This document shows positions 1 to 64,000 of a DNA stretch of 64,000 bases, piece after piece. A model generated the notes under the pieces. That model saw only the letters and a program-made list of their open reading frames with translations. It was not told the DNA's origin and did no database searches. Made by a program: the position numbers and the translations under genes. Origin of the DNA: Actinomadura alba (GTDB lineage Bacteria; Actinomycetota; Actinomycetes; Streptosporangiales; Streptosporangiaceae). Location: NCBI RefSeq assembly GCF_014323705.1, contig NZ_JABVEC010000016.1, forward strand, positions 62,001-126,000, read 5' to 3'. The stretch's first letter is position 1. Each line of letters starts with the position of its first letter.

Positions 1-1325
1 GTCTGGGTGGGCGGAGGCGTGGCCGGGGGCGTGCGAGTGGGCGGGGGCGGGGTGGGCCGTGGCGGGCCGCCGGTCGGCGGAGGCGACATGGGCGGTTGGG
101 TGGGCCAGCCCGGGGGCGGCTGCAGCGGCGGCATCGGCTCACCGGGCCGGATCCGGCCGTCCGGTGGCGGCGAGGCCATCGTCATCGGCTGCGGTACGGC
201 GGACCCGGTGTCGATGGCGAGGGGGCCCGGCTGCGGTACGACCACCGTGCCCTCGTCTCCGACGACCCCGGCCCCGGCGATCGGGGGGGCCGGGAATCCG
301 GACAGGCGGGGCGGTGCCGAGGTGCCGCCCGGGGCGGTGACCGCTGCCGGCCGGTCGTCCGATCGGCACAGGAACTGCGCCACGGAGGCGCCGCCCATGG
401 ACGCGCCCACGAGGAGTGCGGCCACGGCCCCCAGGATGAGCGGGTGCCGGCTCAGCGGCCCACGGCCGTCGTCGGCCGTCTCTTCGACGGCCGCCCGCCG
501 GGCCGGTGGCGTGCGCGGCTGCTGCACCGGGAACCCGCGCTCGTCGAAGTCGGCGATCTGTGCCGCGACGGCGCACCGGTACCCGGTCAGGTCGGTGTCG
601 TGGAAGCAGTCGAGCACCTGCCGGCGCAGTGACTCGGGCGGGGTGACCGTCGGCAGCAGCTCGTACACCTTGGCGGGTGAGACGTTGCGGGGCCGGTGCG
701 GCCCGCACACGCGGCAGGTCAGCGCGTGCCTGAGCAACCGGGCCCGCAGGTCGGCGGAGAGCTCGTCGCGCCGTTCGCGGAGCAGGTCGGCGCGCACCCG
801 GCAGTCGTAGGGCCCGTCGTGCGCGAGAAGCTCGGCGGTGAGCGCCGCCTCGAGCTCGACCCGGGCCCGGTCGAGCAGCGCCGTCACGTCCTCCTCGAGC
901 AGCCCCAGCACGGCGCCGAGGTCGGGTAACTCGAGGCGATGCCGGATGTGCAGCTCCATCGCCTCGCGGCTGAGCGGGGCGAGGCTCATCACGGCGCGCC
1001 AGGCCGTGACGCGCAGGTCGACGTCGTCCTGCCGGTGGGTCGCGATCGACACGTCCGGGCGGCGGCCGCCGTACGGCATCGACCGGGCGCACTCGTGCCT
1101 GGCGATCGCGTAGAGCCAGGGGCCGAACCGGTCGGCGTCACGCAGCCTGCCGATGTGCGCCTCGGCGACGATGAGGGTGTCGCGCAGCGCCTGCCCGGCG
1201 GCGTCTCGATTTCTCCATTGGAACCAGCAGTAGGCGTAGATCCGGTCGCCGTAGGCGTCGTAGACCGCGGTGAGCGCGCTGGGGTCCCGTGCCTGCAGGG
1301 CTTCGACCAAGAGGCGATCACTCAT
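1..1325 (-). CDS. Sigma-70 family (ECF-like) RNA polymerase sigma factor with membrane-anchored tail, partial
   Basis: The minus-strand frame starting at ATG 1325 stays open to the window edge, so the C-terminus is missing. It begins MSDRLLVEALQARDPSALT, and the first ~160 residues read as sigma region 2 (YDAYGDRIYAYCWFQW, then FGPWLYAIARHECARS) and region 4 (MSLAPLSREAMELHIRHRLE). A Cys-x2-Cys segment (LTCRVCGPHRP) follows, then a single hydrophobic helix (ILGAVAALLVGASMGG) and a long Pro/Gly/Ala-rich tail. This sigma plus transmembrane layout is seen in many actinomycete sigma factors and suggests membrane tethering, possibly with a fused anti-sigma-like function (inference). No partner gene is visible in the window. 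Confidence 0.8.
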   Translation of the reverse strand, partial: MSDRLLVEALQARDPSALTAVYDAYGDRIYAYCWFQWRNRDAAGQALRDTLIVAEAHIGRLRDADRFGPWLYAIARHECARSMPYGGRRPDVSIATHRQDDVDLRVTAWRAVMSLAPLSREAMELHIRHRLELPDLGAVLGLLEEDVTALLDRARVELEAALTAELLAHDGPYDCRVRADLLRERRDELSADLRARLLRHALTCRVCGPHRPRNVSPAKVYELLPTVTPPESLRRQVLDCFHDTDLTGYRCAVAAQIADFDERGFPVQQPRTPPARRAAVEETADDGRGPLSRHPLILGAVAALLVGASMGGASVAQFLCRSDDRPAAVTAPGGTSAPPRLSGFPAPPIAGAGVVGDEGTVVVPQPGPLAIDTGSAVPQPMTMASPPPDGRIRPGEPMPPLQPPPGWPTQPPMSPPPTGGPPRPTPPPPTRTPPATPPPTQ

Positions 1326-1432
1326 GACCCGAAGGTAATCAAGTTGCGAGATCACATCCGGCAATGAAAGAAACACAATGTATTGTCGGCTCTATTGGCC
1401 GAAGCGGCCATTATTAACTTTTGGCAGATTTG

Positions 1433-2251
1433 TCACGCAATGGTGCGGCGAGGGCTCAGCCCCTGCTCACGGTGGTCGAGCATGGGGGGAAACGCGCGTT
1501 CGGCGGCAGCAGTGATCATCGTGACCTGCGCCGAGGTCAGGACGACCGGATGCGCGTCGAGGAGGCGCGGCAACCGCCGGGCCCGCTGGAACACGACTCC
1601 GCCGAACCTCAGCCCTCCGCGCGGGACCCGCGCGCCGTGCACCGCGACGACCGGGGACACGGAGAGCTCGTGGCCGAGTTCGTCGGCGAGTAACTCGCCG
1701 ACGGTGTGCGCCGCCCGTACCACCGCGACCTGCAGGTTGACGACGGGCCGGCTGCCCGCCCAGAGCCGACGGTGGTCCGACCAGAGGCGGATGCCGAGGG
1801 TCCAGCGACGGCTGGATATGGCGTAGACGCCCGTGAGGCCGACGACCAGGTGGTCCAGATTGGTGGCGGGGAGGCCGGGCAGCGCTCGATCGTGCAGCAC
1901 GCGGAACTTTCCGGGGTCGAGGGCGGCCAGCACCCGGCCCGTACGCCGCTCGGCCATCGCGCCGTGCCGCCAGCTCGTCACCGGCCCCGGCCGGTTGCGC
2001 AGATAGACGACGTGCACGGCTGACGTCGCGAGGGCCGCCGCCATGCCGGCCCACCAGTTGCCGAGCCCACCGACGATCACCGCGTTCGAGACGGCCAGCG
2101 CCAGGCGCATCATCATGCGCTCCTGACGATGGCGGGCGGACAGCGTGCGGTAGCGGGCCCATGCCGAGGCACCGGCGGCGGACCCGCCACTGTGAGTTCT
2201 CCAGCCCCCTGGCGAGGGCCCGCGCCCGGACTGCGCCCCGCGACCCGGCAC
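1433..2251 (-). CDS. NERD (nuclease-related) domain protein with membrane segments
   Basis: A 272-residue product. After a basic N-terminus, residues ~47-85 contain two hydrophobic stretches (LALAVSNAVIVGGLGNWWAG and AAALATSAVHVVYL). From ~100 on it matches the NERD fold: HDRALPG, then NLDHLVVGLTGVYAISSRRW, where the usual lysine-bearing strand reads S-S-R-R. NERD proteins are membrane-associated relatives of Holliday-junction nucleases of uncertain role. The GTG at 2251 is used as start, but the Met run near 2115 is an alternative, since the N-terminal 45 residues look non-globular. It is divergent from the MerR gene at 2410. Confidence 0.65.
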   Translation of the reverse strand: MPGRGAQSGRGPSPGGWRTHSGGSAAGASAWARYRTLSARHRQERMMMRLALAVSNAVIVGGLGNWWAGMAAALATSAVHVVYLRNRPGPVTSWRHGAMAERRTGRVLAALDPGKFRVLHDRALPGLPATNLDHLVVGLTGVYAISSRRWTLGIRLWSDHRRLWAGSRPVVNLQVAVVRAAHTVGELLADELGHELSVSPVVAVHGARVPRGGLRFGGVVFQRARRLPRLLDAHPVVLTSAQVTMITAAAERAFPPMLDHREQGLSPRRTIA

Positions 2252-2373
2252 CGTGTGGCCCCTTCTATCGGATAGACGTCAGCGTGGAGTCCGGTCCGGT
2301 GATTCTTCAAGGGCTTTGGCCAGGTCATGGTGATCTCCATGCCCGGGCTGTCCACTGTGGGCGGGAAACCACC
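2252..2373. other. Short intergenic region without a gene
   Basis: This is the head-to-head spacer between the NERD gene and the MerR gene. Apart from the promoter and operator at its right end, described separately, I see nothing that codes. Confidence 0.5.
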
Positions 2374-2409
2374 TTGACACTGTCACGATGACAGTGTCAT
2401 TGTTCAACT
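2374..2409 (+). promoter_or_regulatory. Promoter with MerR-type palindromic operator; probable leaderless start
   Basis: A TTGACA -35 box (2374-2379) overlaps a perfect palindrome with 11-bp arms, TGACACTGTCA-cga-TGACAGTGTCA (2375-2399). It lies about 10 nt before the ATG at 2410. There is no Shine-Dalgarno sequence between operator and ATG, so the mRNA may be leaderless. A dyad in the -35/-10 spacer is the usual architecture of MerR-controlled promoters. Autoregulation by the gene at 2410 is therefore inferred. Confidence 0.65.
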
Positions 2410-3234
2410 ATGGAGAGCACCTGGACCATCACCGAACTCGCGGCGGCCGCCACCACCGCGCTCAGCGGTGAGCCCGCACAGGTGAACGGCCGGGTCAGGG
2501 ACATGCCCAACGAACGCTTGATCAGGTGGTACACGACCATCGGGCTGGTGGATCCCCCCGCCGGCCGGCGCGGCCGGATCGCGCTGTACGGGCGCCGCCA
2601 CCTGCTGCAGCTCATCGCGGTCAAGCGACGGCAGGCCGAGGGCCGCACCATCGCCCAGATCCAGGTCGAGCTGGCCGGTGCCACCGACGCCACCCTGCGG
2701 TCCATCGCCCGGATCCCCTCCCCCGACGCGGTTCCGGACCCCACCTTCGAGCCGGAGCCCGCCCACGACGCCATCCCGGCGTCGGCGCCCAAGCCCGGTG
2801 CCACCCCCGGCGCCGCTCCCGGCGCCGCCTCCGACACCACCTCCGATGCGGCCTCCGACACGGCTCAGGGCCGACGGCACCGCTTCTGGACCCCTCCCCC
2901 GGCCTCGGCCCTCGACCTCGATCGTGCGGTCGTCGGCGTACCCCGGGCGGGAACCGCTGCGGGATCACGCCCCGGCATGGGCGATGAGGAGTCGCCGGCA
3001 CTCGTCCACGGCGTGCGACTCGCGCCCGGGGTGACCCTGCTGCTCGACGGCGACGCCCTCCGGCCCGAGGACGTCGCCGTGATCGAGATCGCCGCGCGGC
3101 CCCTGCTCGACGCGCTGCGCGACCGCGGCCTGCCACTCGGCTCCGCCCCTACGACGCCCTCCGCGAGTACGGGCGACGGCGGCTCCGAGGCCGACGATTC
3201 ATCCGCACAGTCCCCCACAGGGAGGTCCACATGA
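2410..3234 (+). CDS. MerR-family transcriptional regulator
   Basis: A 274-residue protein. The N-terminal winged helix-turn-helix spans ~35-90, with MPNERLIRWYTTIGLVDPP followed by YGRRHLLQLIAVKRRQAEG and IAQIQVEL. That is the MerR HTH, though the recognition region begins later than usual after a ~30-residue leader. Residues ~110-160 form an Ala/Pro/Asp-rich low-complexity linker. The C-terminal ~80 residues (LAPGVTLLLDGDALRPEDVAVIEIAARPLL) form a small domain shared by such MerR proteins located next to VIT-VWA genes. The stop overlaps the next start (ATGA at 3231-3234), so the two are translationally coupled. The palindrome just upstream is the likely operator. Confidence 0.75.
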   Translation: MESTWTITELAAAATTALSGEPAQVNGRVRDMPNERLIRWYTTIGLVDPPAGRRGRIALYGRRHLLQLIAVKRRQAEGRTIAQIQVELAGATDATLRSIARIPSPDAVPDPTFEPEPAHDAIPASAPKPGATPGAAPGAASDTTSDAASDTAQGRRHRFWTPPPASALDLDRAVVGVPRAGTAAGSRPGMGDEESPALVHGVRLAPGVTLLLDGDALRPEDVAVIEIAARPLLDALRDRGLPLGSAPTTPSASTGDGGSEADDSSAQSPTGRST

Positions 3235-5813
3235 CCGTGCACATTGCGCCACTCTTCCCGGATCGGCCGAGCGCCGGCGACCCACCCGCGACGACGACCG
3301 ACGAAGGCATGGGGGCACTCACCACCGACAAGGGCAATCTGCCGCTCGACGCCGTCGACATCCGCGCCGCCATCACCGGGCTGGGTGCCGGCATCGAGAT
3401 GGTCCAGGGATTCCACAATCCGTTCGACGTACCGCTCGAAGCGACGTACATCTTCCCGCTTCCGGACCGCGCGGCGGTCACCGCGATGCGCATGGAGGCG
3501 GCCGACCGCGTCATCGAGGGCACGCTCAAGGAGCGTGGTCAGGCGCGCGAGGACTATGACGCCGCGATCGCCGCCGGTCAGCGAGCCGCGATCGCCGAAG
3601 AGGACCGCCCGGACGTCTTCACCATGCGGGTCGGCAACATCCTGCCGGGCGAGCGGGTCACCGTGACGCTGAAACTGAGCCAGCCGCTTCCGTACGAGGA
3701 CGACGCGGCGACGTTCCGCTTCCCGCTGGTCGTGGCTCCCCGCTACATTCCCGGGGCGCCGCTGGACGAGCCCCCGGCGGGCGACGGCGTCGTACGGGAC
3801 ACCGAGGCGGTCCCCGACGCCTCCCGGATCAGCCCGCCCGTGCTCCTGCCCGGCTTCCCGAACCCGATCCGGCTGGAGCTGTCGGTCGAGATCGACCCGG
3901 CCGGTCTGCCGCTCACCGAGATCCGGTCCAGCTACGGCGGCCCCGCCACCGACATGCCCACCACCGGCACGCCCACCACCGGCACGCCCGCCACCGGCAT
4001 GCTCGCCGCCGAGGACGGCGAGGGCGGCCGTACGGTCGTCCGGCTGCGGCCGGGACAGCGGCTGGACCGCGACTTCATCCTGCGCCTCGGCTTCGCCCGC
4101 CAGGAGGCCGGGTCGCTGACCCTGGTGCCCGACGAGACCGGTGACGAGGGAACGTTCACCTTCACGGTCATGCCGTCCGGAGAGCACCGGCCACGCCCGC
4201 GCGACGTCGTCCTGGCGCTCGACCGCTCCGGCAGCATGCAGGGCTGGAAGATCGTGGCGGCCCGGCGGGCGGCCGCGCGCATCATCGACACCCTTACCGG
4301 CGAGGACCGGTTCGCCGTGCTGAGCTTCGACCACGTGGTCCAACGGCCCGCGGGCCTGCCGGACACGCTCGTGACGGCGTCCGACCGCAACCGGTTCCGC
4401 GCCGTCGAGCACCTCGCCGGGTTGAGCGCGCGCGGCGGCACCGAGATGCTCGGTCCCCTGGCCGAGGCCGCCGGTCTGCTCGGCGATTCGGGCCGCGACC
4501 GGGTCCTGGTCCTGATCACCGACGGGCAGGTCGGCAATGAAGACCAGATCCTCGCCCATCTCGCGCCCGCGCTCGGAGGCACCCGGGTGCACGCCGTCGG
4601 CATCGATCGCGCCGTCAACGCCGGCTTCCTCGGCCGGCTGGCCTCGATCGGGCAGGGCCGGTTCGAACTCGTGGAGAGCGAGGAGCGGCTCGACGAGGCG
4701 ATGGAGCGGATTCACCATCGCATCGGCGCCCCGCTAGTCACCGGGCTGACACTGGAGGCCGACGGGCTGGAGGTCGTGCCGGGCACAGTGGCCCCCGGCC
4801 GGCTCGGCGCCCTGTTCCCCGGCGTACCCCTGGTCATCTCGGGCCGGTGGCGCGGTGGCCTCACCGGCGCGACAGCCGATGCCAGGACCGATGCGACAGC
4901 CGGTACGGGCACCGTCGCGATGGCCGTACGTGGCGTCACGGCGGACGGCGCCCAGTGGCGGCGCAGCGCACCGGGCACCGTCGTCACGGACCGGGCGGCG
5001 GTGTCGATCTGGGCTCGCGCGCACCTACGGGAACTCGAGGACCGCTATGTGACGAGCGGGTCGGAGCGTCTCGAGAAGCGGATCGTCGACACCTCGCTGC
5101 GCTTCGGCGTGCTGTGCAGGTTCACCGCCTTCGTCGCCGTCGACAGCCGGGTCGTCGCCGCCGGCCAGGACCCGCATCCTGTCGTACAGCCGGTGGAGAT
5201 GCCCGACGGCTGGGGTCGATCCCAGCAGGCTCCCGCCATGCCCATGGCCGCCGGTGCGCTGCCGGCGACGTTCGGATCCGCCCCCGACGCGGCTTTCGCG
5301 GTCGACTACATGGCGAGTGAGGTCGGCATTCAGGGCATGCCCGCGCCGGGAGGGTCCCCGCCCGCGCCCTTGGGCCGGCCGATGGGCCGGCCTGGCGGAG
5401 GGAGCGGCTACCGCGGCGGGAGGTCGCCGCGAGGGCGTACCGGTGGCACCCTGTCGGACAGGTCGGGTATTTCGGCGAGTGCACCCGACCCGCTGTCCTT
5501 CGCCAGGCAGCAGGCGCGACAGGAGGTCGAGCTGCTGACCGGGTCGGCGACGGCACCCGACGACCTGCGGCGGCAGATGCTGTCCGACCTGCGCACGAGG
5601 CTCGACGCGCTGATCATCCTGCTCGAGGACTCGGGCGTGGCCGAGGAGGCGTTCGCGCCGCTGGTCGAGCTGCGGTCCGAGCTGCGCTCAGCCGAAGAGA
5701 CCTTCCACACCCTGGGGACGGCCGAGCTGTGGGAGCGCACCGTGCGCGTGCTGACGGAGTTCGCCGACGGCGGCCCTCCCGCCAGGCGCGCTTTTTGGAA
5801 ACGGCAGGGCTGA
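3231..5813 (+). CDS. VIT and von Willebrand factor A domain protein
   Basis: An 860-residue protein without a signal peptide. Residues ~20-165 form a VIT domain (FHNPFDVPLEATYIFPLPDR, then the conserved ERGQAREDYDAAIAAGQRAA). A VWA domain follows at ~320-500 with a complete MIDAS start (DVVLALDRSGSMQGWK, i.e. D-x-S-x-S), the matching Thr (GGTEML) and an Asp (LITDGQVGNE). A Gly/Pro/Arg-rich linker near 700-750 leads to a helical C-terminus. A short repeat of accggcacgcc units lies near 3955-3990. Bacterial VIT-VWA proteins are metal-dependent adhesion-fold proteins of unknown cytosolic role. Coupling to a MerR regulator suggests induction by a ligand (inference). Confidence 0.85.
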   Translation: MTVHIAPLFPDRPSAGDPPATTTDEGMGALTTDKGNLPLDAVDIRAAITGLGAGIEMVQGFHNPFDVPLEATYIFPLPDRAAVTAMRMEAADRVIEGTLKERGQAREDYDAAIAAGQRAAIAEEDRPDVFTMRVGNILPGERVTVTLKLSQPLPYEDDAATFRFPLVVAPRYIPGAPLDEPPAGDGVVRDTEAVPDASRISPPVLLPGFPNPIRLELSVEIDPAGLPLTEIRSSYGGPATDMPTTGTPTTGTPATGMLAAEDGEGGRTVVRLRPGQRLDRDFILRLGFARQEAGSLTLVPDETGDEGTFTFTVMPSGEHRPRPRDVVLALDRSGSMQGWKIVAARRAAARIIDTLTGEDRFAVLSFDHVVQRPAGLPDTLVTASDRNRFRAVEHLAGLSARGGTEMLGPLAEAAGLLGDSGRDRVLVLITDGQVGNEDQILAHLAPALGGTRVHAVGIDRAVNAGFLGRLASIGQGRFELVESEERLDEAMERIHHRIGAPLVTGLTLEADGLEVVPGTVAPGRLGALFPGVPLVISGRWRGGLTGATADARTDATAGTGTVAMAVRGVTADGAQWRRSAPGTVVTDRAAVSIWARAHLRELEDRYVTSGSERLEKRIVDTSLRFGVLCRFTAFVAVDSRVVAAGQDPHPVVQPVEMPDGWGRSQQAPAMPMAAGALPATFGSAPDAAFAVDYMASEVGIQGMPAPGGSPPAPLGRPMGRPGGGSGYRGGRSPRGRTGGTLSDRSGISASAPDPLSFARQQARQEVELLTGSATAPDDLRRQMLSDLRTRLDALIILLEDSGVAEEAFAPLVELRSELRSAEETFHTLGTAELWERTVRVLTEFADGGPPARRAFWKRQG

Positions 5814-5979
5814 GCCAGGCCCGACCAAGAAGCCGTGTTTACTCTGAGCACCCACGAGGTAACACTCCGTATGCGAGGTGGAGGTCTACACCGGACCCCC
5901 CGCCGGTGAAACGAAAACCTCGCAGGTCACAGTGAATGCGTGCCGTGGATTCGGCATGCGTGGATCCGGGAGTGTGTAT

Positions 5980-6348
5980 ATGCGACGCGGATACGCGGCC
6001 ACAACGGCGGTCCTGGCTCTTGGAGCGGTCGTCGGCATCGGCATCGCGGCGCAGGAGGAGGGCGCCGCGGCCGCCGCAAAGCCGACAAGTGCGCAGAGGG
6101 CGGCCTTCGACGGCTACCAGCTCGTCAAGCTGCCCAACGCCAACGTCCCCGCCTTCACCCGGCGTACGGTCTGGTGCCCCAACGGGAAACGGGCCATAGG
6201 CGGCGGCGGGGAGGCCCAGGGCAACGGCGCGATCCTGGTGGGCAGCTTCCCCACCAACGACGGTCGAGGCTGGATCGCCCTGGGCCGCCAGGATGGCCAC
6301 AACACGGTCGGCATCAGCGTCTATGCCGTTTGTGCCAACGCCACCTGA
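5980..6348 (+). CDS. Small secreted protein, unknown function
   Basis: The ATG at 5980 is chosen because GGGAG sits about 8 nt upstream and it opens a clear signal peptide (MRRGYAATTAVLALGAVVGI, then an Ala-rich cleavage region). The ~122-residue product has a mature domain with two cysteines (TVWCPNGKRAIGGGGEA and VYAVCANAT). This is a recurring actinomycete arrangement in which a CPxGKRxxGGG strand and the C-terminal Cys form a small beta-rich exported domain. Function is unknown. A rho-independent terminator follows within 20 bp, so it is monocistronic. Confidence 0.65.
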   Translation: MRRGYAATTAVLALGAVVGIGIAAQEEGAAAAAKPTSAQRAAFDGYQLVKLPNANVPAFTRRTVWCPNGKRAIGGGGEAQGNGAILVGSFPTNDGRGWIALGRQDGHNTVGISVYAVCANAT

Positions 6349-6366
6349 TCGACGGGTTTCCATAAG

Positions 6367-6400
6367 TGATGGGGCCAGGCCGTACGGCTTGGCCCCATCA
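6367..6400 (+). terminator. Rho-independent-type hairpin after the small secreted protein
   Basis: Perfect 11-bp arms TGATGGGGCCA and TGGCCCCATCA enclose a 12-nt loop, starting 19 bp past the stop at 6348. There is no strong T-run, as is common in high-GC actinomycetes. Confidence 0.7.
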
Positions 6401-6760
6401 CCATGTGACGAGTCCGGCTTGTGCGTTCTGGTCCTGCGAGCACGATGTCCGGCATCCCACCCCTCTGGTGTCAGCGGCGCACCGCCGATAGATCTCCAGG
6501 CTTCGGATGCACCTCGGAGGTCAACCGGTTCACCATGGACACGGCTCACTGGACAAAGCCCGGCCACACCATGCGGGTTCTTCCCCAAAACCCCGTCTGT
6601 ATCGGCGGCTCCTGCGCATCCGGACAGGTCAAAGCGGGCAGATTTCAATCGCCGGGATATAACGGGCGAAATCCTGCGACTTCCCCGTACCGGCTGGGCC
6701 ACGGACGTGGCACGTGATCGCGGACCACCGTCACGTGACTCACATCACACGGGAGGAATC
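6401..6760. other. Intergenic region, 360 bp, no supported gene
   Basis: Frames here look non-coding on both strands. The segment just before the fasciclin gene (6700-6755) contains two CACGTGA half-palindromes (6709-6715 and 6731-6737) that could be regulator sites. I see nothing else. Confidence 0.4.
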
Positions 6761-7354
6761 ATGAGAAGACCTGTTGTCCTACCAGTCGTCGCAAGTCTGG
6801 CCCTGGGCATCGTCGCCTTCTCCGGATCCGTCGAGACGGTGGCAGCGACGATCGAGGCGCCTGGGGCGTCAGCCGCCTCGGATCCGATCGGTCCAGGCTG
6901 CTCATCCATACCGGCCACCGGAGCAGGGAGCTTCTCCAGCATGGCCACCCAACCAGCCGCCACGGCCGCCGCCAACATCCCGGATCTGTCCACAATGGTC
7001 TCCGCCATCAAGAAGGCCGGCCTGATGGACAAAATGAACTCGGCGAAGGACATCACAATCTTCGCGCCGACCAACGCCGCGTTCGCCAAGATCCCGAGAG
7101 CAGAGCTCGACAAGATCATGGCAAACCAGAAGGCCCTTTCCGACATCATGAGCTACCACATCGTCAACCAGCGAATGGCGCCGCGAGCCCGGGCGGCCTC
7201 CAGTTCCATCAAGACGATGGAGGGCGGCATGCTTCGTATCAGCGGCTCCGGAGACTCGCTGAAAGTGAACGACGCCTCCGTGGTCTGCGGCGACATACCG
7301 ACCGCCAACGCCACCATTTACATGATCGACTCGGTGCTCACACCGCAGCGATAA
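6761..7354 (+). CDS. Secreted fasciclin-domain protein
   Basis: A 197-residue product. The start at 6761 is fixed by GGGAGGA 5 nt upstream and a signal peptide (RRPVVLPVVASLALGIVAFS). Residues ~65-197 are a single FAS1 domain: NIPDLSTMVSAIKKAG, the H1 motif ITIFAPTNAAFAKIP, a YHI strand (MSYHIVNQ) and the C-terminal IYMIDSVLTP. FAS1 domains mediate cell-surface adhesion. The C-terminus has no anchor, so the protein is probably released or a small wall-associated antigen, like mycobacterial MPT70-type proteins. It lies alone between two hairpins. Confidence 0.88.
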   Translation: MRRPVVLPVVASLALGIVAFSGSVETVAATIEAPGASAASDPIGPGCSSIPATGAGSFSSMATQPAATAAANIPDLSTMVSAIKKAGLMDKMNSAKDITIFAPTNAAFAKIPRAELDKIMANQKALSDIMSYHIVNQRMAPRARAASSSIKTMEGGMLRISGSGDSLKVNDASVVCGDIPTANATIYMIDSVLTPQR

Positions 7355-7381
7355 CGCTGTTGTGGTCGCGCAGCCGACACG

Positions 7382-7416
7382 GGGAGCCGGCCGAAGGAAA
7401 ACCAAGGCCGGCTCCC
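7382..7416 (+). terminator. Hairpin terminator after the fasciclin gene
   Basis: Perfect 11-bp arms GGGAGCCGGCC and GGCCGGCTCCC with a 13-nt A-rich loop, 28 bp downstream of the stop at 7354. It also lies downstream of the convergent gene ending at 7492 and may serve both strands. Confidence 0.7.
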
Positions 7417-7491
7417 GATGACATATTGATGTCCACTCCGGCGTGATCTGGTGTCAATTGTTCGCGCCGACAACTGGACATCTCCTGCTCA

Positions 7492-8700
7492 TCAGGCCAC
7501 GTCGATCCGGTAGACGGGTCCGTTGAGGCTGAGGACGTACAACTCGCCTGCCTGGTCGACGCCGAACGCGGAGAGCTGACCCACGCCGGTGAGCAATGTG
7601 CGCGGGTCGGCGGTGTTCTCCGGCCCCGAGGGACCGACCGGGACCTCCTTGACCCATCCGGCGCAGTAGTCGCCGTACACGTAGTGCCCCGTCAGACCCG
7701 CCAGTTTCCGGCCCCGGTAGACGTGCCCGCCGATCACCGAGCAGGCGCCGTCCTTGTGCAGCGGATACTCCAGGACGGGGTCGACGGCGTCGGCCGGGCG
7801 GTCGCCCTTGAACCGGTGCCGCCCCTCGCGCGCGTTCCAGCCGTAGTTCTCCCCGCCCTTCGAACGGCCCGGCTGCCGGTCGACCTCTTCCCAGCCGTCC
7901 TGGCCCACGTCGCCGATCCACAGGTCGCCGGTGACGGAGTCGAACGAGAACCGCCAGGGGTTGCGCAGGCCGTACGCCCAGATCTCCGGCTTGGCACCTC
8001 GCCGGTTCACGAACGGGTTGTCGCGCGGCACCCCATAGGCCTTACCGCCCGCGGGGCGGGGCGCGATGCGCAGGATCTTGCCGAGCCAGGTGCCGAGGTT
8101 CTGACCGTTGCCCTGCGGGTCGCCGCCACTGCCGCCGTCCCCGAAGGCGATGTAGAGATGGCCGTCGGGCCCGAACGCCAGCTGACCGCCGTTGTGGTTG
8201 GCGTACGGCTGCTTCTGGAAGAGCACCTCGCGCCGGGAGCCCCGGTCGACTTCGCCGTCCCGGCCGACGGCCCACTCGGTGACGTGCGTGTGCCCGCTCT
8301 TGTCCGTGTAGTCGAGGTAGAGGTGGCGGCCGTCGGGCGAGAATGCGATGCCGAGCAGGCCCCGCTCGCCCCCGCTGGTGAGGTCCGCGCGCAGGTCGAG
8401 CACGGGTTCGGGGTCGAGCCTTCCGTCGCGGATCGCCCGGACCCGGCCGGGCTGTTCGATGACGTAGAGCGCCTGGTCGCCCCGGCGTACCGTCATCCCC
8501 ACCGGCGCGTCCAGGTCGGCGAGTTTCGTCAGCTTCACCCTGCCGGTTCTCGCGGGCGCCTGCGCGCCGCCGGACGACGCGGTCGTCGCCCGGCCACTGG
8601 TCCGGTCCTCGGTCGATCCGCCCGCGTCCGATCCACCACAGCCGGTCATCGCGGCGGCCGTCACCGCGGCCGCGGCGCACACCCTCCGGAACCTTCGCAT
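7492..8700 (-). CDS. PQQ-dependent sugar dehydrogenase (sorbosone/glucose dehydrogenase-type) lipoprotein
   Basis: A 402-residue product. The start at 8700 is chosen for the GGAGAGGA ribosome site and the lipoprotein signal ending in the lipobox MTGCGG (Cys ~20). It folds as a soluble-GDH-type six-bladed propeller: LDAPVGMTVRRGDQALYVIEQPGRV, GERGLLGIAFSPDG, then YANHNGGQLAFGPDGHLYIAFGDGG and GLRNPWRFSFDSVTGDLWIGDVGQDGWEE, ending GGHVYRG and YGDYCAGWV. These blades carry the conserved Asn-His-Asn/Gly-Asp-Gly PQQ and calcium ligands. Its place is the outer face of the cell membrane. It is probably a single-gene unit. The substrate cannot be told from sequence. Confidence 0.85.
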   Translation of the reverse strand: MRRFRRVCAAAAVTAAAMTGCGGSDAGGSTEDRTSGRATTASSGGAQAPARTGRVKLTKLADLDAPVGMTVRRGDQALYVIEQPGRVRAIRDGRLDPEPVLDLRADLTSGGERGLLGIAFSPDGRHLYLDYTDKSGHTHVTEWAVGRDGEVDRGSRREVLFQKQPYANHNGGQLAFGPDGHLYIAFGDGGSGGDPQGNGQNLGTWLGKILRIAPRPAGGKAYGVPRDNPFVNRRGAKPEIWAYGLRNPWRFSFDSVTGDLWIGDVGQDGWEEVDRQPGRSKGGENYGWNAREGRHRFKGDRPADAVDPVLEYPLHKDGACSVIGGHVYRGRKLAGLTGHYVYGDYCAGWVKEVPVGPSGPENTADPRTLLTGVGQLSAFGVDQAGELYVLSLNGPVYRIDVA

Positions 8701-8916
8701 GGGCACATCCTCTCCAGCGGGTCGGGCCCGGTCGCAGCACCAACGAGGGTCGTGGTCGTATCGCACGCGTGCGGCACAGGCGAGAACGAGTCCGCTCGGG
8801 TGGCGAAATCGATCAGGATCGATGTCCCGCAAGAGTAATCATGAACCGCGCCGTCCGGGCACCGTACCGGCGTCCGGTCGGCCCGCCGGGTCGGCTGCCC
8901 TGATGTCACGACCCGT

Positions 8917-8947
8917 AAAGGCCCTTCCATATTCGGGAAGGGCCTTT
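8917..8947. terminator. Bidirectional hairpin terminator
   Basis: Perfect 12-bp arms AAAGGCCCTTCC and GGAAGGGCCTTT with a 7-nt loop and a TTTT run on the plus strand. It lies downstream of the DUF397 gene (minus strand) and insulates the dehydrogenase gene. Confidence 0.75.
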
Positions 8948-9071
8948 TACCCGCAAGCCGGCAGCTGGGGCGAAGGCCATCGATTCGCACGAATTCGGTG
9001 GGCCGACGTAAATCGAGTTCGACTGTCCGCGGGATGTGACCTCGCCGAGGACCGCCCTCAGGAAAGGTTCG

Positions 9072-9293
9072 TCAGGACAGGTCGTAGTCGCCGGCCTTCA
9101 ACCCTCCGATGAATTCACTCCATTCCCGGGCCGAGAATTGGAGGACCGCGCCCCGGGTGCCTTGCTTGCTGTCGCGCGCTCCGATGCTGGTGGCGCCGAG
9201 CCGGGCGACCTCCACGCACGAGCCGTTAGCGCTGCTCGCGGCGCTTTTTCGCCATGATGCGGCGGAAAAATCGGAAGATGACATCGTGCTCAC
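9072..9293 (-). CDS. DUF397 family small protein
   Basis: A 73-residue protein with the family pattern: an N-terminal ASWRKSAASSANGSCVEVA, the central ARDSKQGTRGAVLQFSAREW, and a C-terminal F-x-x-G-L-K-x-G-D-Y. It sits 45 bp downstream of the XRE/DUF5753 gene. This is the standard actinomycete pair in which the DUF397 protein acts as the small partner (antitoxin-like or signalling partner) of the DNA-binding protein; the WhiJ/BldB-associated systems of Streptomyces are the best-known examples. The start could also be the Met three codons on. Confidence 0.88.
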   Translation of the reverse strand: MSTMSSSDFSAASWRKSAASSANGSCVEVARLGATSIGARDSKQGTRGAVLQFSAREWSEFIGGLKAGDYDLS

Positions 9294-9338
9294 TCCAATG
9301 CTCTTTCCTACCAGGGGATGGATGACCGACGGCAGGTG

Positions 9339-10211
9339 CTATGCACCCCACCGGGTGTCAGCGATTCGCAAAAATCGCTCCATGGATTCCTCGAATCCAA
9401 GGGCCTGAGAAGCCAGGTTCTCCCATACCAAGCGATAGGTATACGTCACAGCTTCGTCGAGATGCTGTACGGAATTGATACCTTCGATATGGGCAACGTC
9501 GGGAAAGGTGACGTCATAGGCCGGCGTAAATTTCAGCAAAACGATCGACTCGCTGACGACGAGCTGGTGCGGGACCTCCAGCGGCAACAGCCGGATCTCG
9601 ACATTCGGCAGTTCGGCGAGCTCGATCAGATGAGCGATCTGCCTGCGCATGATCTCGTGATCACCAACGCATCGCAGCAGGACCGACTCGTCGAGGACGA
9701 CAGAGAGGTCGAGCGGCTCGGCCTGGGTGAGCAGTTCCTGCCGCCGTAGCCGCACTTCGACACCACGGTCGATCTGAGTGGGCGGGATCGTGGCGTAGAC
9801 CTTCGCACCCATGAGGACTTCACGCGCGTACTCTTCGGTCTGGCACAGTCCGGGCACCAGAGCGCCTTCGAAGCAGAAGACCATGTCCGCCTCGTCCTCG
9901 AGCGCGATGTAGGCCTCATAGCTCTCGGAGAGGTCGGAACGGTAGTCGGCCCACCAGCCCTTCCGGTCGGCCACCTGCGCGAGTGCGAGGATCTCACCGA
10001 GATGCGACTCGTCGAGCCGGTAGAGCTCCAGAAGTAGACGGACGTCCGAGACGCGTGCGCCGATCTTGGCGGTCTCCATGCGGCTGACCTTCGATGACGA
10101 CCATCTCAGCCGGTCGGCGACCTCATCCGCGGTCAGCCCCTGCCCCTCGCGGAGTCGGCGCAGCTCAGCACCAAGACGCCGCTGACGAACGGTCGGAACC
10201 CGCGACGGCAT
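9339..10211 (-). CDS. XRE-family HTH regulator with DUF5753 domain
   Basis: A 290-residue protein. The HTH at ~10-65 (RRLGAELRRLREGQGLTADE, LRWSSSKVSRMETAK) is followed by the DUF5753 domain to the C-terminus: EDEADMVFCFEGALVPGLCQ, then EYAREVL, EVRLRRQELL, ESVLLRCVGDHEIMRRQIAHL and LPNVEIRLLPL. It is the larger half of the pair with the DUF397 gene downstream. Such pairs affect development and secondary metabolism. Its target is probably its own promoter in the 10212-10599 region (inference). Confidence 0.9.
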   Translation of the reverse strand: MPSRVPTVRQRRLGAELRRLREGQGLTADEVADRLRWSSSKVSRMETAKIGARVSDVRLLLELYRLDESHLGEILALAQVADRKGWWADYRSDLSESYEAYIALEDEADMVFCFEGALVPGLCQTEEYAREVLMGAKVYATIPPTQIDRGVEVRLRRQELLTQAEPLDLSVVLDESVLLRCVGDHEIMRRQIAHLIELAELPNVEIRLLPLEVPHQLVVSESIVLLKFTPAYDVTFPDVAHIEGINSVQHLDEAVTYTYRLVWENLASQALGFEESMERFLRIADTRWGA

Positions 10212-10599
10212 CGTTGCACGTTCCCTTCATTGCCCAGCGGCTCGTCCGTGAGCCCTGTACTGTCCTGCCCGGAACGGTCATTTCTGCGTTCCCTGTGAGT
10301 CGGGCATCATGCTATGCATTTTGCACTGGAAGGTTCAAGCGTTCCGGCCCATCAGGATGATCCCACTCAGGGGGAAAGACCGCCCTTTCTGAACGGTCTG
10401 GCACGGTATGAGGGGTTCTGTCTCGCAGGGGATAGTTCTGTAGTGAGCCAGTCTGCATCTGGACGTGCATATTGCACTGCAGCCTGATTCTACGGACACT
10501 GGGGCCAGGAGAGACCTTTGGGGAGTTGTGCACGAGAGGGCCGAACAGCGACTACAACGCCTGTGAGGGCCTTCCGACTTCTGTCACGGGGCAGGAGCG
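10212..10599. other. Divergent intergenic region, ~390 bp
   Basis: A head-to-head spacer between the XRE gene and the cyclase-fold gene with no credible coding. It holds two copies of a TTGCACTG motif (10320-10327 and 10473-10480) in comparatively AT-rich context; these could be operator half-sites. I see no clear -10/-35 pair. Confidence 0.4.
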
Positions 10600-11391
10600 G
10601 TGTACCAGCTCGCCAGGACGAAGAATTGGAGGGTTCTGTTGAGGAACCTCCCAGTACACAGAAGCATCCTGGCAGTTGACATCGAGCGTTCGACCGGTGC
10701 GCTCCGCACCAACCCGATCAAGGCCGAGTTGAGGGGGCATGTGTATCGGGTCCTGCACCAGGCCCTCACCTTTACCGGCATCAGCCCTGAGCATGTCGAC
10801 CCTTTCGAGGACGGTGGCGACAGTGTTCTCGCCTTGATCCACCCCGTCGACGACGTACCGAAGACCTACCTGCTCAGCCGCTTCATTCCCGAGTTGTCCC
10901 GACTGCTGACCAACTACAACGCCGGCCTGTCGCCGGCCGACCGTCCCAGCCGGGAACTCCGGCTGCGGGCCGTGGTCCACGCGGGCGAAGTGCACCTCGA
11001 CGGCAATGGTTATTTCGGTGAGGAACTCGACGTCGCATGCCGTCTGCTGAACGCGCCGCGCTTCAAGAGATTCCTGAAAGGGGCGCCGGGCCCCTTGGCG
11101 TTGATCGTCTCAGACGACATCCACCGGGCGATCGTCAAGCACGAATACGACGGCATCCGGCTCGACGCCTTCCTTCCCCAGGTACGCGTCCACGTCTCCG
11201 GCCGGCGCCGGCAGGGTTGGGTCCATCTGCCCGATGGTGCCAGTACCCCGATGCTGGTCGGCGGGGCCGGTCCGTACGGCGGGAAGCCTTTCAAACGGGC
11301 CGCGCGTGCCGCCGGAAGTCCGCACGGCCAAGTGCGGCCCATGTCGAGGGCATGGCCCGCACCTACATCGGCCCGAGCAGCCGACCTTTGA
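10600..11391 (+). CDS. Class III nucleotidyl-cyclase-fold protein, function unknown
   Basis: A 263-residue protein. Residues ~20-165 resemble the cyclase homology domain: SILAVDIERSTGALR, HVDPFEDGGDSVLALIHP, then LRLRAVVHAGEVHLDG and YFGEELDVACRLLNAP. The two metal-type aspartates (VDIE, GGDS) are present. The substrate-specifying Lys/Asp and transition-state Arg/Asn positions are not recognisable, so catalysis is doubtful. Many actinomycetes encode such orphan proteins, sometimes beside XRE regulators as here. The C-terminal 60 residues are Gly/Ala/Arg-rich. The GTG start at 10600 is uncertain, and an internal start near 10640 would also leave the domain intact. Confidence 0.6.
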   Translation: MYQLARTKNWRVLLRNLPVHRSILAVDIERSTGALRTNPIKAELRGHVYRVLHQALTFTGISPEHVDPFEDGGDSVLALIHPVDDVPKTYLLSRFIPELSRLLTNYNAGLSPADRPSRELRLRAVVHAGEVHLDGNGYFGEELDVACRLLNAPRFKRFLKGAPGPLALIVSDDIHRAIVKHEYDGIRLDAFLPQVRVHVSGRRRQGWVHLPDGASTPMLVGGAGPYGGKPFKRAARAAGSPHGQVRPMSRAWPAPTSARAADL

Positions 11392-11787
11392 CCGGGAAAG
11401 CGCGCTTCGACTGACAAGAGGCGAACTATGCGCTGGTCAGCGGCGCTCTCGATCACGTCATTATGCCCCGGGTTCTGGGTAATTGTTGCTGGCGATAGTG
11501 CTGTGCCGGACCGGGCGTACCACTTTGGACGAGGGGCGGCTGACGTCCGGCAAGGATCGGCTCTGCGGATTCAACCCGCTGCACGGGCCCGCCCATGACA
11601 GCCGTGAGCTGCCTCTGTACGGGGAGCGCAAACTGCCAGAACGTTCCGCTGTGCGACAGTGAGCCACGGCACGAGATGCGCTGGGTGAGGAGGGCTTCGC
11701 CGCTTTCGCCCACGGCCACACGTTGTCACCGGAGCAGCAGATCACTCCCCGCGGGCCGGCTCCCCTCGTGGGCCGCTGGCCCGCCGT
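11392..11787. pseudogene. Gene-poor stretch with a probable relic of a large ATP-binding (LuxR/adenylate-cyclase-type) regulator
   Basis: There is no intact gene here. On the plus strand ~11672-11750 reads ARDALGEEGFAAFAHG then HTLSPEQ. This resembles the C-terminal end of large AAA/TPR regulators (G-E-E-x-F-A-A-x-x-x-x-G-x-x-L). The frame is broken upstream by a stop near 11660. Low confidence because only ~25 residues are informative. Confidence 0.3.
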
Positions 11788-12153
11788 CTACCGGCGGCGT
11801 TCCGATGCCGCGTCGATCACCTCGTCGAGCACGTCGCGGGAGTTGGCCAGTTCGATGATCATCCGGTCGATGCGGTCTCGTTCGTGGGCAAGTTCGGTGA
11901 CCAGCTGGGGGGTGGCGATCTCGGAGGGGCCACCATCCGCGTCCCGCATGCACGGAAGCAGCTGCGCGATCTTCTTGCTGTGCAGTCCCGCGGCGAACAG
12001 TTCCTGGATGCGAATGACCCGGTCGACCGCCTGCTCGGGAAAGTCGCGATGGCCGCCGGGCGTACGGTCGGCCATCAGCAACCCCTGCTGCTCGTAGTAG
12101 CGCAGCGACCGTTCGCTCACCTCGGTACGCCGTGCAAGCTCACCAATTCGCAT
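11788..12153 (-). CDS. MerR-family transcriptional regulator
   Basis: A 121-residue protein beginning MRIGELARRTEVSERSLRYY, a textbook MerR winged HTH, followed by EQQGLLMADRTPGGHRDFPE and a coiled-coil dimerisation helix (VTELAHERDRIDRMIIELAN). It contains one cysteine (LLPCMRD) and no metal-binding loop, so an organic effector is likelier than a metal. It is divergent from the polysaccharide deacetylase gene with only 66 bp between them, so it probably regulates that gene and itself. Confidence 0.85.
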   Translation of the reverse strand: MRIGELARRTEVSERSLRYYEQQGLLMADRTPGGHRDFPEQAVDRVIRIQELFAAGLHSKKIAQLLPCMRDADGGPSEIATPQLVTELAHERDRIDRMIIELANSRDVLDEVIDAASERRR

Positions 12154-12219
12154 CTCGGCCCCTCGCATGTCGGCTCGGGAGTTGAACCTGACATTGATGT
12201 TAGCTTCTACCGTGTCGAC
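12154..12219. promoter_or_regulatory. Divergent promoter/operator for the MerR-deacetylase pair
   Basis: This 66-bp spacer has an imperfect dyad CTGACAT-tg-ATGTTAG (12189-12204) just after a TTGAAC -35-like hexamer (12182-12187) on the plus strand. The position matches a MerR-type operator. Inference from geometry only. Confidence 0.5.
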
Positions 12220-13140
12220 ATGACGAACACGGTAGAGAACGAGCTCTTCGACTACAGCCCGATCACCGATCGTGCACCGATCCGCTGGCCCGGCGGCGCC
12301 AGGGTCGCCGTCTACATTGGGCTCAACGTCGAGCATTTCCTGGTCGATCGCCCATCCACCAGTATCTGGCCCGGCACGGCGGATCTGGTCCCCGATGCGC
12401 TCAACTACGGCTGGCGCGACTACGGGCCCCGGGTCGGCATCTGGCGGACGATCGAGAGCCTGGACCGACACGGTATCCGGGCAAGCGTGTTGCTGAACTC
12501 CACGGTCGCCGACCACTACCCCCAGATCGTCAAGGCAGGCCTGAACCGGAACTGGGCCTGGCTTGCGCACGGGCGGACGAACTCGATCCTTCAGGCCGGC
12601 ATGACTCTCGATGAGGAGCGCCGCTTTCTCACCGACGTCGTCGACACCATCACCGCGGCCACCGGACAGCGGCCGCGCGGCTGGATGGGACCAGGACTGA
12701 CCGAGACGTTCAATACCCCGGCGCTACTCGCCGAGCTCGGCCTGAGCTACGTGCTGGACTGGACCAACGACGACCAGCCCTACCGGTTGAACGTGCCCGG
12801 GATGCTCAGCGTCCCGTACTCAGTCGAACTCAACGATCTATTGCTGTTCGGCAAGGGCACCACCGGGCCGGAATTCGTTCAAATCGTCAAAGACCAGTAC
12901 GAGCAACTACACGCCGATTCCGAGCACAGCGGCCGGGTGATGGCGCTGGCCCTGCACCCGTTCGTGACCGGCCAGCCGTTCCGGCACAAGTACCTGGACC
13001 AGGCGTTGGAATACCTCGCGGCGCAACCCGACATCTGGCTGACCACCAGCGACGAGATTGCCGAGCACTACCAGCGCACGTCCGAGGAGCGCACAAATGG
13101 TGGCGTGACCCAGTTTATGGCGGACATATTGTCCAAATAG
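12220..13140 (+). CDS. Polysaccharide deacetylase-family (NodB-like, PuuE/allantoinase subtype) hydrolase
   Basis: A 306-residue cytosolic protein. GGARVAVYIGLNVEHF starts the NodB barrel, followed by DYGPRVGIWRTIESLDRHGI, LAHGRTNS and GQRPRGWMGPGLTETFNTP. ALHPFVTGQPFRHKYL carries the late His. This pattern belongs to the intracellular subgroup acting on small amides (PuuE-type allantoinases and relatives), not to chitin deacetylases. The usual D-D motif reads N-V-E-H, also typical of that subgroup. There is no signal peptide. The adjacent divergent MerR gene suggests substrate-induced catabolism. The 3' end overlaps the convergent gene ending at 13068. Confidence 0.8.
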   Translation: MTNTVENELFDYSPITDRAPIRWPGGARVAVYIGLNVEHFLVDRPSTSIWPGTADLVPDALNYGWRDYGPRVGIWRTIESLDRHGIRASVLLNSTVADHYPQIVKAGLNRNWAWLAHGRTNSILQAGMTLDEERRFLTDVVDTITAATGQRPRGWMGPGLTETFNTPALLAELGLSYVLDWTNDDQPYRLNVPGMLSVPYSVELNDLLLFGKGTTGPEFVQIVKDQYEQLHADSEHSGRVMALALHPFVTGQPFRHKYLDQALEYLAAQPDIWLTTSDEIAEHYQRTSEERTNGGVTQFMADILSK

Positions 13141-13748
13141 CCGAGACAGGCCGGGTTATTGGCTGCTACCCGCACCGCTGCAAAACCCGGCCTGTGCTCC
13201 CACGGGACATGAAGGCCCATGGCCGGTCCGATCTCCGCCACCATCAGCTCATTCATGAAGATGCGGCAGCCTGGGGCGGGCCACCGCCATCCGCCGAACG
13301 CGACCTCTGACATCGGCGCTACGATCTCGGCCAGCCGGTCCTCTTCCACCGCAGAGCACGCTCGCCACGACCGGGCATTATAGGTGGCCTCGTTCAAAGC
13401 ACTGTGCACCAGGACTTCCGAAAGTCCCTCCGCACTCTGCTCCCATTCCTTATCAAGCTCGGCATCATAGACGACACCGGGATCCCGGGTGTCGAATGCC
13501 CAGCGCCAATCGCCGGTTGGGTCTTCCATGAAGACGGCCTTGCGATCCCTCGCTATGACGTGCTCTGGCGCACGCATCCTCTTCACGGTCATGAGGGGCC
13601 GGGTCCATCGAGATGAGAGGCTGTACCACTCCTTGAGCGGTTCGGGTAGCCAGTGAGACTCGGCAGGTAGCGGACTCGGCGGCACATCGGGAGAGCCATG
13701 CCAGTTGGTGAGAAAACGAAACAATTCAATACACATGGGGTCAATCAT
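13068..13748 (-). CDS. Hypothetical protein, unrecognised family
   Basis: A 226-residue product from ATG 13748, chosen because upstream codons look non-coding. It is Trp-rich (FRFLTNWHGSPDVPP, GDWRWAF, GGWRWPAPG), with an LPEPLKEWYSL motif near the N-terminus that recalls SMI1/KNR4-like immunity proteins. The match is weak. The last 24 codons overlap the deacetylase gene antisense, so the true end could be a recent extension. No function assigned. Confidence 0.5.
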   Translation of the reverse strand: MIDPMCIELFRFLTNWHGSPDVPPSPLPAESHWLPEPLKEWYSLSSRWTRPLMTVKRMRAPEHVIARDRKAVFMEDPTGDWRWAFDTRDPGVVYDAELDKEWEQSAEGLSEVLVHSALNEATYNARSWRACSAVEEDRLAEIVAPMSEVAFGGWRWPAPGCRIFMNELMVAEIGPAMGLHVPWEHRPGFAAVRVAANNPACLGYLDNMSAINWVTPPFVRSSDVRW

Positions 13749-13928
13749 CCCGACATTATGGCAGGTATGGCGCACGGTCTTCGCACATGCCACATGGAGC
13801 CAACGAGCTGACGGGACCATGCGTCGAGACGGCAGGCGCACCCCAGTTGCCATATGGAAAGGCGATCGTCACTCGCGAGTTCGAATCTTTGTTCGACTCT
13901 TGTCGGTGACTTTAAGTAGAGTTTGGGT

Positions 13929-15209
13929 GTGCGGTCAGTAACGATCGATCTCGATGCGACCTCCCCCGAGCAGTTGGTGGAGGCGGCGTCGGCGATCGCC
14001 TTGGAGCTGGCCGCCCGCCCCGCTCAGGAGTCCCCGGCCGTGTGCATGGAGCTGGCGCGGGACCTGGGCCGGGCGCTCGATGTGGGTGAAGCGGCCCTGT
14101 CGTCGCTGATCGGGGTGATCGACCGTAGTGGTGAGGTGCGCCGGTGGGGGTTCTCCTCCACCTCCGCCTGGCTCAGGAAGCAGCTGGGGATGCGGTCGGG
14201 TCGCGCGAACGAACGCGTGTTGCTGTCGCGTCAGTTGCGGCGGTTGCCGACGGTGAGCAAGCAACTGGCCTCGGGTGAGCTGTCGTTGGGGTATGCGAGC
14301 ACGATCGCTCACGCCGTCAACCGGCTCAACGACGACGACACCGCAGCCGCCGAGACCTCCCTGCTGGATTTGAAGGAACAGGGACTGTCGGCCGGTCAGG
14401 TCGCGCGTGCCGGGGAACGGATCGCTGAGGTGGTCGCCGACCGCGACGACACCGAGGAACCACCGCCCGAGGCCAAGCGGCCGTTCAAAGAGTCGTGGGT
14501 GGAGAAGTCCAAGAGCCTGGACGGGGCCGCCTGGGTGAAAGGCTGGCTCAGCCCCGAGGACGCCGCCATCTTCGACGAAGTCCTCGAACCCCTGGCCACC
14601 CCCACCGGCGCCGGAGACGACCGCGACCACGCCCAACGGGTCGCGGACGCACTGATCAGCGTCCTGTCCCAAGGACACCGGCGCAGCCCCATCACGATCA
14701 TCGCCCCACTGGACACCCTGGAAGGCACAGGGACACCGGGCCGGTTGCCGGACGGCACCCCCATCCCCCCACAGCGCGTACGACAACTGGCATTGAACGC
14801 CGGGGTGTCCGCGCTGATCCTGGGACCCGACGGGCACCCCTTGTATCTGGGTCGAACCACCAGGTTCGCCACCCCACGGCAACGCCAGGTACTCCGCGCC
14901 CTGTACGCCACCTGCGTCGTGGACGGATGCGACATCCCCACCGGACTCTGCGAAATCCACCACACCGACGGATGGAAACTCGGGTCGCCGACGGACATCG
15001 ACAAGCTGGCCCCGGCGTGCGGATTCCACAACCGGTGGATCGAGGACAATCCGGACAGGGTGCGCACCATCCGGAACGCCAACGGCCGCTACACCATCCA
15101 CTGCCTCCCACCCTGGGACGCAAAACACCACGAAAGCGACACCAGGCGAGGCAGGTCAAGCCGGCCGAGCCGACCGCAAGAGAGCGACCGACAACCCGAA
15201 GGACCATGA
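13929..15209 (+). CDS. DUF222 domain HNH endonuclease
   Basis: About 426 residues from GTG 13929 (a TTG lies two codons upstream). The N-terminal half is the helical DUF222 domain (LGRALDVGEAALSSLIGVI, STSAWLRKQLGMRSGRANER). The C-terminal HNH nuclease is complete: CVVDGCDIPTGLCEIHHTDGW with paired cysteines, the His-His pair, and a final ACGFHNRWIEDNPDR. These proteins are abundant, repetitive, mobile-looking genes of actinomycetes with unknown role. The downstream 400 bp hold transposase debris. Confidence 0.88.
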   Translation: MRSVTIDLDATSPEQLVEAASAIALELAARPAQESPAVCMELARDLGRALDVGEAALSSLIGVIDRSGEVRRWGFSSTSAWLRKQLGMRSGRANERVLLSRQLRRLPTVSKQLASGELSLGYASTIAHAVNRLNDDDTAAAETSLLDLKEQGLSAGQVARAGERIAEVVADRDDTEEPPPEAKRPFKESWVEKSKSLDGAAWVKGWLSPEDAAIFDEVLEPLATPTGAGDDRDHAQRVADALISVLSQGHRRSPITIIAPLDTLEGTGTPGRLPDGTPIPPQRVRQLALNAGVSALILGPDGHPLYLGRTTRFATPRQRQVLRALYATCVVDGCDIPTGLCEIHHTDGWKLGSPTDIDKLAPACGFHNRWIEDNPDRVRTIRNANGRYTIHCLPPWDAKHHESDTRRGRSSRPSRPQESDRQPEGP

Positions 15210-15632
15210 CCACCACCACCACCGAACCCGGCGAGTGCGCGCACCGACGGGACGCGGCCCCAGCGCCAGCCGCTCCGAGATCATCGGCTTGGTGTTGAGA
15301 TTCGATGTTGACCGCGCGTAGCGGATAGGAAGAGCAGGGCGGTGATGGCTCCGACAGCCCCAACCGCGGCCAGCAGCAGACGGTGGTCGATCACGGCGAT
15401 CGGCGCCGCGCTGCGCCGCCGGCCAAAGCGATGGCGTTCGGCGCGAACGGGGCGGTACGGGAATAGGCCAGTTGCTTGAGCCGCCGCCGTTCAGCGGCGG
15501 CCAGCACGATCTGGCGGGCACGGGGGACGGGCACGCGTACGCTTTCCAAGATCCATTCGAGGGGACCTGCCGACCATGCCCGATCCCGCTGCCCTGCTCG
15601 ATCGACACGCCGGACCGGGCAAGATAGCGACC
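15210..15632. other. Gene-poor region with transposase debris
   Basis: No intact gene is visible. The only recognisable content is the IS630-type relic on the minus strand near 15420-15540, given separately. Confidence 0.5.
15420..15540 (-). pseudogene. IS630-type transposase N-terminal relic
   Basis: Reading leftward from ~15540, the minus strand gives RARQIVLAAAERRRLKQLAY then SRTAPFAPNAIAL. This is the start of the IS630-family transposase helix-turn-helix (I-V-L-x-x-A-E-R-x-x-L). Only about 40 residues remain before the frame ends; no DDE domain or inverted repeats were found. Confidence 0.45.
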
Positions 15633-15950
15633 ATGCCCGCCATCCCGGCCTCCACCAAGACCTCGCTGGCTCAGCGGCTCCGCCAGCACGCCCGGCAGCA
15701 CTGGCCCCAGCTCGCCGACCTTCATGTCCGCTACCACGGCCAGTTCGCCTACATCGAAGGCGAACTGACCGACGGAGATCGGCTGCCCCTCATCCGGCTG
15801 CGCTACGGGGGCTCGGCCTCACGCTGGGGATTCGGCCTCTACCTGGCCAGCAGCGGAAAGTACGAGAGCCAGATCCTGCCCACCGGCATGCCCGTCGGCA
15901 CCCCACAAGAAGCCCTCGACTGCGCCTGCGACCTCTACCTCGGGCACTGA
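15633..15950 (+). CDS. Small hypothetical protein frequently near mobile DNA
   Basis: A 105-residue protein from ATG 15633 (an in-frame ATG at 15576 is the alternative). It has a helical start (TSLAQRLRQHARQHWPQL), a beta strand region (LHVRYHGQFAYIEGELTDG) and a conserved end (LRYGGSASRWGFGLYLASSG, GTPQEALDCACDLYL). I recognise the sequence type as a widespread actinomycete hypothetical, often beside insertion sequences. No function is known. It follows a transposase relic here. Confidence 0.6.
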   Translation: MPAIPASTKTSLAQRLRQHARQHWPQLADLHVRYHGQFAYIEGELTDGDRLPLIRLRYGGSASRWGFGLYLASSGKYESQILPTGMPVGTPQEALDCACDLYLGH

Positions 15951-16021
15951 CCAAGGCCAACCCCCGAGGAACTTACGGGGCGGACCACTAAGCCTGGACG
16001 GGCTCGGTGAGAACGGTTGGT

Positions 16022-17041
16022 TCAGGCGTGCCTGATGCGCCGGATGGCGATGGCGATGAGGATTCCGCTGACCACAAGATAGAGCCCGGTCTCGGTCAGT
16101 TGGAACGGCCAGTAACGGCTGCTCGGCTGGTACTCGATGTCGACGTGCAGGTTGAGTTTGGACAGGCACACCGCGGTGTCGCCGAACGTGCCGCCGGCGC
16201 CGGTCTTCGGCGGGGTGTTGAGGCAGTCGTTGAACGTGCTCTCACCGAGCGTCCGCCCGTCCGCGGTGCGCAGTGGGCTGGTCTCGCTGATCCACGCGTC
16301 GGGTGCGCCGGGCACCTGCAGGCCGCCGATGGAGGGTGCGCCGGTGATGCTGCCCAGGTTCCTGGCCTGGTTGATGTCCTGCGAGGTCATCGGCATGGTC
16401 GTCTTCTCGGGCGGTATGAGATGCGGCCGCACCAGGTTCGGCACCGAGAACTGGAGCACGAGGAAGACGACGCCCGTGATGGCCATCGCCGGGAGCGTCC
16501 GGCGCACGAGCAGGCCGACGACGGTGCCGAGGGCGAAGGCGAGGAAGGCGTAGCCGATCGGGGCGATGTTGCGGGCACCGAACACCACCGCGCCGAACCG
16601 GTCCGCGGCGACCTGGTCGTACGGGGAGGCCGCCCAGGTGAGCAGCAGGCTGACCAGGCCCGTCAGGATCATCGCGGCCAGGCCGACGAACGCCATCCTG
16701 CTGATCAGCCATCGGCGGCGGGGCACGCTCTGGTTCCACACCAGCCGGTGGGTGCTGAGCTCCAGCTCCCGGGCGATCAGCGGCGCCCCCCAGAACGTGC
16801 CGATGATGATGGGGATCAGTCCGAGCCCGCCGGCCAGGAACAGCAGCGTGTTCTGGTAGGTGCTCTGGAACTGGCTCCTGGCCTGCGCGCAGTTGCCGGG
16901 GTCGGAGCACCGAGTCCGGTAGGCGTCGTAGGCGTCCCGGATCTCCACGCCCAGATACAGCAGGTAGACGGCGATCAGGGCGAGCCCGGCGGCGCCGGCG
17001 AGCGCCTGGAGGCGGAATTGCCGCCAGTTCAACCAGATCAT
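16022..17041 (-). CDS. ABC transporter permease (ABC-2 type)
   Basis: A 339-residue membrane protein starting MIWLNWRQFRLQALAG, a typical start of actinomycete ABC-2 permeases. Six hydrophobic segments can be read (ALAGAAGLALIAVYLLYLG, LLFLAGGLGLIPIIIGTFWG, MAFVGLAAMILTGLVSLLL, APIGYAFLAFALGTVVGLL, AMAITGVVFLVLQF, and TGLYLVVSGILIAIAIRRI). A ~100-residue extracytoplasmic loop precedes the last. It overlaps the ATPase gene by 4 bp, forming a two-gene exporter. The neighbouring NarL-type two-component system probably controls it, as with antibiotic-responsive ABC/TCS modules. Confidence 0.85.
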   Translation of the reverse strand: MIWLNWRQFRLQALAGAAGLALIAVYLLYLGVEIRDAYDAYRTRCSDPGNCAQARSQFQSTYQNTLLFLAGGLGLIPIIIGTFWGAPLIARELELSTHRLVWNQSVPRRRWLISRMAFVGLAAMILTGLVSLLLTWAASPYDQVAADRFGAVVFGARNIAPIGYAFLAFALGTVVGLLVRRTLPAMAITGVVFLVLQFSVPNLVRPHLIPPEKTTMPMTSQDINQARNLGSITGAPSIGGLQVPGAPDAWISETSPLRTADGRTLGESTFNDCLNTPPKTGAGGTFGDTAVCLSKLNLHVDIEYQPSSRYWPFQLTETGLYLVVSGILIAIAIRRIRHA

Positions 17042-17955
17042 CGCGGTCCCTCCCCGGCTGCGGCCCCGACGGTGGCGGCGGGCGCGGCGTTCGCCCGGGA
17101 CATGTAGCCGAGTACCAGTTCCTCGAGCGTGACGGGTTCGACCGGGCACGGGATCGACGACGGCGGTACATCGGTGCGCACCAGGGCACGGCTGTACTGG
17201 CCGTTGTGCTCCATCCGGATGACCTCGACACCGGCGGGCAGCCGGTCGAGCTCGCCCTGGGACGCGACCAGCCGGTGGTGGCCGGCCAGCAGGTCCCGGA
17301 CCTTGCCGGCGACCTGGACCCGTGCCTCGCACAGCACGATGAGGTGGTCGCAGATCCGTTCGATGTCGCTGAGCAGGTGCGACGACAGCACGGCGCTGGC
17401 TCCGAGCTCGGCGACGAACTCCACCAGGTTCTCCAGGAACCCCCGGCGGGCCAGCGGGTCGAGCGCGGCCGCCGGCTCGTCGAAGATCAGCAGCTCGGGA
17501 CGCTTGGCGGCGGCGATCGTCAGCGCCAGCTGCGCGCGCTGGCCGCCGGACAGCCGTCCCGCCTTCTGGCCCGGATTCAGCCCGACCTGCGTGATGCGCC
17601 GCTCGGCCAGTTCCTGGTCCCAGGACGGGTTCAGGCGCGCGCCCAAGCGCAGATGGTCGGCCACGCTGAACGACGGGTACACCGGGGTGTCCTGCGCCAC
17701 GAATCCGACCCTGGCCAGGTGCGCGGCGTTCTCCGCCGGGCGGGACCCCAGGACGCGCAGCGAGCCCGACGTCGGTTTCAGCAGCCCGCAGGCCAGGTTC
17801 AGCAGCGTCGATTTGCCGGCCCCGTTCGGGCCGACCAGGCCGACGACGCGGCCGGCTGGAATGGTCAGGTCGACCTCGCTCAACGCCGCCCGGCGGCCAT
17901 ACCTTTTCGTCAATCCCTCGGCCTGTAGAACCGGGGCGGAATTCTTTTTCGACAT
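17038..17955 (-). CDS. ABC transporter ATP-binding protein
   Basis: A 305-residue ATPase with Walker A GPNGAGKSTLLNLACGLL, a Q-loop (VAQDTPVY), signature LSGGQRAQLALTIAAAKRP, Walker B LLIFDEPAAALDP and an H-loop (VLSSHLLSDIERI). This is the CcmA/DrrA-like type paired with ABC-2 permeases. ATG 17955 is used (MSKKNSAPVLQAEGLTKRYG). A longer N-terminus from an upstream start would be arginine-rich and non-conserved. The substrate is unknown. Confidence 0.9.
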   Translation of the reverse strand: MSKKNSAPVLQAEGLTKRYGRRAALSEVDLTIPAGRVVGLVGPNGAGKSTLLNLACGLLKPTSGSLRVLGSRPAENAAHLARVGFVAQDTPVYPSFSVADHLRLGARLNPSWDQELAERRITQVGLNPGQKAGRLSGGQRAQLALTIAAAKRPELLIFDEPAAALDPLARRGFLENLVEFVAELGASAVLSSHLLSDIERICDHLIVLCEARVQVAGKVRDLLAGHHRLVASQGELDRLPAGVEVIRMEHNGQYSRALVRTDVPPSSIPCPVEPVTLEELVLGYMSRANAAPAATVGAAAGEGPR

Positions 17956-18073
17956 GATCCCATTCTGGAAATCGGCGCCACCTCCGGGCATCAGTCCAAA
18001 GTACGGTTCGCGCCGTCGGCGATCGTACTTTCGGCCGGTTCGACCGGTTCGACCGTCGGGCTCCGCTGCTGGG

Positions 18074-18190
18074 TTAACTGCGTCCTCTACAGCTCGGCGT
18101 AGAGCCCCCGGAGGCGAGCAGCTCGTGGTGGGTGCCCCGCTCCCGGATCCGCCCCCCGTCGATGACGAGGATCTGCTCCGGCCGCGCGTC
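18074..18190 (-). pseudogene. C-terminal relic of an ABC exporter ATPase
   Basis: Reading leftward from ~18190: PEQILVIDGGRIRERGTHHE then LLASGGSTPS and a stop at 18074. This is the extreme C-terminus of half-size ABC exporters (D-Q-I-L-V-L-D-x-G-R-I-x-E-x-G-T-H-x-E-L-L). The catalytic part is gone, and it abuts the end of the response-regulator gene. Confidence 0.6.
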
Positions 18191-18207
18191 ACCCGCCGGG
18201 TGCCGCG

Positions 18208-18864
18208 CTACCTGGTGTCGACGAGCCGGTTCTCCCACGCCCACGCGGCGATCCCCACCCGGTTGCGCACCCCCAGCTTGGTCTGGATGCCCGACAGGTG
18301 GCTCTTGACCGTGCTCAGCGAGATGAACAGCTCTGAGGCGATCTCCTGGTTGCTGCGGCCGCGCGCGAGGGCCCGGACGACCTCGAGCTCGCGGTCCGAC
18401 AGCGGCGAGGACTGCGCGGCGCGGGACGGCGCCGAGGCGGCCGCCAGGTGCCGCAGTAGCCGGACGGTGACCGACGGCGAGACCAGCGCCTCGCCGTTGT
18501 GGGCGGCGCGGACCGCCTCGACGAGCAGGGCAGGCCCGGCGTCCTTGAGGACGAACCCCACCGCACCGCCGTGCACCGCCCCGTACACGTACTCGTCGAG
18601 GTCGAACGTGGTGACCACGATGACCCGCATCGGGTCGGGCACCCCCGGGCCGGCCAGCGCGCGGGTCACCTCGATGCCGTCGAGCCGGGGCATCCTGATG
18701 TCCACCAGGCACACGTCGGGGCGCAGCCGCCGGGCCATGGCGACCGCCTCGGCCCCATCGGGCGCCTCCCCGATGACGCTGATGTCGGGCTGGTCCTCCA
18801 GGATCAGCCGCAGCCCTCGGCGGATCATCGCCTGGTCGTCGGCTAGCAGGACCGAGATGGTCAT
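18208..18864 (-). CDS. NarL/FixJ-family response regulator
   Basis: A 218-residue protein. The receiver domain ([20 protein letters not shown]) has the phospho-acceptor Asp in [15 protein letters not shown], the switch Thr in [16 protein letters not shown] and Lys in GFVLKDAG. The C-terminal LuxR HTH reads [20 protein letters not shown], then [15 protein letters not shown] and [17 protein letters not shown]. Its ATG overlaps the stop of the kinase gene (ATGA), so the pair is co-translated. It likely controls the nearby ABC transporter. Confidence 0.92.
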
Positions 18865-20009
18865 CGGGGCTCCCTGGTGGGGACGGGCAGAGTCGCCCGC
18901 ACGGACCAGCCGGCACCGGGCCGCGGTTCGGCGCGCAGCGAGCCGCCGAGCGTCTCGACGCGTTCGCGCATGCCGATCAAACCGTATCCGCCGCGGTGGT
19001 GGGGCCGGGCGGAGGCCGCCGGGGCGTCGTCGGTGACCTCGACTGTGACGCCCTGCGGGCCCTGCTCGACGGTGACCGAGACGGAGCGGGCCTTGGGCGC
19101 GTGCCGCAGTACGTTGGTCAGTGCCTCCTGGACGACGCGGTACACGGTGCTGGTCACCTCCGGCGGCCACTCCGCATCCCCGTCCGGCATCCTCAGCCGC
19201 ACCTCCGGGCCCTGCCGGCGGAAACGCTCTACCAGCGCGCCGAGCCGCTCCGGCCCCGGGGACGCCGGAGCCGCGTCGTCCTCGTCGCGCAGCAGCCCGA
19301 CGACCCGCCGCATCGCGGCCAGGGCGTCGGTGCCGGCGGCCTCGATCTCGCCGAGGGACTCGGTCACCTGCTCCGGGTTCCGCCGCGCGAGCACGTGGGC
19401 GCCCTGCGCCTGGATGACCATGCCCGTGATGTGGTGGGCCACGACGTCGTGCAGTTCCCGGGCGAGCTCCAGCCGCTCGGCCCGGCGCACCTGCTCGGCG
19501 GAGGCGCGCGACCGGGCGTCCAGCATCCGCAACGACAGCCCGGCCCCGACGGCGGCCAGCCAGAGCAGGCCGGCCATCAACGTCACCGACGTGCTACCGG
19601 AGGGCGGCGGCCCGGCGGCGAGCTGACCGGCGGCGACCACCGCCAGCCCGGCACCCGCGACGGCACCGGCCGGCACCGGCGGCAGGGCCCGGAGCGCGGA
19701 GCCGACCAGCACCGCCAGGCCCAGGGCCAAGGCCGGGCTGGGCTCGGCGGGAAGGTCGCGGTCGACCAGGAGTGTGACCAGGATCGCCAGTGCCGCGAGG
19801 CCGAGCCCCGCGACCGCCGGCCAGGGCGGCCGGCGCCACCCCACCAGCGCCAGCAGGCAAACCGCCACGGCGAAGACGCTGCCAGGCACCCAGTACCAAG
19901 CGCCCCAGGTCTGCGCGATGGCGGCGGCCTGGGCGGCGATCGCCGCGAGGAACACGGTGCCGAGCCCGGCCACGGAGGCGACCTTGACCCATCGCTCCGG
20001 AACGGTCAC
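18861..20009 (-). CDS. NarL-type sensor histidine kinase (HisKA_3)
   Basis: A 382-residue kinase from GTG 20009. The N-terminal ~150 residues form about six short membrane helices with hardly any extracellular loops, suggesting membrane-stress sensing (intramembrane-sensing kinase, inference). The dimerisation/phospho-acceptor motif is [20 protein letters not shown] with the expected His. The ATPase part shows [15 protein letters not shown] (N-box), EVTDDAPA and [17 protein letters not shown] (G-box). It is coupled to the regulator gene at 18864. Confidence 0.9.
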
Positions 20010-20083
20010 GCCGGCCAGATTACCGACTCGCCGTCCGCCGGCCGGGAAGACGGCGCCCGGCACGCCCCGGTTCCGTCCCACCC

Positions 20084-20623
20084 CTACTGCCGAGCCCGGC
20101 TGGGCAGCGACGGCTCCGCGGCCGAAGCGCCGGACCGCCGGCCGGGGGCGAACGCGCGCAGCGGCGGCCCGGCGACGAGGCCGCCGACCACCAGCATGGT
20201 GGCCATGGCCGTCACGCCGGTCGGCCCGGAAGCCCAGGTCAGCGCGGTCACCGCAACGCCACCCGCGGCGATGGCGACGGCCGGCCACGCCGGCAGCATT
20301 CTGATCGAGGAGCCGACGAGCACGGCGAGGGCCAGAGCCGCCATGGGCGACGGCTCCTGCGGCAGCTCCGCGACCAGGGACACCACGACGGCGACGGCCG
20401 TCACGGCCACGCCCGCAGCCGCGGTCCACAGCCTCTGCCGCTCGCGCAGCAGCGCGAGCGCGCACATCACCACCGCGACGGCGGTGGTGAAGATCCAGTA
20501 GGCCTCGCCCCAGCTGTCGATGAGCATGTACGCCGAGAAGGCGATGCCCAGGGCGAACACCACGCCCAGCCCGATGTCGACCAGCATCCCGCCCGGCCCC
20601 GTGGGCCGTTCCACAGTATTCAT
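20084..20623 (-). CDS. Membrane protein: isolated sensor half of a NarL-type histidine kinase
   Basis: A 179-residue protein with about six hydrophobic segments (LVDIGLGVVFALGIAFSAYM, IFTTAVAVVMCALALL, AAAGVAVTAVAVVVSLVAEL). Its VLVGSSIRMLPAWPAVAIAAG aligns with [21 protein letters not shown] in the adjacent kinase, as does PQEPSPMAALALAVL. It ends shortly after the membrane part with no HisKA or ATPase domain. I read it as the truncated N-terminal half of a duplicated kinase gene, possibly still translated. The ATG at 20623 lies in MNTVERP; another Met lies two codons upstream. Confidence 0.6.
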   Translation of the reverse strand: MNTVERPTGPGGMLVDIGLGVVFALGIAFSAYMLIDSWGEAYWIFTTAVAVVMCALALLRERQRLWTAAAGVAVTAVAVVVSLVAELPQEPSPMAALALAVLVGSSIRMLPAWPAVAIAAGGVAVTALTWASGPTGVTAMATMLVVGGLVAGPPLRAFAPGRRSGASAAEPSLPSRARQ

Positions 20624-20699
20624 GGTGTTGAGACTAGGAAGCGGCGGCGCCGGTGTAACCGGCCGAAAGTACGGTAGCGGGCCGTGCGGGCCGTGCTTT

Positions 20700-20855
20700 G
20701 GACCGATTCCGATGCCGGGCGTCCAAGTCGCCGCCTTCCACGATGCCGCGGCGCACCACATCACGGGCATCGTGCTCCAGGCCCAGGCCGCCTTCGCCGC
20801 CTGGGCCTGGGAGAACCGGCTCATGGACCCCTCCAACGGTCAACGCGCCCAGTGA
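20700..20855 (+). pseudogene. Chimeric relic of a two-component system (kinase H-box joined to regulator C-terminus)
   Basis: On the plus strand the frame ending at 20855 reads FHDAAAHHITGIVLQAQAAF and directly continues [15 protein letters not shown]. The first part matches the kinase H-box ([17 protein letters not shown]). The second matches the extreme C-terminus of the response regulator ([14 protein letters not shown]). An internal deletion has fused the two genes. It lies opposite in orientation to the intact pair, so it descends from an inverted second copy. Confidence 0.6.
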
Positions 20856-20885
20856 CCGTGGTTGAAAGGCGTACGGCGGGTGGGG

Positions 20886-21527
20886 TCAGCCCGGATCACG
20901 TGCGGCGACGCGCTGTTTGAGGAGGCCGACGAGCATGTGGTTGACCGACAGCATGAGGTCCTCGAAGTGGAAGTTGTTGTCGTTCTTGCCGACCTGGCCG
21001 GGGAACCTGGAGGTTCCGGGGACCACCAGGCAGACCTCGGCCAGTTCTCTGCACCTGCCGCCGTCCCCCTTGGTCATGGCGAACGTCCTGGCCCCCGCCT
21101 CGACCGCGACCTCGAGGGCCTTCGTCACATTCACCGAGTTGCCGCTTCCGGAGTAGGCCATCACCAGGTCCTTGGCGGTGACGACGGGGGCCAGGGACGC
21201 CGCGAACATGTCCTCGGCGCCGATGTCGTTGACGAGCCCGGTCAGCTCGGCGGCCGATGAGCACAGATTGACGAAGGACAGCCGTTTGACGTCCGGCGGA
21301 AGCGGCCGGGTCTTGTCCTCCGTCACGAACGGGTGATGCTTGAAATCGCAGTAGAAGTGATCGAGGGTGCCGGCGTTCCCGCCGTTGGCCATGGCGTAGA
21401 CGGTGCCGCCCCTGTCGTACGTCTCGAACAGCAACGCGGCGGCCCGTTCCAGGACGGCCACGGGGAACTCCTCGAGGATGCGGCGCTTCTCGTCGAGGTA
21501 GAGCTCGATGGTCTCGGCGAGGGTCAC
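20886..21527 (-). CDS. SIS-domain phosphosugar isomerase (GmhA-like)
   Basis: A 213-residue protein from GTG 21527, which overlaps the cupin stop (GTGA). The SIS fold shows GTVYAMANGGNAGTLDHFYC, corresponding to the G-N-G-G-S-A sugar-phosphate loop of sedoheptulose-7-phosphate isomerase, then DLVMAYSGSGNSVNVTKALE and a C-terminal HFEDLMLSVNHMLVGLL carrying the Glu/His pair. Typical GmhA length is about 190-200. In context its substrate is probably a ketose phosphate made by the split transketolase (inference). It is the last gene of the ten-gene operon. No heptose kinase, phosphatase or nucleotidyltransferase is nearby. Confidence 0.8.
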   Translation of the reverse strand: MTLAETIELYLDEKRRILEEFPVAVLERAAALLFETYDRGGTVYAMANGGNAGTLDHFYCDFKHHPFVTEDKTRPLPPDVKRLSFVNLCSSAAELTGLVNDIGAEDMFAASLAPVVTAKDLVMAYSGSGNSVNVTKALEVAVEAGARTFAMTKGDGGRCRELAEVCLVVPGTSRFPGQVGKNDNNFHFEDLMLSVNHMLVGLLKQRVAARDPG

Positions 21528-22327
21528 GACCGGCCGCCCGCGTGCTCGGAGTCGATCTGGCCGTGCCCGCGCCCGGTGTCGTCCTGCCACCGGATGACGT
21601 CGTCCAGTTCGGGGGTGGAGATCTCGATGGAGGTGTAGTCGGTTCGCGCGATCACCCGGTGGAGCTCCCCCGACGGGTTGGTCCAGCCCGAGCGAGGGCG
21701 GTGGACGGTGGTCGTCAGGCTGCCCAGGTCGATCATCGCGTTCAGGTCTTCCGGCGCGGTCGCTCCGCTCAGCACCGTGGCCTCCCCCTCGATGACGTAG
21801 TTCGTCTCCAGCTTGTACTGGTGGGATTGCAGGGACGACTGATGCCCCTCGGTCATCCGGATGCGTTTCAGTGCGTACGGGACGTCGGGAAGGCCGCGGG
21901 TGTACCAGACCTCACTGCCCCAGGGCTTGTTCACCGTGTAGTCCGAAATATCAGGACAGCTGCAGGTCACCGCCCGGAGCTCGGAGTCGGTCACCTCCGT
22001 CGTCTCTCCCAGGACGGAGCCGGCCTCGATGAGGATCGCCGGTTCGGCGTCGACGCCGGCGATCCGGTAGACGCATCCGGGAAGGGCGTGCCAGCCTTCC
22101 AGGTAGCCGAACGTCCTCGACTCGGTCTCGCCGTCGCCGCGCGGGGTCTCCAGCCGCACCCGGCCCGCGATGACCACGAAGCTCCGGTGGTCGCGGGTAT
22201 GGGACCGGAACGGGGTGGCGTGCCCGGCGTCGATCGTGTGCTCCGCGAACAGATAGGCACCGGCGGCGGCCTGATCGGCGAGCCGGCTGGTGTGTCCGTA
22301 ATCGGTGGTGACCTCGGTCGTCTTCAT
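21524..22327 (-). CDS. Bicupin protein, sugar-phosphate isomerase-like
   Basis: A 267-residue protein with two cupin barrels. The first (~20-110) has HATPFRSHTRDHRSFVVIAG and a late GWHALPG strand. The second (~130-255) begins YTVNKPWGSEVWYTRGLPDV, the K-P-W-G start of mannose-6-phosphate-isomerase-type cupins, then QSSLQSHQYKLETNYVIEGE carrying His-x-x-x-x-E ligands, and GELHRVIARTDYTSIEIST. It could isomerise or epimerise the sugar phosphate, or be a metal oxygenase. ATGA overlap with the GT20 gene and GTGA overlap with the SIS gene indicate tight coupling in sugar assembly. Confidence 0.7.
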   Translation of the reverse strand: MKTTEVTTDYGHTSRLADQAAAGAYLFAEHTIDAGHATPFRSHTRDHRSFVVIAGRVRLETPRGDGETESRTFGYLEGWHALPGCVYRIAGVDAEPAILIEAGSVLGETTEVTDSELRAVTCSCPDISDYTVNKPWGSEVWYTRGLPDVPYALKRIRMTEGHQSSLQSHQYKLETNYVIEGEATVLSGATAPEDLNAMIDLGSLTTTVHRPRSGWTNPSGELHRVIARTDYTSIEISTPELDDVIRWQDDTGRGHGQIDSEHAGGRS

Positions 22328-23769
22328 TGCTCCGCTCCTGTCATTCGATCCAGCCAGCTGGTCGCGTCCTGCTCGCGCAGCAGCCGTCGGGCCGCCGCCC
22401 GCCCCGCCGGGTCCGCACCGGAGGTCATCGCTTCGAACATGACCGAGGCGGTGGCCTCGACGTCGAACGGGTGCACCGGCGTCACGTGGTCGGCCAGTTG
22501 CTCGTAGGCGCCCGCGTTGACCGAGAGCAGCAGCCGGGCGCGCTCCCCGAGGTACAGGGCCTCCTTGGCGACCAGGTTCATCCCGTCGAACGTCGGATTC
22601 ACCAGCGCCAGGTCGGCTCCCGCCAGGGCGGCCACCACGCAGTTACGCGTGGTCGCCAGGTCCGGAAAGATCATCGAGACGGCCGGCCGGCCGGGGACGC
22701 CGAACCGTTCGTTGATGTCGGCCACCATGTCCGCGCACTCGCGCTGGAGTTCGCGGGTGCGCTCGGTCGGGCGGCCGGGCGGCGTGGCCACCGCGCAGAA
22801 CCACCACTCTCCGGCCAGCCCGGGTTCGCGCTCCAGCACGCTCCGGTACGCGGCGAAGCCGCGCGGCAGGTTCTTCCACAGATCGATGCGGTCGGCGCGG
22901 GCGATCACCCGACGGCCGTGGGCGTCCCGCTCCAGCCGCGCCCGCCACTCCGCGGTGGCCGGCTCGCCGCGCAGCCGCTCCACCATCGCGACGTCCAGCG
23001 GGAACGGGGCGACGGTGACCCGAGTCCGGTGCCCGTCGTACGTCACGCTCCGGTCGTCGACCACGCAGCCGGGCAGGAAGCGCGCGCAGCAGCCCAGGAA
23101 CGCGCGCGCCCACCGGGTGCAGTGGAAGCCGATCACGTCGGCGCACAGCAGGCTGGTGAGGATCCGATCGCGGATGTACGCGGGGAGGACGCCGAAGTAG
23201 TCGGGTTCGCACCACGGCAGCCCCTGGAAGAACGCGACCCGGCCACGGCGTTCCGACCGCCGCCCGAGCATCTCCGGTACCAGGAACAGGTGGTGGTCGT
23301 TGACCAGGATGAACTCGTCCGCCGACCCCGTCATCAGCGTCGCCACCCGGTCGGCGTACGCCCGGTTGACCGCCTCGTAGGCCGGCCACGCCTCCGCGAG
23401 CCGTCCGTCCGGCTGCCGTGCGGTGTCGAGCAGGTAGTGGAACAGCCAGAGCAGCAGCCGTACGCCGATCGTCTCGTAATGCCGGTCGACCATCGCCTGC
23501 GGCAGGCGCAGCCGGTGTAGCGTCACGCCGCCGGGTAGCGGGGTCACCTCGACGGAGCCGTCGCCGGACGGGGCGATCGGTGGGTCGGCGGTCGGTGGTT
23601 CGGCAGTGTTGTCGATGGGCATCGTGCACACCCAGTCGCCCCCGTGCCGCCCGAGCAACGTGGCCAGCAGCGGCACCAGGCCGCCGGGCGAGCGGGGCAG
23701 CAGACCGGCACCGTCCTGCCACCGTGGTGCGCTGTTGCTGCAAACGATGAGTCTCAATCCGGTCGCCAT
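22324..23769 (-). CDS. GT20 family glycosyltransferase (trehalose-6-phosphate synthase/VldE-like)
   Basis: A 481-residue protein from ATG 23769. GT20 landmarks are present: PGGLVPLLATLL, LLLWLFHYLLD, VNDHHLFLVPEM, ADRIDLWKNL and the nucleotide-sugar motif DGMNLVAKEALYL. Compared with E. coli OtsA, the acceptor-phosphate Arg of S-N-R is Ser (SNSAP) and the His of F-L-H-I-P-F-P is Gly (FFQGLPW). The donor-site Arg/Lys and Asp/Glu remain. This suggests transfer of a sugar (probably glucose) to an acceptor other than glucose 6-phosphate, as with the validamycin pseudo-glycosyltransferase VldE. It is followed by ATGA coupling to the bicupin. No trehalose-phosphatase gene is present. Confidence 0.82.
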   Translation of the reverse strand: MATGLRLIVCSNSAPRWQDGAGLLPRSPGGLVPLLATLLGRHGGDWVCTMPIDNTAEPPTADPPIAPSGDGSVEVTPLPGGVTLHRLRLPQAMVDRHYETIGVRLLLWLFHYLLDTARQPDGRLAEAWPAYEAVNRAYADRVATLMTGSADEFILVNDHHLFLVPEMLGRRSERRGRVAFFQGLPWCEPDYFGVLPAYIRDRILTSLLCADVIGFHCTRWARAFLGCCARFLPGCVVDDRSVTYDGHRTRVTVAPFPLDVAMVERLRGEPATAEWRARLERDAHGRRVIARADRIDLWKNLPRGFAAYRSVLEREPGLAGEWWFCAVATPPGRPTERTRELQRECADMVADINERFGVPGRPAVSMIFPDLATTRNCVVAALAGADLALVNPTFDGMNLVAKEALYLGERARLLLSVNAGAYEQLADHVTPVHPFDVEATASVMFEAMTSGADPAGRAAARRLLREQDATSWLDRMTGAEQ

Positions 23770-23798
23770 CCTGTGGTCGGCGGGTGTCTCGGGCGGTC

Positions 23799-24728
23799 TC
23801 ACCTCACGGCGTCCTGGAGGTGGGCGGCGATGCGGGCGGCGATCCCCGCCGCGTCCAGCCGATATCGGCGGTAGAGGTCCTCGGGTGGGCCGGCCTGCCC
23901 GTAGTCCGGTACGGCCAGCACGTCGAAGCGGGGCCGGCCGGGGAGGCTCAGCACGATACGGCCCACCTCGTCGGCGAGGCCGCCGACGAGGTAGTGGTCC
24001 TCGACGACGACCGCCTGCCGGTGCGTCCCGACCAGCCGCGCGACCGTCGCCCGGTCCACCGGCAGCGACGACACGTTGACCACGGTGGGCGTGACCCCGT
24101 CCGCGGCGAGCCGGTCGGCCGCCTCGACCGCGACCGGCACCGTACCGCCCATCGCGAAGACGACCACGTCGGCGCCCTCGCGGACCACGTGCGGGATCCC
24201 GAACCGGAACCGGTATCCGTCCGCGTGCACCTCCGGCTGCGACTGCCGGCACAACCGCAGGTAACTCGGGCGCCGGTCGGTCGCCAGGTGGGTCATCATC
24301 TGCCAGGTCTCGGTGCCGTCGGCGGGCTGGAACACCCGGACGTTCGGCAGGGTGCGCATCAGCGCCAGGTCCCGCAGCCCCATCTGGGTCGGCCCGTCCC
24401 GTCCGATCGCCAGTCCGGCGTGGGTGCCGACCAGGACCACGCCCGCGTCGTTGAGCCCGACCGTCTGGAAGATCTCCAGGAACTTGCCGGTCAGGAAGTG
24501 GCCGAAGCTCGCGACGAACGGCCGGAACCCCTCCTGCGCCAGCCCGGCGGCCACGCCGATGGCGTTGGCCTCCGCGATGCCGCACTCGAAGAACCGGTCC
24601 GGGAACTTCTCCTTGAACTGCAGCGTCCGCGTCGCCTTGGCGAGGTCGCAGTTCACCACCACCACGTGGTCGTACTCGCGGGCGATCTCGACCAGCGCGG
24701 TGCCGAACCAGTCCCGGGTCGAGGTCAC
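23799..24728 (-). CDS. Transketolase, C-terminal subunit (split type)
   Basis: About 309 residues from GTG 24728 (STRDWFGTALVEIAREYDHV). A GTG some 20 codons upstream is possible. It contains the pyrimidine-binding domain (FFECGIAEANAIGVAAGLAQ, carrying the catalytic Glu that protonates ThDP), GTHAGLAIGRDGPTQMGLRD, and a transketolase C-domain (VVVEDHYLVGGLADEVGRI). It pairs with the N-terminal subunit gene directly upstream. Split transketolases in biosynthetic clusters move two-carbon ketol units, either to make a longer ketose or to add a two-carbon branch. No 1-deoxyxylulose synthase features are seen. Confidence 0.88.
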   Translation of the reverse strand: MTSTRDWFGTALVEIAREYDHVVVVNCDLAKATRTLQFKEKFPDRFFECGIAEANAIGVAAGLAQEGFRPFVASFGHFLTGKFLEIFQTVGLNDAGVVLVGTHAGLAIGRDGPTQMGLRDLALMRTLPNVRVFQPADGTETWQMMTHLATDRRPSYLRLCRQSQPEVHADGYRFRFGIPHVVREGADVVVFAMGGTVPVAVEAADRLAADGVTPTVVNVSSLPVDRATVARLVGTHRQAVVVEDHYLVGGLADEVGRIVLSLPGRPRFDVLAVPDYGQAGPPEDLYRRYRLDAAGIAARIAAHLQDAVR

Positions 24729-24798
24729 CAGTGCACCATCTTTCTGTGCTTGTCGTCGGGATCCGGCGGGAGCCGGGGTGACGGTCGCCACGGGGGTG

Positions 24799-25653
24799 TC
24801 ATGCGCCGCCCTCCAGGAGTGTCTCCAGGAAGTCGACAGCGGCCGCGTACTCCGCCGCCGACGGGAGGTCGCTGTGGCTGCCGTCCAGCAGGACCCGTCC
24901 GGGACCGAGCCGGCCCTTGCGCGTGTGGGCGATGATCGCCGATGGCCGGTCGGGCTCGCGTCGCCGCAGGGCGTCGCGCAACTCTCCGTGGTCGTGGCCG
25001 TCCACCTCATCGACGTGCCAGCCGAACGCGCGCAGTTTGTCCGCCAGCGGGCGCAGCGGCAGGATGTCGTCGACCGCGCCGTCACTCTGGCTGCCGTTGT
25101 GGTCGATGATGGCCACCAGGCCGGACACCCGGTGCGCACCGGCGTACAGGAACGCCTCCCACACCTGCCCCTCCTGGCATTCGCCGTCGCCGAGCAGGCA
25201 GTACGCGGTGGAGTCCCGGCCGTGGAGCCGCCGGGCCAGGGCCCGGCCCACGGCAACCGACAGGCCCTGACCGAGCGCACCGGTGCTGACGTCCACCAGC
25301 CCGAGCCGCGTACGGTCCGGGTGCCCCTGCAACCGGCTGTCCAGCGCTCGCAGCGTGCCGATCTCCTCGGCGGGCAGGTCGCCGTCGACGATCAGGGCGG
25401 CGTACCAGGCCGGAGCCGCGTGGCCTTTGGACAGGACGAACACGTCGCCGGCGGACCGGTCCGCGCTCCAGTCCATCTGGTCGAACTTCAGCACGCTGAT
25501 GATGTCCGTACACGACAGCGACGAGCCGGCGTGCCCGGATCCCCCGCGGTGGATCATCTCCAGCAGGACGAGCCGGCATCGGGTCGCGAGCCGCGCGATC
25601 CGGGCCACGTCGGCGCGCTCGGCCGGGCCGGCGACCACTCCCTCACCCCGCAT
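24799..25653 (-). CDS. Transketolase, N-terminal subunit (split type)
   Basis: 284 residues. The ThDP-binding half is complete: IHRGGSGHAGSSLSCTDIIS, LSKGHAAPAWYAALIVDG, GALGQGLSVAVGRALARRL and the cofactor motif LLGDGECQEGQVWEA with IIDHNGSQ. The start overlaps the PKS stop by 11 bp. A GTG five codons in, preceded by GGTGAGGGA, is an alternative. Together with the downstream subunit it makes an active heteromeric transketolase that presumably supplies the sugar substrate of the SIS, cupin and GT20 enzymes. Confidence 0.9.
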   Translation of the reverse strand: MRGEGVVAGPAERADVARIARLATRCRLVLLEMIHRGGSGHAGSSLSCTDIISVLKFDQMDWSADRSAGDVFVLSKGHAAPAWYAALIVDGDLPAEEIGTLRALDSRLQGHPDRTRLGLVDVSTGALGQGLSVAVGRALARRLHGRDSTAYCLLGDGECQEGQVWEAFLYAGAHRVSGLVAIIDHNGSQSDGAVDDILPLRPLADKLRAFGWHVDEVDGHDHGELRDALRRREPDRPSAIIAHTRKGRLGPGRVLLDGSHSDLPSAAEYAAAVDFLETLLEGGA

Positions 25654-28600
25654 CGACGCTCCCGTTCCCGTTGCCGTTGCCGTTCCCGTTCCCGTTCCCG
25701 TTCGCGTTCGCGTTCGCGTTCCCGTTCGAGGCGGACACCAGCCCGGCGATGTAGTCGGAGACCGCGGCGATGGTCGGCTGCCGCCACAGCAGGGTCGTGG
25801 GCAGCGAGCACCGGAACCGTTTCTCCAGCCGCCGCCGGACGACCACCGTCAGCACCGAGTCCAGCCCCTGCTCGACCAGCGGGCGGTGCGGCGACAGATC
25901 GGTGGGGTCCAGCCGCATCTCCCCGGCGATCTGCACGCCGACCTCCTCGATCAGGAATGCGCGCAACTCCTCCGGTCCCAGGTCGGCGAACGAGTCGGCG
26001 GGCCGTACGCCTTCGGCGCCGTTCTCCCCGGTGGTCGGCACATCGATCACCGGGTACCGCAGTCCCGACAGCCAGCCGACGACGGCGCCGGCGCTGTCGG
26101 TCACCCGTACCTGCACCGTGTCGGTGCGCTCGTGGTCGAGCCACACCTCGATGTCCACGACGCCCGGTGGCTCTCCCACCGTGACCAGCCGATCGACGTG
26201 CGTGACCATGCGCAGCAGCGGGTCGCCGGGGAACGCGCTCGGCGCCACCGACATCACCGCGTCCAGAACCGGCGCCCACGTGCCGGCCGGTCCGCACCGG
26301 ACCCGGGCGCGCAGCGCGCCGTGGCCGCGCAGCAGTTCCTCGACCGTCCAGTCGAACCCGGTGCCGGGTACGCCGACGGCGGCCAGCCGCTGCGTGACCG
26401 TGCCCGGCTCCGCCGGAGTGAGCGGCTGCGCCGGCGGGGTCGGCGCCTCTCCCGGTGTGCCGGGCACCGTGGCCGTGGCGATCATCTGCCAGGCGGCGTC
26501 CGGCTCGCCCGCGACGCGGGCGGCCAGCCGCAGCCCGGTCTCCTGCCGTACGACCTGAACCTCGCGGCGATCGGCGGTCAGCAACGGCGCCGACATCGTC
26601 ACCTCGCCGAGCACCTGAGCGCCGGAGGCGGCGAAGAAGGTCGCCGCCAGCACCGCGGCCGGCACGATCTCCACGCCCTCGATGGCGTGGCTGCCGGGAT
26701 AGGGCCGGGTCTGGTCGTCCAGGCCGGTCCGCCAGAGCCGGACATCGGTCCCCGCGAGGTCGATGCCGTCACCGAGCAGCGTGTGCGTGTCCGGGTCGTG
26801 GCCGCGACCGCCGGTGTCCGGGGCCGAGGGTGCGCGCCAGTGCCTGCGGCGCTGCCAGGGGTACGTGGGGAGCGCGACCGGCCCACCGGCCGGCTGCAGC
26901 CGGTGCCAGTCCACGTCGAGGCCGGCGCAGTGCGCCGCGGCCACGCCGGCCAGCAGAGTGGCCCGCCCGGGCCGGTTCCGGCGCAGCGACGCACCGACGA
27001 AGACGTCCTCGTGCCCGCCCGCGTTCAGCGTCTCCAGCACCGAGTGGGTGACCACCGGGTGCGGGGCGATCTCGACGAACGCGCGGTATCCGTCGGCCGC
27101 CGCCGACGCGACCGCGTCGGCCAGGCGTACCGGCCGGCGCAGGTTCGTCGCCCAGTACGCGCCGTCGAAGCCGGGCATCGCCCGTGGATCGTCCAGCGCC
27201 GTCGAGTAGACCCGGATGCCGGGGGCACCGGCCGTCAGGTCGGCCGCGGCGGCGGTCAACTCGGCCAGCAGCGGATCCATCTGCGGCCCGTGGAACGCCA
27301 CGTCCGAGGCGACGCGACGGGCCGGGATCCCCTGCTCGAGCCAGCCGGCCAGCACCTCGGCCACGGCGCCGGTGTCGCCGGAGACGACCGTCGAGCCGGG
27401 CGACGACGCGATCGCGGCGACCACGTCGGTACGCTCCGCCAGCAGCCGCGTCGCCTCGTCGAACGGCAGCTGCACCATGGCCATCGCACCGCGACCGGCG
27501 ACCCTCCGCAGCAGCCGGGACCGCCGGCAGATCAACCGGGCGCCGTCCAGGCGGCTCAGTGCCCCGGCCGTCACGGCGGCGGCGATCTCGCCGACCGAAT
27601 GGCCGATCACCGCGTGCGGGCGCAGCCCGTACTCGCGCCACAGTTCGACCAGGCCGAGCTGCATCGCGAAGATCATGGTCTGGATCCGGTCCACCTCGGT
27701 CAGCTCACCCTCGGTGAGCGCCTCCCGCGGCGAGAAGCCGATCTCGGCGGCGAACACCGGCTCCAGCTCGTCGATGACGGCGGCGAACGCCGGCTCGGTC
27801 GCCAGCAGCTCCCGGCCCATGCCGGCCCACTGCGAGCCGTGTCCGGAGAACACGAACACCGGGCCGGGACCGGGATCGACGAGCACCCGCCCGGTGGTCA
27901 CCGCGTCGTTCGGTGTGCCGGCCGCCAGGGCGCGCAGACCGTCGGCCAGCGCGGCCGGGTCCGCCGCCACCACCGCCCGGTGCGGCAGGTGGGCGCGGCG
28001 CAGCGCGAGCGTGTGCCCGACGTCCGCCGCCGGCAGGCGTCCGACGGCGTCGCCGAGGTTGCCGGCGGCCTGCCGCAACGCCGCCCGCGACGCGGCGGAC
28101 ACCGGATACAGCCGGCCCGCGGTCCCCTCGGCGGGCTGCGGTGCCGGCGGCGCCTGTTCGAGGACGACGTGGGCGACGGTGCCGCCGTAGCCGAAGGCGG
28201 AGACCGCGGCCCGGCGCGGGTGCGCTCCGTCATCGCCCCGGTCATCGCCCCGGTCATCGCTCCGGTCATCGCCCCGGCCTGGCCACGGCGTCGGCGCGTC
28301 GACCACGCGCAGTCCGGCGCCCTCCCAGTCGACGGCCGGAGTGGGCGTGTCGAGCCGGCTCGGCGGCAGCTCACCGCGATCGAGCGCCAGTACGGCCTTG
28401 ACCAGGCCGGCAACGCCGGCGGCGCCTTCGAGGTGGCCGATGTTGGACTTGGCCGAGCCGATCAGGCACGGCCGCTCCGCCGGCCTGCCCGCCCCGTACA
28501 CCGCGCCCAGCGCGGCGGCTTCGAGGGGGTCGCCGACCGCGGTGCCGGTGCCGTGCGCCTCGACGTAGTCGACCGTGCCCGGCTCGACGCCCGCCTGCCG

Positions 28601-29488
28601 CAGCGCGCGGCGCATGACGTGCTCCTGCGCCTGGCCGCACGGCGCCATGATGCCCACGGTGCGGCCGTCCTGGTTGACCGCACTGCCGCGGATGGTCGCG
28701 AGGACCCGGTCCCCGTCCCGTACGGCGTCGGCGAGCCGCTTGAGCACCACGACCGCGGCGCCCTCTCCCCGCCCGTACCCGTCGGCGGCGGCGTCGAACG
28801 ACTTGCTCCGCCCGTCCGGCGCCAGCGTGCCCGCGGCGTCCAGGGTCAGCGTCTCGCCGGGGGACAGGATGAGGTTGACCCCGCCGGCCAGCGCCACGTC
28901 GGTCTCCCCGGCCCGCAGGGCCTGCCCGGCCAGGTGGACGGCGACCAGCGACGCCGAGCACGCCGTGTCCACCGCCAGGCTCGGGCCGCGCAGGTCGAGC
29001 GCGTACGACACGCGGTTGGCCACCGCGCAAGTGGCGGCGCCGATCCCGGTCCACGCCTCGATGTCGGGCAGGTCCTCCAGCAGCCGGTGCCCATAGTCGC
29101 CGGTGCAGACGCCCACGTACACGCCCGCGTCCGTGCCGGCCAGCGCGTCCGGCGACACCCCGGCGTGCTCCAGCGCCTCCCACGCGGTCTCCATCACGAG
29201 CCGCTGCTGCGGGTCCATCAGCTCCGCTTCGCGCGGCGAGAGCCCGAAGAACTCCGCGTCGAAGTCGGCCACCCCGGCCAGGAAGCCGCCGCGGGCGACG
29301 GTGCGGCGGACCGCCGCCGCGTACGACGGGCCGCGGTCGGCGTAGTCCCGCCAGCGGTCGGCCGGCTCCGGTCCGCTGGCGTCCCGTCCCTCGCGCAGCA
29401 GGTTCCAGTACTCGTCCGCCGAATCGGCGCCACCGGGCAGGCGGCAGCCGATCCCGATCACCGCGATCGCCTCGGCCGGTCGGTCCAT
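25643..29488 (-). CDS. Iterative type I polyketide synthase, orsellinate-synthase type (KS-AT-DH-ACP)
   Basis: A 1281-residue single-module PKS. The start at 29488 (TGATG overlap with the preceding gene) opens MDRPAEAIAVIGIGCRLPGG. KS: active Cys in DTACSASLVA (~177), EAHGTGTAVGD, NIGHLEGAAG. AT: FVFSGHGSQWAGMG, Ser in GHSVGEIAAA (~629), VAFHGPQMD (malonyl-type pattern). DH/product-template-like: HAIEGVEIVPAAV (~933, H-x3-G-x4-P). ACP: Ser in GLDSVL (~1208). There is no KR and no terminal thioesterase. Length and order match AviM/CalO5-type bacterial orsellinate synthases, whereas 6-methylsalicylate synthases carry a KR. After the ACP comes an unusual Asn-Gly/Asn-Ala repeat tail. The product is presumably offloaded by the KAS III-like partners. 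Confidence 0.93.
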   Translation of the reverse strand: MDRPAEAIAVIGIGCRLPGGADSADEYWNLLREGRDASGPEPADRWRDYADRGPSYAAAVRRTVARGGFLAGVADFDAEFFGLSPREAELMDPQQRLVMETAWEALEHAGVSPDALAGTDAGVYVGVCTGDYGHRLLEDLPDIEAWTGIGAATCAVANRVSYALDLRGPSLAVDTACSASLVAVHLAGQALRAGETDVALAGGVNLILSPGETLTLDAAGTLAPDGRSKSFDAAADGYGRGEGAAVVVLKRLADAVRDGDRVLATIRGSAVNQDGRTVGIMAPCGQAQEHVMRRALRQAGVEPGTVDYVEAHGTGTAVGDPLEAAALGAVYGAGRPAERPCLIGSAKSNIGHLEGAAGVAGLVKAVLALDRGELPPSRLDTPTPAVDWEGAGLRVVDAPTPWPGRGDDRSDDRGDDRGDDGAHPRRAAVSAFGYGGTVAHVVLEQAPPAPQPAEGTAGRLYPVSAASRAALRQAAGNLGDAVGRLPAADVGHTLALRRAHLPHRAVVAADPAALADGLRALAAGTPNDAVTTGRVLVDPGPGPVFVFSGHGSQWAGMGRELLATEPAFAAVIDELEPVFAAEIGFSPREALTEGELTEVDRIQTMIFAMQLGLVELWREYGLRPHAVIGHSVGEIAAAVTAGALSRLDGARLICRRSRLLRRVAGRGAMAMVQLPFDEATRLLAERTDVVAAIASSPGSTVVSGDTGAVAEVLAGWLEQGIPARRVASDVAFHGPQMDPLLAELTAAAADLTAGAPGIRVYSTALDDPRAMPGFDGAYWATNLRRPVRLADAVASAAADGYRAFVEIAPHPVVTHSVLETLNAGGHEDVFVGASLRRNRPGRATLLAGVAAAHCAGLDVDWHRLQPAGGPVALPTYPWQRRRHWRAPSAPDTGGRGHDPDTHTLLGDGIDLAGTDVRLWRTGLDDQTRPYPGSHAIEGVEIVPAAVLAATFFAASGAQVLGEVTMSAPLLTADRREVQVVRQETGLRLAARVAGEPDAAWQMIATATVPGTPGEAPTPPAQPLTPAEPGTVTQRLAAVGVPGTGFDWTVEELLRGHGALRARVRCGPAGTWAPVLDAVMSVAPSAFPGDPLLRMVTHVDRLVTVGEPPGVVDIEVWLDHERTDTVQVRVTDSAGAVVGWLSGLRYPVIDVPTTGENGAEGVRPADSFADLGPEELRAFLIEEVGVQIAGEMRLDPTDLSPHRPLVEQGLDSVLTVVVRRRLEKRFRCSLPTTLLWRQPTIAAVSDYIAGLVSASNGNANANANGNGNGNGNGNGNGSVDAG
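25660..25731. repeat. Hexanucleotide tandem repeat encoding an Asn-Gly/Asn-Ala tail
   Basis: On the plus strand about a dozen units of cgttcc, cgttgc and cgttcg follow one another in blocks. On the PKS-coding strand they give alternating Asn-Ala then Asn-Gly dipeptides behind the ACP, ending SVDAG. Such a microsatellite is prone to slippage, so its length may vary between strains. Confidence 0.85.
28228..28277. repeat. 12-bp tandem repeat in the KS-AT linker
   Basis: Four near-identical copies of ggtcatcgcccc (one with a T change) encode a Gly-Asp-Asp-Arg-type charged repeat between KS and AT domains of the PKS. It is in frame and probably a flexible linker. Confidence 0.8.
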
Positions 29489-30549
29489 CACGCATCGCCT
29501 CCATACGTCCGCGACCACACGGGCGACTCGAGAATCTCCACGACGGCGGCCGAGATGGTCACGCCGGGCCCATAGGCGAACATCAGCAGGTGGTCGCCGG
29601 GTCCCAGGCCGCCACTGCGGACCAGATGCTCCAGCGCGACGATCTGGTCACTGGCACCGCAGTGGCCGATGGTCCGGCCGAACTCCCAGGTCGACCGGGA
29701 CGACGGGATGCCCAGCCGGTGCTCGCAGATCTGGTCGGCGATCTCCTGGGAGGTGTTCATGCACGCCACCCGGGTCACGTCGCCCGCCTTGATCCCGGCC
29801 TCCGACAGGGCCCGGTCGATCACCTCGGCCATCCGCTCGTCCAGCGTCACCAGCACCCCGGTCCCGTCGCCCTCGACGACCGCGCGCCGCCGGAACGCGT
29901 CGTTGTGCGCGGCGAAGTCCACCGTGCGCCCCTCGGTGACGCCGGGCGGGAACAGCGGCTCGGCGCAGCGGTGCATCTCCTCGGCCTGCGACACCGAGAC
30001 CGAGCACACCGACGCCAGCCGGGCGAACCCCGGCTCGGTATCGAGCACGACGGCGCTGCTCGCGTCACCGGCGACGGCCCCGGGCAGCATCCGCCACCGG
30101 TCGACCAGCGGAGTGCCGTAGTTGTCGGCGGCGACCAGCAGCGCCGCCTGGCGGCCGGGCCCGGCCCGCAGGTAGCCCGCGGCCAGCTCCAGGGCGGTGA
30201 ACATGCCGTTGCAGCCCTGTTTGAGCTGAGCGGACAGAACGCCGTCGCCGACCAGATGCCGTTGCACGTACGCCTGCGGCGGCCAGCCCTCCGGGCCCTG
30301 ATGCCAGGTCGAGGTGTACAGCAGCAGATCCAGATCGGTGGGAGACCGCCCGCTGCGGGCCACCGCGCTCCGTGCCGCGCGCAACGCCATCTCCGGTGCC
30401 GGGACGTCACCGGCCACCGCGACCGAGGCGAGCCGATGAAGCTCGACCTCCTCGGCCGGGTACCAGCCCGCCGCCACGGCGTGGTCCACGCCCACCGTGC
30501 CGGGCAGGTACGCCCCGACCCCGCTGATGTACATGTCCGCCGTCTCCAT
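29488..30549 (-). CDS. KAS III-like acyltransferase, first copy (catalytic His replaced)
   Basis: A 353-residue thiolase-fold protein of the CerJ/ChlB3/AviN class that transfers acyl groups from carrier proteins to sugars or other carriers. The active Cys113 is in QLKQGCNGMFTALELA, and an Asp301 stands in GHCGASDQ where FabH has Asn. The His position, His262 in the neighbouring copy (AFQHGRW), is Asn265 here (ACMNTSQ). It is co-transcribed and overlaps the PKS start by one base, as expected for the partner that unloads the aromatic acyl chain. Either the family tolerates Asn or this copy has an altered or scaffolding role. Confidence 0.85.
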   Translation of the reverse strand: METADMYISGVGAYLPGTVGVDHAVAAGWYPAEEVELHRLASVAVAGDVPAPEMALRAARSAVARSGRSPTDLDLLLYTSTWHQGPEGWPPQAYVQRHLVGDGVLSAQLKQGCNGMFTALELAAGYLRAGPGRQAALLVAADNYGTPLVDRWRMLPGAVAGDASSAVVLDTEPGFARLASVCSVSVSQAEEMHRCAEPLFPPGVTEGRTVDFAAHNDAFRRRAVVEGDGTGVLVTLDERMAEVIDRALSEAGIKAGDVTRVACMNTSQEIADQICEHRLGIPSSRSTWEFGRTIGHCGASDQIVALEHLVRSGGLGPGDHLLMFAYGPGVTISAAVVEILESPVWSRTYGGDA

Positions 30550-30590
30550 GCCGCCTCCCGGCTAGAACTCGATCACCGACGCGCGCCCGC

Positions 30591-31625
30591 TCACTGGTAC
30601 TCCCGCGGAATGTCGAGGATCCGCAGTACGGTGCAGGCCATTGCGGTGCCGGCGCCGAGCCCGACGAGCAGCACGTTGTCGCCGGGGGCCAGCGCCCCGT
30701 CGGCCAGCAGGTGTTCGAGGGCGACGAACTGGTCGCTGACCCCGAGGTGCCCGATGCGGGCGCCGTACTCCCAGGTGGTGTCGGCCAGGGTCAACCCGAG
30801 CCAGTTGAGCCCGCGGTGCTCCAGGTCGTCCCAGCGCCCGTGCTGGAAGGCCACGCGCGCCACCTCGTCGAGCGTGATCTCCGCCTCCTTGAGCGTGCGG
30901 TCGACCAGCTCCATCAGCGTCGTCTGGATCGCCAGCATGACGGCGGCGCCGTCACCGGCGAGCAGCCGCTTGCGGAACTCACGGTTGCGCGCGGCGAAGT
31001 CCAGCGGCCGGCCCACGGTCGCGTCCGGCGGGAACATCGGCACGCCGCCGTCGTTGACCGCCTCGGCCTCCGGCAGCACGATCACGTTGACCGACCGCAC
31101 CTCGGCGAACCCGGTGTCCGTGGTGATCAGCAGCGCGCACCCGGCGTCGCCCATCACGGTGCCCTCGATCATCCGCCACCGGTCGACCAGCGGGGTGCCG
31201 TGGTTGTCGGCGCCGACCAGCAGCGCGGTGCCGCCCGGCCGCAGGTACCCGGCGGCGAGCTGCAGCGCGCTGAACATCCCGCAGCATCCGTGCCGCAGTT
31301 CGACGGCCAGGACGTCGCCGCCGACCAGGTGCTGCTGCAGGTAGTACTGCGGCTCCCAGCCCTCCGGCCCCTGGTGCCAGACGTCGGAGTACAGCATGAG
31401 GTCGAGGTCGCGCGGTGACAGTCCGCCGGAGCGTTCGAACGCGTGCCGGGCGGCGCGCAGGGCCAGCTCCGGGGCCGGCACGTCGCCGGCCACCGCCGCA
31501 CCGCCGAGGCGGAAGTACTCCACCTCGTCGGCCGGATAGCGGCCCTCGGCGACGGCCGTCTCGATGCTGACCACCGGTGGCAGATGGACGCCGATACTGC
31601 GCAGGTACAAGTCGGATGTACGCAT
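30591..31625 (-). CDS. KAS III-like acyltransferase, second copy
   Basis: 344 residues, clearly paralogous to the downstream copy (shared PEGW, GTPLVDRWRM and AAGYLR motifs). The Cys-His-Asp triad of CerJ-type acyltransferases is complete: Cys114 (LRHGCCGMF), His262 (AFQHGRW) and Asp298 (GHLGVSDQ). In chlorothricin, polyketomycin, avilamycin and calicheamicin clusters such proteins accompany aromatic iterative PKSs and relay or load the aryl group. Two copies here suggest two acylations or a relay (inference). It lies 41 bp before the next gene. Confidence 0.87.
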   Translation of the reverse strand: MRTSDLYLRSIGVHLPPVVSIETAVAEGRYPADEVEYFRLGGAAVAGDVPAPELALRAARHAFERSGGLSPRDLDLMLYSDVWHQGPEGWEPQYYLQQHLVGGDVLAVELRHGCCGMFSALQLAAGYLRPGGTALLVGADNHGTPLVDRWRMIEGTVMGDAGCALLITTDTGFAEVRSVNVIVLPEAEAVNDGGVPMFPPDATVGRPLDFAARNREFRKRLLAGDGAAVMLAIQTTLMELVDRTLKEAEITLDEVARVAFQHGRWDDLEHRGLNWLGLTLADTTWEYGARIGHLGVSDQFVALEHLLADGALAPGDNVLLVGLGAGTAMACTVLRILDIPREYQ

Positions 31626-31688
31626 CTGTCTCTCCTTCAGCGCGGACCCGCCGCGGCACGGAGCGGTGGGGTCGAAAGCCGTCGGGCC

Positions 31689-32561
31689 TCACCGGGTGTC
31701 GGACATCGCAGCGGGGTCCGCCGACCCGTCGCGGAGCAGCAGCATCGGATCGTTCAGCTCGTACAACCCGCACATCGGCGGGCAGGCCTCGTAGCCGAGG
31801 AGCCGCTGGATGTCCTCGGGGTAGCCGCGGACCACGTCCAGCGGTACGGACAGGTACTGGTTCTCCTCCTGGCGGAGGTTGCCGAGGTCGTAGGCATACG
31901 ACAGGCCGGTGCGGGGCGCGTCCGAGGCGTTGACGCCGGCCCCGTGGTACGTGCTGCCGAGCCACAGCAGCGCGGAACCGGCCCGCATCTCGGCGGGCAC
32001 CGCCTCGTCGTCGCGGGGCGCCCGCTCGTCGCCCCACCGATGGCTTCCCGGAATCACGCGGGTGGCACCGGTGCGCGCGGTGAACTCGCTAGCGGCGATC
32101 ATGACCTGAACCCGGCTCTCCGGGCCCGGGTGGGTACGGAGGTGGGCCGTGTCGTCCCGGTGCAGACTCTGGATCGGCACACCGGGCCAGGTCTGGATGG
32201 CCCGCGATATGCCGAGCTGGATCGTCGGCACGAGCTCCACGCGATGCTCGCCGAGCCAGGCCTTCACCGGCCGCTGCAGGAAGTGCCGCGCTGTGCCGAG
32301 GAGGTGCGGCTGCCGCATGATCGTGACCGAACGCGCGGTCCGGCGTACCAGTCCTGGGAGGATCCGGGTCTTCTCGCCGACCAGCCGCCCGTCGCCGTCC
32401 GGCTGGCGTTCCAGGGCCGGCCCCAGGTCGTCCCACAGACCGCGGAGCGTTTCGGCGTCGACGAAGTCCTCGATGATCACTGCTCCGTCACGGTCGACCA
32501 CGTCTATCGCCTCGTCGACCGCGGCCGACGCGGACAGGGTGGTCAGCTTGGGATCAGTCAT
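31689..32561 (-). CDS. Phytanoyl-CoA dioxygenase-family (Fe(II)/2-oxoglutarate) oxygenase
   Basis: A 290-residue protein with the double-stranded beta-helix fold. DGAVIIEDFVDAETLRGLWD is typical of PhyH N-termini. The iron site is SLHRDDTAHL (His-x-Asp) plus STYHGAGVNAS (second His), and the oxoglutarate Arg is in APRTGLSYAYDLG. GSHRWGDE matches the PhyH P-G-S-H loop. In clusters the family hydroxylates, halogenates or closes rings; in orthosomycins related enzymes (AviO1/EvdO1) make orthoester or methylenedioxy bridges. The role here is unknown, but its place next to sugar and aryl genes is notable. The second gene of the operon. Confidence 0.87.
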   Translation of the reverse strand: MTDPKLTTLSASAAVDEAIDVVDRDGAVIIEDFVDAETLRGLWDDLGPALERQPDGDGRLVGEKTRILPGLVRRTARSVTIMRQPHLLGTARHFLQRPVKAWLGEHRVELVPTIQLGISRAIQTWPGVPIQSLHRDDTAHLRTHPGPESRVQVMIAASEFTARTGATRVIPGSHRWGDERAPRDDEAVPAEMRAGSALLWLGSTYHGAGVNASDAPRTGLSYAYDLGNLRQEENQYLSVPLDVVRGYPEDIQRLLGYEACPPMCGLYELNDPMLLLRDGSADPAAMSDTR

Positions 32562-32615
32562 TCCGGCCTCCGGGGAGAGCGCAGGGGGCTGGCTTTCGTG
32601 GTCTGTCCAAGGTGG

Positions 32616-34145
32616 TCAGGTCGCCCGGGCGGGCGGGCCGAACCATCGGGTGAGGACGCTCGGCAGCGACGCCGGGTCGGCGGGCGTGCTCCATGCGACG
32701 AAGCCGTCCGGCCGGATCAGCAGGGCGTCCGCCGGGGCCTCGGCGCATTCGGCGGTGACCACGTCGACCCGGTCGGACCAGGGCTCGGCGAGCGCACGCA
32801 ACCCGGGATCGGCGCCGAGGTCGAGCAGCAGTGGCCGCCCGGTGCGTTGCAGTTCCGCGACCCGTACGGTGCCGTCGGAGCGTTCGAGCCGCAGGTCCGG
32901 GCTGTAGCGCCCGGCCAGCGGGCCGGTCAGCGACGGGTCGCCCATGTCGTAGCTGATGTGCAGGTCGTCGACCAGGGCGGTGAGCTGCCGGTTCGCCTCA
33001 TCGCGGAGCAGCAGTTCCTTGAGCAGCCGGCGCAACGCGTCGACGTGCGGGCCGGGTCGCATCAACGCGATCGAGGCGCGCTGGATCTCCAGCGTCTGCG
33101 CGCCGATCGGATGCCGCTCCGAGGTGTACGTGTCGAGCAGATCCTCCTGGCACCAGCCTCGCGCGACCGCGGCGAGCTTCCAGCCGACGTTGACGGCGTC
33201 GCCCAGCCCGAGCCGCAGGCCTGGACCGCTCCAATGCGAGTGGACGTGGGCCGCGTCGCCGACTAGTAGTACCCGCCCGCTGCGGTACGTCTCGGCCTGC
33301 CGTGCGTTGTCGGTGAACCGGGTGATCTTCTTGACCTCGGTGACCGTCACCTTGGTGCCGCTGAGCCGGCGCAGCGCCCCCTGGAACTCCTCGAGCGTGA
33401 TGGGCGCGTCCCGACTCACCGGTGGGTCGCCGAATTCCAGCGTGATGAACCGGGGTGGTCCCTCCTCGTACACCAGGAGCCCGCCGTCCTTGCGGAACCA
33501 GCCGGGCAGGTGGAAGTCGGGGTCGTCGATCTCGGCGAAGGCGCGGTACCCGGTCGTGATGCCGTCCGTTCCCGGAAAGGCGATGCCGGACAGCTTCCGG
33601 ACCATGCTCCGGCCGCCGTCGCAGCCGACGAGCCATTCCGCCTCGATCCGGTACGGCCCGTCCGGTCCCTCGACGTCGAGGCCCACCCGGTCGTCGTCCT
33701 GGGTGAAGCCGGTGACCGTGTGGCCGCGCCGCACCTCGACACCGAGTTCCGTCGCGCGCCGCGCCAGGTCCTCCTCCAGCAGTTGCTGGGGCACCAGCAG
33801 GTCGGGCGACTCCGGGCGGAGGAGGAACATGCTGGCGAAATGCCGCGCGCCGGGGAACGCCTTGGGCAGCAGGCTGTCCGGCCGTCGCTCACCTGCGGCG
33901 ATGCGTGCCCGCTGCTCGGCGGTCGGTGGCGTGGTGGGGGTCTCGGTCACCCCGATCATGAGACCGCGACGGTCCATGATGTCGACGGCCCGCCCGGTGA
34001 TGCCCTCGGCCTTCGGGCGCCATTCGATCTCGGGCAGTCGTTCGAGCACCACCACCGGAACGTCGTGTAGTGCCACCTCGCAGGCGAGCATGAGCCCAAC
34101 CGGTCCACCACCGACAACCGCGACCTGAGCATCCCGAAACGCCAT
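32616..34145 (-). CDS. FAD-dependent aromatic hydroxylase (class A flavoprotein monooxygenase)
   Basis: 509 residues from ATG 34145, preceded by AGAGG. It has a Rossmann GxGxxG (VAVVGGGPVGLMLACEVALH), a DG motif (WLVGCDGGRSMVRK) and a GD motif (LLVGDAAHVHSHWSGPGLRL, then GDAVNVGWKLAAVARGW). The C-terminal thioredoxin-like domain ends LLIRPDGFVAW, as in phenol and polyketide hydroxylases (MhpA/RdmE type). It probably hydroxylates the aromatic ring made by the PKS. It is the first gene of the leftward operon; the 262-bp spacer upstream carries the promoter region. Confidence 0.9.
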   Translation of the reverse strand: MAFRDAQVAVVGGGPVGLMLACEVALHDVPVVVLERLPEIEWRPKAEGITGRAVDIMDRRGLMIGVTETPTTPPTAEQRARIAAGERRPDSLLPKAFPGARHFASMFLLRPESPDLLVPQQLLEEDLARRATELGVEVRRGHTVTGFTQDDDRVGLDVEGPDGPYRIEAEWLVGCDGGRSMVRKLSGIAFPGTDGITTGYRAFAEIDDPDFHLPGWFRKDGGLLVYEEGPPRFITLEFGDPPVSRDAPITLEEFQGALRRLSGTKVTVTEVKKITRFTDNARQAETYRSGRVLLVGDAAHVHSHWSGPGLRLGLGDAVNVGWKLAAVARGWCQEDLLDTYTSERHPIGAQTLEIQRASIALMRPGPHVDALRRLLKELLLRDEANRQLTALVDDLHISYDMGDPSLTGPLAGRYSPDLRLERSDGTVRVAELQRTGRPLLLDLGADPGLRALAEPWSDRVDVVTAECAEAPADALLIRPDGFVAWSTPADPASLPSVLTRWFGPPARAT

Positions 34146-34407
34146 TAACACCTCTTCTGGGGATAGCAATGAGCCTTGCTGGAAGAGTCGTCGGGTTACC
34201 ACTCACAAGACCGGCCACATTTACGGCGGTCTTGCACCCTGCGCGTTGACACATGTGTCCGTTCGGTCAGCGCCGATGCTAATCGGATGGCCCAAAAATG
34301 ACTAGTGGTGTCATTTTTCGGATTCGTCATGCATAATCTTCAGCGCTGATGATCACCGGCGTGCCGGGACGGCGCGGCCGCCCGGTGCCCAGGCGGGAGG
34401 TTGCCGG
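34146..34407. promoter_or_regulatory. Divergent control region of the biosynthetic cluster
   Basis: The spacer between the leftward ten-gene operon and the rightward P450-AKR pair. It has a perfect 12-bp palindrome GACACATGTGTC (34248-34259) overlapping a TTGACA hexamer (34246-34251). It also has an inverted repeat AAAAATGAC-n7-GTCATTTTT (34294-34318) in AT-rich context. Both are operator candidates. The cluster has no regulator gene of its own in the window, so the binding protein must be encoded elsewhere. Confidence 0.55.
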
Positions 34408-35637
34408 ATGAGCGATGGTCGGATGGCCCAGCCGTTGGAGACCGACCGACCCACCCCCTTCGACCCGCCCGTCGAGCTGCGGAAGCGAGCCCCGCTGAGC
34501 CGGCTGGCCTATCCCGACGGGCACGTCGGCTGGGTGGCCACCGGGTACTCCGTCACCCGGGCCATCCTGGCCGATCCGCGCTTCAGTACCCGGCGCGAGC
34601 TGCTTCACCAGCCGGTCGGCCGGGAACGCGCGCATGAGCGGCCGACACCCGCGGAGCCGGGCATCTTCCCGCACATGGATCCGCCCGAGCACACCCGGTA
34701 CCGCCGCCTGCTGAGCCGCCACTTCGGCCCTCGGCGCGTCGCGGAGCTGACGCCCGCGATCCGGCGGTACACCGCACAGGCGCTCGACGGTATGGCGGAC
34801 GGCGGGCCGCCCGTCGACCTCGTCGCGTCGTTCGCGATGCCGATCCCGGCCATGGTGATCTGCGAGCTGCTGGGCGTACCGGCCGAGGACCGGCACCTGA
34901 TCCAGGCGGCGACCGCGGTGATGAACAACCTGGATTCCACGCCGGAACAGGCGATCGACGCCGTGATGTCGATCACCGGGACGGTGCGCGGCCTCATCAC
35001 GCGCCTGCGCGCCGCATCCACCCCATCGGACGACGGGCTACTGGCGCACGCCGTGGCGACCGACGACCTGACCGACGACGAACTCACCAACCTCGGGATG
35101 GTGCTGCTGGCCACCGGCCACCTGCCCACGTCGAGCATGCTCGCGCTCGGGACGTTCGTGCTGCTGACCGAACCGGCCCAGCGAGCCCGCCTGGCCGCGG
35201 ACCCGGAACTCGCCGAGCGGGCGGTCGAGGAGCTGCTGCGATACCTGTCGATCCTCCAGTTCGACGTACGACGCACCGCGCTGGTCGATGTGGAGATCGA
35301 CGGCCAGGTCATCGCGGCCGGTGAGACCGTGGTGCTGGCGCTGCCGGTGGCGAACCGGGATCATGTGCACTTCGCCGACCCGGACACGCTGGACCTGGCC
35401 CGCTCCCCGGCCGGGCACCTGGCCTTCGGGCACGGCATCCACCAGTGCCTCGGGCAGCATCTCGCGCGCGCCGAGCTTCGTATCGCGCTGACCGCGCTCT
35501 TCGAGCGCTTCCCCGACCTGCGCCTGGCGGTTCCGGCGGCCGAGGTGCCGACCCGCGAACGCATGGCGGTGTACGGAGTGGACCGGCTACCGGTCGCCTG
35601 GGGTGCTGTTCTGGCGGACCGTCCGAGCGCCGGATAG
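34408..35637 (+). CDS. Cytochrome P450 with non-canonical I-helix
   Basis: A 409-residue CYP. FPHMDPPEHTRYRRLLSRHF (helix C), the ExxR motif in EELLRYL, and the haem loop LAFGHGIHQCLGQHLARAEL with the axial Cys are all present. The I-helix reads LATGHLPTSSMLALG, where most bacterial P450s have A-G-H-E-T-T. The acid is Leu and the usual Thr is Pro. Dioxygen activation must then differ, as in some P450s that use substrate-assisted proton delivery or catalyse coupling. It is head-to-head with the FAD hydroxylase and 9 bp before the AKR gene. Confidence 0.9.
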   Translation: MSDGRMAQPLETDRPTPFDPPVELRKRAPLSRLAYPDGHVGWVATGYSVTRAILADPRFSTRRELLHQPVGRERAHERPTPAEPGIFPHMDPPEHTRYRRLLSRHFGPRRVAELTPAIRRYTAQALDGMADGGPPVDLVASFAMPIPAMVICELLGVPAEDRHLIQAATAVMNNLDSTPEQAIDAVMSITGTVRGLITRLRAASTPSDDGLLAHAVATDDLTDDELTNLGMVLLATGHLPTSSMLALGTFVLLTEPAQRARLAADPELAERAVEELLRYLSILQFDVRRTALVDVEIDGQVIAAGETVVLALPVANRDHVHFADPDTLDLARSPAGHLAFGHGIHQCLGQHLARAELRIALTALFERFPDLRLAVPAAEVPTRERMAVYGVDRLPVAWGAVLADRPSAG

Positions 35638-35646
35638 TTTTGGATC

Positions 35647-36600
35647 ATGCGTTATAGGAGCTTGGGCGATTCAGGCCTCCGGGTGTCGGTGGTCGGGCTG
35701 GGCTGCAACAACATCGGTGCGCGTCTCGACGTGACCCGTACCAGGGCGGTGGTGGACGCGGCGATCGAGGAGGGTGTCACGCTGTTCGACACCGCCGAGT
35801 CGTACGGCGCGACCCCGGGTGCCTCCGAGGAGCAGCTCGGCGAGGTGCTGGCCGGCCGGCGGGACAAGGTGGTGCTGGCCACCAAGTTCGGCAGCCCCGA
35901 CAACCGCCCCGACTACGGGCAGGGCGAGGCGCGCGGAGCGCTGGGCGGCCGGTCGTACATCCGACGGGCGGTGGAGGGTTCGCTGCGCCGCCTGCGTACC
36001 GACTACATCGACCTGTTCCAGTACCACTTTCCGGACGGCGTCACTCCGATCGAGGAGACGCTGGAGGCCCTGACCGAGCTGGTGCGTGAGGGCAAGGTGC
36101 GCTACATCGGCAGCTCGAACTTCACCGGCTGGCAGATCGCCGAGGCCGCGCATGTGGCCCGCGCGGGCGGATGCGCGTCGTTCGTGTCGACGCAGAACCA
36201 CTGGTCGTTGTTGGACCGGGGCGCCGAGCGCGACGTGGTTCCGGCGGCCGTGCATTACGGGGTCGGCGTGCTGCCGTACTTCCCGCTGGCCCACGGGCTG
36301 CTGACGGGAAAGGTGCGACGCGGGCAGGAGCCGCCGGCCGGGAGCCGGCTCGCGGAGCGTCCTTTCCTCGTCACGCCGGAGAAGCTGGACCGGGTGGAGG
36401 TCCTGACGTCCTGGGCCGAGAAGCACGACCGGTCCGTCCTGGACGTGGCCATCGGCGCGCTGGCCGCTCTGCCCGGCTGCGGTTCGGTGATCGCCGGTGC
36501 GACCGGCCCGGAGCAGATCCGGGCCAACGCGGCCGCCGGCGATTGGGAACCGACCGCCGAGGAACTGGCCGAGATCACCGCGTTGGTGCCGCTCACCTGA
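35647..36600 (+). CDS. Aldo/keto reductase
   Basis: A 317-residue AKR (TIM barrel) with the full catalytic tetrad: Asp and Tyr in LFDTAESYGAT, Lys in LATKFGSPD, His in FQYHFPDGV. The NADPH-binding end (GATGPEQIRANAAAG) is intact. It is likely co-transcribed with the upstream P450 (9-bp gap). It probably reduces a sugar or aromatic carbonyl in the pathway. A general detoxification role cannot be excluded. Confidence 0.9.
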   Translation: MRYRSLGDSGLRVSVVGLGCNNIGARLDVTRTRAVVDAAIEEGVTLFDTAESYGATPGASEEQLGEVLAGRRDKVVLATKFGSPDNRPDYGQGEARGALGGRSYIRRAVEGSLRRLRTDYIDLFQYHFPDGVTPIEETLEALTELVREGKVRYIGSSNFTGWQIAEAAHVARAGGCASFVSTQNHWSLLDRGAERDVVPAAVHYGVGVLPYFPLAHGLLTGKVRRGQEPPAGSRLAERPFLVTPEKLDRVEVLTSWAEKHDRSVLDVAIGALAALPGCGSVIAGATGPEQIRANAAAGDWEPTAEELAEITALVPLT

Positions 36601-36659
36601 TCGGCAGGGTCCGCGACGGCGGCGCCGACACGCGACCGGGCGGTGCTGGACCGGTTGGA

Positions 36660-37865
36660 CTACCAGGCGACGGGCATCGCGTGCAGCCCGAAGAGCCCGG
36701 CATCGTAGGCGAAGGGCAACTGGTCGAGCCCGGCCGCCAGGCGCAGCGTCGGCATCCGGGTCAGCAGGGTGCCGTAGGCGATCTCCAGCTCGGCGCGGGC
36801 GAGGTTGTGGCCGACGCACTGATGTACCCCGTGGCCGAAGGCGAGGTGGTGGTGCGCAGACCGGCGGATGTCGAACTCGTCGGGATTCTCGAACGCCCGC
36901 TCATCACGGTTGGCAGATGCGGCCAGTACCGTCAGGCGATCACCAGCGCAGATCTGCACACCGCCGATATCGAGGTCGTCCGCCGCCGTCCGGTCGAAGC
37001 TGACCCAGTCCTGCACCGAGTAGAACCGCAGCAGCTCCTCGGTCGCACCCGGCAGCAGGCTCGAGTCGGCGCGCAACGCGGCGAGCTGCGCCGGGTGCTC
37101 CAGCAGCGTCAGCACGCCCAGTGAGATCATGTTCGCCGGCGACTCGTAGCCCGCGAGCAGCAGCAGGAATCCGATGTTGATCAGAGCGTCGGTGGTCAGC
37201 TCCCCGGTGGGCAGGTACCTGGCGGCCAGCCGTCCGATGAGGCCGTCGTGTGGTTCACGCTCGGCGCGGAGGATGAGTTCGCGCAGGTAGCCGCGAAGGT
37301 CTTGGGAGGCCTGGGGCGCCCGCTGGTCGATGCTCATCACGCTCAGCATCCGGAGCCGGGACTCGAAGAATCCGTGGTCGCCGGCCGGGACGCCGAGCAG
37401 CTCGCAGATGACTCGCGACGGGACCGGGCGCGCGAACGACTCGACGAGGTCGGCAGACGACCCGGTCTCCAGCATCTTGTCGATCGCCGTGTCGACGATT
37501 CGTTGGATGCGCGGCCGCATGGCGGCCACCGGGCGGGCACCCAGCTCCGAGATCAGCAACCGTCGATACCGACTGTGCTCTGGTGGGTCCATGTCGATGA
37601 AGAAGCCGTCGTCGGGACGGTCGTCGTCGGGTCCGCGAGGTCGTTCGGGTCGTCCGGTGTTCGAGCTGATCCGCGGGTCGCTGAGGATCTGCCGCGCCTC
37701 GGCGTGGCGGGTGACCGCCCAGACCGGCGCACCGTTGGGCAGGTTGGCGCGGACGATCGGCGCGCTGGCGCGCATCCGCTGATACTCGGCCGGCGGAGCG
37801 AACGGGCAGGTCCGCTCCATCGGGAAGGTCGGTGGCGCGAGCATGTCGTGCTCGGATGTGCTCAT
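36660..37865 (-). CDS. Cytochrome P450
   Basis: 401 residues from ATG 37865, chosen for GAGGGGG 8 nt upstream (MSTSEHDMLAPPTFPMERTC). FFIDMDPPEHSRYRRLLISE (helix C), an I-helix LLLLAGYESPANMISLG that keeps Gly-Glu with Ser for Thr, ExxR in TEELLRFYSV, and the haem loop LAFGHGVHQCVGHNLARAEL are present. This is the CYP105/107-like type of natural-product hydroxylases. It converges on the AKR gene (59 bp between stops). It is assigned to the cluster by position. Confidence 0.9.
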   Translation of the reverse strand: MSTSEHDMLAPPTFPMERTCPFAPPAEYQRMRASAPIVRANLPNGAPVWAVTRHAEARQILSDPRISSNTGRPERPRGPDDDRPDDGFFIDMDPPEHSRYRRLLISELGARPVAAMRPRIQRIVDTAIDKMLETGSSADLVESFARPVPSRVICELLGVPAGDHGFFESRLRMLSVMSIDQRAPQASQDLRGYLRELILRAEREPHDGLIGRLAARYLPTGELTTDALINIGFLLLLAGYESPANMISLGVLTLLEHPAQLAALRADSSLLPGATEELLRFYSVQDWVSFDRTAADDLDIGGVQICAGDRLTVLAASANRDERAFENPDEFDIRRSAHHHLAFGHGVHQCVGHNLARAELEIAYGTLLTRMPTLRLAAGLDQLPFAYDAGLFGLHAMPVAW

Positions 37866-38074
37866 CCAGTTCCCCCTCAGCGGCCGCTCCAGCATGCCGC
37901 CGCAGCGTGGGGCGTGTCCAGCGGCCGGGGACGGATCCTCAGTACCGTCGACGAGACGCCACCATTTTGGGAACCAAACAAATCACGTCCGGTCGGAGTC
38001 TGAGCTATATACTTTGACCTTGATTTCCGATCACACGGAGACGGTCCGAAAAAACGGCAATGAATGGAGGTTGC

Positions 38075-38761
38075 ATGCCAGAATTTCTCGACTACGAATT
38101 GCATTACCTCGCCATGCTCGACGAACTGGCAAATTCCCCCGAAGTGAAGGTCTTCCATGAAGAGCGAGGGCCGATCGAGGAGATGGTCGGGGATGCCTCG
38201 GAAACTTTCGAACTCATTGCTGACGAGGTGGGCATCCATCTGGATCAGTCCTTGCATCGCACCTTCCTTCGTTTTGAGGGGCTGTCCAGCCACTGGGCGA
38301 TAGAGCGTCCGGGCACGTATCTGACGGGCGAGTTCTCGATCTGCCATCTCGGCGCAGCGATGCTCGTGACGGGGGTTGACCTGGCTACGGACGAGACTCC
38401 GGAGGAGGAACGCCGGATCTATTCGCAGCTGCGCGCTTTCGATGAGCATCCGCGGGGCGGCGGTGGCACCCTGACGGGGCTGCGAATCCTTCCCGGGATG
38501 TCGGCACCAGAGATTTGGTATTACGGCGGGCCACAGGGCGTGTTCAAGCTGGACCTGGGCTACGACGAGTATCTTGATGCGCTGCTGGTCATGAAGGGCG
38601 TTTATAGCTGGCAGTATCTTTTCGCCGACGTTTCCATGCTAGACATGGACTTCGCGGCAGCCGTAGACGCCATAAAGGAAATGTTGGAGATATTTCCTGG
38701 GCTCTTCCCCGGACACGACTATGCACCTTTCCGGGCGCGACTCATGGAAAGGATCGGATAG
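38075..38761 (+). CDS. Hypothetical protein
   Basis: A 228-residue acidic cytosolic protein. ATG 38075 follows GGAGG at good distance. No family recognised. Visible features are an N-terminal YELHYLAMLDELANS, a GEFSICHLGAAMLV strand, a Gly-rich turn HPRGGGGTLTG, and YYGGPQGVFKLDLGYDEYLD with a helical end. The architecture (acidic, ~200 residues, near other orphans) resembles SUKH-like immunity proteins, but that is only a guess. Its upstream region is AT-richer than the cluster. Confidence 0.6.
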   Translation: MPEFLDYELHYLAMLDELANSPEVKVFHEERGPIEEMVGDASETFELIADEVGIHLDQSLHRTFLRFEGLSSHWAIERPGTYLTGEFSICHLGAAMLVTGVDLATDETPEEERRIYSQLRAFDEHPRGGGGTLTGLRILPGMSAPEIWYYGGPQGVFKLDLGYDEYLDALLVMKGVYSWQYLFADVSMLDMDFAAAVDAIKEMLEIFPGLFPGHDYAPFRARLMERIG

Positions 38762-38860
38762 AGAGAACAGTGTCGCGATCAGCCGTCCGCGGCCGAACTC
38801 GGGCATCATTGCCGCGGAGGCGGCGGCGACGACGGTCCCGCTCTTCGGGGTGGGCCTCCG

Positions 38861-39616
38861 TCACCCCGAGTGAGCCAGTCGGACGTATCCGTACGGGTTG
38901 AAGAACAGGTCGTCCTCGTCGTGGCGGTCGCATGTGCCGGTACGCAGCAACCATCGGGGGGCGTCCTCGGTCATCCGGAAGCCGGCGCCGTCCTCGATCT
39001 CCTCGGCGCGTGGATCGGTCAGCAGGTAGATCGCCAGCCTGTCCAGATGCGCGACCAGATCAGGCAGACCGTCCTCGGTCAGATGCTCCTCATCGACCTC
39101 GATCTCTACCTCGGGCGCGCCGAGCAGGTGCATGCCGCAGCTGTAGAGCACCCGACCGTCGTAGATCGGCCGCTTCACCCAGGCGGCGACGAGCGCACCG
39201 GCCAGGTCTTCGTCCTTGGCATCGGCCGCTCGGTCGGCCAGCGAGAGCCAGCGGTCCCGGCCGTGCGCGATTCCACTGCTCTCGTTCTTCACCGCAGCCG
39301 CGCCGGACCGCAGTAGAGCGGCCGTCGCCGCCAGCAGCCGCCGCGAAGTATCGGCCGCCAGATCCCGCATCATCGGCGCCGACAGCAGGTAGCCGACCGT
39401 ATCGTGGGACTCCACGGCGGCCCAGTCCTCCTCGTCGAACGAAGCCGCCGCCATACTGGCCTCGAACGCCTCCGGCATTCGCGGATCGGGTTCGGACTCG
39501 GAGTACTCACGGTCGAGCACGAAACCGCCGAAGCCGGTGGCGACCCGTTCGATCTCCGAAAGGCTCAGCCCGGAGCCGAGTACGCACAGCACATGCCGAG
39601 GAATCGCTTCGCTCAT
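38861..39616 (-). CDS. Hypothetical protein, unassigned conserved family
   Basis: A 251-residue acidic protein. It shows HVLCVLGSGLSLSEIERVAT, VLDREYSESEPDPRM, FDEEDWAAVESHDTVGYLLS, AVKNESSGIAHGRDRWLSLA, and a late RVLYSCGMHLLGAPEVEIEV. The GIAHG and CGMHLLG motifs look like conserved core elements of a family of unknown function found in bacterial polymorphic-toxin neighbourhoods (recollection, not verified). No signal peptide or membrane segment. Stand-alone gene. Confidence 0.6.
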   Translation of the reverse strand: MSEAIPRHVLCVLGSGLSLSEIERVATGFGGFVLDREYSESEPDPRMPEAFEASMAAASFDEEDWAAVESHDTVGYLLSAPMMRDLAADTSRRLLAATAALLRSGAAAVKNESSGIAHGRDRWLSLADRAADAKDEDLAGALVAAWVKRPIYDGRVLYSCGMHLLGAPEVEIEVDEEHLTEDGLPDLVAHLDRLAIYLLTDPRAEEIEDGAGFRMTEDAPRWLLRTGTCDRHDEDDLFFNPYGYVRLAHSG

Positions 39617-39635
39617 CTCGGCACGCTATCGATCA

Positions 39636-39917
39636 TCACCGACGTTCCGCGCCGATCAACCCCCGCGGCCGGACACCGTCATCGTCTACCGGTGGAAGCG
39701 ATGCCAGGCGCTCGATCTGGTCACGAATCTCCGGGAGAGCCTGTTCACGGACGTCACCGCCATAGAACAGGTAGAGCGTCCAGTTGAAAGGCTTGGCCGG
39801 GAAACCCCAACCACCTGAATAGTGGTCGTCCTGGGCTTGGTCGATGATCTGTTCCGCGCGTTGCCCCTGTATGTGATCAAGCTCGATCCATCCTCGAACC
39901 GAGGCGTACATCCCCAT
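39636..39917 (-). CDS. Small immunity-like hypothetical protein
   Basis: 93 residues: MGMYASVRGWIELDHIQGQR, then YSGGWGFPAKPFNWTLYLFY and GGDVREQALPEIRDQIERLA. The G-W-I-E/G-W-G-F-P/N-W-T pattern recalls small immunity proteins of contact-dependent toxin systems, though no toxin gene is in the window. It ends 20 bp from the start of the gene at 39616 on the same strand, so the two may be co-transcribed. Confidence 0.5.
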   Translation of the reverse strand: MGMYASVRGWIELDHIQGQRAEQIIDQAQDDHYSGGWGFPAKPFNWTLYLFYGGDVREQALPEIRDQIERLASLPPVDDDGVRPRGLIGAERR

Positions 39918-40124
39918 GCACGCACTCTACGGAGACCGTCACAGGGTTTAGGAACGGTGTGAGGTACATGGCTATGACCAGCGCAATGGGCTGGTCGTCG
40001 TAGTCTCTGCCCCCACCCGCCCCCAGCGGTGCCGTAACACCGGGCTCACCGGATCTCCGGTTGGCGGCGGGGCCGCCATTCCTGTGACCGCGATGGGTTG
40101 GGGCGGGTCTGTCATGATGCGGGT

Positions 40125-40586
40125 GTGCTGCCGAATCTGGACAGGATCTCCGGTGACGGGGACGCGGTTGCCTGGGCAATCCTGGAGCGCGCACCAGATC
40201 CGATCGATCAGGGCTTCCTTGAGTCTCTGGCACCTGAGGCGTGGCTGTGGCTGGGCCGATTTGGCACCCGGCAGGTGACGATCGCACTGCGGGAGGGTTC
40301 GGCTGACCTGTTGCACCGGGGCTTGCTGGCCACAGGACTGTCGGTGTGCCTACGGTCGGAAGACGATCGGGACACTATGGTGAGCCTGGCGTTGCCGTGC
40401 GTCGTGGCGCAACATCTGGACATGGCACCGGTCGAGGTGTTCGCTGAGATTGCCGACCGCGTGCCCGACGCGCGGGTGGCTGAGCTGTTGCGGCGTTTCG
40501 GTGCTCGAAGCGACGTCACGCTGAGAGCATTCGGTTGGGAGATGGTCATGACTCCCGGCGGACTGGATTTCCAGCCCTTGCCATGA
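40125..40586 (+). CDS. Hypothetical protein
   Basis: 153 residues from GTG 40125 (a TTG nine codons upstream is also open). It is helical and Leu/Ala/Arg-rich (LESLAPEAWLWLGRFGTRQV, HLDMAPVEVFAEIADRVPD, VAELLRRFGARSDVTLRAFG). It lacks motifs, signal or membrane segments. Possibly HEAT-like or immunity-like. Function unknown. Confidence 0.55.
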   Translation: MLPNLDRISGDGDAVAWAILERAPDPIDQGFLESLAPEAWLWLGRFGTRQVTIALREGSADLLHRGLLATGLSVCLRSEDDRDTMVSLALPCVVAQHLDMAPVEVFAEIADRVPDARVAELLRRFGARSDVTLRAFGWEMVMTPGGLDFQPLP

Positions 40587-40709
40587 CCTGAGTCGGCAAG
40601 GTCCTGGCGCCGGTTCGCGTCCCCTCAGCTGGCCGCGATGGTTCCGCAACTCCGGCCATGGAAGGCTGTAGATCAACCTGGTGGACAGCGTGAAGATCGA
40701 GGGGCATGC

Positions 40710-41198
40710 ATGGCCTACGAGCTCATTTTCTTCTGCAAGGGGGCAGAGGAGGAGACCGGCGCGGGGGCCATGGACCGTGTTATTGATGCCGTGCTGGAGA
40801 ACGGGCCGCCTCTATTCGGGGAATACCTGGGCCCTCCAGAGCCCCAACTGGGCGAGTGGCTGGGTCCCGAGGCCGATGCCATCCATAGCTTCAGGCTGGT
40901 CACAGGAAGCGAGCGGGAGGGACCGGCGGCCGACTATCTCTTGCTGGAGATCCATGTTGGTGTGCGGTTCATCGCCGATGATGTGATCGCGGTGGACCCG
41001 GATGACGACCATGGCGTGTGGGGTAGCGATCTCATGGCGGTCATCACGTTGAGTGGTGACCATCCGGATTGGCCGTTGGTTGATCGAATATGGACGGCGC
41101 TGGAAAGCCTCTGGGCGGTGGTGCCGTGGGATGAGATGTCGGGCTTCGCGATTGCGGCTGAGACTCGAAGGCCACTTGGAGGCGACACCTCCCCTTGA
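40710..41198 (+). CDS. Hypothetical protein
   Basis: 162 residues from ATG 40710 (MAYELIFFCKGAEEETGAGA). It is acidic, with two beta-strand-like stretches (ADYLLLEIHVGVRFIADDVI, LMAVITLSGDHPDWPLVDRI). No family recognised. It shares size, acidity and neighbourhood with the other orphans at 38-41 kb. Confidence 0.55.
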   Translation: MAYELIFFCKGAEEETGAGAMDRVIDAVLENGPPLFGEYLGPPEPQLGEWLGPEADAIHSFRLVTGSEREGPAADYLLLEIHVGVRFIADDVIAVDPDDDHGVWGSDLMAVITLSGDHPDWPLVDRIWTALESLWAVVPWDEMSGFAIAAETRRPLGGDTSP

Positions 41199-41555
41199 GC
41201 TTCGCCTCTGCCGTCGTCCCGGGATAACCATGCGGTATCTGCGAGATCGGCGGGGGCAGCCAGCGTGGTGACCAGCCGGTAGCGGCCATGCAGGCTCCTG
41301 CCGCAGGCCAGGGACACGGTGACGTCGGTGCTGGCTGAGGAAGACCCGTCCTGGCAGAGAGAAACCGTTAGCTTGATAGACCCAAGCCACGTGGAGGCTA
41401 CCGGGGTGGTTTGGCCGTGCCCTCGGGGTGTGCCGCGGCGATGTAGCGCTGTCCGGGCCCCGCCGCGAACCAAGACTGCCGGTTCTTCGTGATGCTCTCC
41501 ACGCCCACTCCCAGCCTCAACGCACTGACACTGCACGGCCCGCGTACGGCCTGCA
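41199..41555. other. Gene-poor region before the integration hotspot
   Basis: No intact gene. A short minus-strand stretch near 41260-41300 reads GRYRLVTTL, which recalls IS4-type transposases, but nothing else supports that. I see no other signal. Confidence 0.3.
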
Positions 41556-41559
41556 CCGC

Positions 41560-41639
41560 GGGTCTACGCCCACGTGATCCATGAGGCCGAGATGGCGGCG
41601 ACCGAGGTGTTCGCCAAGGCGCTGGCCGAAGCGTCGTAG
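41560..41639 (+). pseudogene. Tyrosine integrase C-terminal relic
   Basis: The plus strand reads RVYAHVIHEAEMAATEVFAK then ALAEAS and a stop at 41637-41639. This is the end of a phage-type integrase including the catalytic Tyr (R-V-Y-A-H). Nothing of the remaining domain is left. It stands just before the first tRNA-Thr 3'-end copy, the usual place of the integrase in this kind of element. Confidence 0.65.
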
Positions 41640-41666
41640 CAACCCGTGTTGGCAAGCCCGTTAGCA

Positions 41667-41749
41667 AAAGGCCCCTTCCGAAGATCGGAAGGGGCCTTTG
41701 AGCTGCGAGCCGCCTATCGGAATCGAACCGATGACCTATTCATTACGAG
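41667..41749. repeat. att-like site 1: tRNA-Thr 3' half plus hairpin
   Basis: 41667-41699 is a perfect hairpin (15-bp arms around a 3-nt loop). 41709-41749 is identical over 41 nt to the 3' half (anticodon loop to acceptor end) of the tRNA-Thr gene at 53672-53744. The 5' half is absent, so it is not a tRNA gene. It is interpreted as a distal attachment site of a tRNA-integrated element. Confidence 0.85.
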
Positions 41750-42027
41750 TTCCCGCATACGGCGAGGCCCGTACCTGTGTTGCCCTGGAACTGATGGCCG
41801 TACGTACCTTCGCAATGGCCGTCGCTCCGCTGGCCCCGTGGATCGGCGAGCAGTTGGCCGCCGGACTCGGCAAGCCTTTGGGCGTGCCGGCCGAATGATC
41901 CTCCGACAGGTGCGGCCGGGGACACCCATGCGGTTCTCTGGTAACTTCAGTGGACACGGTCGTCGACCGGCCGATCACGACGGCCCTTCTGGTCCACCCG
42001 TAGCGCATTGCAGGAAAGAAGCCCCCG
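41750..42027. other. Intergenic region left of the aminomutase gene
   Basis: The plus-strand frame 41760-41898 reads ALELMAVRTFAMAVAPLAPW. It faintly resembles the anticodon-binding tail of a class I tRNA synthetase but has no start or upstream domain. I leave it uncalled. AGGAAAG just before 42028 is the ribosome site of the next gene. Confidence 0.3.
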
Positions 42028-43323
42028 ATGACCGAACAAACCTATGAGTCGATCTCTACGGCGTCACGGGAGATGTATGCCAGAGCCTGTGAAGTGCTGC
42101 CTGGTGGTAACACCAGGACCGGCATCTTCAATTCGCCGTACCCTATCTATGCGCGCTCGGGCAACGGCTGCCGGGTCACCGACCTCGATGGTGTCGAGCG
42201 GATCGACTTCCTCAACAACAGCACCACGTTAATCCACGGACACGCGCACCCGGAGATCGTCGCTGCGGTCACCGAGGCCGCTGGCCGCGGGACGTGTTTC
42301 GCGCTACCCACTGAGGCGGAGGTGGAGTTCGCCGAGGCCGTCTGCGCCCGGAACGAGTCGTTCGAATGGGCCCGGTTCACCAGCTCTGGTACCGAGGCGG
42401 TCATGATGGCGGTCCAGGCCGCCCGCGCGTACACCGGCAAGCCGAAGATCGCCAAGTTCGCCGGAGCGTTCCATGGCGCCTACGACTCGGTCGCGGTGAA
42501 CAATTACGGGTCGGACTCGCTGACCCCGCACAGCCACGCCACGGGCACCCCGGCCGCGATCCTGGCCAACACCGTGATGATCCCGTTCAACGATCCAGAC
42601 GGTGCGGTCGCAATCCTGCGCGAAAACGTCGATGACTTCGCCTGTGTGCTGATCGACCCGGTCCCCTGGCGACTCGGCCTGCTACCGGCGAACAGGGAGT
42701 TCCTGGCCGCACTGCGGGCATTCTGCGACGAGACCGGCGTCCTGCTGGTCTCTGACGAGATCAGTTCGTTCCGAATCGGCTACCACGGCGCCATGCACGC
42801 TATGGGCGGCGTTGCCGACCTCACCGTACTCGGCAAGATCATCGGCGGCGGCATGCCGATCGGCGCGGTGACCGGTCGGTCCAAGTTCATGTCGGTGTTC
42901 GACCCCAGCCAGGGAACGCCGAAGTTGCCGCACTCCGGCTCCTACAACGCCAACCCGGTCAGCATGGCGGCTGGCATGGCCTCACTGCGTCTGCTCACGC
43001 CCGAGCAGATTGATCGGATAAATGCGATGGGCGAGCAGGTCCGGCGGGAGTTGCGCAGTGTCATTGCCGAGGAAGGTCTGGACTGGGCCGTCAACGGGAT
43101 GTCTTCGTTGTTCCGGATCGTCACCTCGACCGTACCCGGATCGGATCTGTCCGGCCCGGAACTGAGCCGGTTGCTGTTCCAGGCCCTGCTGACCAACGGG
43201 ATCCTGATCGGTAACAGCGGACTGGGTTGTGTGTCGACGCCGATGGGACAGGGTGAGATCGACGAGTTTGCGGTCAATTTCAAACAAGCGGTCCGGCAAG
43301 CCGTGGCTGCCGCCCGCAGTTGA
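42028..43323 (+). CDS. hemL: Glutamate-1-semialdehyde 2,1-aminomutase homologue
   Basis: A 431-residue class III PLP enzyme. SREMYARACEVLPGGNTRTG opens as in HemL. NSTTLIHGHAHPEIVAAVTE, FTSSGTEAVMMAVQAARAYT (phosphate-binding turn) and LLVSDEISSFRIGYHGA follow, then the Schiff-base Lys270 in VLGKIIGGGMPIGAV. Canonical HemL reads D-E-V-M-T-G-F-R where this has D-E-I-S-S-F-R, so it is a diverged subgroup rather than the housekeeping enzyme. It may form 5-aminolevulinate from the semialdehyde made by the HemA encoded nearby, or a related beta/delta-amino acid. First gene of a rightward trio. Confidence 0.8.
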   Translation: MTEQTYESISTASREMYARACEVLPGGNTRTGIFNSPYPIYARSGNGCRVTDLDGVERIDFLNNSTTLIHGHAHPEIVAAVTEAAGRGTCFALPTEAEVEFAEAVCARNESFEWARFTSSGTEAVMMAVQAARAYTGKPKIAKFAGAFHGAYDSVAVNNYGSDSLTPHSHATGTPAAILANTVMIPFNDPDGAVAILRENVDDFACVLIDPVPWRLGLLPANREFLAALRAFCDETGVLLVSDEISSFRIGYHGAMHAMGGVADLTVLGKIIGGGMPIGAVTGRSKFMSVFDPSQGTPKLPHSGSYNANPVSMAAGMASLRLLTPEQIDRINAMGEQVRRELRSVIAEEGLDWAVNGMSSLFRIVTSTVPGSDLSGPELSRLLFQALLTNGILIGNSGLGCVSTPMGQGEIDEFAVNFKQAVRQAVAAARS

Positions 43324-43360
43324 TAACGAGATCCCAGACACTCAGGAATGATGCACCGAA

Positions 43361-44533
43361 ATGACTGGAACAGAACCTGAGTTCAAGTTGTCTACAGCAA
43401 TCATGACACATCCAGGACGGATTGAGGCCGCCCAATCGTTGGCGAAGTCGATCGTGGAGTTGTCTCCAAAAATAATAGTAGACCCGACTCCCACCGGTCG
43501 AACGATCGACAATGCTGTTCGCGCTTGGAACGCGGTGGAGGACGACGCGACTCATCACTTGGTACTACAGGACGACTGCCATGTTTGCAGCGGCTTCATA
43601 CCGATGCTACGCAGTGCTATATCCGAAATGCCGCACTGTGCTCTGTCGTTCTTTACCACTTGGAGTTCTCGAACATCAAACGTGGTACGAATTGCAGCAT
43701 TGCGCAGATCTCGATGGGCTGAGGTTTGTGACTACTATCTACCTTGCGTTGCTCTTGTGCTGCCGGCATGGATGGCTCAATCATTTTCTCTAAGCTCACT
43801 CAATGGAGTATATCTCGAGGATGATTCTGCGCTATTCGAGTATATAACCAAGCATGACGTCCGCGCATACATGCATGTACCCAACCTTGTTCAGCATTCC
43901 GAGCTTCCGACAGTTGCGAGGAATCAGGTTGGCACACGGCTTTCAGTTTACTTCCATGATGACGCCACAGCGATGGGCGCCAGAAGAGGGATAACAGAAG
44001 CTGGGACGATTCTCCCTCAATTCTCCTGGTACAGGCGACAGAACTACTGGTTATACAGAAGAGATACACGAGCACAATGGTACGAGATCAACAGCGAAGA
44101 ATCAGTTCTTGAATATATCGGGATCGACCTGGACAAGGTCCATGATCACTATGAGAAGGCCCGTCAAGCTCAGCCAGAGGCGATAGGAGTTGTTGATGAC
44201 GGATCTCATTATGCTCTATGGCTAAGCGCCTTTGGTCTCGGAATGGCAGCTGCTGGTAGAGGTAACATATACCTCCATACTGACGCTGCTCAAATAGCAC
44301 TCGGAACGCTAGCACCTGGCGCATGGCGGCTGATGGCGGCGGACCATGTGATAGCACAACACAGAGTAGCACTTGCAAAGTTCGTCACCGCCGCCGTCGA
44401 GCTAGGGGTTTCATACGTAAAAAACGGCCAGGCTCCCGCCATCCACGATATTTCCTTGCCTTCAAATTTCCTTGGAAGGCGAGCCCTCTCCCACATCGAT
44501 CCAATGAATCCATATAATCAGCGGCAGCTTTAG
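43361..44533 (+). CDS. Glycosyltransferase-like protein, function unknown
   Basis: 390 residues. The N-terminal ~170 residues look like a GT-A nucleotide-sugar fold: STAIMTHPGRIEAAQSLAKS, TIDNAVRAWNAVEDDATHHL, then LVLQDDCHVCSGF with a D-D metal-type motif. It continues ALVLPAWMAQSF, GVYLEDDSALFEYI and PNLVQHSELPT. The C-terminal ~180 residues are an additional unrecognised domain (LWLSAFGLGMAAAGRGNIYL). Codon use is clearly AT-richer than its neighbours, pointing to separate origin. Three bases separate it from the transporter gene, so they are co-transcribed. Confidence 0.55.
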   Translation: MTGTEPEFKLSTAIMTHPGRIEAAQSLAKSIVELSPKIIVDPTPTGRTIDNAVRAWNAVEDDATHHLVLQDDCHVCSGFIPMLRSAISEMPHCALSFFTTWSSRTSNVVRIAALRRSRWAEVCDYYLPCVALVLPAWMAQSFSLSSLNGVYLEDDSALFEYITKHDVRAYMHVPNLVQHSELPTVARNQVGTRLSVYFHDDATAMGARRGITEAGTILPQFSWYRRQNYWLYRRDTRAQWYEINSEESVLEYIGIDLDKVHDHYEKARQAQPEAIGVVDDGSHYALWLSAFGLGMAAAGRGNIYLHTDAAQIALGTLAPGAWRLMAADHVIAQHRVALAKFVTAAVELGVSYVKNGQAPAIHDISLPSNFLGRRALSHIDPMNPYNQRQL

Positions 44534-44536
44534 TGA

Positions 44537-45727
44537 ATGAATCCTCCAGGGGTTCTAGCAATCTATAGCGCACCCGCGTATAGGCCTCACGTGGCAACTC
44601 TTATTGCCGCCGGCGCAGCATCGTCATGTGGAGTTCCACTCCTTCCTATCCATGTGACAACAACAGCAGGAGGCACTCTATCCCAAGTGGGATACATATC
44701 TACGACCTCACTGCTTGGTTCGCTTGTGGGACTCATTCTGGGCCACATTTCCGATCGCCGGAAATCGAATACCGGAATCATTCGGATCAGCGCACTGCTG
44801 CTCAGCTTTGGATGGTTCGCAGTAGGCTGGACCCGCAGTGTTCTAGAAGTGTTTCTTATTTCAATCTGCTTCTTGTCACTCGCTACCGTCCTTAGCTCTC
44901 AAGTCTTCGCCGCAATATCCACATCCCAGGAATCCAAGGAAAGGGAACGCGCCAAGGTAGCGAGTTCTCTCCGTGCATGTTTCTCATTGGGGTACGCGAT
45001 TGGTCCTCTAGTGGGGGCCGCGATTGCTGGCATCGGAGGGATTAGAGCCGCTTTTTCGGTCTCCGGTCTTTTGTACTTCAGCATCGTTCTCATTGCGAAA
45101 AGCCCCGCGCCGTCAAATCTTGAGGAAGTTCGAAAGGTCAGCTCGCCTGGTGGGGTGGCGCCAAGCAGCTTGGGTCGGATGGTATTCTTCTGCAGCCTGC
45201 TGTGCTTGGTGCTTGTGGGTGATTTTCTAAAAGCCTCTTACCTTCCGGTCTACATCGTCCACAACCTTGGTTATTCAATCCTGGTTAGCGGAGTTTTGCT
45301 CGGGCTGTGTGCAGGACTCGAGTTGATCGCCTTCATGGTGATTGGACTGATATCGTCACGGTACGGCGCCGGGTGGACAGTTGCCATCGCAGTCGGAATA
45401 GCCTCACTGGGTTACAGCTTGATGGCAGGCATTCCTCATCTCGCGGTTATTTACATGGTTCAGATTTCCCACGTCTGGGTTTTTGCCGCTATTCATGGGG
45501 TCGGCCCGATCTATACTCAACGTCTTCTGGGGCCGCATATTGGGACTGCTACGGCATCCTTCTTCTTTGCTGTAGCCGGCGCTAAGGTTTTAAGTGGTGT
45601 AATAGGTGGGGTACTTGCAGTTCCTCTTGGCCTTCCAAACTTGTTCTGGCTTCCAGCCGCAATATGTGCCATTGTGTTTATTGTAATGATCTTTACTGTC
45701 CCCCGAGGGGTGCTGCGTGTGCAGTGA
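44537..45727 (+). CDS. Major facilitator superfamily exporter (sugar-efflux-like)
   Basis: A 396-residue protein with about 12 hydrophobic segments. Motif A-like GLILGHISDRRKSNTGIIRI follows helix 2. FSLGYAIGPLVGAAIAGIGG is the motif C-like helix 5 of drug/sugar antiporters. The second half starts LGRMVFFCSLLCLVLVGDFL. The overall pattern is nearest to SetA-type sugar/lactoside effluxers. Like the gene before it, it is AT-rich for this genome. Its role is likely export of the product made by the adjacent glycosyltransferase-like and tetrapyrrole-type enzymes (inference). It ends 23 bp from the convergent hemA. Confidence 0.8.
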   Translation: MNPPGVLAIYSAPAYRPHVATLIAAGAASSCGVPLLPIHVTTTAGGTLSQVGYISTTSLLGSLVGLILGHISDRRKSNTGIIRISALLLSFGWFAVGWTRSVLEVFLISICFLSLATVLSSQVFAAISTSQESKERERAKVASSLRACFSLGYAIGPLVGAAIAGIGGIRAAFSVSGLLYFSIVLIAKSPAPSNLEEVRKVSSPGGVAPSSLGRMVFFCSLLCLVLVGDFLKASYLPVYIVHNLGYSILVSGVLLGLCAGLELIAFMVIGLISSRYGAGWTVAIAVGIASLGYSLMAGIPHLAVIYMVQISHVWVFAAIHGVGPIYTQRLLGPHIGTATASFFFAVAGAKVLSGVIGGVLAVPLGLPNLFWLPAAICAIVFIVMIFTVPRGVLRVQ

Positions 45728-45750
45728 CCTTTACCCCACGGAGGAGTGGA

Positions 45751-47082
45751 TTAGGTTTCTGGTCCCTCGACTCGGCCGCTTGGTTCGCTGGAGGTTCCAT
45801 TCGGAATTCGGGAGCTATCAGGCCCCGCCGGGTCGGTGTGCGTGGCCGATTCCGGGGGGTTCGGCGGGAGGTCGAACAGCTCGCGCAGCACGGTGGCGTA
45901 CTGCCCGCCGCCGGGTGCCGCGGCTAGTTCCTGGACGCGCACGGTGGGCGTGTGCAGCAGTTTGTCCGCCACTCTTTGGACCGTCCGGGCGATGACGCCA
46001 TGCGCGCGTTCGTCAAGCTCGGGGAGTCGGGTGGTCAGCCGGGCCAGTTCACTGTCCACCACGGCTGTCGCCTTGTCCCGTAGCGCGGCCACCGTCGGGG
46101 CCACCGCCTCCGCGTACCGACTCGCCCGGCAGTCGGCGATCTCATCCTCGATGATGCGCGTGACCGCCTCGATATCGACGGCGTTGGCGTGCGCCCGGTC
46201 GACGAGGTCGTCCAGACCGATCAGGATGGCGCCGGGCCGCAGCGCGGCTTCCGGGTCGATGCCGCGCGGGAAGGCCAGATCGAGCAGGACTACGGGGCGG
46301 CACACCATGTCCGCAGTGACCACGTACTCGCCTGCACCTACGCAGGAGACGACCAGGTCGGCGGTGGCGAGCGCGTCCCCCACGTCCGCGAGTGGAATCG
46401 CGGCGGCATGCACCGGGACGTTGTCGGCCAGGCGTTCGGCCCGCCGTACGGTCCGATTCGCCACCGTGACCGTGGCGATCCCGCGATCAGCCAAGGTGTT
46501 GGCGGTCAGTGTGCTGATCGAGCCTGCTCCGACGATCAGCGCGTGCTTGCCGGCCACCGGTCCGACGATGTCCAAGCCCACGGTCACCAACGAGGCACCG
46601 GCACGGTTGATGCTGGTCTCGGACCGGGCTCGCTTGCCGACCCGCAGCGCCCGCTGCATGACCCCGTGCAGCACCCGGCCCACAGTGCGGCGATCCTGCG
46701 CGAGCCGGAAGGCGGCGCGTACCTGGCCCAGGATCTGGTCCTCACCGATCACCATCGAATCCAGCCCGCACACCATCTTGAGCAAGTGTCGGAACGCGTC
46801 GTCGTCCGCGTACTGGTAGAGGTGCGGAACCAGCCGATCCGGCGGAATACCGCAGTGCCGGGCGAACAGTTCGGTGATGGTCTGGACGCTCTGCGAAGAC
46901 GTCACGGTCTCGGCGTAGACCTCCACCCGGTTGCAGGTGGCGACGACCACGGCCTCGCGGGTTCCGGGGGCGCGATGGACGTCACTTAGTAATCTCTTGG
47001 CGGTCTCCTCGGTGATGGCTGCCCGCTCGAAGATGGCCAGTGGCGCGCTCCGATAGCTTAATCCGATCACCAGAATGCTGAT
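45751..47082 (-). CDS. hemA: Glutamyl-tRNA reductase
   Basis: About 443 residues. The nucleophile is in VVVATCNRVEVYAE. The His and substrate region read FRHLLKMVCGLDSMVIGEDQ and ILGQVRAAFRLAQ. NADPH domain: HALIVGAGSISTLTANTLAD and VANRTVRRAERLAD. The helical dimerisation domain follows, then a Pro/Ser-rich ~35-residue tail. GGAGG at 47095-47091 places initiation at an ATC codon (47082), giving the conserved beginning S-I-L-V-I-G-L-S-Y-R-S-A-P. ATG 47148 is the nearest AUG but lacks a site. The C5-pathway enzyme makes glutamate-1-semialdehyde, the HemL-type substrate encoded next door. Confidence 0.9.
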   Translation of the reverse strand: MSILVIGLSYRSAPLAIFERAAITEETAKRLLSDVHRAPGTREAVVVATCNRVEVYAETVTSSQSVQTITELFARHCGIPPDRLVPHLYQYADDDAFRHLLKMVCGLDSMVIGEDQILGQVRAAFRLAQDRRTVGRVLHGVMQRALRVGKRARSETSINRAGASLVTVGLDIVGPVAGKHALIVGAGSISTLTANTLADRGIATVTVANRTVRRAERLADNVPVHAAAIPLADVGDALATADLVVSCVGAGEYVVTADMVCRPVVLLDLAFPRGIDPEAALRPGAILIGLDDLVDRAHANAVDIEAVTRIIEDEIADCRASRYAEAVAPTVAALRDKATAVVDSELARLTTRLPELDERAHGVIARTVQRVADKLLHTPTVRVQELAAAPGGGQYATVLRELFDLPPNPPESATHTDPAGPDSSRIPNGTSSEPSGRVEGPET

Positions 47083-47230
47083 GGCAATCACCTCCGCTGG
47101 CGGACGTCGACTCTGCTGGCGGACGTCGACTCTGGGCAGTTTATTCACTGCAACAATCCGTTGTAATTATGGATACTATGCCCTATGGCGAGTGCTGCGT
47201 CTAGTCAAAAGGATTTCGGATTCGACTGGC
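47083..47230. promoter_or_regulatory. Divergent promoter region of hemA and the hemB homologue
   Basis: An AT-richer 148-bp spacer with a CAACA-n4-TGTTG-like dyad (47151-47165 area) and a TATGGATACTAT stretch (47168-47179) that may hold a -10 box for the rightward gene. The assignment is tentative. Confidence 0.4.
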
Positions 47231-48196
47231 ATGGCCGCCATATCAGCAGCCCTTTCCTGGGACGGGAGTGAGTTCGTGATCGAGCACGACGTCACAGAGT
47301 TCGCGGTCACCGGCGAGACGGTCAGTACCCTGAAGCCCTCGGATCTGGCAATGGTCTTCCTGGTCCGGGACGACCCGGAGGCCGGGGCACGCCCGATGCC
47401 GACGCTGGGCTTGCGGGATGTCGGTCCTGCCGTGAAGGACTTGGTCAGACACGGGGTCAGCGCGGTCAAGGTGTTCGCCGGCGGCGATCGCCGCGACGCC
47501 CTGGGGTCGGCGGGCCGCGCCCGCGACAGCATGATGTCCCGAGCCATCCAGGAGGTGAAGGCGGCCGACGCGTCGATGACGGTAATGACCGAGACATGTC
47601 TGTGCTCGTTCACGGACACCGGGGAGTGCCATGTAGGCGATGACGCGGGCAGCCCGGACATCGCGGCCACCATCGAGGCGATCGCGGAACAGGCGGTGGT
47701 GCAGGCGAAAGCGGGGGCGGACATCGTGGGACCGGCCGCGATGCTGCCCGGAAGCGTGCGTCGGGTGCGTCAGGCACTGGACGATGACGGGCGGTCGGGC
47801 ATTCGCATCATGCCGCATCTCATCTTCGACTCAAGGCTCTACGACGGCTATCGCCGCACCATGGACGCGATTCCGGCGTCCGGCGAGCGCCGCGTATTTC
47901 AGGTGGATCCGCAGCGGCCGACGCGCGCGGTCCGGACCTCCCTGGAGTTCATCGAAGAGGGCGCGGACATGCTACTGCTGGAGCCCGCCCTGTTCTGCGC
48001 CGACGTGCTGGTCGCGTTAAAGCGGATCTGCGCTGTACCGCTGGCGCCGTTCTCCGTGTCGGGCGAATACACCAGACTAATGGGGGCCGACGGGGATCAT
48101 CGCTTGCTGTTCGAGCTGTTCACCATGTTAAAGCGCGCCGGGTCGGATCACATCATTACGTACGCCGCCGCAGAACTGGCGCGTACGCTGGAGTGA
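47231..48196 (+). CDS. Porphobilinogen synthase (HemB) homologue lacking both catalytic lysines
   Basis: 321 residues. The family is unmistakable: the zinc-type triad [80 protein letters not shown] and [17 protein letters not shown]. The two Schiff-base lysines are replaced: the S-Y-x-x-K-Y-A-S position is Ile198 (MPHLIFDS), and the M-V-K-P-A position is Glu251 (LLLEPALF). The enzyme cannot work by the known mechanism, so a new reaction, a binding role or inactivity are the options. ATG 47231 has no obvious ribosome site. It is divergent from hemA. Confidence 0.88.
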
Positions 48197-48320
48197 TGCC
48201 GCCACATGGCAGGCAACGACCAGGTCTGCCCGTCCCTCGACTAATCCGCGTGCTCGAAGCGACACTGAAGCTCCCAAGAGCACGGCTCCCAGCGCCTGGC
48301 TAATCCACGGCCTCCAACCA

Positions 48321-48500
48321 CCACAGCACCTGATGGGTTTGCCGGCTCCGGTGGAGCGTAAGAACGGGTGGCAGCCGGCCGAGGCGGCCGGGGACGCAAC
48401 CCCTGATCGGAGGCAGCGGCTGCTCAACAACGCCCGCTGGGACCCTCGTCAGGTGCGTGATGACCTGCGGGCCGGCTCTGGGCGATCGAAGAGTTGGCTG
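48321..48500 (+). pseudogene. IS701-type transposase N-terminal relic
   Basis: The frame reads [20 protein letters not shown] then [20 protein letters not shown] and DLR. This is the conserved N-terminal signature of IS701-family transposases (L-x-R-K-N-G-W-x-x-A-E, M-Q-R-L-L-x-x-A-x-W-D). No DDE catalytic region follows. It is wedged between the hemB homologue and hemC, so an insertion and deletion occurred inside the cargo. Confidence 0.7.
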
Positions 48501-48509
48501 ACTGGAGTA

Positions 48510-49418
48510 CTACACCGTGGCTCGGATTTCCCGCAGGATGTGCTCCGCCCCGGACATGACAAGCGTGGCGGCGAGCTGCGCACCAAGCGCCTCTGGGTCC
48601 CGGCCGAAGGCGTTCGCGACCACCTTGTGGCTGCCGTCGAGCGAGGTGACCTGTGCGCTCAGACGCAGACCGCGCCCCTCAGCCGGCACCGCGTAGGCTC
48701 CGACCGGTACCGAGCAGCCGCCATGCAGTTCGGCGAGCAGCGCCCGTTCCGCGCGAACCGCGGCGTCCGCGACCGGATCGCCCACCGAGGAGAGCATCTC
48801 CCGCAGTTCGGTGTCGGCCGCCCGTATCTGGACGCCGAGTGCCCCCTGACCAGGCGACGGCGGAAAATCTTCCAACGGAAGCAGATCCGCGATCTGGTCC
48901 TCAAGGCCCAAGCGGCGCAGCCCAGCCGCCGCCAACACCACGGCGTCCAACCCGGTCTCCAGGCGCCTGAGACGCGGTGGCACATTGCCGCGGATCGGCA
49001 CGATGTCCAAATCCGGGCGCAGTGCCTTGAGCTGCGCGATCCGCCGTGGCGATCCAGTGCCGACCCTGGCCCCGGGACGCAGGGCCGCGAGGGTGGAGCC
49101 GCACAGCGCGTCCCGCATGTCGGCACGCGGCGGGGTCGTGGCCAGGGCGAGCGCCGGCGGCATGCTGGTCGGCAAATCCTTGAGAGAATGCACCGCCACG
49201 TCGATCCGCCCGGCCAGCAGTTCCTCCTCAAGCCTGCTGGAGAACGCCCCGTCCCCGCCCACTTCGCTCAGCGGACTCTTGCGATCCCGGTCACCGTCCG
49301 TGGTGATGGTGCGGGTTTTGAACCTGATCACCGGGCAGGGGACAAGGCTGGCAAGGTACTCACGCACCATGGCCTGCGCCAAATGGCTACCGCGGACACC
49401 GATAACGACCGTCTCCAT
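48510..49418 (-). CDS. hemC: Hydroxymethylbilane synthase (porphobilinogen deaminase)
   Basis: 302 residues. [17 protein letters not shown] (N-terminal substrate loop), the catalytic Asp in [52 protein letters not shown], and the dipyrromethane-cofactor Cys in [14 protein letters not shown] are all present. The enzyme looks active and polymerises four porphobilinogens. No hemD follows, unlike the usual hemACD order. It is a second-copy candidate inside the tRNA-Thr island. Confidence 0.92.
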
Positions 49419-49559
49419 GCCACTAGGTTATGGCCGGGTGAGGAGTTGCGTGGCCCTACCCCCTCTCAATTTGTGCGCACCTCTTCGCCAGTGGATCTGC
49501 TTGAGGATGTCGCGTGGGTCGGTGGGGAGGGGTCGGCGGCATGGTGAGGGACCCAAGGC

Positions 49560-49742
49560 CACCGAGTCACTCCCCCATGCCCGCGTCCACGATCTCCGGC
49601 ACATCCACGTAACCACGCTCCTCCTGGCGGGCGTTCCTGTCCACGTGGAAGCTGCCCCGCTGGGCCATGCTGATCCGGCGATCACGCTCCGGGTCTACGC
49701 CCAGGCGATCCATGAGGCCCCGGCCGCGTGCCGTCAGTTCGT
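49560..49742 (+). pseudogene. Tyrosine integrase C-terminal relic
   Basis: The plus strand reads ARVHDLRHIHVTTLLLAGVP then VHVEAAPLGHADPAITLRVY and AQAIHEAPAA. This is the R-x-x-R-x-H/L-G-H/Y block of a phage integrase, including the active Tyr. It lacks the N-terminal two thirds. Its relation to the two other integrase relics is by family only. Confidence 0.7.
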
Positions 49743-49946
49743 CACACGGCCCTACGCGGAACGCCGTCGTAGTCGGCCTGTAGGCCTGGTTCTTTTCCGG
49801 GGTTGGCGTGGCCTGCACAGATGCGAGCGGTTGGGCAGTGACCTGCAGACGTCTACTCCGACGCCAGGTACGAGGTGCGTCGGCGGCCGTCCGCGAAAAT
49901 GACTTCAGTCCCGGCCAAGCAGTGGCTGGTTCGACAGGAGAGAAAC

Positions 49947-50753
49947 GTGAACGATCTGCTTGCCGGCCTCGACAACGTCGAGTGGGCTCGGCTGCGGCAC
50001 GCGTACGGCTCGGCCGCTAACGTTCCGGTACTGATACGGGATCTACGCGCTGGGAAACCGGATGCCTGCCATGAGTTGTGGGCCTGCATCTGTCACCAGG
50101 GCACACGGTACGAGGCGTCCGTTCCCGCCGTGCCGTTCATCCTGCGGTTGGCCGCCACCTCCGACACGCCCGATCGCCCGGCCGTCGTGGAACTCCTGGA
50201 AACGCTCGCGATCGGTGTAGTCGACCACCCCGCACATCTTGGCCTTGATGTCGCGGCTTGGCGGCATGAGGTCGCCCGGCTGCCGCCGTCTGTCACCGGC
50301 GATGCCGGACAGGGCATGAGCACCTCCCCATGGGCGCTGGCCGCCTACGACGCGGTCCGCATGGGCACCCCAACGTTCTGCGCGCTGTTGGATGATCCGG
50401 ACCCAACCGTCCGCGCAGCCTCGGCCCATCTCCTCGGCTGGTTTCCAGAGGAAATCGACCTGACCCTTCCCCATTTGCTGGATCTGTTGAGCTCAGAGCC
50501 CCTGGGGGATGAAGGCCTGTTCGATCGCGTCTTCCCGGTAACCGCCTCGGTGATGAGGCTTGCCTTCGGCTCCGAGGACATCTGGTGGCCACCTGCATTC
50601 GATGAACTGACGCCGACACAGCAGCACGCGATCCGAGCGTTGGCCGAGCTGGGAGAGCGTGCCTGGCGCCGGGAAGAGTTCCGGACGATGCTGCAGGTGC
50701 GGTGCTTGCCGGATGATCAGAAGGGTTGCCGGCTATATGCCGGAATGGGTTAG
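49947..50753 (+). CDS. HEAT-repeat-like hypothetical protein
   Basis: 268 residues from GTG 49947 with AGGAGAG 6 nt upstream. It is helical with repeated pairs (VPAVPFILRLAATSDTPDRP, AVVELLETLAIGVVD, DDPDPTVRAASAHLLGWFPE, LPHLLDLLSSEPLGD). HEAT-repeat proteins of this type are scattered through actinomycete accessory regions. Partner and function unknown. It lies between two integrase relics. Confidence 0.65.
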   Translation: MNDLLAGLDNVEWARLRHAYGSAANVPVLIRDLRAGKPDACHELWACICHQGTRYEASVPAVPFILRLAATSDTPDRPAVVELLETLAIGVVDHPAHLGLDVAAWRHEVARLPPSVTGDAGQGMSTSPWALAAYDAVRMGTPTFCALLDDPDPTVRAASAHLLGWFPEEIDLTLPHLLDLLSSEPLGDEGLFDRVFPVTASVMRLAFGSEDIWWPPAFDELTPTQQHAIRALAELGERAWRREEFRTMLQVRCLPDDQKGCRLYAGMG

Positions 50754-50842
50754 ACGTCGGCTGGCATGGTGGAGCTGGACGGTTCCGGACTTGCGCGGGG
50801 GCGGGGCCTCGCGGGCTGGCACCTGCCTGGACACGATGGCAG

Positions 50843-51000
50843 GATCATGATCTCGTCTTCGCCTCACGGGTGGGCGCCGAGCGCAACCCGAACAACGTGC
50901 TCCGATCCTTCCGGAGCGTCTTGAGTAAGGCTGAGCGCCGAAGCGCTGGACGAAATCTTTGCTCAGGAACCCTTGGAGCCCAAGTCACTCAGTTGGTCAC
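50843..51000 (+). pseudogene. Integrase relic paralogous to the integrase at 52769-53600
   Basis: RWQDHDLVFASRVGAERNPN and NVLRSFRSVLSKAE match the C-terminal part of the right-hand integrase. A jump then leads to LDEIFAQEP in another frame, matching MDEIFAEQA, the last residues of that protein. The active-site segment between them is deleted. It is followed 15 bp later by the second att-like repeat, the same order as at the intact tRNA. Confidence 0.75.
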
Positions 51001-51014
51001 TCACCCGGTAGCAG

Positions 51015-51097
51015 AAGGCCCCTTCCGAAGATCGGAAGGGGCCTTCCACCTGCGGAGCCGCCTATCGGAATCGAACCGATGACCTATTCATTACGAG
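51015..51097. repeat. att-like site 2: tRNA-Thr 3' half plus hairpin
   Basis: A second copy of the hairpin and of the 41-nt tRNA 3' half (51057-51097), identical in that core to the copies at 41709-41749 and 53673-53713. The sequence to its right diverges immediately after the anticodon-loop end. It separates the 9.3-kb hem-carrying element from a 2.6-kb element. Confidence 0.85.
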
Positions 51098-51228
51098 GGA
51101 AGGTCATGTACTCGTTCCGCGCTCGAGGTCTCTGCCGACCTGGCGATGCCCGTCCGCTGCCGTCCATAGCTGTCCAGGGTGGCGCGTGCCCGTTGTCACC
51201 CAGTTAGTCACTCGCCTGTCGATCCTAT

Positions 51229-51255
51229 GCGCTCGTAGAGCGCAGTCTCCCCCGG
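51229..51255. repeat. 27-bp direct repeat, left copy
   Basis: Begins GCGCTCGTAGAGCGCAGT. It differs at one base from 52202-52228. The pair brackets the secreted-protein gene and its promoter almost exactly. The first 14 bases are self-complementary (GCGCTC-GT-AGAGCGC-like). Confidence 0.8.
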
Positions 51256-51292
51256 GCGCGTGGTGCCATGGTGGTGCCACGCGCGCCACCAG

Positions 51293-52069
51293 TCATGGGG
51301 CGGTGTAGAGGCAGTACGCGGTGGCGCGGGCGACGATCCGGTTGGTCTGCCGCTCCTTCACCTCGGCTTTGACGTCGTACGACAGGTAGTAGTGCGGCCC
51401 GACGGTGTGTGCGTAGGCGGTGTTGACCCAGGTCCCGTCTGCCGAGGCCGTGATGTCCTGCTGGGCGGCCAAGTAGGGCGTGGTGGTCCACCGGGGGCTG
51501 TCCGCGGTGTACTGGTAGACGGGCTTGTTGTAGTACTCCACCTTGAGCGGCTGGTCGGGGGTGAAGTTCTCGCCCTCCAGGCGGGCGGCGAAGGTGTTCG
51601 TGGCGGAATCGCACGTCAGTGCCAGCTGGGTACGGGTGTCGTAAGTGCAAGTGCCGTCGTAGTAACCGGGGTACTGCGCGCCCTCAGGGGTGCGGAAGGT
51701 GACCCGGACGGTTTCGGTGTAGAAGCTGTAGTCGGCCGCATTCCAGGTCTTGGTGTAGCCCTCGACGTTGAGCGACCAGTCAGATCCTACCGTCGCCGGG
51801 ACGCTCGCGAGGCGCCTGCCGACGTCCGGGATCTGGGCCGAAGTGCCGCCTGTGGAGACGGCGCTGCCCGTCAGCACGGTGAAGTCCACGATGATCGATC
51901 TGCCGGCGGACATCGTCCCGAACGTGCCCGACAGTCGGGCGGAAATGGTGTTGGTCGCCTTGTCGCAGGTGACGGTGGCGGTCCCCGGTGTCGCGGCGGT
52001 GGCGGCGCCCACCGGGGCGAGCAGGGCCGCCAGGGCCATGAGTAGGACGGCGATGATACGAGCGCGCAC
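51293..52069 (-). CDS. Secreted protein with repeated Ig-like halves, unknown function
   Basis: 258 residues. GTG 52069 is chosen for AGGGAG 8 nt upstream and the signal peptide RARIIAVLLMALAALLAPVG cut near ATAATPG. The mature part repeats a motif: TVTCDKATNTISARLSGTFG and LALTCDSATNTFAARLEGEN, each followed by a beta-sandwich-like segment. It therefore has two related domains, each with one Cys, plus CTY and CLYTAP cysteines. It has no recognised enzyme motif and is bracketed by 27-bp direct repeats, as if it came as a cassette. Confidence 0.65.
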   Translation of the reverse strand: MRARIIAVLLMALAALLAPVGAATAATPGTATVTCDKATNTISARLSGTFGTMSAGRSIIVDFTVLTGSAVSTGGTSAQIPDVGRRLASVPATVGSDWSLNVEGYTKTWNAADYSFYTETVRVTFRTPEGAQYPGYYDGTCTYDTRTQLALTCDSATNTFAARLEGENFTPDQPLKVEYYNKPVYQYTADSPRWTTTPYLAAQQDITASADGTWVNTAYAHTVGPHYYLSYDVKAEVKERQTNRIVARATAYCLYTAP

Positions 52070-52201
52070 GTGCTCTCCCTTGGAGACGGTAGGCGTGTCG
52101 GAAAGATCATCTACCGGCGCCCGGCGATCATCTGCGATCTGGCCGGCACTGGACAGCCGAGGATCCCTACTATCGCGGGCATGGGTCGCAACTTGATCCA
52201 C

Positions 52202-52228
52202 GCGCTCGTAGAGCGCAGTTTCCCCCGG
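52202..52228. repeat. 27-bp direct repeat, right copy
   Basis: Same sequence as 51229-51255 with one C-to-T change, about 970 bp away in the same orientation, upstream of the secreted-protein promoter. Confidence 0.8.
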
Positions 52229-52273
52229 CCTGATCTTCCCGTCTGCTGTCGTCCCGCGCTGTGCGCTATCGGG

Positions 52274-52338
52274 CCAAGTCAGGGGCTGTCTCGGTGGAGC
52301 TCCCGATGGAAGAACGACCGAGACAGCCCCTGACTTGG
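52274..52338. repeat. Perfect 22-bp inverted repeat
   Basis: Arms at 52274-52295 (starts CCAAGTCAGGGGCTGTC) and 52317-52338 are exact complements, with a 21-nt spacer. Either two insertion-sequence ends left face to face, a small MITE, or a strong transcription terminator. The CAGGGGCTGTCTC core resembles ends of IS5-like elements of actinomycetes (recollection). Confidence 0.75.
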
Positions 52339-52345
52339 TCTGGTA

Positions 52346-52768
52346 GATCTGTGATCGGGATGGCGGCAGACGGGACGATCAGGCTTCCACCTGGACCTCG
52401 GATTTCCCTGCCCTTCGGGAATGATCATCCCGGAGCTGGAGTGCCCCCGCCGGAGGCACCCACGAGATGACGCGGGCTCTGACCACTTCCAGCACCCCCA
52501 TCCACTCCCCTCATTCGGCTCGGCTCTGGTTTCCGGTCCGGCCCACCTCCGGAGGATCCCCTCGGATGGTGTCGGCTCACCTGGCCCTCCGGTCCGCCGA
52601 TCCCCTTCTCTGATCTACGACAGGGGACCGACCCTGAAGCGCCTTGGCGCTGGCCGGCCGCGCCCGCTCGCCGCCGGAACGAGCGAGCGAAAGCGGAGCG
52701 CGAACCGGCCCGGTTCGTAACCGAGATCCTGCTTAGCTGGACTCCGGCCCACTCGACAACGATCGACC
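52346..52768. other. Gene-poor region before the integrase relic
   Basis: No credible gene on either strand. The missing N-terminal part of the integrase would belong here but is not recognisable. Confidence 0.4.
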
Positions 52769-53600
52769 GTGGCTGATCGCGAGCTATCCGCCGATGACAT
52801 GGATTGCTGGCTGGTCGCAAAGTCCGATGAACTCGGCACGGATACTCTTCGGCAGCTCAGGTCGATCCTCAAACGCGCGGTCGAACGGGCCCAGGCCCGC
52901 GACAAGGTCAAGCGCAACGTCGTCCTCCTCTGCGAGGTCCCACAAGGGCGAGAAGGGCTCCCCTCGAAAGCCCTCACGCTCCAGCAGGCCGTGGCAGTTC
53001 TGACGGCGGCCGAAGGCACCCCTATGTACGCCTACGTCGTCTCGTCGCTCCTCATCGGCGCACGGACCGAGGAACTTCGAGCACTTACCTGGGCACATGT
53101 CGATCTCGACGGCGTGCCCGATGCCGAGCCACCGTCAATCATGGTCTGGCACTCGGTCCGCGCCGGCCGGGACACCAAGACCAAGAAGTCCCGCCGGACG
53201 CTGGCGCTGCCCGCACGCTGCGTCGAGGCACTGCACAACCACCGCGAGCTTCAGCAGTCCGAGCGCAAAGCCGCGGGGAAACGCTGGGCAGGATCACGGG
53301 CTGGTGTTCGCGTCACGGGTCGGGACCGAGCGCAGCCCGAACAACGTCCTGCGCTCCTTCCGGAGCGTCCTCGCGAAGACCGATCTCGACCCAAAGGAGT
53401 GGACACCCCGCGAGATGCGGCACAGCTTCGTCTCGCTGCTTTCGGACTCCGGTGTTCCGCTGGAAGAGATCTCTCGTCTGGTCGGCCACGCCGGCACGAT
53501 CGTCACGGAGAAGGTCTACCGCAAGCAGATCCGTCCGGTACTGTTGGCCGGCGCCGAGACGATGGATGAGATCTTCGCTGAGCAGGCCACTGATGGATAG
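52769..53600 (+). pseudogene. Tyrosine recombinase (phage-type integrase), N-truncated and frameshifted
   Basis: From GTG 52769 the frame gives a core-binding domain (VADRELSADDMDCW, LRQLRSILKRAVERAQARDK) and the start of the catalytic domain with the first Arg (LLIGARTEELRALTW). Near 53290 the coding moves to the next frame, as if one base were inserted at TGGGCAGGA. It continues DHGLVFASRVGTERSPNNVL, REMRHSFVSLLSDSGVPLEE, SRLVGHAGTIVTEKVYRKQI (H-x-x-R, G-H, Tyr). The first ~130 residues of the family (arm-binding domain) are missing. It ends 31 bp before the hairpin and tRNA-Thr, so it served integration at that tRNA. Confidence 0.8.
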
Positions 53601-53631
53601 TCACTCAGTTGGTCACTCACTCGGCAGCAGA

Positions 53632-53664
53632 AGGCCCCTCCCGAAAGATCGGAAGGGGCCTTTG
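53632..53664 (-). terminator. tRNA-Thr terminator hairpin (part of the repeated att unit)
   Basis: An inverted repeat of ~15-bp arms (AAGGCCCCTCCCGA and TCGGAAGGGGCCTT, one mismatch), 8 nt beyond the tRNA 3' end, with A residues that give a T-run on the minus strand. The same hairpin is found at 41667-41699 and 51015-51046. Confidence 0.75.
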
Positions 53665-53671
53665 AGCTGCG

Positions 53672-53744
53672 AGCCGCCTATCGGAATCGAACCGATGACC
53701 TATTCATTACGAGTGAATCGCTCTGCCGACTGAGCTAAGGCGGC
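53672..53744 (-). tRNA. tRNA-Thr (anticodon CGT)
   Basis: A 73-nt cloverleaf on the minus strand. The acceptor GCCGCCT pairs with AGGCGGC. D-stem GCTC/GAGC, anticodon stem ATTCA/TGAAT around loop CTCGTAA (anticodon CGT, reads ACG), and T-arm ATCGG-TTCGATT-CCGAT are all intact. CCA is not encoded. Bases 53673-53713 (anticodon loop to 3' end) are repeated at 41709 and 51057, so this gene is the attachment site of the neighbouring elements. Confidence 0.95.
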
Positions 53745-53803
53745 GCGCCGTCCCCGGACAGCGGCAAGAGTCTACCGGGTCCGGGAGGCGTTCCGCGCAT
53801 GGG

Positions 53804-55321
53804 TTATCGGCAGACCGTCCCCTGCTGTGGGGCCTGTTCCTTGATCAGGTAGTTCTCGACCGCCCGGCTGATGCAGGGGTTGCCTTGCAGGTAGGCGGTG
53901 TGCCCGTCGCCCTCGAGGGTGAGCAACCGGCCGGACGACAGCTCGCTCGCCAGGCCCTCGGCCCACTTGTACGGGGTCGCCGGATCGCGGGTCGTGCCGA
54001 CCACCACGATCGGGGCGGCTCCCTTCGCGGTCAGTTCCTTGACCTCCTGGGTGGTCTTGGCGGGCCAGTAGGTGCACGGCAGGCTGCCCCACACCACGAA
54101 CGGGCCGAACCGCGGCGCGATCCTCTTGGCCTGTGCGGCCACCTGCTCGGCCGCCTTGAGATCGGCGGGGTAGGGCTTGTCGACGCAGTTGATCGCCATG
54201 TTGGCCTCGGTCTGGTTGGTGTAGCGGCCGTCCTCGCTGCGCTCCACCAGGAGATCGCCGAGCCTGAGGAGCATGCTGCCGTCGCCCTTCATGGCCTGCT
54301 TCAGGGCCATCCTCAGCGCCGCCCAGCTCTGCTTGTTGTAGAGGGCCGTGGCGATTCCCAGGGTGGCCAGGGCCTCGGTGACCTGCCGGCCGTCGCCCGT
54401 GGTGTTCTTCAGTGGCTTCTGGTCGGCCCGCTGCTGAAGCTCGCTGACCTTCCTGAGCGCCTCGTCCACGCTTCCGGTGCCGAGCGGGCAGTCCGGGCTC
54501 TTCACGCAGTCGGCGGCGAAGGCGCGCAACGCGGTCTCGAAGCCCTTGGCCTGCTCGAGGTTGATCTCGTCGGACGACAGCTTCGGGTCGACGGCGCCGT
54601 CGAGCACCAGGGCCCGCACGTTCTTGGGGAACTGGTCCGCGTAGAAGGCGCCCAGGTAGCTGCCGTACGAGAAGCCGATGTAGGACAGCCGCTTGTCACC
54701 GAGCGCGGCGCGGAGCACGTCCATGTCCCGGGCGGCGTCGAGCGTGCCGATGTACGGGAGCGTCTTGCCGGCTCTGGACTCGCATCCCTGCGCGAAGTGC
54801 TTGCCGATCGAGACGAGGTTGTTCTGCTCCTGCTGGTTGTCGGGCGATGAGTCCGTGGCGAAGTATCGGTCGAGATCCTTGGGCTCGAGGCAGCGCACCG
54901 GGTCGCTCTCGCCCACGCCACGCGGATCGAACCCGACGAGGTCGAAACGATCGCGCAGGGCCTTGCCGAACGCCTGGCCCGACTCGCGGACGAACTTGAC
55001 TCCGGAGCCACCCGGGCCGCCCGGGTTGGTCAGCAGCGAGCCGATCCGCTGAGCCTTCTTGTCATGGGCGGGCAGGCGGATCACGGAGATGCTCAACTCG
55101 CCGTCACCGGGGTTGCGGTAGTCCTTGGGCACCTTCAGTTTCGCGCACTGAAAGCCGTCCTTACAGTCCGTCCAGGACAACTTCTGTTCGTAGAACTGCC
55201 GCAGTTCAGGAGACGACCCGGACGGCGGCGACGCCACCGGCGCGGCACCACCCGATGCGGTGCACGCGCTCGCCGTCATCGCCGCGATCACCGCGACGGC
55301 CATCCCACGAAGTGACTTCAC
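53804..55321 (-). CDS. Secreted alpha/beta-hydrolase, tripeptidyl-aminopeptidase family, lipoprotein
   Basis: 505 residues from GTG 55321 (GAGGGGGA 6 nt upstream). Signal peptide with lipobox TASACTAS. The fold is that of SlpD/SlpE/Tap peptidases: LLTNPGGPGGSGVKFV (oxyanion), DLVGFDPRGVGESDPV, nucleophile elbow YIGFSYGSYLGAFYADQ, ALVLDGAVDP. The C-terminal TAP-like domain carries VVVGTTRDPATPYKWAEGLA (Asp) and LTLEGDGHTAYLQGN (His). It is exported and probably membrane-bound, trimming peptides. Not part of the island. Confidence 0.92.
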   Translation of the reverse strand: MKSLRGMAVAVIAAMTASACTASGGAAPVASPPSGSSPELRQFYEQKLSWTDCKDGFQCAKLKVPKDYRNPGDGELSISVIRLPAHDKKAQRIGSLLTNPGGPGGSGVKFVRESGQAFGKALRDRFDLVGFDPRGVGESDPVRCLEPKDLDRYFATDSSPDNQQEQNNLVSIGKHFAQGCESRAGKTLPYIGTLDAARDMDVLRAALGDKRLSYIGFSYGSYLGAFYADQFPKNVRALVLDGAVDPKLSSDEINLEQAKGFETALRAFAADCVKSPDCPLGTGSVDEALRKVSELQQRADQKPLKNTTGDGRQVTEALATLGIATALYNKQSWAALRMALKQAMKGDGSMLLRLGDLLVERSEDGRYTNQTEANMAINCVDKPYPADLKAAEQVAAQAKRIAPRFGPFVVWGSLPCTYWPAKTTQEVKELTAKGAAPIVVVGTTRDPATPYKWAEGLASELSSGRLLTLEGDGHTAYLQGNPCISRAVENYLIKEQAPQQGTVCR

Positions 55322-55603
55322 CAGACTCCCCCTCAACCGGGCGTGTTCTCTCTGTGATTACACATACTCGTACGGTAGTGTCCGAACATCCAGCCGAATC
55401 GCTGACGGACTTTCCAGGTCAACGAGCTGCGAGGCCGACCGGCACCCGCGACCGGCATCCACGGCTGGGGCCCGCACCGTCGGCCTGCCAGGCGAGTGGC
55501 GGTTGAGGGCTCCCTCAATAGTTCATGAGACTTGGATGAAAAGCCACCTGACCTCCGGCTGGGTGGGCTGACTGGCCGAATCGCCCGGTTAGCTTGGTAT
55601 TTC
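55322..55603. other. Divergent intergenic region
   Basis: A head-to-head spacer of ~280 bp between the peptidase gene and the response-regulator gene. No coding. An AT-rich patch with TTACACATACTCGTACGGTA near 55360-55378 could hold the leftward promoter. Confidence 0.4.
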
Positions 55604-56350
55604 ATGGATACCCGGAAGGCCGATGCCTCGGGCGAGCCGGAGCGGCGTGCCCGGATCCTGGTCGTCGACGATGAGCCGGCCGTGCGCGAATCGCTGACCA
55701 GCAGCCTGGTGTTCGAGGGCTACGAGGTCGTCGAGGCCGGCGACGGCGTGGCCGCCCTGGAACAGGTCGAGCTCCAGGAGCCGGACCTCATCGTGCTCGA
55801 CGTGCTCATGCCGCGCATGGACGGCCTGACGGCCTGCCGCCGGTTGCGGGGGCGGGGCCGTACGTCCCCCGTTCTCATGCTGACCGCCCGGGACATGGTC
55901 GGTGATCGTGTCACCGGGCTGGACGCCGGCGCGGACGACTACCTGGGCAAGCCGTTCGAGCTGGACGAACTGCTCGCGCGCATCAGGGCGCTGCTGCGGC
56001 GCAGCGCGGCGACCCAGGGCATGCCCGATGCCGAGCAGGGCGACGTACTCGCCTTCGGGGACCTGCGGATGAACACCGTGAGCCGGGAGATCATCCGCGC
56101 GGGCCGGCGGCTCCAGCTCACCCGTACGGAGTACACGCTGCTGGAGATGCTGCTGCTCCACCCGCGGCAGGTGCTCACCCGGGAGCAGATCCTCCAGACG
56201 GTTTGGGGGTTCGAGTTCGAGCCGGCGTCCAACTCCCTCGACGTGTACGTGATGTACCTGCGCCGCAAGACCGAGGTCGACGGGCTGCCCCGCCTGATCC
56301 ATACGGTGCGCGGGATCGGCTACGTCCTGCGCGCGGCGGCCACGCCATGA
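55604..56350 (+). CDS. OmpR/PhoB-family response regulator (MprA-like)
   Basis: 248 residues from ATG 55604. The receiver ([20 protein letters not shown]) has phospho-Asp in [14 protein letters not shown], Thr in MLTARDM and Lys in [15 protein letters not shown]. The winged HTH shows [40 protein letters not shown] and [11 protein letters not shown]. Its stop overlaps the kinase ATG (ATGA). MprAB-type systems respond to envelope stress; the MacAB-like operon nearby and the peptidase gene upstream are plausible targets. Confidence 0.93.
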
Positions 56351-57729
56351 CCCGCCGGCTGACGCTCCGCGCGCGCCTGACCCTGCTGACGGCGGTGGCC
56401 GTCGCGGTCGCGGTGACCTCCTGCGCGGCGGTCAGCTGGTTCCTCACCCGCAACCAGCTCTACCGGCAACTCGACCAGACCCTCGTCAAGACCCCCGCCG
56501 GGCGCCCGGACGACATCGCGAACGCGATCCTCAACTGCGGCGGGGGCACCGCTGAGCCCACCCGGCCGAACCCGCTGCGCTACACGGTTCAGCTGGTACG
56601 GCCCGACGGCACCCGGTGCGCGCTGCCCAGCTCCCCGCAGTCGCTCGTCGTCACCCGCTCCGACGTCCAGGTCGCGACCGGCGAGCGGGCGGAGGTCTTC
56701 CGCAACGGCGTCACCACCGACGGCGTCCCCATGCGCATCCTGACCCGCCGTACGAGGGGCGTGGTCACGATCTCCATAGCGCTTCCCCTGCGCGAGGTGC
56801 GGGAGTCGCTGAACAACCTCGCCCTGCTGCTCATCCCTGTCTCGCTGCTCGGTGTGCTCGGCGCCGCGTCGGCCGGGCTGCTGATCGCGCGTGCGGGGCT
56901 CCGGCCGGTGGACGAGTTCACCGATGTCGTCGAGCACATCGCCCGTACGGAGGACCTGGACACGTTCATCCCGGTCGACGGCAAGGACGAGATCACCCGG
57001 CTGGGCAGCTCGTTCAACACGATGACCCGGGCGCTGGCCGCCTCCAGAGACCGCCAGCGGGCGCTCATCGCGGACGCGGGACACGAGCTGCGCACGCCGC
57101 TGACGAGTCTGCGGACCAACATCGACCTGTTGCTGCGCAGCAAGGCGGCCGGACGCGACCTTCCCGCGGACGCCAAGCACCGGTTGCTGGTCAATGTGAA
57201 GGCCCAGCTCCATGAGCTGTCGAGCCTGGTCGGTGACCTGCTCGAACTGGCCAGGCCGGCCGAGAACGAGCGGGCGACCGAAGTGGTGGCGCTGCACGAG
57301 GTGGTCGGTCACGCGGTCGAACGCGCCAGGTTGCGCGGCCCCGGCCTGCGGGTCGACGCCTCGGTGGAGTCCTGGCAGGTACGGGGCGACGCCGGCCAGC
57401 TGGAGCGGGCCGTGATGAACCTGCTCGACAACGCCGTCAAGTTCAGCCCACCCGGTGGGGTGGTCGACGTGCGCCTGCGGAACGGCGAGCTGACCGTACG
57501 GGACCACGGGCCGGGCATCGCGCCCGAGGACCTCCCGCACGTCTTCGACCGGTTCTGGCGCTCGCCGTCGGCCCGGAGCCTGCCCGGCTCAGGGCTCGGG
57601 CTGTCCATCGTCGCCCTCGTCGTCCGCGAGACCGGGGGGCGGATCTCGCTGGAACCCGCCGGCGGTGGCGGGACGCTCGCCCGGATGCGCCTGCCGGGGA
57701 CGGCCGGCCGGCGTGCGCCATCGGCCTGA
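56347..57729 (+). CDS. Sensor histidine kinase (MprB-like)
   Basis: 460 residues. TM1 ([20 protein letters not shown]), an extracytoplasmic sensor of ~130 residues with a Cys pair ([16 protein letters not shown]), TM2 ([20 protein letters not shown]), then HAMP. H-box: [21 protein letters not shown]-box: [16 protein letters not shown]1: [21 protein letters not shown]2: [16 protein letters not shown]. All catalytic elements are intact. Co-translated with the regulator. Confidence 0.93.
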
Positions 57730-57851
57730 CCATCCGCGCCGGCCCCCAGGCAAAAATCGGCCGATATCCGCAGATAACCCTTTGAAGATCCACGCCGTCA
57801 CGTAATGTCGTGTGCTCCTCCGGTCCGAAGTCCATGCTCGGGAGTCGATCC

Positions 57852-59066
57852 ATGCGAAAGCCCGTCCTCGGTCTGATCATCGCCTGTGGTGTCACCGCCG
57901 CCCTCATCGGTTCCGGCAGCGCGTCATCGGCGGCGACTCCACAGGGCGCCGCAGCCGCGGAGAGCGATCCGAACCGGGCGGAACTGACCGGATTCGCGCG
58001 ACTGCCCGCCGAGTCCTTCGTCCCCGGCAGTGAGCCGTCCGGGTCCGCGCTGGGCACCGAGCCGATCAACGGAGTGCGACCTCCCTTCGCCCATCAGCCG
58101 ATCCAGGGCTTCAGCGGCGTCATCCGCAACCGGGACGGCTCGTTCGACGCTCTGTCCGACAACGGGTTCGGTGCCAAGGCCAACAGCGCCGACTTCCAGC
58201 TGCGCATTCACCGGATCGCGCCGAGGTTCTCGACCGGCCTGATCCAGGTCCGCGGCGGTCTCACCCTCAGCGACCCGAAGGGCTTCGTGCACTTCCCGCT
58301 CACCAGGGCCGACCGGGTGCTCACCGGCGCCGACTTCGACCCCGAGTCGATCGTGCGCGCACCTGACGGCACGTACTGGATCGGGGAGGAGTTCGGCCCC
58401 TACCTGCTGCACTTCGATCGCGCCGGGCGGCTCCTGCAGAGGCCCATCCCGGTGCCCGGCGTGAAGACGAAGAACAGCCCGGATCTGGTGCCCGGGGAGA
58501 CGCCCAACCTCGGCAACAGCAAGGGGCTGGAAAGCCTCGCGATCTCCCCGGACGGCTCGAAGCTGTACCCGATGCTCGAGGGGCCGGTCACCGGGGACGA
58601 TCCGCAGCACCTGCGCCTGTACGAGTTCGACCGCCGCGACGCCGCCTTCACCGGACGCCGCTGGACGTACCGGATGGAGGCCCCCGGCCTCGCCGCCGCC
58701 GACCTGGTGGCCGTGGACGAGAACCGGTTCGTGGCGATCGAACGCGACAACCTGCAGGGCGACGCGGCCGCGGTCAAGAAGATCTATCTGGTCGACACGA
58801 CCGATCAGGACGCGGAAGGTCAGGTCGACAAGTCCGAGGTCGTCGACCTGCTGAACATCGCCAATCCGCACGGACTCGGCGTCCCTGGCGAGACGTTCCG
58901 GTTCCCGTTCTTCACCATCGAGGCCGTCGTCGTCCTCGGCGACCGGACTCTCGGCGTGCTGAACGACAACAACTTCCCGATGGACGCCGCCCGGACGCCG
59001 GGCAGCGCGGACGCCAACGAGTTCATCACCGTCCGGCTGCCCGAACGCCTGACCTCTCGCCGCTGA
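57852..59066 (+). CDS. Secreted esterase-like phytase-fold protein
   Basis: 404 residues. Signal peptide RKPVLGLIIACGVTAALIGS cut in an Ala-rich stretch. The mature protein is the phytase-like/esterase-like beta propeller (Pfam Phytase-like): HQPIQGFSGVIRNRDGSFDA, LSDNGFGAKANSADFQLRI, YWIGEEFGPYLLHFDRAG, GLESLAISPDGSKLYPMLEG, FVAIERDNLQGDA, and a final LGVLNDNNFPMD. These Asp/Asn-Gly-Phe-Gly and Glu-Glu-Phe-Gly metal sites are typical. It hydrolyses a phosphoester of unknown nature in the medium or wall. Confidence 0.88.
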   Translation: MRKPVLGLIIACGVTAALIGSGSASSAATPQGAAAAESDPNRAELTGFARLPAESFVPGSEPSGSALGTEPINGVRPPFAHQPIQGFSGVIRNRDGSFDALSDNGFGAKANSADFQLRIHRIAPRFSTGLIQVRGGLTLSDPKGFVHFPLTRADRVLTGADFDPESIVRAPDGTYWIGEEFGPYLLHFDRAGRLLQRPIPVPGVKTKNSPDLVPGETPNLGNSKGLESLAISPDGSKLYPMLEGPVTGDDPQHLRLYEFDRRDAAFTGRRWTYRMEAPGLAAADLVAVDENRFVAIERDNLQGDAAAVKKIYLVDTTDQDAEGQVDKSEVVDLLNIANPHGLGVPGETFRFPFFTIEAVVVLGDRTLGVLNDNNFPMDAARTPGSADANEFITVRLPERLTSRR

Positions 59067-59093
59067 CCCCTCGTGCCGAGGCGGCGGCCTTCG

Positions 59094-59897
59094 TCAGGGG
59101 GTACCGTCCCCGGCCGGCCGCTGCCGGAGCCCGCCGAACGCACCTCCCTCGGCGATGTTGGTGGCCGTCACGGTGCCGTCCTGACCGGGAGTGCCCTGTA
59201 CGACGACGGACGATCCACTCTTCACGTCGCGCAGGGCACCGTCCTTCGTCACGCGGACCTTGGTGGATCCGTTCGTCGTGACCTTCACGACCTGGCCGCT
59301 CGCGGTCTGGAGGTAGATCGTGTCGCCGCTCACCCGCTGAACCGTGCCGGCGGTCACGCCGCCGCCCGCGGCCGGGCCGCCACCGGGCCGCTGTCCTCCC
59401 TGGCCGCCGAAGCCGCCCGGACCCGCCTGGCCGCCGCCGGGGCCACCGGCGCCCGGGCCCGCCTGGCCGCCGGCCTGCCCACGCGCGGCGCCAGCGGCGG
59501 CTTCGAACGGCGACCGCGCGGCGGAGTCCTCGCCGCCCCACGTCTTGTTCGCCTGGATGCCGGCGATGAATCCGGCCACCGCCACGAGAGCGGCGCCAAG
59601 GCAGAGCGTCAGCCCCGCCGGTCCGGCCCGCCGCGGCCGGGCCGCCAGCTCGGCTTCGAGATCGTCATCGAACGGGGAGGTGGCCAGCACCTCCATGTCC
59701 CGCCGGCCGCCCGGCGCTCCGTCCGCCTCGGCACCGGGGTCGGTGACCGCCGGGCGATCGGGCTCCGGCTCGGGCGTCGGCTTGCGCCGCATCGTGCTCA
59801 CGTCGTCGTACTCCTCGGTCGGGGGCGCGGATAGGGGGCGCCGGTCGGGACTCGGTCGGTCGGGTTCGGTACGGGCCGGGCGGGGCGGATCACTCAT
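59094..59897 (-). CDS. DUF5666-type membrane-anchored protein of the MacAB-like operon
   Basis: 267 residues. An N-terminal ~90-residue charged, Pro-rich cytosolic part, one TM (GLTLCLGAALVAVAGFIAGI), a Gly/Gln-rich stretch (GGQAGPGAGGPGGGQAGPGG) and a C-terminal OB-like DUF5666 domain (VQRVSGDTIYLQTASGQVVK, SGSSVVVQGTPGQDGTVTAT). The Gly-rich linker echoes that of the permease and membrane-fusion protein in this operon. It overlaps the permease stop by 8 bp. Possibly an accessory periplasm-facing subunit. Confidence 0.78.
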   Translation of the reverse strand: MSDPPRPARTEPDRPSPDRRPLSAPPTEEYDDVSTMRRKPTPEPEPDRPAVTDPGAEADGAPGGRRDMEVLATSPFDDDLEAELAARPRRAGPAGLTLCLGAALVAVAGFIAGIQANKTWGGEDSAARSPFEAAAGAARGQAGGQAGPGAGGPGGGQAGPGGFGGQGGQRPGGGPAAGGGVTAGTVQRVSGDTIYLQTASGQVVKVTTNGSTKVRVTKDGALRDVKSGSSVVVQGTPGQDGTVTATNIAEGGAFGGLRQRPAGDGTP

Positions 59898-61185
59898 GGC
59901 GCAGGGCCTCGATGGGGCGAAGGGAGGCCGCTCGGCTCGCGGGATAGCTGCCGAAGAACAGGCCGATCGCGACCGAGACGCCGAGGGCCAGCAGGATCGA
60001 CGACGGGACGATCACCGGCGTGACCCCGACGATGCTGAACTGGGCGCCGATCACCCCGGCCGCCACGCCGGCCAGCCCGCCCACAAGGCTCAGCACGGTC
60101 GCCTCGGCGATGAACTGGCTCAGGATCGCGCCCTTGGGCGCGCCGATCGCCTTGCGGACGCCGATCTCCCGGGTCCGTTCGGTGACCGTCACGAGCATGA
60201 TGTTGGTGATGCCGATCCCGCCCACCAGCAGGCTGATCGCCGCGACCGCTCCCAGCAGCACGGTGAAGGTCCGGGTCGCCTCTCCGACCGCCGACTGGAC
60301 ACTCGCCTGGTTCATGACCTGAAAGTCGTCGGCCGCCCCGCCGGTGATGTCGTGGCGCTGCTGGAGGATCGCGGTCACCTCGCTCTGGGCGGCGTCGACC
60401 ACCTCGGAGGCCCTGGCCTCGACCACGATCTGGTCGAGCCCTCCGTACCCCGTCAGGCTCTCCTGTACGGCCGGCAGCGGTGCGATCGCGACGCTGTCGG
60501 CGTCCTGGAAGGCGGACGAGGAGGAGCCCGACTCCTCGAGCACGCCGGTGACGATGAACCGGATGCCACCGACGTTGATCTGCTTGCCGAGCGGGTCGAC
60601 GGTGCCGAAGAGGTCGTCGGCCAGGCTGCTGCCGATCACCACGACCTTGCGCCCGCTGGTCACGTCATCGGCGGTGAACGAGGACCCTCGTGCGATCGAC
60701 TTGTTCGCCGCCGTGAAATAGGCGGGGTGGGTGCCGACGAACTGGTTGATCGTCGCGCTCGTGCCCACGTACGTGGCGGGCGTGGCCGGGGCGTTCACGA
60801 CCGGGGACGCGCTCTTCACCGATGGGGCCTCGCCGGTGCCGGTGAGGGCCTGCGCGTCCGCGAGGGTGAGGTCGTGCGCCTGGGTACGGGGGCCGCTGCT
60901 CTGCTGCTGCGCCGCGGCTCCGCCGCCGAACCGGCCCGCGCGTCCGCCGAACCCGGCACCGGGCCCGCCGAACCCGCCTCCCGTGGTGGACTTCGTGATC
61001 GTCAGCGAGTTGGCGCCCAGCCGCTGGATGCTCTCCTTGATCTGCACTGACGAGCCGTTGCCCACGGCGACCAGCAGGATCACCGCGCCGACCCCGATCA
61101 GTATTCCGAGGGTGGTGAGGCCGCTGCGCAGCTTGTTCGCCGCCAGGCCGCGCAGGGCGAACCGCAGCACCTCCACGGCGCTCAT
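59890..61185 (-). CDS. MacB-like ABC transporter permease (FtsX type)
   Basis: 431 residues with the four-TM MacB topology: the N-terminal RSGLTTLGILIGVGAVILLV, a ~220-residue outside domain (SLTITKSTTGGGFGG with a Gly-rich insert, VKSASPVVNA, VVIGSSLADDLFGTVDPLGK), then VLLGAVAAISLLVGGIGITN, REIGVRKAIGAPKGAILSQF, and LVGGLAGVAAGVIGAQF. This is a mechanotransmitter exporter paired with the ATPase upstream (4-bp overlap). Substrates of such systems are often peptides or lipids. Confidence 0.92.
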   Translation of the reverse strand: MSAVEVLRFALRGLAANKLRSGLTTLGILIGVGAVILLVAVGNGSSVQIKESIQRLGANSLTITKSTTGGGFGGPGAGFGGRAGRFGGGAAAQQQSSGPRTQAHDLTLADAQALTGTGEAPSVKSASPVVNAPATPATYVGTSATINQFVGTHPAYFTAANKSIARGSSFTADDVTSGRKVVVIGSSLADDLFGTVDPLGKQINVGGIRFIVTGVLEESGSSSSAFQDADSVAIAPLPAVQESLTGYGGLDQIVVEARASEVVDAAQSEVTAILQQRHDITGGAADDFQVMNQASVQSAVGEATRTFTVLLGAVAAISLLVGGIGITNIMLVTVTERTREIGVRKAIGAPKGAILSQFIAEATVLSLVGGLAGVAAGVIGAQFSIVGVTPVIVPSSILLALGVSVAIGLFFGSYPASRAASLRPIEALRHE

Positions 61186-61928
61186 TTAGCGCTCTCCGCG
61201 AGGCCGTGGCGGGGCGGATGACCGGTGACGGGCACCTGCCGCCGGTCCTCGGCGATCCGGCCGTCCACGAGCCGGATGATCCGCTTGGCGTGTGCGGCGA
61301 CGTCGGCCTCGTGGGTGATGACCACGATGGTGCGCCCGGCCAGGCTGAGCCGATCCAGGATGTTCAGCACGTCGGCGGTCGACCTGGTGTCGAGGTTGCC
61401 GGTCGGCTCGTCGGCCAGCAGCAGAGCCGGCGCCGTCACCAGCGCCCGCGCCACCGCCACGCGCTGCTGCTGCCCGCCCGACAGCTCGTTCGGTTCGTGA
61501 TCGACGCGGTCCGCCAGCCCGACCTGCTCCAGCGCCGCCAGCGCGCGTCGCCGCCGGGGTTCTCTGCGCACCCCGCCGTACGCCAGCGGCAGCTCGACGT
61601 TCGCCAGCGCGGTCATCCTGGGGATCAGGTTGAACGACTGGAAGATGAAGCCGATCCTGCGGTTGCGCAGGATGGAGAGGCGGCGTTCGTCGAGGCGGCC
61701 GACATCGATGCCGTCCAGGCGATAGCGGCCCTCTGTCGGCACGTCCAGGCAGCCGAGGATGTTCATCAGCGTCGACTTGCCCGAACCCGACGCCCCCATG
61801 ATCGCCACATGGTCGCCCCGTTCCACCACCAGCGACACCCCGCGCAGCGCGTGCACGGCCGTGTCGCCGGTGCCGTACACCTTGGTCGCCTCACGTACGT
61901 CCAGGACCGGCGGCACGGCGGCGCTCAT
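61182..61928 (-). CDS. MacB/LolD-type ABC transporter ATPase
   Basis: 248 residues. Walker A MGASGSGKSTLMNILGCLDV, Q-loop GFIFQSFNLIPRMTALANVE, signature LSGGQQQRVAVARALVTAPA, Walker B LLLADEPTGNLDTRSTADVL, and His-loop VITHEADVAAHAKRII are present. Its start and stop overlap its neighbours by 4 bp (ATGA), so the four genes form one translationally coupled unit. Confidence 0.94.
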   Translation of the reverse strand: MSAAVPPVLDVREATKVYGTGDTAVHALRGVSLVVERGDHVAIMGASGSGKSTLMNILGCLDVPTEGRYRLDGIDVGRLDERRLSILRNRRIGFIFQSFNLIPRMTALANVELPLAYGGVRREPRRRRALAALEQVGLADRVDHEPNELSGGQQQRVAVARALVTAPALLLADEPTGNLDTRSTADVLNILDRLSLAGRTIVVITHEADVAAHAKRIIRLVDGRIAEDRRQVPVTGHPPRHGLAESAK

Positions 61929-63160
61929 CCGCGACCCCCGCCGCCGCCGCCGGCACCGCCACCGCCGAGACCGCCGCCGACGCCGCCGGGCGGGCGGCCC
62001 CCCTGACGGCCACCGCCGGGGAATCCTCCGCCCGGCTGGAGGCCGCCTCCCGTGCCGCCGGTAGTGATCGGGATGACCACCTCTTCGCCCTCGGCCAGCC
62101 CGGATCTGATCTCGGTGCCCTGGGCGCCCGTCACGCCGATCTGGACCCTCTTGGCGACCGGCTCGCCGTTCTCCCGCACCATGACCATGCTCTGGCCGCC
62201 CGCCGTCCGTACCGCCGCCGAGGGGACGTACAGCACATTCGAGGCCCGGGCGACGACGATCTCGATACTCGCCGTCTGGCCGAGACGCACCGCCGGCGGG
62301 GTTCCGGTCAATGTGATCGTCGCGCCGTACCGTACGACGTTGTCGGTGGTCGTCGGGGCCGGGGCGATCGCGGTGACCTTGCCCTCGGCGGTGACCCCGG
62401 TCAGCGCGTCGAACGAGACGGTGGCGGGCTGGCCCGCCTTCAGCTTGGTGGTGTCCGTCTCGGTGAAGCTTCCCTCGATCTGGAGCTTCGTGGTGTCGGC
62501 CAACTCGATGAAGCCGGTCCCGGTGGAGGAGCCGGACGACGACCCGGCGGACGACGAGGAGCCCGCACCGTTCGGGTTCCCGGTCGCGCCCGTCGTGTTC
62601 GAGCCTCCCGAGGACGTGGTGCCGGAGGCCGACGAACCGCCACCCGATCCGCCCGAGGCACCGCCCACCGTCCCGTTGACGGCCGTGACGGTGCCGGAGA
62701 ACGGGGCCTTCAACACCGTGCCGTCGACCTGCCGGACCGCGCTGTTGTAGGCGTTCTTCGCCGACACGTAACTGGAATACCCCTGCGGGGTGGACGTGTC
62801 CGCGTCCTCGGCCGCTGCCAGGTTCGCCTCGGCCGCAGCGAGGTTCTCCAGCGCCTCCGTCCGGTCGAGCCGGGCGAGCGCCGCTCCCTTTTTGACCTTC
62901 TGCCCCACCTTTACGTTGATCTTGGCCACGGTCCCGGATGTCGTGAAGCTCAGCGAGCGGGTCGCGGCGCTCTCGACCGATCCGGAGGCGGTGACCGACT
63001 GCTGCACCGTGCCGCGCATGACCTGGGCGGCCCGGGTCGCCGCGTCGGCGCTGCCGCCGTCACCGGCGAGGGCCAGGCAGGCGATGCCGACCCCACCGGC
63101 CAGCAAGACGCCCAATGTGCCGTTGAGCAGCACATTGCGACGCCTGTAGTCGAATTTCAT
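61925..63160 (-). CDS. MacA/HlyD-like membrane fusion protein
   Basis: 411 residues from ATG 63160 (MKFDYRRRNVLLNGTLGVLL, one N-terminal TM). Lipoyl halves: SFTTSGTVAKINVKVGQKVK and LKAPFSGTVTAVNGTVGG, separated by a short helical hairpin (EALENLAAAEANLAAAEDAD). A Gly/Ser-rich insert follows, then beta-barrel regions (GQPATVSFDALTGVTAEGKV, VRLGQTASIEIVV, VAKRVQIGVTG, LAEGEEVVIP) and a Gly-rich C-terminus. First gene of the operon. Gram-positive MacA analogues link the permease to the wall. Confidence 0.9.
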   Translation of the reverse strand: MKFDYRRRNVLLNGTLGVLLAGGVGIACLALAGDGGSADAATRAAQVMRGTVQQSVTASGSVESAATRSLSFTTSGTVAKINVKVGQKVKKGAALARLDRTEALENLAAAEANLAAAEDADTSTPQGYSSYVSAKNAYNSAVRQVDGTVLKAPFSGTVTAVNGTVGGASGGSGGGSSASGTTSSGGSNTTGATGNPNGAGSSSSAGSSSGSSTGTGFIELADTTKLQIEGSFTETDTTKLKAGQPATVSFDALTGVTAEGKVTAIAPAPTTTDNVVRYGATITLTGTPPAVRLGQTASIEIVVARASNVLYVPSAAVRTAGGQSMVMVRENGEPVAKRVQIGVTGAQGTEIRSGLAEGEEVVIPITTGGTGGGLQPGGGFPGGGRQGGRPPGGVGGGLGGGGAGGGGGGRG

Positions 63161-63323
63161 GTCAACCGAGGGTGGCGGTCGCCGCTTGGGTAACCGTGAT
63201 GGCTGCATGAAAGTTCGATGAGATCTTGGGACCGGGACAGAACGCATTGCGGGCCGCGACCTCGCCGGCGCAGCAGGCGATCGTGTGGGCGCGGGCGGAC
63301 GGTGAGTGGCGGCTCTCAGGACG
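63161..63323. promoter_or_regulatory. Intergenic region upstream of the exporter operon
   Basis: The leftward operon's promoter must lie here (between 63160 and the stop of the GH12 gene at 63324). TTGGGTAACCG near 63185 and a TCATCGAACTTTCATG-like stretch near 63205-63220 are candidates. Nothing coding was found. Confidence 0.35.
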
Positions 63324-64000
63324 TCACGCGGTTCCCGCCCTGCGCCGCGGTTCGCGGCCTCCGACGCTCGAGTAGTACGACGTCGTGCTGAGCTGGCCCG
63401 AGCCGGTGAAGACGCCGGCGCCCGCCTCGACGCCACTGAGGTACTTCCCCGAGCTAAGTCCCAGGTTGGAGCGGAGGTAGTCGAGGAAGTCCCCGAGGTC
63501 GAGGTTGACCGACGAGGTGTTCTCGCTGCGGACGAACGTGTAGACCTGCCAGCCCTTCACGCCCTCGTAGAGGTCCCACGTGGTGTCGTCGACACGTACC
63601 GCGCCGATTCTGTTGCCCAGCGGCTGCGTGCCCCCGGAGCGGTAGAGCCAGACCGCGACCTCGTCGGTCGGCGACGAGTCGGCGCCGGGCTTTGCCTCGT
63701 CGTGCAGCCACAGGTCGTAGCCGATGGTGAAGCGGCCTGAGGACGGCGGCTGGAATCTCCATGCGCTCTTGACGCTGCGGTCTTCCGACAGCCGGGTCGG
63801 CAGCCCGGTGCCCGAGGTCTTCCATCCCCAGCGCCAGCCGAGCACGCTGCCGGTGAAGGACTTGACCGATTCGGGCCGGCCGCTCCAGCTCCAGCTGGTG
63901 CCCCAGCCGATCGCCGAACGAGTCCGCCAGTTGTCCCAGACGCACTGCCAACCCTTACCGGCGGCCGCCTCGATGTCGTTGACGAGCCAGTACCTGCCGG
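63324..64000 (-). CDS. Glycoside hydrolase family 12-like protein (endoglucanase/xyloglucanase), partial
   Basis: The minus frame is open to the window edge, giving the C-terminal ~225 residues; the N-terminus is missing. It reads GRYWLVNDIEAAAGKGWQCV at the window end, then SWSWSGRPESVKSFTGSVLG, FTIGYDLWLHDEAKPG, EVAVWLYRSGGTQPLG (with the GH12 nucleophile Glu, E-V-x-V/I-W), VKGWQVYTFVRSENTSSVNL, GVEAGAGVFTGSGQLSTTSY. This is the beta-jelly-roll clan GH-C. It is almost surely secreted and acts on beta-glucans. It ends with an Arg-rich tail REPRRRAGTA. Confidence 0.83.
   Translation of the reverse strand, partial: GRYWLVNDIEAAAGKGWQCVWDNWRTRSAIGWGTSWSWSGRPESVKSFTGSVLGWRWGWKTSGTGLPTRLSEDRSVKSAWRFQPPSSGRFTIGYDLWLHDEAKPGADSSPTDEVAVWLYRSGGTQPLGNRIGAVRVDDTTWDLYEGVKGWQVYTFVRSENTSSVNLDLGDFLDYLRSNLGLSSGKYLSGVEAGAGVFTGSGQLSTTSYYSSVGGREPRRRAGTA

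Follow-up and report, generated by a model that had tools for sequence, protein, structure and literature searches.

Porphobilinogen synthase (PBGS, or ALA dehydratase; HemB) is a homo-octamer, and its two lysines are regarded as what defines the chemistry of this enzyme, which ranks among the most conserved in metabolism. The Schiff-base route by which this enzyme makes porphobilinogen (PBG) has been described (PMC6262466), and inhibitors that resemble 5-aminolevulinate (ALA), such as levulinic acid and succinylacetone, are reported to bind to a lysine of the protein (PMC2999460). That lysine is lost from the paralogue described here, which will be referred to as HemB* and for which no account of a similar protein was found in the open-access literature searched.

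The HemB* gene lies in a stretch of 64,000 nucleotides from Actinomadura alba, called the window throughout, inside an island of about 12 kb that has perfect 70-bp direct repeats on each side and is located at a tRNA-Thr(CGT) gene. The features of the island, in window coordinates, are the following.

41681-41750, no strand: left 70-bp direct repeat, putative attL
42028-43323, forward: class III aminotransferase, related to HemL, below the HemL cut-offs
43361-44533, forward: phage-type glucosyltransferase-like protein (PHROG 854, N-terminal half)
44537-45727, forward: MFS exporter related to sugar efflux transporters, of low G+C content (about 52%)
45751-47148, reverse: HemA, an extra glutamyl-tRNA reductase (471 bits, cut-off 429)
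47231-48196, forward: HemB*, a PBGS paralogue lacking the Schiff-base lysines (K194 deleted, K246 replaced by E251) and having a new lysine, K80
48510-49418, reverse: HemC-A, an extra hydroxymethylbilane synthase that retains the catalytic Asp and the cofactor Cys; convergent with HemB*
51029-51098, no strand: third, degenerate copy of the att repeat (73%)
52769-53600, forward: tyrosine integrase-like remnant in two frames, grouping with genes from two relatives, of which one is an integrase
53645-53714, no strand: right 70-bp direct repeat, identical to the left one, putative attR, overlapping the tRNA-Thr gene
53671-53744, reverse: tRNA-Thr (CGT), the integration site; this tRNA and the right flank are the same in two congeners

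The HemB* frame encodes 321 amino acids with no internal stop, and the product belongs to the ALAD superfamily, scoring 204.9 bits against Pfam PF00490 over residues 34-318 (cut-off 24.6), while its 198.5 bits against the NCBIfam equivalog model for porphobilinogen synthase (HemB) stay below the cut-off of 297. A phmmer search of HemB* against solved chains returned PBGS structures only. The AlphaFold2 model, built from seven sequences, predicts a PBGS barrel (pLDDT 85, pTM 0.87), and all 50 PDB matches listed by Foldseek for this model are PBGS, with query TM-scores of 0.70-0.85; the top ones among the matches listed share 23-30% identity with HemB*, at TM-scores mostly about 0.83, and the complex with alaremycin 2 (2woq) is also among them.

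The active site was compared residue by residue across 15 HemB* proteins and 10 usable canonical ones, and the outcome is a pocket that is conserved in an altered form. The zinc cysteines C123, C125 and C133 are invariant, which by sequence places HemB* with the zinc-type PBGS, and F82, R208, Q224, S277 and E279 are retained as well, whereas R215, an A-site carboxylate ligand, is not conserved. Both Schiff-base lysines (E. coli K194 and K246, published numbering) are absent from 15 of 15 HemB* and present in all ten controls, a pattern far beyond chance: K194 is deleted and K246 is replaced by Glu in every member, so that HemB* lacks the two lysines that mark a HemB enzyme. Four further changes are complete in the 15 proteins, again in the published E. 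coli numbering, namely D118 to Glu, S165 to Ala, Y192 to His and Y270 to Phe; at position 192 two of the canonical controls also depart from Tyr (one Thr, one His). The seventh change is the replacement of a strand-2 Met, Ile, Ala or Cys by Lys (K80, window numbering), seen in all 14 members whose sequence spans the position; no other lysine is invariant in HemB* while missing from the 10 canonical controls. Because most members were found through the pattern TETC[VLI]C, the conservation of E121 and of the first two cysteines is in part a product of sample choice, and that of K80, A169, H196, the K194 gap, E251 and F274 is independent of it. The first five relatives were found without this pattern, although two of the six starting peptide patterns nonetheless covered TETC and MPHLIFD.

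The initial annotation had proposed that both lysines are replaced, by Ile198 and Glu251, and its central point holds, since neither site has a lysine and the P-site motif reads LLEPA, with E251 where VKPA has its Lys. The Ile198 part needs correction: when the A-site strand is aligned with that of E. coli HemB, a 12-residue segment faces IMSYSTKFASSFY with a one-residue gap at the lysine, and the same gap appears in alignments with other canonical HemBs. The change at this site is thus more accurately called a one-residue deletion, which Ile198 adjoins. The zinc cysteines, the GERRVFQ and SGEY motifs and a fourth, ten-residue motif, said to be kept, are all there in the window protein. Lysines at shifted positions would have spoken against the proposal, and a scan of residues 161-263 of the window HemB* for lysine found none; K80, on another strand, is a candidate for one of the two sites.

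In the model, K80 falls within a predicted strand (78-83), two residues ahead of a conserved Phe (index 79 in E. coli) that we take to line the P-site. Because of this spacing its side chain should face the pocket, in the same way as the Phe, and we infer that K80 points inward and could reach the pocket. It is a candidate substitute for one of the two lost lysines, located on a different strand, and may form one Schiff base.

The family as assembled has 15 members, the window protein and 14 relatives from Streptosporangiales, Streptomyces, a Streptomonospora plasmid and a Rhizobium plasmid, with genes at unannotated relatives called by a simple codon-composition script. The closest relative, at locus L056, is 64% identical to the window protein; a scan of public genomes gave three Streptomyces relatives (51-52%), and plasmid searches gave copies on phiM2 of Streptomonospora litoralis (47%) and on pRltCC275eA of Rhizobium brockwellii (38%), both annotated as hypothetical protein. 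Searched at the DNA level, the pattern [MI]TETC[VLI]C occurs in 2 of 396 genomes taken phylum-wide (the window's own and one chance match), in 10 of 393 genomes of one large genus, probably Streptomyces and with genomes mostly of 7-12 Mb, where seven of the ten are HemB* loci, and in 7 of 299 genomes of the window's order, all seven of them HemB* loci. Four loci (L020, L032, L036 and L040) matched the pattern, yet are not HemB*. Among the sampled genomes the family is rare and patchy.

In a maximum-likelihood tree a branch with 100/100 support separates all 15 HemB* proteins from canonical HemB, and the Rhizobium member is inside the clade on a long branch. The dN/dS ratios of five HemB* pairs are 0.084, 0.216, 0.259, 0.178 and 0.252, the L038/L039 pair being left out for a frame error, and those of the partner HemC are 0.10-0.12. 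Copies at L033, L037, L038 and L061 are decayed or truncated, as expected of dispensable cargo, and L041 is without an in-frame N-terminus. The data support the view that HemB* is kept by selection and is not in simple decay. This bears out the initial suggestion of neofunctionalization, for which a conserved clade, shared substitutions, purifying selection and an intact predicted PBGS fold now speak; the converse possibility, that homologues are random degraded copies, agrees with some truncated copies but not with the majority, whose frames are intact. A clade with the same substitutions and the same neighbors had been proposed as the check: the substitutions and HemC recur, but HemA, the HemL-like aminotransferase and the exporter, sought beside HemB* of the relatives, were found at none and belong to the window locus alone.

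The constant neighbor is HemC. An extra hemC gene is adjacent to HemB* at 15 of 15 loci, and alignment indicates that these partners retain the catalytic Asp and the cofactor Cys; the HemC-A of the window scores 272 bits against TIGR00212 (cut-off 164) and has the catalytic Asp, the dipyrromethane Cys and the Arg residues of a hydroxymethylbilane synthase. The arrangement varies. HemC-A is convergent with HemB* in the window and at eight Streptomyces loci and co-directional in Streptomonospora; at L057, L058 and L059 it is HemC-B that is co-directional, and at L057 and L059 the start and stop codons of the pair overlap; at L056 the order is HemC-B, Nudix, HemB*, with each gene overlapping the next by a few bases. 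Three Streptomyces loci carry HemC-A, a Nudix hydrolase and HemC-B. At L039, HemC-A is joined by another HemC, which is divergent, and on the Rhizobium plasmid HemB*, HemC and an ordinary HemB are consecutive genes. The association is one-sided, because HemC-A and HemC-B also occur without HemB*: HemC-A is found so at L046, L097 and L098, HemC-B is found in a congener among the sampled two-HemC genomes, and at least two HemC are present in 17 of 25 comparison genomes lacking a pattern match. A reverse transcriptase gene (PF00078; L039 4812-5774, forward) adjoins the HemC/HemC/HemB* set of L039. On a linear plasmid of Streptomyces sp. NBC_01216 (L046 7995-9905), HemC-A is convergent with a carbon-nitrogen hydrolase in place of HemB*, and HemC-B, a divergent additional HemC that actinomycetes without HemB* also have, is seen on contig 68 of the window's genome assembly G000 (L068 8988-9974, reverse) and at L099.

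As regards the rest of the host, its 8.38-Mb assembly, in which the window is 62001-126000 of contig 9, has a second, ordinary HemB on contig 17 (466 bits), which is about 32% identical to HemB*, and a total of three HemA and three HemC. The third glutamyl-tRNA reductase (G000 contig 6, L067 9513-10835, forward) is away from other heme genes. The HemL-like aminotransferase of the island scores 308 bits against a cut-off of 398, and 300 against 527 for TIGR00713. The PHROG 854 glucosyltransferase adjoins the HemB* set in the window alone, though phiM2 has a weak relative (25%; L014 3387-4055) about 7 kb from its HemB*. A separate biosynthetic cluster occupies window positions 20886-37895, with a ketosynthase-acyltransferase-ACP polyketide synthase, a ketosynthase III pair, a split transketolase, a GT20 protein (trehalose-phosphate-synthase-like), a PhyH oxygenase, an FAD hydroxylase and P450s; no link to HemB* is drawn.

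HemB* is found on mobile DNA. The island is an integrative element by its direct repeats, one of them at a tRNA gene, and by the absence of its cargo in relatives: two congeners (G001 and G002) have the syntenic tRNA-Thr and right flank without it. Two further copies are plasmid-borne, on phiM2, whose record is a plasmid despite the name, and on pRltCC275eA. Genes for a relaxase, an integrase and a DnaB-type helicase accompany HemB* at the Streptomyces locus L034, and some of these gene families recur at L033, L037, L039 and L041. When an intact integrase was sought in the window island, only fragments were found, and 52769-53566 has no Pfam match; nested tyrosine-integrase-like remnants at 50726-51098 and 52769-53733, together with the degenerate att copy, suggest repeated integration at the same tRNA-Thr. 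A phage origin of the gene was considered and rejected, as scans of viral contigs gave canonical HemB only and phage records gave HemB-like matches of 28-31%. An anti-phage defense system was likewise rejected, since none of the PADLOC models matched HemB* or HemC; the L056 Nudix gave a weak match (18.7 bits).

How might these observations be reconciled? The absence of lysine from the A and P sites makes the Schiff-base route to PBG unavailable to HemB*, the conservation of the pocket in its new form argues for catalysis, and the zinc and carboxylate residues that remain suggest that the substrate has the shape of ALA or PBG. Genes that make ALA (in the window) or PBG (in Rhizobium), and the PBG-polymerizing HemC found at each of the loci, point to PBG as an input, and this, with the conserved pocket, favors an enzyme acting on or beside PBG together with HemC. 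Our leading interpretation, to which we give about an even chance, is that HemB* is an active, zinc-dependent, PBGS-derived enzyme that no longer makes PBG from two ALA and is paired with a dedicated HemC, the two forming a small mobile pathway. The pocket would still have its metal ligands and the residues that hold the carboxylates of ALA or PBG (R208, Q224 and S277), and the two lysines would be supplanted by the set E121, H196 and E251 plus K80 on another strand of the barrel. Most likely, HemB* would take a pyrrole resembling PBG as its substrate, or assemble a different pyrrole with no more than one Schiff base, at K80, and its HemC partner would join the product into a linear, non-heme oligopyrrole; the extra HemA of the window would raise the supply of ALA, and the extra normal HemB of the Rhizobium plasmid that of PBG. 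The loss of the lysines, the selection and the constant HemC make it probable that HemB* carries out a pyrrole reaction so far undescribed. More tentatively, and with less than even probability, we propose a new activity of the PBGS fold, in which a relocated lysine, K80, and zinc would serve to form or alter some pyrrole that is not PBG; with its HemC, HemB* would then constitute a mobile pathway of two or three genes, leading to an oligopyrrole metabolite that is undescribed and that actinomycetes and rhizobia exchange.

The main rival takes HemB* to be a non-catalytic binder of PBG or ALA, which feeds, senses or sequesters PBG for HemC, or regulates HemC. It is unlikely in our estimation, yet it would suit a protein that has lost both synthesis lysines, retains the product-binding residues and always neighbors HemC; what it would not predict is the same acid-base swaps (D118, Y192 and K246 to E, H and E) in every member, or the gain of an invariant strand lysine. 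The sequence fits each of the roles first suggested, a different condensation, binding of a C5 metabolite or a decoy, though its invariant zinc and acid-base residues favor an enzyme over a decoy. Continued synthesis of PBG, with zinc alone or with K80 as the single lysine, and as a spare supply for heme or porphyrin, would agree with the retained metal and carboxylate sites, with HemC as the next step of the same pathway, and with the additional heme genes of the window and the Rhizobium plasmid. We regard it as improbable, given that the window's genome already has a normal HemB and HemC, that a normal hemB lies two genes from HemB* on the Rhizobium plasmid, that no HemD, HemE or HemH was seen at HemB* loci, and that both lysines are lost with zero exceptions.

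A slightly lower probability goes to the proposal that HemB* joins the octamer of the host HemB and poisons or tunes it, so that a mobile element would control host heme synthesis as a toxin, a defense or a regulatory subunit. The homo-octameric state of PBGS, the mobile setting and the altered N-terminal arm of the window protein, an arm used in assembly, are in its favor, but host HemB has just about 32% identity to HemB*, the HemC linkage would be left unexplained, no defense model matched, and such a role would not require conservation of the pocket residues. Very unlikely is a role as a self-resistance target or decoy against an ALA-analogue antibiotic: the hosts are rich in secondary metabolites, an exporter is beside HemB* in the window and ALA-like HemB inhibitors exist, as in the alaremycin 2 complex, but the exporter is confined to this locus, resistance would require a HemB that is still catalytic, and the lysine to which levulinic acid and succinylacetone bind is one that HemB* does not have (PMC2999460). 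Decaying HemB copies without function, a reading to which the truncated copies lend some color, have a negligible probability; the tests of selection and conservation contradict it, with dN/dS of 0.08-0.26, most frames intact and identical substitutions across two phyla.

A clade kept by selection without the double lysine offers a direct test of three things: what else the PBGS fold can catalyze, whether the lysine of a Schiff base may change strands, and whether mobile DNA spreads unrecognized pyrrole metabolites. There is also a consequence for annotation, since a domain match alone would label the plasmid proteins as porphobilinogen synthase, and the lost lysines argue against this label.

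Set against the known systems, HemB* resembles PBGS (PF00490) in its fold, its three zinc cysteines, its Arg/Gln/Ser carboxylate residues and its SGE motif, and it differs in lacking both Schiff-base lysines, in D118E, S165A, Y192H, Y270F and the new K80, in a score under the NCBIfam HemB cut-off and in forming a separate clade. Its partner compares with hydroxymethylbilane synthase (HemC; PF01379) and is of the HemC-A or HemC-B type, the Rhizobium partner being a type of its own; HemC-A differs from other HemC in its separate clade (support 99) and its altered GGKGLF motif. The class I aldolases, in which transaldolase and FBP aldolase place the Schiff-base lysine on different strands of the same barrel, provide the precedent for a moved lysine, and HemB* may have relocated its own in a comparable manner.
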